A stretch of 23,174 bases of DNA, taken from Candidatus Sumerlaeota bacterium (GTDB taxonomy: Bacteria; Sumerlaeota; Sumerlaeia; JADFCT01). The DNA lies in the NCBI GenBank assembly GCA_026398575.1, contig JAPLSP010000471.1, positions 1-23,174 on the forward strand, read 5' to 3'. Below are positions 1 to 23,174 of this stretch, piece after piece. The position numbers were made by a program, and so were the translations under genes. The stretch's first letter is position 1. Every line of letters starts with the position of its first letter. The notes beneath the pieces are model-generated. The model had not been told where the DNA came from. It was given only the letters and a program-made list of their open reading frames with translations, and did not search any database.

Positions 1-278
1 GGTCGAGCGCCAAGGCTCATGCGCAGGGCGCCAAAGACGAGTTGCTGAGTCCCAAGCGTCCGTTTCCGGCGCCGGAGCGGGTGGGTGATTGGTCAGCGTG
101 GTTGATGCAAGGTCTGAGCGAGGAAGAGTTGAATCGAATCCGGCAAAACACCCGCACAGGCCGGCCAAGCGGGGATGAGCCTTTCATTGAAAAACTGGAG
201 CGATTGTTGAAACGCCTCCTGCGCCCCATGAAACGAGGCCCCAAATCAAGGCAAGATGAAGAAAGCCAATTAATTTAA
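1..278 (+). pseudogene. RAYT (IS200-like, REP-associated tyrosine transposase) C-terminal end, cut by window edge
   Basis: The frame is open from base 3 to the TAA at 276-278, so the gene starts upstream of the window. The readable ~91 residues carry the typical C-terminal tail of RAYT proteins: a VGDW segment, a GLSEEELNRIRQNTRTGRP segment, then FIEKLERLLKRLLRP and a basic KRGPK end. The catalytic HUH/tyrosine domain would lie upstream and is not visible, so this may be an intact gene or a remnant. RAYTs are single-strand DNA transposases linked to REP hairpins. The stop codon lies in an AT-rich tail leading into AACCTGTCGCC (268-296), a motif shared with several other places in the window. 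A shorter, diverged copy of the same end lies in the same orientation at 18484-18705. Family assignment is from motif recognition. Confidence 0.7.
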
Positions 279-296
279 TAACCTGTCGCCGAAATC
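268..296 (+). repeat. RAYT-tail repeat (TTTAATAACCTGTCGCC)
   Basis: Tail of the RAYT reading frame. It overlaps the stop codon and continues into AACCTGTCGCCGAAAT. The same core, with CCTGTCCCC in place of CCTGTCGCC, recurs at about 3990-4029, 7441-7463 (reverse), 7628-7669, 12601-12626 (reverse) and 18711-18796. Confidence 0.65.
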
Positions 297-310
297 GAGT
301 GTCGCCGGTG

Positions 311-985
311 TTACTTCTTGGCGGCGGGCTTCCGCGTCACCGTTTCGCGTTGCTCAGCGGTCAAAATCACATTGTCTATGGCCCACTTCAAGCTTTTCTC
401 GATAGTGCTCCGGCCCTGTTTGGCCTTCTTGTCGTCGCCGGCGGATGCCGCAAGGTCCTTGGCCGCGATCAGGCAGGCGGACTTGACCTTGGCGGTTTGA
501 TCGTCGGTGAGGTTGGCCTTTTTATAACGGGGCAGTGTGGTCTGCGCCAGCTGCACGCCGGCCCAGATCACCTGTTGCTCCTCCGTGAGCGCCGCCAGGA
601 TGGCTTTGTCCGCTTCCGCAGTCGCCTGGGTGCGAGCCGTGGTCAAATCCTTGAGATCACTGGCCGCCTTCTTTTTGGCGGCTTCGTCGGTACCCTGGCG
701 CGCGGTCTTGGCCGCTTCGTCGGCGGCTTTGAGTTTCTCGGCGTTGGCCTTTTCCCATGTCTCCAAGGCTTCCATCTTGAGTTTGAATTTTTCCTTGATG
801 GCTTTCTGCTGTTCATCCGTCAGCTTGCATTCGCGGATGATGAGTTCCTGTTGTTCCTGCAAGGTTTCCTGCGCCGACTTTGGGCCGCGCGGGGCGGCAG
901 ACAGGATCGTGACGACGCCGGTGGCCAGTACCATCCCTAAAAAGATGGTGGCCAGTCGCTTCATGTTACGGGTTGGTTGATTCAT
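311..985 (-). CDS. Exported LTxxQ/Spy-CpxP-like periplasmic protein
   Basis: 224 residues. It has an N-terminal signal peptide (MKRLATIFLGMVLATGVVTI, then a small-residue site near SAAPRG). The mature part is almost entirely charged alpha helix: rich in Lys, Glu, Ala and Gln with no Cys. Three LT-(D/E)-(E/D)-Q type segments are visible (LTDEQQ, LTEEQQ, LTDDQ) plus a final LTAEQ. These are the hallmark of the LTxxQ motif family that includes CpxP and Spy, periplasmic stress proteins or chaperones. I infer an extracytoplasmic stress or binding role; the substrate is unknown. The first ATG (985) is preferred over Met8 because GAGGT lies about 10 bases upstream of it. It is read in the same direction as the gene starting at 3562, with a 117-base gap. 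Confidence 0.7.
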   Translation of the reverse strand: MNQPTRNMKRLATIFLGMVLATGVVTILSAAPRGPKSAQETLQEQQELIIRECKLTDEQQKAIKEKFKLKMEALETWEKANAEKLKAADEAAKTARQGTDEAAKKKAASDLKDLTTARTQATAEADKAILAALTEEQQVIWAGVQLAQTTLPRYKKANLTDDQTAKVKSACLIAAKDLAASAGDDKKAKQGRSTIEKSLKWAIDNVILTAEQRETVTRKPAAKK

Positions 986-1102
986 TGCTCAATACCTCGC
1001 GATTGAAGATCAATGGTTAGTTTACCATATAGCTGTGAGCCTATGTCTCTGTCGGCCTCGAGTCAAGCCACATTAAATCCGATTTGAACCGCCGCTGGTG
1101 GA

Positions 1103-3562
1103 TCAGTCCTTGAGGCGCGGAGTGTTTGCGCTTTGGACCGCGATTTCAGACGTTGGCCGCCACCACAGGGACTGCCAATAGGCGCGGTCGGTGGCATAGA
1201 CGTCCACGGAGTCTTTCGCCAAGTTGAAATCGCGCGGGAGAATACCGTAGCGTTTCATTTCGCGGACATAGGGGAATTGCGGTTTGAAGCCGGCCATGTC
1301 GAATCTCTTGATTTCTTCCAGGCGGCTCTGAGCCTTGCGGATGGCGTCGAGCATATTGACATAATCCGGATGCTGCGTATCGGCGAATATAGCGGCGCCG
1401 CGCTCCTTGTCGCGGCATAGCCCTAAGCCGCCGGCGGATTTGGCCAGCGGCGCCATGAGGGCCAGGGATTTTTCCGGGCGCGTGAGATTCAGGGCCAGTT
1501 CTCCATCACCGATAGGGTTGCGGCCATGGCACGCGGCGCAGCGGCTTGTGATCGCGGCATCCAGCCTGACGGGCGACATCCCGCTGCCGAGAGCGGCGTA
1601 AGTCCCGGCGTAGGGGGCGCCGCTCTCGATCCAAAGTCGGACTTTTTTCAATTCGACCGGTGAGAGCGTGGCGCAGATGTTTTTCTCCAGGAGCCGTTGC
1701 ATCAACCGGCTGGCCGAGCTGCCGATGCCCCGGGGCGGCTTGTCGCCATCCTTGTCCCGCCCGTGGCTGACGAGGTCGCGGGACATCAGTCCCGTGTATG
1801 CGTGGGAGAAAATCGGGCCATGATCGCCGGTGAGGACCAATTTGGCGGCGCGTTGCTCGTCGTTGTGGCAGGCGACACAGTGCCGGTCCAAAATCGGCTG
1901 GATGTCACGCGGAAAATCAAACACGTCCGGTACGTCCGGAATTGGCTCGATCCGGCTGGGGGGATGGTTCACCGCCGCCAGCGGCCGGGCGGACTGTGCG
2001 CGGGCGGCGCCTGTGCGGTTTTCGTGGCAGCCAACACACGACAGGGTTTCTCCGGGCATGACCGTCAGAAAACTTTGCATGCGTTTGACCGAAAGATCGT
2101 GTTCGTCCAGCGCGACAAAGAACAGGCTGCGCAGCGCGGGCAACTCGATATACGCCGAGCCGTCCGGTTCCACCGGCACGGTCCCCAGGATGCGAGGCAA
2201 GGTGAAGGTGCCGCCGTAGCTGATCGGTTCCATCGTGCCGGAGTGGTTGACGGGCTTGGGCAGCGTTTCCATGACCAGCAGTTTCTTGATCTCGCCGGGC
2301 TTGACCCCTTGCATGTTGCGGCCGCGCATCACGTCTTGCAGCACCACGTAACCGGTCTTTTCACCCAGCATGGCTTTTGCGGGAATGACGTGCTCCCGGG
2401 CGCGGCGGCAGACGGGGCGCGGCTCCTGCAACCACGCTTGTGCGCCGCCGGTTTCGGGCAGCGCATAAATCTCCTCCGTGTGTCCGCGTCCATCCGTCAC
2501 ATAGAGGCTCCGCTCGCTGGCGAACAGCACGCAATCCGCGGCGACCGGATAGGGATCGCGGCACTCGCTCAGCCGCTTTGCGAACGGCTCGCCGAGCGCC
2601 AGTGGTCGGGCGAAGGACTGGTCATCCGGTCCGTGGTTGGGATCCACGATAGTCAACCGTCCGCCGTGCTCCTTCTTGCCATGACCGGGTGAAAAGACGG
2701 AGATGACTTTATCCGTGCCGGGAATCGGTTTGGCATCCAGCATCACCGTTCCGGGATGTTGGTTGCCGTAATAAACCATCTGCCCGGTCCCGTCCGGGTT
2801 CATGGTCCAGAGATGATGATAACTGACCCGGCTGCGGTCCACGTACTCCCAGCGCATGTACAGGATGCGCCCGTCCGGCAGCAGCCACGGCGTGTTGTCC
2901 TGCTCGCAATTGGCCGAGAGCGGGCGCACGTTGCCGCCTTGGGCATCGCACCGGTAGAGGATGGCCACCTGCGTGAACCAGCACTGCACCCAGCGATGGC
3001 AGCGCGAGGAACCGAACACCAGATCCCCATCCGGCAGATAGATAGGCTCGATGTCATCATACGGGCCGTCGGTAATCTGCCGCAGCCCGGCGCCATCCAG
3101 GTTCATCTCATACAAGTGGAAATACGGCGTGCCGCCCTTGCGATACGAGAAGAGCACCTTGCGTCCGTCGTAATGCACCTGGGGATCGCGCACCGAGCCG
3201 GTGGCGTCGGCGAGTAAATCCCGCGCCTGACCGGTGGCCAGGTCAAGCAGGCACAAGCGCGAACCGTTCTCCGTGTACATCGGGCGATCGGCGTCGCCGG
3301 ACTGATAACCAAAATTGGCGTACCAATGGCCGTCCTTGCCGGGGACGCGGGTGGTGAAGATGACGGTCGGCGCCTTCGCCAGCGGCCCCCGAAGCATGGC
3401 CGCCAGCAACTCCGTTGACGGCACGGCGGAAACCGGCGGGGGCGCCGCGGAAACGGGCGGAAGGGCGGACAGCAAAACCGCGGCGAAAAGGAAACCCAAC
3501 CGCAACACCCCGTTCAAGAAGCGCCGTCCCAGGCTGCCTGCGCTGATTTGCCGGCTGGACAT
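1103..3562 (-). CDS. Exported HzsA-related beta-propeller / multiheme c-type cytochrome protein
   Basis: About 819 residues from the ATG at 3562; a TTG two codons upstream is also open. I chose the ATG, although no good ribosome site is visible for either. The N-terminus is a signal peptide (hydrophobic VLRLGFLFAAVLLSALPPVSA). Residues ~60-370 contain TolB/WD40-like PD40 blades (repeated DG-x-x-(I/L)-x-(F/Y) and NxDGTG motifs). A middle segment, VPVEPDGSAYIELPALRSLF, is typical of the hydrazine synthase alpha-subunit middle domain (HzsA_mid). Three CxxCH heme-binding motifs follow: CVGCH (about residue 509), CVACH (562) and CAACH (675). Such proteins are common in PVC bacteria as periplasmic proteins of unknown substrate. 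Similarity to HzsA does not mean hydrazine synthesis or anammox, since no other anammox gene is present. Heme attachment implies export through Sec and a cytochrome c maturation system elsewhere. Confidence 0.8.
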   Translation of the reverse strand: MSSRQISAGSLGRRFLNGVLRLGFLFAAVLLSALPPVSAAPPPVSAVPSTELLAAMLRGPLAKAPTVIFTTRVPGKDGHWYANFGYQSGDADRPMYTENGSRLCLLDLATGQARDLLADATGSVRDPQVHYDGRKVLFSYRKGGTPYFHLYEMNLDGAGLRQITDGPYDDIEPIYLPDGDLVFGSSRCHRWVQCWFTQVAILYRCDAQGGNVRPLSANCEQDNTPWLLPDGRILYMRWEYVDRSRVSYHHLWTMNPDGTGQMVYYGNQHPGTVMLDAKPIPGTDKVISVFSPGHGKKEHGGRLTIVDPNHGPDDQSFARPLALGEPFAKRLSECRDPYPVAADCVLFASERSLYVTDGRGHTEEIYALPETGGAQAWLQEPRPVCRRAREHVIPAKAMLGEKTGYVVLQDVMRGRNMQGVKPGEIKKLLVMETLPKPVNHSGTMEPISYGGTFTLPRILGTVPVEPDGSAYIELPALRSLFFVALDEHDLSVKRMQSFLTVMPGETLSCVGCHENRTGAARAQSARPLAAVNHPPSRIEPIPDVPDVFDFPRDIQPILDRHCVACHNDEQRAAKLVLTGDHGPIFSHAYTGLMSRDLVSHGRDKDGDKPPRGIGSSASRLMQRLLEKNICATLSPVELKKVRLWIESGAPYAGTYAALGSGMSPVRLDAAITSRCAACHGRNPIGDGELALNLTRPEKSLALMAPLAKSAGGLGLCRDKERGAAIFADTQHPDYVNMLDAIRKAQSRLEEIKRFDMAGFKPQFPYVREMKRYGILPRDFNLAKDSVDVYATDRAYWQSLWWRPTSEIAVQSANTPRLKD

Positions 3563-3624
3563 GGGCAAACCATTGCAAATTCAGAGCCAGCGGGAAAGGC
3601 TAAAATCTGGGGGAAACAAGCCAT

Positions 3625-3864
3625 GGGGGCACTCCAGAATTCCGGTCCTGTATTCGCCGAAATTCGCCGCCACCATCGGGCCTTGTGCCGGTGGAGCGGT
3701 GATTTTGCGCTAGAAGTGACCGCTTTTCTCTCGTCGCCACCACTGGGCCTTGTGCCAGTGGAGCGATGATTGAAGGCTAAAATCACAGCCTGCAAAGATA
3801 ATCATCGCTCCACCGGCACAAGGCCCGGTGGTGGCGACGGGCCTCGGAATTCTGGATTGCACCC
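3625..3864. repeat. Composite REP/BIME-like inverted repeat with three hairpins
   Basis: The outer arms, GGGGGCACTCCAGAATTCCG (3625-3644) and the reverse complement of 3845-3864, match at 17 of 20 positions. Inside are three ~41-base units: two forward (3665-3706, 3731-3772) and one inverted (3800-3840), each reading CGNCGCCACCA-hairpin-AGCGRTGATT. Each unit can form a 7-bp stem around a GCCTTGTG loop: CCATCGG/CCGGTGG (with one T-G pair), CCACTGG/CCAGTGG, and CCACCGG/CCGGTGG. The paired changes between units keep the stem. This is the arrangement expected of REP sequences mobilised by RAYT transposases, whose remnants lie at both ends of the window; the link to those particular RAYTs is inferred. 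Confidence 0.75.
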
Positions 3865-4209
3865 ACAAGCCACAGATCGAGAAAGTATTTTATACCGGCG
3901 GACAGAGCGCCGTCTATCAGAGCCAAACCTATGACGCGAACCGTTTGGTCGGCTCTCAAGCGGTAGCCATGAGCTCTGGAACAGCAGTTAATTCTCCTGT
4001 CCCCTTAATAATTCTCCTGTCCCCTTAATTAAAAAAAGGACATTCCCTTACGGGATAAAGTATGGGGACGTTCACCGCGAGATACCGATAAACGTCTTCG
4101 TGCCTCATAGAGAAGTTTGAACAAGCCTGAATCGGGCTTGACAACCGCGCAGGAATTAGAAGCAAAATGCTCCCCATGGAAGGCGAAATGGTTGGGCGTG
4201 AGAAATAAT
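3865..4209. other. Gene-poor stretch before the serine hydrolase-NamZ gene
   Basis: No convincing gene is seen. It contains a perfect tandem duplication of a 20-base unit, AATTCTCCTGTCCCCTTAAT (3990-4009 and 4010-4029), a doubled form of the RAYT-tail motif. A small inverted repeat, CAAGCC...GGCTTG, lies near 4122-4140. A TTG-initiated extension of the downstream gene to 4117 is open but has no recognisable protein features. Confidence 0.5.
3990..4029 (+). repeat. Tandem duplicated CCTGTCCCC RAYT-tail repeat
   Basis: Two identical head-to-tail 20-base units, each containing CTCCTGTCCCCTTAAT. They match the end of both RAYT remnants (CCTGTCGCC at 283, CCTGTCCCC at 18725). Confidence 0.8.
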
Positions 4210-6636
4210 ATGCGGCGACGGAATTTCATCAAGCTGAGCCTGGCCGGCGCATTTGCGCTGGCCTACCAGGGGTGCGCGCGCTTTCCGCTGGCGCCGGGGC
4301 GGTCGCCGATTCAGGCTTCGTTGCGCGAGGCGCTGCAGGCGACGCTGCGCGGCTGCGTCGAGCGCCACGAAATCCCCGGGGCGGTCGCGCTGGTGCAGAG
4401 CCACGGCAAGCAGCTGTTTCACGAAGCCTTCGGCGTGGCCTGCCTGAGAGAGGAAAGCCCGACGAAAAAGGTCGTGGCGATGCGCGCCGGCACGCGGTTC
4501 GACTTGGCGTCGCTGACTAAAATGGTGGCCACGACCACAGCGATCCTTACGCTGCGCGACCGCGGGCTGCTCGACCTGGATGACACGGTGGGCAAGTTCC
4601 TGAAGCCGATCGCGGACTCCAACAAGAAAGAGATCACCCTCCGGCAGTGCCTGACGCACTGCTCGGGACTGGCGCCGTTCCGGCTTTATTACAAGGAGCT
4701 GTGCGGGCGCGAAGCCTACCTGAAGGCCATCACCGCCGATCCCTTCCAATACCAGACCGGCGCCAAGTGGGTTTACAGCGACCTGGGATTCATCCTGCTG
4801 GGGCTGGTGGTCGAGGCGGTCGCGGGCGAGCCGCTGGACGACTACGCGCGCAAGCACATTTTCGAGCCGCTGGGGATGAAGCACACCGGCTACGTGCGCA
4901 TGGGGGCGGATGGAAAAAGGGATCCCACGTCGCTTCCGGCGGAAGCAACCTACTACGCGGCGACGGAGCGCTGCCCGTGGCGCAAGCGGCTGATCATCGG
5001 CGAGGTTCACGACGAAAACGCCTGGGCGCTGGGCGGCGTGGCGGGGCACGCGGGGCTGTTCTCGACCGCGGAAGATTTGTCCAAATTCTGCGAAATGCTG
5101 CTGGGCCAGGGCGAGGCCCGCGGCGCGCGCGTGCTGGCGCCGGATTCCGTCGCGCTGCTGTGCCGGCCGCAAATCTTGGGGCTAAATCCGCTGCAGTGCA
5201 TCGGCTGGCGGCTGCGCGCTTCACTGGAATCGCCCATTGGGTTCCTGGGCGGCGCGCGGGCTTTCGGCCATACCGGGTTCACCGGCACGAACATCTGGAT
5301 TGACCCGGATAACCAGGTCTTTTCGATCCTGCTGACCAACGCCGTGCACCCCGAGCGCGCCAGGATGCAGCCCGCCAACGCGCGCCGTGGAGTCGCCCGG
5401 CAAATCGTGGAGACGCTAAAGCAGGCGCCGGAAAAGGTGATGACCGGGCTGGACGTGCTCGAGGCGGAGGGCTTCGCGCGGCTGCGCGGCAAACGCGTGG
5501 CCGTGGTCACCAACCAGTCCGGGGTCAATGCCAAGGGAGCGCACGGAATTGACCTGATGACGAAGGCCGGAGTGAAAGTCACGGCGATCTTCACGCCCGA
5601 GCACGGCTTCGGCGTTGCGCCCGCCGGCGCGAAAGTCGGCGACTCCAAACGCGGCGATATCCCGATCTACAGCCTTTATGGCCCGCGTCGCGCTCCCGAG
5701 GAAAAGATGGCCGGCCTGTTCGACGTGCTGGTTTACGACATCCAGGACATCGGGGCGCGTTTTTACACTTACATCTGGACGCTGTTTTCGGCGCAGGCGT
5801 TCTGCGCGAAGGCGGGACGACCGCTCATGGTGCTGGACCGGCCCAACCCGCTGGGCGGCGCCAAGACCGAAGGTCCGGTGCTCGAACCTGCGTTTTCATC
5901 CTCCGTCGGGCTCAAGCCGCTGCCGACGCGCTATGGGCTGACCTGCGGCGAGTTGGCCACGCTCTTCAACCAGCAGGGCTGGCTCGAGGGCGGCGGCATG
6001 GCGGCGCTGGAGGTCGTTAAAATGCAGGGTTGGCGGCGCGAGATGCGGTGGCGCCAGATTGACTTGCCGTGGATCCCCCCCTCGCCCAACATCCCCACCT
6101 GGGACTCGGTCGCGGTCTATCCGGGCACGTGCATTTTCGAAGGGACGAGCTGGAGCGAGGGGCGCGGAACCGACGTGCCGTTCCAGATGGTCGGGGGGCC
6201 GGGGATAGACGAGAAGCGGCTGGCAAAAGAGTTGAACAAAATGGATCTTCCGGGCTGCCGGTTCCTGCCGATGGTTTTCACGCCGCGTCCCAACGCCGGG
6301 GCGCCCAAACCCAAGCTCGAGGGCAAGGCGTGCGGCGGAGTGTTCGTGCGCGTGGATGACTGCGATGCGTTTGATTCGGTGAAGACCGGACTGGCCGTGC
6401 TGATGACGATGCGGGCGCAGGCGCCGGATTCATTCAAATGGAGCGCCTCGCATTTCGACCGGCTGATGGGGACGGACACAGTGCGCAAGCAGATCGAAGC
6501 CGGGGCATCGCTGAAAGAAATCACAAAGCCGTGGGCCAAAGGATTGGAGGATTTCGAAAAGCTCCGGCGCACGGCGTTGATTTATAATTTCGCGGACATC
6601 CATGATAAGAGCGTGTGCGAAAAGAGCTTTATCTGA
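4210..6636 (+). CDS. Tat-exported putative lipoprotein: class C beta-lactamase-like serine hydrolase fused to NamZ (DUF1343) exo-beta-N-acetylmuramidase
   Basis: 808 residues from the ATG at 4210, chosen because it begins with a twin-arginine signal (MRRRNFIKLSLAGAFALAYQ) ending in a lipobox-like AYQGC (Cys22). Residues ~35-400 are a beta-lactamase/penicillin-binding-type serine hydrolase: SLTK (101-104, SxxK nucleophile), YSD (189-191) and HTGFTG (354-359). From ~412 a NamZ/DUF1343 domain begins: VAVVTNQSGV, FTPEHGFG (461-468), DIQDIGARFYTYIWTL, LDRPNPLGG and FEGTSWSEGRGTDVPFQ. NamZ (GH171) enzymes remove terminal N-acetylmuramic acid from peptidoglycan fragments. The fusion suggests combined peptide and glycan processing of cell-wall material outside the cytoplasm, possibly recycling; the hydrolase substrate is unknown. 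The last residues (SVCEKSFI and the stop) are encoded by a dispersed repeat, so the original C-terminus was probably near the preceding ALIYN. Confidence 0.85.
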   Translation: MRRRNFIKLSLAGAFALAYQGCARFPLAPGRSPIQASLREALQATLRGCVERHEIPGAVALVQSHGKQLFHEAFGVACLREESPTKKVVAMRAGTRFDLASLTKMVATTTAILTLRDRGLLDLDDTVGKFLKPIADSNKKEITLRQCLTHCSGLAPFRLYYKELCGREAYLKAITADPFQYQTGAKWVYSDLGFILLGLVVEAVAGEPLDDYARKHIFEPLGMKHTGYVRMGADGKRDPTSLPAEATYYAATERCPWRKRLIIGEVHDENAWALGGVAGHAGLFSTAEDLSKFCEMLLGQGEARGARVLAPDSVALLCRPQILGLNPLQCIGWRLRASLESPIGFLGGARAFGHTGFTGTNIWIDPDNQVFSILLTNAVHPERARMQPANARRGVARQIVETLKQAPEKVMTGLDVLEAEGFARLRGKRVAVVTNQSGVNAKGAHGIDLMTKAGVKVTAIFTPEHGFGVAPAGAKVGDSKRGDIPIYSLYGPRRAPEEKMAGLFDVLVYDIQDIGARFYTYIWTLFSAQAFCAKAGRPLMVLDRPNPLGGAKTEGPVLEPAFSSSVGLKPLPTRYGLTCGELATLFNQQGWLEGGGMAALEVVKMQGWRREMRWRQIDLPWIPPSPNIPTWDSVAVYPGTCIFEGTSWSEGRGTDVPFQMVGGPGIDEKRLAKELNKMDLPGCRFLPMVFTPRPNAGAPKPKLEGKACGGVFVRVDDCDAFDSVKTGLAVLMTMRAQAPDSFKWSASHFDRLMGTDTVRKQIEAGASLKEITKPWAKGLEDFEKLRRTALIYNFADIHDKSVCEKSFI

Positions 6637-6677
6637 GGTGTTTCCTGCATAAAAGCGCCGGCGGTTGGGCGTTTTAT
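6610..6677. repeat. Dispersed repeat copy with hairpin, overlapping the 3' end of the NamZ fusion gene
   Basis: AGCGTGTGCGAAAAG, then CTGAGGTGTTTCCTGCATAAAAG, then GGGCGTTTTAT. This closely matches the reverse complement of 14650-14725. The internal part (ATAAAAGCGCC ... GGGCGTTTTAT) can fold into a stem-loop and may act as a bidirectional terminator between the convergent NamZ fusion (ends 6636) and hicA (ends 6674). Confidence 0.7.
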
Positions 6678-6904
6678 AGCAATTCCTTAAACTGCGTGGG
6701 AGTGAGCTTCAGATCGTCAATGATGCCGTAAAGCGTTTTGGGTTTTATGTCGCGCCCGACATGTATGGGAATCACTACGCGCGCCTTGTCGGATGCGCGA
6801 TAATACACGGCATGACTGCCGGATTGCCGATCCAGCTCGAAACCCAGCCGGACCACGACGCGAACCAGATCCTTGGCCTTGATCTGCGGAAGAAAAGGAC
6901 TCAT
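6674..6904 (-). CDS. hicA: HicA-family mRNA interferase toxin
   Basis: 76 residues, the usual size for HicA/YcfA. The core double-stranded-RNA-binding-like fold is recognisable: the segment DLVRVVVRLGFELDRQSGSH contains the GSH motif with the catalytic-type His, followed by VIPIHVGRDIKPKTLYGIIDDL (P-x-H-x-G-x-x-I-K-x-x-T-L). HicA cleaves mRNA in the cytoplasm and is neutralised by HicB. Its ATG overlaps the TGA of hicB in an ATGA junction (6901-6904), so the two are translationally coupled. The order is antitoxin first. The gene looks intact. Confidence 0.9.
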   Translation of the reverse strand: MSPFLPQIKAKDLVRVVVRLGFELDRQSGSHAVYYRASDKARVVIPIHVGRDIKPKTLYGIIDDLKLTPTQFKELL

Positions 6905-7122
6905 GCGGCAATTCGAATCGGCTTGATGACAAGATCTTCAGAGGGGACAGTCTCGGAATGCGCCTTGAGACTTTCAATGTACAGCCTGATTGCATCCGTG
7001 ATGTTATCCACCGTTTCCTCGTAAGTATCGCCCTGAGAATGGCATCCAGGAAGCGCAGGGCACGACGCATGATATCCGCCGTCTTTTTCCCGTTCTATGA
7101 TGCTCGTGTAATGATACTCCAT
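6901..7122 (-). CDS. hicB: HicB-family antitoxin
   Basis: 73 residues from the ATG at 7122, which is preceded by a strong GGGAGG ribosome site 7 bases upstream. The longer open frame to 7242 has no such site. The sequence is a typical short HicB partial RNase H-like domain: YTSIIEREKDGGYHASCPALPGCHSQGDTYEETVDNITDAI. The residues G-Y-x-A-x-x-P-x-L-P-G-C-x-x-x-G-x-T are diagnostic. No separate DNA-binding domain is evident after it (it ends VIKPIRIAA), so autoregulation, if any, must use another route. Together with hicA it forms a type II toxin-antitoxin module. Confidence 0.9.
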   Translation of the reverse strand: MEYHYTSIIEREKDGGYHASCPALPGCHSQGDTYEETVDNITDAIRLYIESLKAHSETVPSEDLVIKPIRIAA

Positions 7123-7238
7123 GGCAAAACCTCCCTGCCTGCGATGATGACGATGGCAAAAACAATGACGATAGCGAGATAGGAGGAACGGCGCCTCTCT
7201 CGCACAACCAGCAGTATCACATGCCGCGCGTTGCCGGC

Positions 7239-7457
7239 TCAAGCCTTATTGAACGAAGCGAGCGCCCGCCGGTGGATGAGGACATTCTTTGACCAGCCGA
7301 ACTTGCGAGTCATGCGGATGTAGAACTCGCGCTCCAAGGGTTCCTTGCAGCGCTGGAGAATGATGAGATTGTGAGTCCAGGCGATTAGTGCAACCAGTGG
7401 TTGCACTTTTGCAGCGCTGCAATAGGCCAGGTATAATTCCAGGAACAGGTTATTAAA
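7239..7457 (-). pseudogene. Remnant of a YhcG-like (DUF1016, PD-(D/E)XK) nuclease, N-terminal region
   Basis: Reading the minus strand from 7457 to the TGA at 7239-7241 gives 72 residues that include AWTHNLIILQRCKEPLEREF followed by YIRMTRKFGWSKNVLIH. This is the conserved N-terminal (DUF1016_N) signature of YhcG-type proteins. After VLIH the frame ends in RRALASFNKA and stop, where the family normally continues with a Q-I-E linker into the C-terminal nuclease domain. Upstream, an in-frame TAA at 7458-7460 lies inside a reverse RAYT-tail motif. The gene is therefore broken on both sides: no start codon and no nuclease domain. YhcG proteins are often accessory to mobile or restriction loci, which fits the neighbours. 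Confidence 0.7.
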
Positions 7458-7463
7458 TTACCC
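7441..7463 (-). repeat. RAYT-tail-like repeat inside the YhcG remnant
   Basis: The reverse complement reads GGTAATTTAATAACCTGTTCC. It shares AATTTAATAACCTGT with 272-286 and, apart from one base, with 18715-18729. It supplies the stop codon that interrupts the YhcG remnant. Confidence 0.5.
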
Positions 7464-7627
7464 GAACCGCAACAAACCGCGCGAGAGAAAACGCAGGCCC
7501 AGGTCTTACGCTTGGCCTTACGCTCTGTTAACTTGGCGCCGATCCTTCTACAAAGAAACCGCACATCGAAATCGCTGGAAGCCTGCCAAAGCATAAGTCA
7601 GCACCATTCAGCCCTGACCCCGCCCGC

Positions 7628-7669
7628 TAATTATTCACCTGTCCCCGAAATTGTGTCCCCGAAATTGAC
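7628..7669 (+). repeat. CCTGTCCCCGAAATT RAYT-tail repeat
   Basis: TAATTATTCACCTGTCCCCG followed by AAATT, then a second GTGTCCCCGAAATT. It stands just downstream of the MBL gene end (7743) and is inverted relative to the copy at 12601-12626, so the two copies bracket the three-gene module. The rest of 7464-7742 shows no convincing gene. Confidence 0.65.
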
Positions 7670-7742
7670 GAAAACTTATCAAAGATGTCCCGGGAGTTCG
7701 GCATTTATTCTTCACTTGTCCCGGAGTATCCGGAAATTATTG

Positions 7743-8795
7743 CTACAAGCATTGAGGGTGAAAATTGGAGTCCCCCTGCTTTCGATTCATTATGTCCTGC
7801 CTGCGGCGGCCAAGATTCTCAATTTCATAAGTGCCCGTGCCAATGCGGATACGGACTGTTCCATGACAACCGGCACAGGAACCCCTGCAAAGACTAGAAC
7901 GCGAATAGGATGGCATATCAAATCCTTTCTCTTCAGCAACAGAGCGTATATGATTATGGCATCTGGCGGTCATCTGTGTGCACAGGATTTCCGCACTACA
8001 GTCCTGGCAGGCATCGAAGGCCTCTTGACATGGGTGCGAATGTCTATTTTGGGTTCCAACGGAGAAGATTACATGTTTCGGATTGTGCAGTACATCCTTC
8101 AACAGCCAGACATAATCGCTGTAAACGGTATCGGCTGACGAAAGAATGCCGCCATGATGGGGCGCTACCATTACATCAGGTCGGAATGCTTCGTATTTAT
8201 TGAGGGCTAGCAACGCAGGTCGGTCGGCGTCAGCCGGCATAAGGAAAATCTGGCCACCACAATCAAGAGCAAGAATAGCGCTGCAGCGATTGGTTGGGCT
8301 GGCAACGCCACTTTCGGTGTATGCGCCTAGTATGTTTGGAAAATTCGGGGCCAGCATATAGAGAACGGATACGCCGCGTTTATAAATAGGGTAAGCTCGC
8401 CCCAATTTTGGAACGTACGCCTGATAAATTTCGCCCGTGAATCGTTCGCATGCGCCCTCTTTGCAGATTACGTCATATATTTTCAGCGCAGACGGCTCCC
8501 TGTCGTAAGGGAAATAAATGGCACGAATTCTATTAGAAAAGGCATTGATGATATCCAGTGCACCATTGTAATGATCGCTGTCGTTATGCGAGACAACAAG
8601 TGCCGCGATCTCCGGTTCGGAATTCTCAGCAAGGAATTGTAGGGGAAGGCAGTCATTCTTTCCCCGCACAGGGCCACCATCAATGACAACAAAGGCTGGC
8701 GGGGTACCGTGTTCCCCGCGAAAAGAGAGTATTTGGCAGAGGCCCTGCCCGACATCGAAGACGCGCAATTCTACTGTAACTTGTGCGTCATCCAT
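7743..8795 (-). CDS. ComEC/Rec2-type metallo-beta-lactamase-fold hydrolase with Cys-rich C-terminus
   Basis: 350 residues. It starts ELRVFDVGQGLCQIL, the DVGQG signature of the ComEC/Rec2-like MBL subgroup. VVIDGG (36-41) and SHNDSDH (69-75, the HxDxDH metal site), ADAD (188-191), PHHGG (212-216) and HSHP (252-255) follow. There are no membrane segments, so it is a soluble cytoplasmic enzyme rather than a DNA channel. Residues ~256-320 are Cys/His-rich and end CRGSCAGCHGT (C303, C307, C310), suggesting an extra metal site. MBL proteins of this type are phosphoesterases or nucleases in several systems; the substrate here is unknown. It starts 21 bases after the stop of the TIGR04255-like gene, with a weak ACAGG ribosome site, so they form one operon. 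Confidence 0.8.
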   Translation of the reverse strand: MDDAQVTVELRVFDVGQGLCQILSFRGEHGTPPAFVVIDGGPVRGKNDCLPLQFLAENSEPEIAALVVSHNDSDHYNGALDIINAFSNRIRAIYFPYDREPSALKIYDVICKEGACERFTGEIYQAYVPKLGRAYPIYKRGVSVLYMLAPNFPNILGAYTESGVASPTNRCSAILALDCGGQIFLMPADADRPALLALNKYEAFRPDVMVAPHHGGILSSADTVYSDYVWLLKDVLHNPKHVIFSVGTQNRHSHPCQEAFDACQDCSAEILCTQMTARCHNHIRSVAEEKGFDMPSYSRSSLCRGSCAGCHGTVRIRIGTGTYEIENLGRRRQDIMNRKQGDSNFHPQCL

Positions 8796-8816
8796 AGGAC
8801 GGACCTGTCGTAATTA

Positions 8817-10355
8817 TCAAGAGACCGAGGAGGAAGAGGATTCATCTCTTAGGCCACCCCATAAATCCGCTGGCGCAGAGGGTAGCTGTTCGAGCGAGCG
8901 CACGGGCAGCGCTTTACGGGCTTTGGCAAGTTGCATTTCTGTAAAGGGCCGCCTGCGCTCCCAGTCTGTGATACCAATCAGCCTAGCGTTCTGCCACTCG
9001 CGCAGCGTCACTGCTTCGAATAGAGTGCCTGGGGGAAGCCCCAGAAAATCGCTAGGGACCTTATTAACGGCGGCGTTAATGCTTTCTATCCTTCCGTCGT
9101 CCCATTTTATTCCAATAATAGTACCCCGACGCCGAGCAAAACGTCCTACTTCTCGCATACGAACAGGTGTTTCGAATCTGTACGTCGCAATATCAATGCT
9201 ATTTTCAAAGAGGCGCCATTGGGAATAATCCTCAACCTGCATCTGATGCGGAAGCAGTGCCAGCAAGTACTGGAAGCGGGAGTGAATCTCCAATGCCCAA
9301 TTGGACCTGGCCTCTATGGGCGTATTGCCCTCTCCGTAGTATTCGCTAACATCCGGATTTCCGAATTTCCACTTATGAATTGATGTATGGAATTGATTAA
9401 CAAAAGGCATTGACTTCTTAAGCTGATAAGTAGGCGCATCTACGAAGGGGGGAGTAATTTCCGTAAAGTAGATGGTATCACTTAGGCAGTAGGATTCCGT
9501 GTAGCGCGGATCATTCTGCGGTGCCGAGGCATGCAAAGCATAGGGAGCCTTGTAATGAGCCGAAGCGCCTTGCGCGGAACTTGGAAGGTCGGCGGAAGCA
9601 AGAGCCATTTTAGGGTAAGATATCGTTTCGGACGCAAGGGACTCGGAATTGCCCGCCAGCGATATCGCATAATCCCATTGCAAGCGAAAGCGCCTTACGC
9701 CGTCCTGAAGACCGGCGTCTTGTAATATCTTCAGGGTAAGCTTATCGTCAGGACAATCTGTCTCCATTAAAACATCAAGATTGAACTGCCTGAGCGAGGC
9801 CGGGAAACCGGCTGGTATATCCGGAAGAATGCGCAAGTAATCCTTAATCTCATCGGCTGATTGGCTAGCCGGTATCTCTAGTAAATCAACATAAATAAGT
9901 TTCGCACTGTTGATGCCCTGGGGCTTGAAAAGATCGCAGTAGAGCTCATGCAGAATCAGAAACTCCTCGGAGAGTTCGTGATATCCGGGATGATCAGATC
10001 CTTCACGCAAAAGACTGAGCGCCAGCACGTCGTCGGAGAGATGAAGCCAGAACTTGGTATCCCTTTTGCGAGCTGATGCCGAAACGATACGATCCACTTT
10101 TCTTACTTCCTTCAGGATATCCGGGCGGCCTTTTTCGAATTTCAGCTGCACATTTCTTTCGACTCTGCAGTTTTCGAAAGCGTAGCCTCGATCCTTGACA
10201 GCATCCTCATATTTCTCGCATGTGTCTCTCCCCCAAGGCGCCTTGGTTTCGGAAGGCCGATAGGACAGCTGGACTACGGTCTCCAGTACCGGCGGCTTGG
10301 CCATCTGGAAGGCAGCAAGTGGAGATAGGGCAATGGCAGGAGGGGGCGTGTTCAT
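8817..10355 (-). CDS. TIGR04255-like protein with C-terminal extension, partner of the MBL hydrolase
   Basis: 512 residues, no signal peptide or membrane segment, cytoplasmic. The N-terminal ~200 residues resemble the sporadically distributed TIGR04255 family: KPPVLETVVQLSY (20-32) as the PPxxE opening, FWLHLSDDVLALS (102-114), a tyrosine/leucine helix, then LIYVDLLEIP (153-162). That family is normally ~250-280 residues; here a further ~250 follow, including an SH3-like stretch RRGTIIGIKWDDG (409-421) and a Ser-rich end. The function of TIGR04255 proteins is unknown. A promoter (TTGATC, 18 bases, TATCAT) lies so close to the ATG that the leader would be about 7 bases with no ribosome site. 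It is read with the MBL gene downstream and the restriction gene 120 bases upstream. Family call is moderate; tight pairing with the MBL gene is seen directly. Confidence 0.55.
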   Translation of the reverse strand: MNTPPPAIALSPLAAFQMAKPPVLETVVQLSYRPSETKAPWGRDTCEKYEDAVKDRGYAFENCRVERNVQLKFEKGRPDILKEVRKVDRIVSASARKRDTKFWLHLSDDVLALSLLREGSDHPGYHELSEEFLILHELYCDLFKPQGINSAKLIYVDLLEIPASQSADEIKDYLRILPDIPAGFPASLRQFNLDVLMETDCPDDKLTLKILQDAGLQDGVRRFRLQWDYAISLAGNSESLASETISYPKMALASADLPSSAQGASAHYKAPYALHASAPQNDPRYTESYCLSDTIYFTEITPPFVDAPTYQLKKSMPFVNQFHTSIHKWKFGNPDVSEYYGEGNTPIEARSNWALEIHSRFQYLLALLPHQMQVEDYSQWRLFENSIDIATYRFETPVRMREVGRFARRRGTIIGIKWDDGRIESINAAVNKVPSDFLGLPPGTLFEAVTLREWQNARLIGITDWERRRPFTEMQLAKARKALPVRSLEQLPSAPADLWGGLRDESSSSSVS

Positions 10356-10368
10356 AGCGACGAGGAAA

Positions 10369-10398
10369 ATGATAGGTTTGAGCAGGCATGGAGATCAA
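10369..10398 (-). promoter_or_regulatory. Putative sigma70 promoter of the TIGR04255-MBL operon
   Basis: On the minus strand, TTGATC (10398-10393), an 18-base spacer and TATCAT (10374-10369). The ATG is 13 bases after the -10, implying a nearly leaderless mRNA. Pattern match only. Confidence 0.35.
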
Positions 10399-10475
10399 AG
10401 GAATTCTTCTGTAGATCAAGTTAAATCGTCGGAAGATTTGAGTGGGAATGCAGGATACGCTCGCCCAACCTGCTA

Positions 10476-12058
10476 TTAGGCCAGTTTCATAGCGATATGC
10501 TCATCGAGGATTTCGCGGACTGTCAGGGGGATGATTACTTTGTGGGAGCGTTTGAAGAAGGCGCTGATTTCTTCGAGAGCGTCGGAGGTATAGGCGAAGG
10601 AGACGAAGAAGCCTTTGGGGCTGTGTTCGCTGCGCATGAGGACGGCTTGGAAGGCGTCTATGTCGGGGCGGCCAACCTTGTCCTTTTGTTTGACTTGGAT
10701 GGGATACCAGATATTCATGAAATCGAAGACATCCTTCTGTTTATCGGGCGCGGCGCCCACGGGGAAGATGCGGCCGTCTATGCCCATGTCGCCGACTTGG
10801 GTCTTGTTGGGGATGCCGCCGAGGGCGATGACGGCCCAGTTCTCAAACTCGAAGGGCGGGAGAGCGCGGAGTTTTTCTTCGGTCCAGGGCAGGTCGCGCA
10901 CGACGAAGCCGCGTCCAACGCGCCAGAGTTTCTCGTCTTCAGGCAATCCGCACGCGTCGCGCATGCGCTTGGCCATGCGCGGCAGGCAGTGGGCGAGATG
11001 TCTATGCCGATCCACTGCCGGTTGAGTTTCTGCGCGGCGACGAGCGCCGTGCCGCATCCGCAGAAGGCATCGAGAATAATGTCGTTTTCGTTGCTGCTGG
11101 CTTTGATGATGCGTTCGAGGAGAGCGAGGGGCTTTTGTGTGGGGTAGCCAAGACGCTCTTGCGCCATCGAATTGATCGGCGGGATGTCGGTCCACACGGC
11201 CTTAAGCGGCATTCCGACCCCGAGGTAGCGCTTATATTGAGGGAATCCTGGGCCACTCGAAGTGCCTTGGCGCTTGTGCGGCGTCCAATAGATTAAGCCA
11301 TTTTCATCTAAAAGATCCAGCTTTTCCTGGGTCGTTAAATCTTTTAGTTTTCTTTCGGGATGGACTCCCTTGAGAGCAATCATGGGAACGGCCCAGTGCC
11401 TACCGATATTGGCCGGATCAAAGCCACGCCATGGCTTCGACGAGTCTCCATCAGCAGTTCCTGCGCCGGTTAAGTCTGAGAGTCGGTAAGTGCCCTTCTC
11501 GTCTTTATATCTATACTTCGTATCAAGATAGCTCTCCTCATACGGTTGGAGAATTGGATTCCATACATGATCTGCGCTGCCGGTATAAAAAAGGATGTTG
11601 TCGAAGTTCCTCCCATATTGTGACGCGTCATTGTGGGAAGGTGTCCGTTGCCAGATGATATCATTCTGAAAATTATTCTCCCCGAAAATCTGGTCGAGCA
11701 TGACCTTGACGTAGTGGGACGCGTGCCAGTCGCAGTGGTAGTAGAACGAGCCGGTTTTCTTGAGGACGCGGGCGAGCTCGACGCAGCGCGGGCGCATGAA
11801 TTCGATGTAGGCCTGAGTCGAGGCGTGGCGGTCTTCGAAGGCGCGCTTCTCCTTGGTCTCGCCCCAGAAGACTTCGTAGTTGCGGTTGGAGTTGAAGGGC
11901 GGATCAATGTAGATCAGGTCCACGCAGGCGTCGGGGAGTTTGGCGAGTTGTTCGAGATTGTCGCCGCAGAAGATTACGCGGGTATCCACGAAAGACGACG
12001 GCTTGCCGGGCTTGGCGGGTGGCTCGGCGGCTTCTTTTGTCGCCTTGGACTTAGACAT
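10476..12058 (-). pseudogene. DNA methyltransferase (N4/N6 type) fused to a PD-(D/E)XK restriction endonuclease domain, broken by a frameshift
   Basis: From the ATG at 12058 the first frame encodes a beta-class amino-methyltransferase: DPPF (52-55, motif IV) precedes the target region, and DAFCGCGTA (330-338, AdoMet motif I) lies near the end, followed by [12 protein letters not shown] (to residue 360). At about 10977-10981 one base is missing. The other frame then continues [18 protein letters not shown] and runs to 10476. This part carries an Mrr-like endonuclease: [24 protein letters not shown] and the IQVKQ core. Rejoined, the product is ~527 residues, a single-chain restriction-modification enzyme. 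As read, the methylase core is intact but gains an unrelated 66-residue tail and the nuclease is not in frame. Either a real inactivating mutation or a sequence error could explain this. No slippery heptamer is seen at the junction. Confidence 0.8.
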
Positions 12059-12081
12059 GGAGCAGGGCCTTTCTGGAGCGA

Positions 12082-12095
12082 CAGGCTATAGCCTG
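12082..12095. promoter_or_regulatory. Perfect 14-bp palindrome upstream of the methyltransferase-endonuclease gene
   Basis: CAGGCTATAGCCTG lies 23 bases upstream of the ATG at 12058. It could be an operator controlling the restriction gene, although no controller protein is encoded nearby, or a transcript hairpin. Seen directly; role inferred. Confidence 0.35.
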
Positions 12096-12258
12096 CATGG
12101 CCCAGAGTGGGGCTGGCGGAATTTTAGAACGAATGATGTATAGCGCGCGGGGGCGGCGGGGGCCAAGCTCAAAAGCAGTTGTTTTCGGGGACGTGTGACC
12201 TCCCGCGCCCGGCTTTCAAGAAGCGAATCGTCTGCAAGATTCTCCCGGACGTTCGAGA

Positions 12259-12600
12259 CTACTGCATCTTGAACTGGCGTTTCACAAAATCCATCCAGAG
12301 TTTCGTGTGCGCCGGGCTGTTCTTCTCAATGCCCGTGTGAACCTGGCACTCGATGCCTAACGCGTCCATCTTCTCTTTGAGCGCCTTGCCGAAGCGCGGG
12401 TGATGAATCCCGGTGTTTTGGTCCCTGATCGGCGTTTCCAGCGTGCTGCTGTAAACCAGCAGGGCCGGGGCGTCGTCCTTGGTCAAGTGGGTGAGCGGCG
12501 AGCACTCCTCGAATAGTTGATACTTTTCAGGGGGCAACTGATCCAGGTTGTCCGGTTTCATCCGGAACAGCATCGCCAAGGCGCCGATCTTGTACGTGTC
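12259..12600 (-). pseudogene. C-terminal remnant of an alpha/beta hydrolase (esterase-like)
   Basis: About 112 residues remain before the stop at 12259. They begin around YKIGALAMLFRMKPDNLDQL and contain SPLTHLTKDDAPALLVYSST and GIHHPRFGKALKEKMDALGI. This looks like the C-terminal part of alpha/beta-fold esterases found in PVC bacteria, where the strand before the loop carries the acid residue and the HH segment the catalytic His. The nucleophile-bearing N-terminal half is absent: upstream of ~12600 the sequence becomes the CCTGTCCCC repeat and then the IS element. The truncation point at the repeat suggests recombination or insertion there. Not expected to be active. Confidence 0.6.
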
Positions 12601-12626
12601 TATTTCGGTATTTCGGGGACAGGTTA
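12601..12626 (-). repeat. RAYT-tail repeat interrupted by the IS4-family element
   Basis: The reverse complement reads TAACCTGTCCCCGAAATACC. Its last 11 bases on the plus strand, GGGACAGGTTA (12616-12626), are repeated at 14496-14506 as the target-site duplication, so the IS landed in a pre-existing copy of this repeat. Confidence 0.8.
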
Positions 12627-12644
12627 GAATGGCGCTAAGATAAG
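12627..12644. repeat. Left terminal inverted repeat of the IS4-family element
   Basis: 18 bases, perfect reverse complement of 14478-14495. It contains the transposase stop codon (12635-12637). Confidence 0.93.
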
Positions 12645-14014
12645 GGTTTCTTGTATCGGTTCCTATGCATGATCTCCTTGAATTCGGATCGAGGTTTATT
12701 GAGCAGTTGGTAATCTTTTGGCCGTCTTTTTCTGGCGCGCGGCTCAACGCGGTTGGGCCGGTAGGGTGTCCGATCTGCGGCAATGCATGACAGCAAATCC
12801 TTGAACATTTTGCCGCGCTTGCAGCCGCTGCCCACAAGCGCCATTTTCGGCGCCCACTGGCGGATGGCCGCTACCGCGCCGGCAAAGCTGATCCTGACAT
12901 TATCTACCTTGTATTGTTGTGACGCCTGCGCCATCAAGGCGCGCACAAGGTTGTAGGCGATCAGACGCATCGTCAGTTCCTTGCGGATCATCGCCGGCGT
13001 TTTGCAGCGCAACACATCCATCTTCATCGTGATCTTGATGTCGCGCAAGAATAATTCGACCCGCCAACGCCGGAGATATAATTCAGCGAACGCCTCGGCC
13101 GGATACGCCACGGAATCGAGCAGCGTGGTCGCCACGATAATCTTGTCAGTGCGGAATCCCGGCCATTGGACTTGAATGGTAATGTGCCGGACAAGCATTG
13201 AAGAAGGAAGTTGATTCCATTCCTCGAATGAAAGCCACTTGGGTCTCCAAGAAGACTTGATCCACTCAACCAGGACGTCATTCTTGCCCAGCCGCCGGAT
13301 TTCCTTGACTCCCACGGACCGCCGCGCATGCAATCGCATGACGCTATCCACGCCCCGCTTCAGGAGTATCCAGAAGTCGGCGAAACTGCAGAAGCCCCGG
13401 TCCGCCAGCATCACATCGCCGCTTTCCAGCAAATCCCACATCTGCCGCCACAGCGTTCGTTCGTCCACCGTCTTGGGACCATAGGCCACGTTCAAGATCG
13501 CGCCAGTGGCCAGTAAAAACAGCGCCACCAGACGCATCAGAGGAAATCCGCAACCCGGCTTCTGCTTTTTAGATTGGGGATACGCTTTTTGATTCGCAGG
13601 CGTGTCCGGCATCGAGAGCGTTGTTCCATCCGCCACTTTGACATTTCTTCCATGCCAGCAGGTTGCTTCATAAGAGCGCAGGCCTTTGACGCTATTGTCA
13701 AAGGCCTTTTGCGCATAGCTCTGCGGCAGCCGACACCGCGCTTGGCAATAGGCGGAGGTGTTGGATGAGATCTTTTTCTTTTTTTGGAGCGACCGCCATG
13801 CTTGGGCCTGGCACAAGGATTCGCGGCAGGTTTGCGCGGCGCTGAGTGTTTGGGAGAGAAAAAGCCAGAAGATTTGCGGCGGGCTAAAAACGCGTTTCCG
13901 AGACTTGGCCGGGGATTCGGGCAGTGCGATAAGATCGCCGGCCAAGGCTTCCAGATCGCAGGGTGAGGCGCCGCTCAACTGGCGGACGTGGGAGGAAAAG
14001 GAACCGAGGGACAT
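12635..14014 (-). CDS. IS4-family DDE transposase
   Basis: 459 residues from the ATG at 14014, which has a near-perfect AGGAGG ribosome site 7 bases upstream. A longer TTG-initiated frame to 14107 would overlap the promoter and is rejected. The RNase H-like catalytic domain is complete: KVADGTTLSMPD with Asp129, VMLADRGFC with Asp205, and YLRRWRVELFLRDIK with Glu320. The last fits the IS4 signature Y-x2-R-x3-E-x6-K exactly (Y313, R316, E320, K327). The enzyme cuts and pastes the element at its inverted repeats. The tail is strongly basic. The frame ends inside the left inverted repeat, so the element has no spare sequence on that side. Confidence 0.93.
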   Translation of the reverse strand: MSLGSFSSHVRQLSGASPCDLEALAGDLIALPESPAKSRKRVFSPPQIFWLFLSQTLSAAQTCRESLCQAQAWRSLQKKKKISSNTSAYCQARCRLPQSYAQKAFDNSVKGLRSYEATCWHGRNVKVADGTTLSMPDTPANQKAYPQSKKQKPGCGFPLMRLVALFLLATGAILNVAYGPKTVDERTLWRQMWDLLESGDVMLADRGFCSFADFWILLKRGVDSVMRLHARRSVGVKEIRRLGKNDVLVEWIKSSWRPKWLSFEEWNQLPSSMLVRHITIQVQWPGFRTDKIIVATTLLDSVAYPAEAFAELYLRRWRVELFLRDIKITMKMDVLRCKTPAMIRKELTMRLIAYNLVRALMAQASQQYKVDNVRISFAGAVAAIRQWAPKMALVGSGCKRGKMFKDLLSCIAADRTPYRPNRVEPRARKRRPKDYQLLNKPRSEFKEIMHRNRYKKPLS

Positions 14015-14027
14015 GGAACGCCTCCTG

Positions 14028-14067
14028 AAAAAAGAGATTGACGCGCGAAAAAAGGGATTGACGCGCG
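14028..14067. repeat. Two tandem 20-base units in the transposase leader
   Basis: AAAAAAGAGATTGACGCGCG (14028-14047) and the same with one change, GGG for GAG (14048-14067). They lie in the transposase 5' leader and contain the -35 of the divergent promoter. They might bind a regulator or alter transposase translation. Confidence 0.8.
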
Positions 14068-14107
14068 CTGAGCATTCATGTATATATACATGAATTCTTT
14101 GTGTCAA
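14058..14107. promoter_or_regulatory. Overlapping divergent sigma70 promoters of the IS element
   Basis: Plus strand (passenger gene): TTGACG at 14058-14063, 17 bases, TATATA at 14081-14086. Minus strand (transposase): TTGACA at 14107-14102, 17 bases, TATACA at 14084-14079. The two -10 boxes share bases, so polymerase cannot occupy both at once. Both have ideal spacing and near-consensus boxes. Confidence 0.7.
14074..14095. promoter_or_regulatory. 22-bp perfect palindrome over both -10 boxes (putative operator)
   Basis: ATTCATGTATA followed by its exact reverse complement. It covers the -10 regions of both divergent promoters, the classic position for a dimeric repressor. The regulator is unknown; the passenger protein is a candidate by position only. 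Confidence 0.55.
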
Positions 14108-14149
14108 GGAGGAAATTTCACGCCTGACGAAACGTCTAATTCAAGCCTG

Positions 14150-14467
14150 ATGGACCGTTACGAGAATCTAAAACAGTCACTTCTCAACCTCGGTCCAATT
14201 GCTCAAGGGAGCATCTGGCCGCGCATGATTCGCCGGAAGGATTCGCGCGGGCGAATGAGGACTTTCGGGCCATACTATCAGTGGACGAAAAAAGAAAAAG
14301 CCAGGACGGTGCTCGTGAACTTGAGCGCGTCAGAAGCCAAAATCTATGGCCGCGCGATCCGCGAACACCGGAAAATGGAAAAAATCCTGGCAAAAATGAG
14401 GGCTACTGCGCTGAAAATGCTTGAGTTGGCCATCAAAAAATGGCAAAAAAGGGTGAGTGGGAATTGA
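14150..14467 (+). CDS. Small basic passenger protein of the IS4-family element (possibly DUF6788-like)
   Basis: 105 residues from the ATG at 14150. The open frame reaches back to 14078, but the promoter -10 at 14081-14086 puts the transcript start near 14093, so the earliest ATGs are unlikely. An AAGGAGGA site at 14106-14113 has only an ACG codon at the right distance (14120), so the true start is uncertain. The protein is rich in Lys and Arg. It has a central GSIWPRMIRRKDSRGRMRTF-GPYYQWT segment, then a helical C-terminus. This outline recalls short DUF6788-type proteins (GPYY then a KT-V-L-S strand), but the usual Cys cluster is missing. It lies wholly inside the inverted repeats, so it travels with the transposase. 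Function unknown; DNA or RNA binding is plausible from the charge. Confidence 0.65.
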   Translation: MDRYENLKQSLLNLGPIAQGSIWPRMIRRKDSRGRMRTFGPYYQWTKKEKARTVLVNLSASEAKIYGRAIREHRKMEKILAKMRATALKMLELAIKKWQKRVSGN

Positions 14468-14477
14468 GAAAAGAGCG

Positions 14478-14495
14478 CTTATCTTAGCGCCATTC
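14478..14495. repeat. Right terminal inverted repeat of the IS4-family element
   Basis: Perfect reverse complement of 12627-12644, followed directly by the 11-bp target duplication (14496-14506). Confidence 0.93.
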
Positions 14496-14626
14496 GGGAC
14501 AGGTTATTCTACTCTTGACTTGTTTCGTTTTGTTTCTGGGTGATTTTGCTTTCAGATTCCACATGCCAGCACTCTCGTCCCCGCAAGGGAATTGACTTCA
14601 GGCGGCTTTTTCCCATTCTTTCGCTG

Positions 14627-14725
14627 GAGCGTGTGCGAAAAGTGAGTGTTTCCCGCATAAATACGCCCAAGAACCGGCGTTTTTATGCGGGAAACACCTC
14701 AGACAAGTACCTTTCGCACACGCTC
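14627..14725. repeat. Palindromic dispersed repeat (MITE- or REP-like), full form of the 6610 copy
   Basis: The arms GAGCGTGTGCGAAA (14627-14640) and TTTCGCACACGCTC (14712-14725) are reverse complements. Nested inside, TGTTTCCCGCATAAA and TTTATGCGGGAAACA pair again, then ACGCC and GGCGT, leaving a small loop CAAGAACC. The right half matches 6610-6677 closely. It has no coding potential. The rest of 14507-14874 shows no gene; near 14838-14870 there are short GATATTGGATATT-type repeats. Confidence 0.75.
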
Positions 14726-14874
14726 TGAGTCCATTGTTCAGTTTCCTGATTGAATACCGATTGCATGGGGCCGCCGCTCCAAAAAATTAAAAAACTTAAA
14801 AGTGCAGGAACGAACCCAATTTTAGATACGCTGGTTGTGATATTGGATATTGAATGTTGGATATTGGCTGTTAG

Positions 14875-16596
14875 CTAGCGATTATCCGGGGCGGTGGTGG
14901 ACAGGACTTCTTCGATGGTGGTAACGCCTTCGAGGATTTTTCGGATGCCCGCCATGCGCAGCGATTCCATGTTTTCGTCCATGGCCACCTTTTTAAGATC
15001 CACCGAGGAGCCGCCCGAGATAATGCGCGTGCGCATGGCGTCGGAGACGGTCAGCACTTCATAGAGCGCCACGCGCCGGCGATAGCCGGAGCCATGGCAA
15101 TTATCGCAGCCCAGGCCCTGGTATAATCTCGCCGCGGGATCAATGCGCAACGATTCGAGCAGGTCTTTGGGATAGTTGGCCGACTCTTTGCAGTGCTCGC
15201 AGATGCGCCGCAGCAGGCGTTGAGCCACGATCATGATGACCGAGGCGGTGATCAGGAATGGCTCGACGCCCATGTTCTGGAGGCGCTGGATGCTGCTGGG
15301 CGCGTCGTTGGTGTGCAGGGTGGAGAGCACGAGGTGTCCGGTCAAGGCGGCCTTGACGGCGATATCGGCGGTTTCGAAGTCGCGAATTTCGCCGACCATG
15401 ATGATATCCGGGTCCTGGCGCAGGAAGCTGCGCAAACCTTCGGCGAAGCCCAGGCCGATGTCCGGCCGCGCCTGGACCTGCGTGATGCCGGCCAGCTGAT
15501 ATTCGACCGGGTCCTCGATGGTCAGGATGTTGCGGCGCACGTCATTGATGGTCGAAAGCGCGGAATACAGGGTGGTGGATTTACCGCTGCCCGTCGGTCC
15601 GGTGATCAGGATCATGCCGTAGGGGGCATGGATGCTCTCGTTGAATTTCTGCAGGATGTGCGGCTCGAACCCCAAGTCTTCGAGGTTCAACATCAGCGAG
15701 GTGGAGTCCAGGATACGCATGACGACTTTTTCGCCGTGCACCGTCGGGCAGACCGAGACGCGGAAATCCACTTTTTTATTTTGGAGCACCTTCTTGAAGC
15801 GCCCGTCCTGCGGCTTGCGTTTTTCAGCGATATCGAGTTCCGACATGATCTTGATGCGGGCGATGATCGCGTTTTGGAATTTTTTCGGCGGCGGAGAAAC
15901 CTCGTGCAACACGCCGTCAATGCGATAGCGCACGCGCACGGCTTTTTCCAGCGGCTCGACGTGGATGTCCGAGGCGCGGGCCTTGAGCGCCTCCTGGATG
16001 ATCAGATCCACCAGCTGGATGACCGGAGCGTCATTGACATGGAGCGTGGCGTCTTCCATTTCGGCCGCTGCGGTCGCGTCGGCGACGGCGGCGCTGGAGC
16101 CTCCGGTATCGGTATCATCCTCCTGGATATCCTTGAGCATTTCATCGTATTGATTGGCCTGGCCGCCGTAGTAGCGGGAAATGGCCTCTTCAATGTCGGA
16201 TTCAAAAGAAATGACCGGAATGATCTGGCATTTGGTCAGCAGGCGCAGCTCATCGAGAAGGAAGATGTTGCCCGGATCCGTCAGCGCCACGGTCAACGTG
16301 TCGCCGGTCTTGTCCACGGGGACGATGCGATAGCGGCGGACGATCTCCTCGGGGATGCTCTTGAGGATGAGCGGGTCAATCTCGTAGTGCGACAGGGTGA
16401 TGAAAGGGACGTTGAGTTGCCGGCCCAGCGCGGCGGCCATGTCCCATTCCGTCACAAGCCCCATCTGGACCAGAGCGGTTCCCAAGCTCTGCTTGTTGGT
16501 GGTCGTCTTGTCGAGCGCGGCCTCCAAGTCGTTTTGCGAGATGATGCCGTCTTTGACCAGCATCTCTCCCAAACGCTTTTCCATCGCCGTGGCCAT
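14875..16596 (-). CDS. pilB: Type IV pilus / type II secretion assembly ATPase (PilB/GspE family)
   Basis: 573 residues, full length for the family. N-terminal MshEN-type domain (~5-150: LGEMLVKDGIIS...LVQMGLVTEWDM...ALGRQLNVPFI), an acidic linker (~155-180), then the secretion ATPase core. Walker A is GPTGSGKST (333-341). The Asp box includes TIEDPVEY, Walker B is DPDIIMVGEIRD (395-406) and the His box is TGHLVLSTLHTN (419-430). A tetracysteine zinc site follows (C466, C469, C497, C500). It powers extension of a type IV pilus or pseudopilus from the cytoplasmic face. No other pilus gene is in the window, so PilB versus GspE cannot be decided by context. The ATG at 16596 is preceded by AGGTG. 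Its upstream region (16597-16840) is shared with the divergent CPxC gene. Confidence 0.9.
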   Translation of the reverse strand: MATAMEKRLGEMLVKDGIISQNDLEAALDKTTTNKQSLGTALVQMGLVTEWDMAAALGRQLNVPFITLSHYEIDPLILKSIPEEIVRRYRIVPVDKTGDTLTVALTDPGNIFLLDELRLLTKCQIIPVISFESDIEEAISRYYGGQANQYDEMLKDIQEDDTDTGGSSAAVADATAAAEMEDATLHVNDAPVIQLVDLIIQEALKARASDIHVEPLEKAVRVRYRIDGVLHEVSPPPKKFQNAIIARIKIMSELDIAEKRKPQDGRFKKVLQNKKVDFRVSVCPTVHGEKVVMRILDSTSLMLNLEDLGFEPHILQKFNESIHAPYGMILITGPTGSGKSTTLYSALSTINDVRRNILTIEDPVEYQLAGITQVQARPDIGLGFAEGLRSFLRQDPDIIMVGEIRDFETADIAVKAALTGHLVLSTLHTNDAPSSIQRLQNMGVEPFLITASVIMIVAQRLLRRICEHCKESANYPKDLLESLRIDPAARLYQGLGCDNCHGSGYRRRVALYEVLTVSDAMRTRIISGGSSVDLKKVAMDENMESLRMAGIRKILEGVTTIEEVLSTTAPDNR

Positions 16597-16840
16597 TGTT
16601 CACCTGCTTTTAATACTGTAAAGCGCCCCGCCAGCGTCTCCTGCGGCTGAGGCTGCAGAAAAAAACTGCTCGCTGCGTATTCTTTGCGCCCCTTCCATTT
16701 GTCCGCCCTCTATTTAAGGACTGAGCCCCCGCTTTTGTCAATCCGGTTTTTTGACTAAAAAGGGGCCTTGCGCGCGGCCTTCCTCCCTTGAAATAATCGC
16801 GTCCAAGATACGGTAGCGAGGAAGGGAAGGAGGGAAATTC

Positions 16841-17146
16841 ATGGCGGACCCGTTGAAAGCAACCTGCCCGGAGTGCGGCAGTGTATTGTTTATCGAGCGC
16901 GTGACCGGCAAAGTCCTCGAAGTTCGCAGGCCGGTCGCGGACCAGCGCGAGGATGAAGACCGGTTCAGCGCGCTGATGCGCAAGGCCAAGACGCGCGGCG
17001 AGGCGGCCCTTGAAAAATTCGCCCATGCCAAGGAAAAGGAGAAAACCAAGAAAGATCGGCTGGAATCCCTGTTCAAAGACGCCAAAGAAAAAGTCATCCA
17101 ATCCGGCGACATCGGACCTGAAACGCGGGATATTGACCTGGATTAA
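16841..17146 (+). CDS. Small CPxC zinc-ribbon-like protein with charged coiled coil
   Basis: 101 residues. The start is well supported by AAGGAGGG about 7 bases before the ATG. The N-terminus has a single TCPECGSVLFIERVTGKVLE knuckle, half of a zinc ribbon, so a dimer or an alternative ligand would be needed to bind metal. Residues ~35-90 are highly charged, predicted helical and without hydrophobic membrane segments: RFSALMRKAKTRGEAALEKF and KEKEKTKKDRLESLFKDAKE. The end is acidic. I do not recognise a named family. Divergent to pilB and 160 bases upstream of the dehydrogenase, in the same direction. Function unknown; a nucleic-acid or protein scaffold role is only a guess. Confidence 0.7.
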   Translation: MADPLKATCPECGSVLFIERVTGKVLEVRRPVADQREDEDRFSALMRKAKTRGEAALEKFAHAKEKEKTKKDRLESLFKDAKEKVIQSGDIGPETRDIDLD

Positions 17147-17151
17147 GGTTC

Positions 17152-17276
17152 GGAGTTCAATCTTTAGATTGTGTTTGGAGTTCAATCTTTAGATTGTGTT
17201 TGGAGTTCAATCTTTAGATTGTGTTTGGAGTTCAATCTTTAGATTGTGTTTGGAGTTCAACCTTTAGGTTGTGTTT
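17152..17276. repeat. Five 25-bp tandem units, each with a small inverted repeat
   Basis: Each unit is GGAGTTCAATC, TTTAGATTG, TGTTT. Units begin at 17152, 17177, 17202, 17227 and 17252. The first four are identical. The fifth changes CAATCT...AGATTG to CAACCT...AGGTTG, altering both arms together so pairing is kept. They lie in the leader of the dehydrogenase gene (ATG 17307), just after the CPxC gene stop. Confidence 0.95.
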
Positions 17277-17306
17277 GTCCGTGTTCATTCCCTTCGGAGG
17301 AAAACA

Positions 17307-18230
17307 ATGGAAGCATCCACAAATTCATCTCCTGCCAGCGCCAATTCCACCCGCATCGGGTGGATTGGAACAGGCGTCATGGGCGCGGCGATGTGCAAGC
17401 ATCTGATCAAGGCCGGCCATGTCACGACGATATTCAATCGCACCAAAGTCAAGGCGCAGCCGCTCCTCAAGAACGGCGCGCAATGGGCTGATTCGCCCGC
17501 CGCCGTGGCGCGCGCCAGCGACGTGGTTTTTACGATGGTCGGCTTTCCGCGCGACGTGCGGGAGGTTTATTTCAGCGCCGATGGGGTTCTGGCGGGCGCG
17601 CAGGCCGGAGGCATCCTGGTGGATATGACGACGACCGAGCCGTGCCTGTCGGGAGAGATTTACCGCGCGGCACGCGAAAAAGCCGCCGCCGCCATTGACG
17701 CCCCCGTATCAGGAGGCGACGTCGGCGCGCGCGACGCCACGCTTTCGATCATGGCGGGCGGCGACCGCAAAACGTTCGAGGCCGTTTTGCCGCTGTTGAG
17801 CCTGATGGGCAAGAACATCGTATATCACGGCGGCGCCGGCTGCGGCCAACATGCGAAACTGTGCAATCAGATCGTCATCGCCGGAACGATTATCGGCGTT
17901 TGCGAAAGCCTGCTCTACGGTTATAAGGCGGGACTGGACCTGGAGACGATGGTACGCTCGCTCTCGAGCGGCGCGGCGGGGTGCTGGACGCTCGAACATC
18001 TTGCGCCGCGCATCCTGAAGCGCAATTTCGACGCCGGATTTTTCGTCGAGCATTTCATCAAGGATATGGGCATTGCTCTGGATGAGGCCACTCGCATGGG
18101 TCTTGCGCTGCCCGGCCTGGCGCTGGTTCATCAGCTGTACATCGCGGTTCAGGCGCAGGGCCATGGCCGCAAGGGCACGCAGGCGTTGATGCTGGGTCTC
18201 GAGAGTTTGTCGAATCTGACCATTAAATGA
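17307..18230 (+). CDS. NAD(P)-dependent beta-hydroxyacid dehydrogenase (3-hydroxyisobutyrate/tartronate semialdehyde reductase family)
   Basis: 307 residues from the ATG at 17307, selected for its CGGAGG ribosome site 6-7 bases upstream. Rossmann domain: [18 protein letters not shown] with GxGxxG at 21-26 and an FNRTK segment after the second strand. NRTK (Arg45, no acidic residue) favours NADP(H). The family signatures follow: [22 protein letters not shown] (from 131) and [13 protein letters not shown] with the catalytic Lys184 and Asn187. The C-terminal helical NAD_binding_11 domain is complete. These cytoplasmic enzymes interconvert short beta-hydroxyacids and semialdehydes; the exact substrate cannot be read. 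The stop is only two bases from the 3' end of the convergent tRNA gene. Confidence 0.88.
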
Positions 18231-18232
18231 AA

Positions 18233-18310
18233 TGGTCGGGATGGTGGGACTTGAACCCACGGCCTCAGCGTCCCGAACGCTGCGCGCTAGCCAAACTGCG
18301 CCACATCCCG
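18233..18310 (-). tRNA. tRNA-Pro (anticodon CGG)
   Basis: 78 bases with encoded CCA. Acceptor stem CGGGATG/CATCCCG and discriminator A. The D arm has GCGC/GCGC. The anticodon arm is CAGCG-TTCGGGA-CGCTG, giving anticodon CGG. The T arm is GTGGG-TTCAAGT-CCCAC. All stems pair perfectly. Confidence 0.97.
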
Positions 18311-18483
18311 ACGGCCTTGCAAGGGAGCGCCTCCCTTTCCTGCTCGCTTTCGCTGTATGCATAAATGGCGCGCATTCTTTGCGCGCCTCGCGTACTTGCC
18401 GCAAAAGCGGGGCGCATCATGCGTCTAGAGGCCGGGCCTGTCAAGCGAATCCTTGCGGTTTTTAGGGCGGGGCGCCGGATAAG

Positions 18484-18705
18484 TTGCTGAATCACAAGCG
18501 TCCGTTTCCGGCGCCGGACCGGGTGGGCGATTGGTCAACTTGGCTGATGCGGGGCTTGAGCGACGAGCCATTGAACCGGATCCGTCAAAACACTCGCACA
18601 AGCCGGCCAAGCGCAAATGAATCCTTCATCGAAAAACTGGAGCGACTATTGAAACGCCTCCTGCACTCCCATAAAACGAGGCTCCAAAACAAGGCAGGAC
18701 GATGA
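18484..18705 (+). pseudogene. RAYT C-terminal remnant, second copy
   Basis: 73 readable residues. They match the C-terminal part of the copy at 42-278: HKRPFPAPDRVGDWSTWLMR, then GLSDEPLNRIRQNTRTSRPS and FIEKLERLLKRLL. DNA similarity begins around 18468 (GGGCGCC) and extends to the stop and the tail motif. The catalytic N-terminal part is absent: the sequence upstream is the tRNA leader. TGRP has become TSRP and the KRGPK end is altered, showing decay. Same orientation as the first copy, so the two form an 18-kb-spaced direct repeat. Confidence 0.75.
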
Positions 18706-18796
18706 AAACCAGATAATTTAATCACCTGTCCCCTAAATTACCTGTCCCCTACAGGACGATGAAAACCAGATAATTTAATCACCTGTTCCTTAAATT
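18695..18796 (+). repeat. RAYT-tail repeat with tandem duplication
   Basis: A 35-base block from CAGGACGATGAAAACC to TTTAATCACCTGT occurs exactly twice (18695-18729 and 18752-18786). CCCCTAAATTACCTGTCCCC lies between the copies and CCTTAAATT follows the second. It starts in the last codons of the RAYT remnant. Confidence 0.9.
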
Positions 18797-18819
18797 AAAT
18801 AAGGGCTGACCCAGCCCAT
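18793..18819 (-). terminator. Putative rho-independent terminator of the 19897-18824 gene
   Basis: On the minus strand the hairpin GGGCTG-GGT-CAGCCC (18817-18803) is followed by TTATTTAATT, just after the stop at 18824. Confidence 0.5.
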
Positions 18820-18823
18820 TTTA

Positions 18824-19897
18824 TCATTCCTTTTTAGATTCAATGGCGGTAATAACGATGGCTTTACCTTCAGGTCGTTCTTCGTCTCTGAAAAGATAGG
18901 GATTGCCTTCAAGCGTTCGTATACAGGCTTTTTCGCATGGCTTCATATTGCCGGCACCCTTCAGTTGATAGATCTCGCGAGCTTTATTTTTAGGATCGTC
19001 CATTTGATAAACACGAATTAACAGGGGGGAAGTATTGGACCAGGTTGTGATATAGCCTTTCTTGCCATTGCTCCACGCCGAGACTCCAGCCACATCATTC
19101 TGCGTTATGCCAATGTCAAATGGCGCCCAATTACTCCCGTCGTTGCTGGACCAGCAGGCGATAGATTGCTTTCGCGCAAGCTTGTCAGCACTGATTGCGA
19201 AGCAATAAGCAACGGCTTGAAAGGACATCAAAGATGGATTTTCCCCTCGTCCCAGCATCATAGCGTTAACGAGGCGACTGGTACTAGAAGTTGCTATATT
19301 GTCTGATCTTCCAACCCAAATTCCTCCCATGATCTCAGCTCCAGCCAAAAGATATATAGCATTATGCCGAACCGCAGTAGGATAAACAGAAACAGAATAA
19401 TCATAGTCTGGGGGTTTATTGCTACATAAGATGGTTCTTAATCTGCTCCATCTAGTTTTGTCAGGATGTGCGAGATTAATATACCCTATCTCAAAGTAAG
19501 AAGCCCCCCCTTGCATCTCAACCACGACGAAGACTTCCTTTTCAGCAGCATTGCATGCGATAGCGCAATGAGGTGGCCAGCTAGGGAAAATAGAGTCTAG
19601 TTTTTCACTGTATATACAAGTTGGGTTGGACTGTTCCAGTATCAGCTCATGTCCTTGAGCATAGAAAATCTTGCCTCTTAGCGACAAATCAAATTGAGGA
19701 CTGCGGGTGGTAGATTTAGGAAACTCCGGTTCGGTAACAACCACCAGGAAATTTCCCTCTGAAGTTGCTACATCCCATTGGGACTTAGGACCCAATCTCT
19801 GAAGGAAGTCCTTGCCATATGAATAGCTATTGGCAAGCGCCAGGAGCAAAACAAGACATATGTGCCAGATGGTGACATTAAGGCAATTGACATTCAT
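18824..19897 (-). CDS. Exported protein of unknown function (possible propeller-like repeats)
   Basis: 357 residues from the ATG at 19897, chosen because AGGAG stands 7 bases upstream and it opens with a signal peptide (CLNVTIWHICLVLLLALANS). The longer frame to 20032 overlaps the upstream gene. I do not recognise the family. The mature protein alternates short strands with repeated W/G turns (VVVTEPEFPKS, IACWSSNDGSNWAPFDIG, GKKGYITTWSNTS), which recalls BNR/sialidase-like beta-propellers, but no Asp-box series is clear enough to claim. It has several Cys residues (CIYS, HCAIACN, PCEKACIRT), fitting disulfides outside the cytoplasm. It begins 13 bases after the stop of the giant gene, so both are probably one transcript. 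Its base composition is AT-richer than the left half of the window. Confidence 0.6.
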   Translation of the reverse strand: MNVNCLNVTIWHICLVLLLALANSYSYGKDFLQRLGPKSQWDVATSEGNFLVVVTEPEFPKSTTRSPQFDLSLRGKIFYAQGHELILEQSNPTCIYSEKLDSIFPSWPPHCAIACNAAEKEVFVVVEMQGGASYFEIGYINLAHPDKTRWSRLRTILCSNKPPDYDYSVSVYPTAVRHNAIYLLAGAEIMGGIWVGRSDNIATSSTSRLVNAMMLGRGENPSLMSFQAVAYCFAISADKLARKQSIACWSSNDGSNWAPFDIGITQNDVAGVSAWSNGKKGYITTWSNTSPLLIRVYQMDDPKNKAREIYQLKGAGNMKPCEKACIRTLEGNPYLFRDEERPEGKAIVITAIESKKE

Positions 19898-19910
19898 TTG
19901 ATTTCTCCTA

Positions 19911-22900
19911 TTATTCAGCCGATGGTTTACGTGAGTATTGCAGCTCCTTTGCCGGCTCGTTCTTCTTGCATCTACGATGCCCATAGGAACCGACGTAACT
20001 GCATGCAATTCCATCGCAAGCAGCATTTTCATGATTCAGCTCCTGAATTGAAGGGCTTGACCCTTCAAAAGGTCCAATTCCATAGGATGGATCATATATA
20101 ACTCCAGGATTTGACGGATCAGGACCGTTGGTGGTAATGCGGCAGACGTAGTGATTGAAGAAGCCTGCGGGAGGATTTATATTCCCGTGTGCAGGAACTC
20201 CTGTAGTATCTTGCGCGTCGCACATTATTTCATAGGGATAAAGTGATCCGGCATATAAACCATCCTGGTATATGTCATTTCCAGAGGTAACAGAATCAAG
20301 AATCCCATCAGCGCCTGGCAATATGCAGAGCGAGTTAGTTCCGGAAGGAATAACCGGAACATCGTCGCCTGTGGCAACAGAGTCACACACATTGTCAGCA
20401 CCAGTTCTAATGTGCCTGTCAAAGCCCCAATTCTTCACTAGGATAACGGCTGCTGAAGTATTGACAGTATCATCAGGCACCAATTCCCAGACCTGAGAAA
20501 TGCTTTTAAGTCCTTGTGATTTCATGCACCAATGCTGTAATTGCGCCCAAGTACGACAAGATCCATCACCATATTGTAGTAAGTCACCAATATCCTGATT
20601 TGTGGGATTATTATACCAATATGTCATCTGAGTTCCATCAATGCGGTGAACATTCAATCCTGGAAATTCCGCCCATATATGTTCAACAATCGACGCGGTA
20701 GTTGTATCTCCAATGCAATTCTTGCAGCCGATCCAAAGCGGCGTCTCATAGAGGGGGCCAGGACCGCTCGGATCGTAGAACGTTATATAAACGCGGTGGT
20801 CGCTGCTGCAAACACTATTCCACAACTTGCCTCCATCGGGTGAATATGACCATGCAATGGACATTGGATTGTAGAAATTAATCCAATCCTGAAAAGGCTT
20901 CGCGCATTCTATCGGAATGCTGAACGTTGTGCCTGACGCAGTTATAGTTGTTGGTGGGAAATCAAGCCCATCCGGCCCCTCGCCTTTGATCAACAATGTC
21001 GAGAATGACAGTCCTGCGGTGCACGATAATTCAATATCAATTTCCGCGCTCATCGTAGTGTTGCGCGTATAACATACTGGCTGCGAACTATCTCCTGCGT
21101 CACTGGCGGTTCCATTTAGTGGATTGGAGTTGTCCACCCAATGCGGCCCGCTATACGAAGTTGTCCCGTTATCTGCGAGAATGCTATGTATGGGTCCTGT
21201 AAACGTAATTCGCTTGAGATTAACTTCGCCCCCTACTGATGTAGCACGGTCGGCTTCAGCAGTCGAGCCTTCAATCGTCGCGCTCACTTTCACGTTCACC
21301 GTCCCTGTGCTCGTTGGCTCGCCGACCATTTCACGATAATTGCCATTGAAACATTCAGATAGTATTGTAACTGAAGTGCATGTGAACTGATACTGAATTA
21401 TGGAAGTAGTAATATCTTCTGGAGATACACGCGCTCGCCATAGCACGCTTTGGCCTTTCCAAAATACTGAATTCTCCGGAGGTAGAAAAAATGCCACGCT
21501 AAATGCTGTGAATGCTATGCTCGTTGTGCATTCAACTTGACGGCCCAGATCGTCATAGGGACTGCGATAATTGAGTGAGATAGAGGCGGCGCCAGAGGAT
21601 GTCGTAATGACAGTTACTGATGTCAAATCAGAGCCTTCGAGAACGGCAGAAGTTACTTCCTGGCCGTTAACTATGAAACGCAGCGTGTCTGGATTGGTTC
21701 CCCGGGTCCACGTGAACCATTGACCTGCCGTGCGTTGCAAAGCAGGTAGGATATTCGACGCGAAAGTGTGCGTTGTGTTTAATGCAAGATAACCAATAGG
21801 GGGCGTGATTTGCGCAGCGATTATCGAAGCAGTGCAGATGCGTTCGATGGCATTGAGCGGCGTGTCGTTTGTGGCGGAGTCTGCGCCCCACGGACCGGTA
21901 TCGCCATCATTATAGAGTGCTTTGGCGCCATAATTCCCCGGTGATGTAGTGGCGCAATCCTGAAAGGCGGCAAGGTTCCATGAAGTATCTTCATAAGGAA
22001 TAAGGTCCCAGTCCCAACTGCTCATATTCCATGTGAACCGCGAATCGAAATCGCTGATGGGCGAAGCTGAGAAATTGCCATAATCATCCAGTGTGGTGGC
22101 GGCAGGGCTATAGGCAAAATAGTTTGTCAGGCTCGTGACATCAGTCATGACGCCATTGACTTCCAACGTCACTCCCGTGCTTGTTGGCGCCGGATCGGCA
22201 ACCCAGTAGTCATTCGGCGCGATTCTGACTGCCAGCGCGTCCGTGCGCACGACATCAAGATGATGATATGTCAAGGTCAGAAGCTCGCCCGTGGAACATG
22301 TCAAGCCTTTTGCGGTAGCGGTTAAATGCCCTGGGAGCTGGCTGACTGTCCAAGAGGTGGGCGGAATAATTTCGTTATTATAGTTATCTTTCAATGTAAG
22401 GCAGCTGGAGCTTGGTTGGGAAGTTTCAAGCGTAACAGTGTCGCTTGTATCATCGCCTGGATAGACCTGCAAATATATATCCTGGGTATCATTGACTCGC
22501 ATGGTTACAAGCGTTGTGCATTTATCGCCATCCCAATAAGGTGAGATATCCGCCCAAACCATTGGCGCCGTGAATATGTTTTCAGAAGTCTCCCAGCATT
22601 TGAATCCTGAAGCGCTTGTTGTCGTCCATTCAACTCTCGCGTTCATCTGAATATCAAAGTATTGCGTATAGACATAATTGTCTGACGGATTTATTGCATT
22701 TCCGTTAGCATCATACTGATACAGTTTACCGTCCCATCTCGCAGATATTTTTGGAAGATCGCTTACCCATTTCCGGCAATATCCGCTGTAATTCCGTTGA
22801 TCCGTTAGTGTCAGTGTCAATCTTTTGAAGCCCGGAATTTTTACATAAGGGGTCAACTGGCAGCCAAGCCTTGGCCAAGTGGACGTAGTTATCTCGCCAC

Positions 22901-23174
22901 ATGGAATAATATCCGGGTGAGTGAAGTTCATGCAATATACAATACATCTCGACTCAACCATAAACTCGCCGTCGCTGGCGTTTTCTGGGGGATTACCATA
23001 AACATAGTTACTCGCCATTAAATCAATTGAATAAATCTCTGGCTCACTAACAGTATCTGCGCCGTACCATTCAATAGTCCAATATGGCTCCCCGCCTTCA
23101 TAGTCAACTATGTGGTATAAACCATCACTTTCATATCGCATATCCATGTCAATTCCAGTATTCATCCCCTCTTC
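19911..23174 (-). CDS. Very large Cys-rich exported-type protein with transglutaminase-like C-terminal domain (5' end outside window)
   Basis: At least 1087 residues; the frame is open to the window edge. The ATG at 23165 has no properly spaced ribosome site or signal peptide, so the real start is probably upstream. Positions below count from that Met. Residues ~1-780 are Thr/Ser/Asn-rich beta-strand sequence with many Cys, resembling Ig-like or adhesin segments (e.g. VSATIEGSTAEAD). From ~830 a papain/transglutaminase-like fold is suggested: GDGSCRTWAQL (Cys870), FFNHYVC (His1005) and IYDPSYG (Asp1025) give a Cys-His-Asp order. Between Cys and His lie two GAD-type motifs, TGADNVCDSVATGDDVPV and PGADGILDSVTSGND, seen in PVC surface proteins. 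Likely outside the cytoplasm; peptidase, crosslinking or purely structural roles are possible. Confidence 0.65.
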   Translation of the reverse strand, partial: EEGMNTGIDMDMRYESDGLYHIVDYEGGEPYWTIEWYGADTVSEPEIYSIDLMASNYVYGNPPENASDGEFMVESRCIVYCMNFTHPDIIPCGEITTSTWPRLGCQLTPYVKIPGFKRLTLTLTDQRNYSGYCRKWVSDLPKISARWDGKLYQYDANGNAINPSDNYVYTQYFDIQMNARVEWTTTSASGFKCWETSENIFTAPMVWADISPYWDGDKCTTLVTMRVNDTQDIYLQVYPGDDTSDTVTLETSQPSSSCLTLKDNYNNEIIPPTSWTVSQLPGHLTATAKGLTCSTGELLTLTYHHLDVVRTDALAVRIAPNDYWVADPAPTSTGVTLEVNGVMTDVTSLTNYFAYSPAATTLDDYGNFSASPISDFDSRFTWNMSSWDWDLIPYEDTSWNLAAFQDCATTSPGNYGAKALYNDGDTGPWGADSATNDTPLNAIERICTASIIAAQITPPIGYLALNTTHTFASNILPALQRTAGQWFTWTRGTNPDTLRFIVNGQEVTSAVLEGSDLTSVTVITTSSGAASISLNYRSPYDDLGRQVECTTSIAFTAFSVAFFLPPENSVFWKGQSVLWRARVSPEDITTSIIQYQFTCTSVTILSECFNGNYREMVGEPTSTGTVNVKVSATIEGSTAEADRATSVGGEVNLKRITFTGPIHSILADNGTTSYSGPHWVDNSNPLNGTASDAGDSSQPVCYTRNTTMSAEIDIELSCTAGLSFSTLLIKGEGPDGLDFPPTTITASGTTFSIPIECAKPFQDWINFYNPMSIAWSYSPDGGKLWNSVCSSDHRVYITFYDPSGPGPLYETPLWIGCKNCIGDTTTASIVEHIWAEFPGLNVHRIDGTQMTYWYNNPTNQDIGDLLQYGDGSCRTWAQLQHWCMKSQGLKSISQVWELVPDDTVNTSAAVILVKNWGFDRHIRTGADNVCDSVATGDDVPVIPSGTNSLCILPGADGILDSVTSGNDIYQDGLYAGSLYPYEIMCDAQDTTGVPAHGNINPPAGFFNHYVCRITTNGPDPSNPGVIYDPSYGIGPFEGSSPSIQELNHENAACDGIACSYVGSYGHRRCKKNEPAKELQYSRKPSAE

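Follow-up and report, generated by a model that had tools for sequence, protein, structure and literature searches.

Gene content of the locus

The window, by which we mean the whole 23,174-nucleotide stretch of DNA analysed, carries two codirectional genes whose ORFs lie 21 bases apart and encode a stand-alone ComEC-type metallo-beta-lactamase (MBL) protein and a partner made of two parts, designated T and X (Table 1). The initial annotation had described this pair correctly, together with the HicBA genes, the YhcG remnant and the insertion sequence (IS) beside it, all of which are supported by family matches, the IS through its IS4-family transposase. The pair was also said to be AT-richer than its neighbours, and its GC3 values (T, 0.55; X, 0.51; MBL, 0.49) indeed lie below those of four core-like genes (0.73-0.83). 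Such low values are not confined to these genes, however, since two other large ORFs at the right end of the window (18824-20032 and 19911-23165), for which no Pfam match was found, are lower still (0.44-0.45). The proposed shared promoter is a possible sigma-70-like site that matches the consensus at only 9 of 12 positions and is one of eight such sites in the region, where shuffled sequences give 4.2 (s.d. 1.9). Elsewhere in the window, a single ORF (4117-6636) joins a beta-lactamase-type serine hydrolase to the N- and C-terminal domains of a NamZ exo-muramidase. For GspE, identity reaches no more than 49% in a sample of 149 Planctomycetota genomes, so the host of the window may belong to another phylum.

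Table 1 Features of the T-X-MBL locus and its surroundings in the window.
Feature	Position	Strand	Evidence or description	Relation to module
HicA and HicB-like toxin-antitoxin pair	6674-6904 and 6901-7242	(-)	PF07927, PF15919	neighbour
YhcG (DUF1016_N) remnant	7242-7457	(-)	PF17761, 1.1e-14	neighbour
MBL gene	7743-8795	(-)	350-aa stand-alone ComEC-type metallo-beta-lactamase, predicted nuclease effector	module
C-terminal extension past ComEC domain, residues 272-349	7749-7982	(-)	C272, C279, C310, C349 in 45/45	within MBL
HNDSDH metal-binding motif, residues 70-75	8571-8588	(-)	H70, D74, H75 in 45/45 relatives; D72 in 38/45	within MBL
Partner gene	8817-10355	(-)	512-aa T-X fusion; N half resembles stand-alone T genes, C half stand-alone X genes	module
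X domain, residues 311-480	8916-9425	(-)	unnamed family; alignment A4; pLDDT 70-92 in blocks of ten	within partner
Low-confidence linker T to X, residues 236-307	9435-9650	(-)	pLDDT <50	within partner
T domain (TIGR04255), residues 17-232	9660-10307	(-)	predicted fold possibly AdoMetDC-like	within partner
Possible sigma-70-like promoter of the pair	10369-10398	(-)	9/12 consensus match	
Mrr-type endonuclease part, another frame	10476-11195	(-)	PF04471, 4.6e-4, just under cut-off	neighbour
N6/N4 DNA methyltransferase part, frameshifted gene	10778-12058	(-)	PF01555, 8e-49	neighbour, outside module
IS4-family element	12627-14495	(-)	own perfect 18-bp inverted ends, 12627-12644 and 14478-14495	neighbour
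CCTGTCCCCGAAAT repeats and close variants	282-295, 3996-4029, 7638-7665, 12610-12623, 18725-18738			

A three-gene module was originally proposed, with a methyltransferase-endonuclease fusion as its third member. What stands is a module of two genes, or three where T and X are unfused; the membership of the methyltransferase does not. The supposed fusion consists in the window of two ORFs in different frames. A single annotated gene on a Cellulosimicrobium plasmid (L114, locus 809-2569) matches both of them in one frame, through residues 29-359 of the first ORF and 97-141 of the second, and the window copy is therefore frameshifted. No methyltransferase-endonuclease gene was noticed beside the T, X and MBL genes of relatives, whose flanks were read by eye and scanned in part, and on these two grounds we rejected the gene as a module component.

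The inverted CCTGTCCCC repeats said to bracket the module are real, perfect and 15 nt long, but they do not bracket it. Allowing up to two mismatches, the 14-nt repeat CCTGTCCCCGAAAT has seven copies in the window (at 282, 3996, 4016, 7638, 7652, 12610 and 18725) where 0.2 would be expected; the motif therefore marks no boundary, and we rejected it as one because it is dispersed across the window. It looks like a mobile or REP-type repeat. Next to the IS4-family element lies a short ORF (12259-12837) without a Pfam match; by eye it looks like the terminal part of an alpha/beta hydrolase, which the IS may have cut off at about 12627.

The partner joins a TIGR04255 domain to a family of its own

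The N-terminal half of the partner (residues 18-231) scores 32.8 bits against TIGR04255, above the curated cut-off of 30 and in line with the TIGR04255-like N-terminus first assigned to it. Stand-alone T proteins of relatives score higher, with all eight that were tested lying above the cut-off at 39-80 bits, so that the window T and 8 of 8 relatives are members of this family, which NCBIfam names 'sporadTIGR04255' and for which it gives no function. The C-terminal half, formerly left unassigned, is still without a match to any Pfam, NCBIfam or PADLOC model, yet it represents a protein family of its own, X, and X proteins of relatives likewise gave no match in Pfam (L005, L009 and L111), NCBIfam (L005) or PADLOC (L005). 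Judged by sequence comparison, the 512-residue partner unites in one polypeptide what separate adjacent genes encode elsewhere as two proteins. It is the only T+X fusion seen and, unlike other TIGR04255 proteins, its T lacks the conserved C-terminal end of the stand-alone form.

The structural model of the partner (mean pLDDT 69.3, pTM 0.46) was built from alignment A11, which holds 12 T and 8 X rows and was the largest well-placed set among 447 random row and trim choices; in several other MAFFT row sets, T or X rows were misplaced into the opposite half of the protein. This selection affects the model only, as the homology of T and X rests on separate alignments and on the X-profile search. 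For this protein, the VIA rows correspond to the T domain. Confident parts of the model are residues ~22-160 of T and ~311-480 of X, with the rest of T (161-235) less certain. Among solved structures, T found no counterpart and X only matches with E values of 0.17 and above.

A search with the whole partner protein returned only itself among the matches listed, and it missed most separate T and X genes (~230-290 aa) because candidates were limited to 0.55-1.75 times the query length. Single-protein queries gave no match for the full partner in viral, plasmid and phage collections, for X of L005 in plasmids and phages, for T of L005 in plasmids, or for X of L109 and L110 in viral contigs.

The MBL protein belongs to a four-cysteine family

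Family and structure comparison confirmed that the MBL is a soluble ComEC-like protein with an HxDxDH site, here HNDSDH. Its fold is closest to ComEC, with both the HxDxDH and HHG motifs present, and it has in common with the C-terminal MBL domain of ComEC/Rec2 (PDB 9ic4) the fold, the metal motif and the PHHG and VGxxNxxxHP motifs. Unlike ComEC/Rec2, the window MBL has no membrane competence domain and carries about 80 extra C-terminal residues with four invariant cysteines. The 350-residue protein scores 33.3 bits against the ComEC/Rec2 model TIGR00361, where 190 are needed, and covers profile positions 440-660 only; against the AVAST type 1 Avs1a model NF041809 it scores 15.7 bits, where 420 are needed. 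Profile scans returned weak matches to the defence MBLs LmuA, RTasMBL, PDC-M48B and Avs1a.

The best 120 of at least 507 proteins found with an MBL profile at E <= 1e-6 were examined. Among these listed matches 45, the window's included, score at least 157 bits, the next scores 114, and ordinary ComEC proteins follow. In the alignment of the 45 (A3), H70, D74, H75, H213, H214, H254, C272, C279, C310 and C349 are invariant, while D189 is kept in 44 and D72 in 38. The cysteine-rich C-terminal end noted initially is confirmed in this alignment, although 45 of 45 describes the subfamily and is no independent proof, because the five sequences that seeded the profile carried the motif, which was also the pattern of the genome scan below. 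The four-cysteine motif is absent from five ComEC-like comparison proteins (L015, L016, L032, L041 and L046), and the last cysteine is unaligned in L013, L025, L030 and L031. Genome searches with A3 matched 10 of 294 and 73 of 235 genomes, mostly through ordinary ComEC-like proteins, with a match over most of the profile in 3 of the 73 genomes of the Myxococcota search. A metal- or redox-based switch is a possible role for the four-cysteine tail.

The order T-X-MBL recurs in divergent genomes

Scanning a collection of 84,980 species genomes for the CTQxT..C motif gave 16 stretches, of which 12 are confirmed loci, L014 being a partial match. At seven of the 12 (L003-L009, all planctomycete) the MBL gene is third, after genes for T (~265 aa) and X (~240 aa). 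At L012 an X joined to an FG-GAP N-terminus precedes the MBL, with no T, and at L010, L011 and L013 the preceding gene encodes a protein of ~720 residues, which matches AAA_22 above cut-off in L010, has sub-threshold NTPase matches only in L013 and was assigned by eye in L011.

Searches with X alone, which are blind to the MBL, found X in at least 2 of the 392 genomes of Planctomycetota, the seed among them; in the class of G004 in at least 5 of 248, of which two were seeds and one had been found before; in the order of G003 in at least 6 of 246, including one seed and one very weak match; and in none of 140 in Myxococcota, where the search had no positive control; these counts are lower bounds because a limited number of candidates was scored per genome. 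On the nine contigs reached in this way (L025 and L106-L113), an MBL lies directly downstream of X in six (L025, L106, L108, L109, L110 and L112), although that of L106 is cut by the contig end and that of L108 is a 103-residue fragment. L107 ends after X. In L111 the place of the MBL is taken by a DUF6364-PIN pair, made up of a small ORF and a gene for a PIN protein; L113, also without an MBL, carries no more than two X-like ORFs, both weak. Six of the nine have T directly upstream of X (L025, L106, L107, L109, L110 and L112). The adjacent co-occurrence that had been proposed as a check on the pair is therefore found, both in the recurrence of the order T-X-MBL in Planctomycetota and in the six of nine X contigs. 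TIGR04255 itself is commoner than the module, with 39 matches in 31 of 199 Planctomycetota genomes; of 30 TIGR04255 loci fetched, the X-profile search identified two (L090 and L096) as T-X-MBL.

Several copies have genes of mobile elements or defence nearby. Integrases lie by L004 (a phage integrase) and by L109 (a large serine integrase, together with a phage-type metallophosphoesterase). Minor tail and capsid proteins of phage are encoded by L006, tail proteins by L110, a phage-type primase and a GmrSD_N protein by L112, and a restriction fragment of MmeI type by L007. No mobile gene was noticed by L003, L005, L008, L009 and L012, whose flanks were partly scanned, and no housekeeping operon context was noticed in the loci viewed. 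The link to phage, integrase and restriction genes is suggestive.

Other partners of the MBL family and of TIGR04255

Phylogenetic analysis of 68 MBL rows grouped the window protein with those of the T-X-MBL and X-MBL loci L003-L009, L012 and L025 (support 98/96), a placement that is unsure because its branch is long (2.17). With this long branch and the only T+X fusion seen, the window copy could be an altered one. MBLs with NTPase-type partners form a separate group (L010, L013 and L039); L010, L011, L013 and L039, from Myxococcota and Planctomycetota, have an NTPase-type gene directly upstream of an MBL of the four-cysteine family, which in L011 is split into two ORFs. The two NTPase-MBL loci scanned with PADLOC (L010 and L013) gave no match. 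A further group has methylase-like partners (L029 and L030), identified by a sub-threshold TaqI_C match and by eye.

Another separate group contains L001 and L002, with HATPase, response-regulator and methylase partners, and L031, with HATPase and response-regulator partners judged by eye and no methylase in view. The plasmid operons of L001 (1895-7029, Hymenobacter) and L002 (1839-7008, Burkholderia) encode an N6-methylase, a HATPase/histidine-kinase-like protein, a response-regulator-like protein (so named in L002 only) and an MBL that keeps the four cysteines, and the L002 methylase weakly matches mad2. These operons are a further candidate defence set. Since the residue aligned to H254 is N in L001 and L002 and T in L031, the kinase-regulator-type MBLs may differ in metal binding. 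The four-cysteine family thus follows AAA/NTPase and methylase-kinase-regulator genes as well as T and X, and therefore looks like an effector with exchangeable inputs.

TIGR04255 also has other partners. Counting T as the first gene, the third encodes a PIN protein (L073, L075 and L077) or a PemK/MazF toxin (L069) in 4 of 28 TIGR04255 loci without X. The other loci have no assignment, and for some the ORF picked as T was wrong. These operons are like the module in that T comes first, a small gene second and a nuclease-type effector last, but their middle gene has no X-profile match and their effector belongs to an RNase-type toxin family. In L071, L072, L074, L079, L080 and L086, one of the two genes after TIGR04255 encodes a protein in which a (T/S)(Q/H)xCD motif was seen by eye; the four such proteins scanned had no Pfam match.

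Comparison with known MBL effectors

PMC12799240 describes gated MBL pro-nucleases, namely HamM (Hachiman), Avs1a (AVAST), CanC (Canu) and the MBLs of Lamassu and DRT, and reports that MBL nucleases move between immune systems together with an activating protease. As presented there, these enzymes share with our module a soluble ComEC-like MBL encoded by a separate gene beside unrelated sensing modules, an effector that has moved between systems and, for some gated systems, defence islands and transposases nearby. HamM, Avs1a and CanC have a linked trypsin-like or caspase protease, and family scans recognised none here; in the window the partners are TIGR04255 and X, and the MBL carries the four-cysteine extension. 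The gated enzymes are further described as having two disordered insertions over the active site; the window MBL, compared with ComEC, shows about nine extra residues. PADLOC, which calls for partner and effector together, gave weak LmuA, RTasMBL and PDC-M48B matches for the MBL only, and neither T nor X, whether from the window or from L005, had a match in PADLOC-DB (2023). The name TIGR04255 was not found in the literature searched. T-X-MBL is an apparently undescribed module with an MBL effector; its partner set is new, and no protease was recognised in it.

Proposed function and alternatives

The original proposal that the partner senses and the MBL cuts within a mobile defence module gains from the recurrent pairing, the phage, integrase and restriction neighbours, the likeness to the ComEC nuclease and the weak matches to defence MBLs, and is narrowed by the results on the methyltransferase and the repeats. 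Anti-phage defence by regulated nucleic-acid cleavage is, from sequence evidence, the best-supported reading. We consider it reasonably likely that T-X-MBL is a mobile module whose MBL, under the control of T-X, cleaves nucleic acid and stops the phage or the infected cell, and it is probably an undescribed anti-phage system whose predicted nuclease also occurs with other partner genes. Before a signal of infection from the T-X protein, the MBL would be kept inactive or untargeted, presumably through direct contact with X and T. T may act as the sensor, a role proposed because it occurs with several kinds of downstream effector, and X may serve as adaptor or inhibitor. Once released, the MBL would cleave nucleic acid, most likely DNA because in structure it is closest to the nuclease domain of ComEC, and this cleavage would stop the phage or the infected cell. 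Several observations count against this reading: the X contigs that lack an MBL (L111 and L113) or hold a fragment of one (L108), the five loci by which no mobile gene was noticed, the long branch and unique fusion of the window copy, the changed H254 position in the kinase-regulator-type MBLs, the lack of PADLOC matches for T and X, the empty searches for X in plasmid, phage and viral collections, and the low GC3 of other ORFs in the window.

The PIN and PemK/MazF genes found third in 4 of 28 TIGR04255 loci without X, the DUF6364-PIN pair preceded by one X (L111) and the phage genes adjoining some module copies would also suit a tripartite toxin-antitoxin or addiction module, in which the MBL is the toxin, X the antitoxin and T a chaperone or conditional regulator, and which stabilises a mobile element with no phage sensing. 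We regard this as unlikely, though deserving of weight: antitoxins are usually smaller than X and T, Pfam scans of X proteins showed no DNA-binding domain, and the other MBL partners (NTPases and methylase-kinase-regulator sets) are more typical of sensing than of addiction. It is less probable still that the MBL hydrolyses a small molecule (a cyclic nucleotide, a phosphorylcholine-like compound or another phosphodiester), such as a messenger whose making or sensing involves T-X.

We consider it very improbable that the MBL is a gated pro-nuclease activated by proteolysis as in HamM, Avs1a and CanC, with X or T as an unrecognised protease. In favour of this mechanism, the MBL has immediately behind PHHGG about nine residues more than ComEC, in a stretch of lower model confidence (pLDDT ~76). 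Family scans found no protease match in the T and X proteins or window neighbours scanned, although a remote protease fold in X is possible, and neither Ser nor Cys is among the invariant residues of the X and T alignments. We rejected on gene context, as having hardly any likelihood, an ordinary DNA-uptake or housekeeping MBL lying by chance beside a TIGR04255 gene: some sources call its relatives 'competence protein ComEC', but the protein lacks the ComEC membrane part and belongs to a rare four-cysteine subfamily of its own, and the T-X linkage is repeated in divergent genomes.

The regulated-cleavage reading can be extended, as a tentative proposal about which we are rather less confident, to a new exchangeable family of immunity effectors, in which the four-cysteine ComEC-type MBL nuclease would serve three input modules at least, and perhaps a fourth, with no protease recognised in them, and TIGR04255 would be a general sensor driving MBL, PIN and MazF-type effectors. 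The inputs would be TIGR04255-X, an AAA/NTPase, the N6-methylase-HATPase-response regulator set and, as a possible fourth, the weakly matched methylase-like proteins. If this is true, two unknown families gain a role at once. The module suggests a parallel branch of the MBL-effector idea that is controlled without a recognised protease; it offers a testable role, that of sensor or regulator, for the uncharacterised TIGR04255 family, defines the new partner family X, and suggests that mobile elements of planctomycetes are a place to look for phage-competition systems not yet described.

As a separate observation, proteins with a hydrazine synthase alpha middle domain (PF18582) share a contig with the module both in the window (1103-3568) and in L005 (3285-6005).
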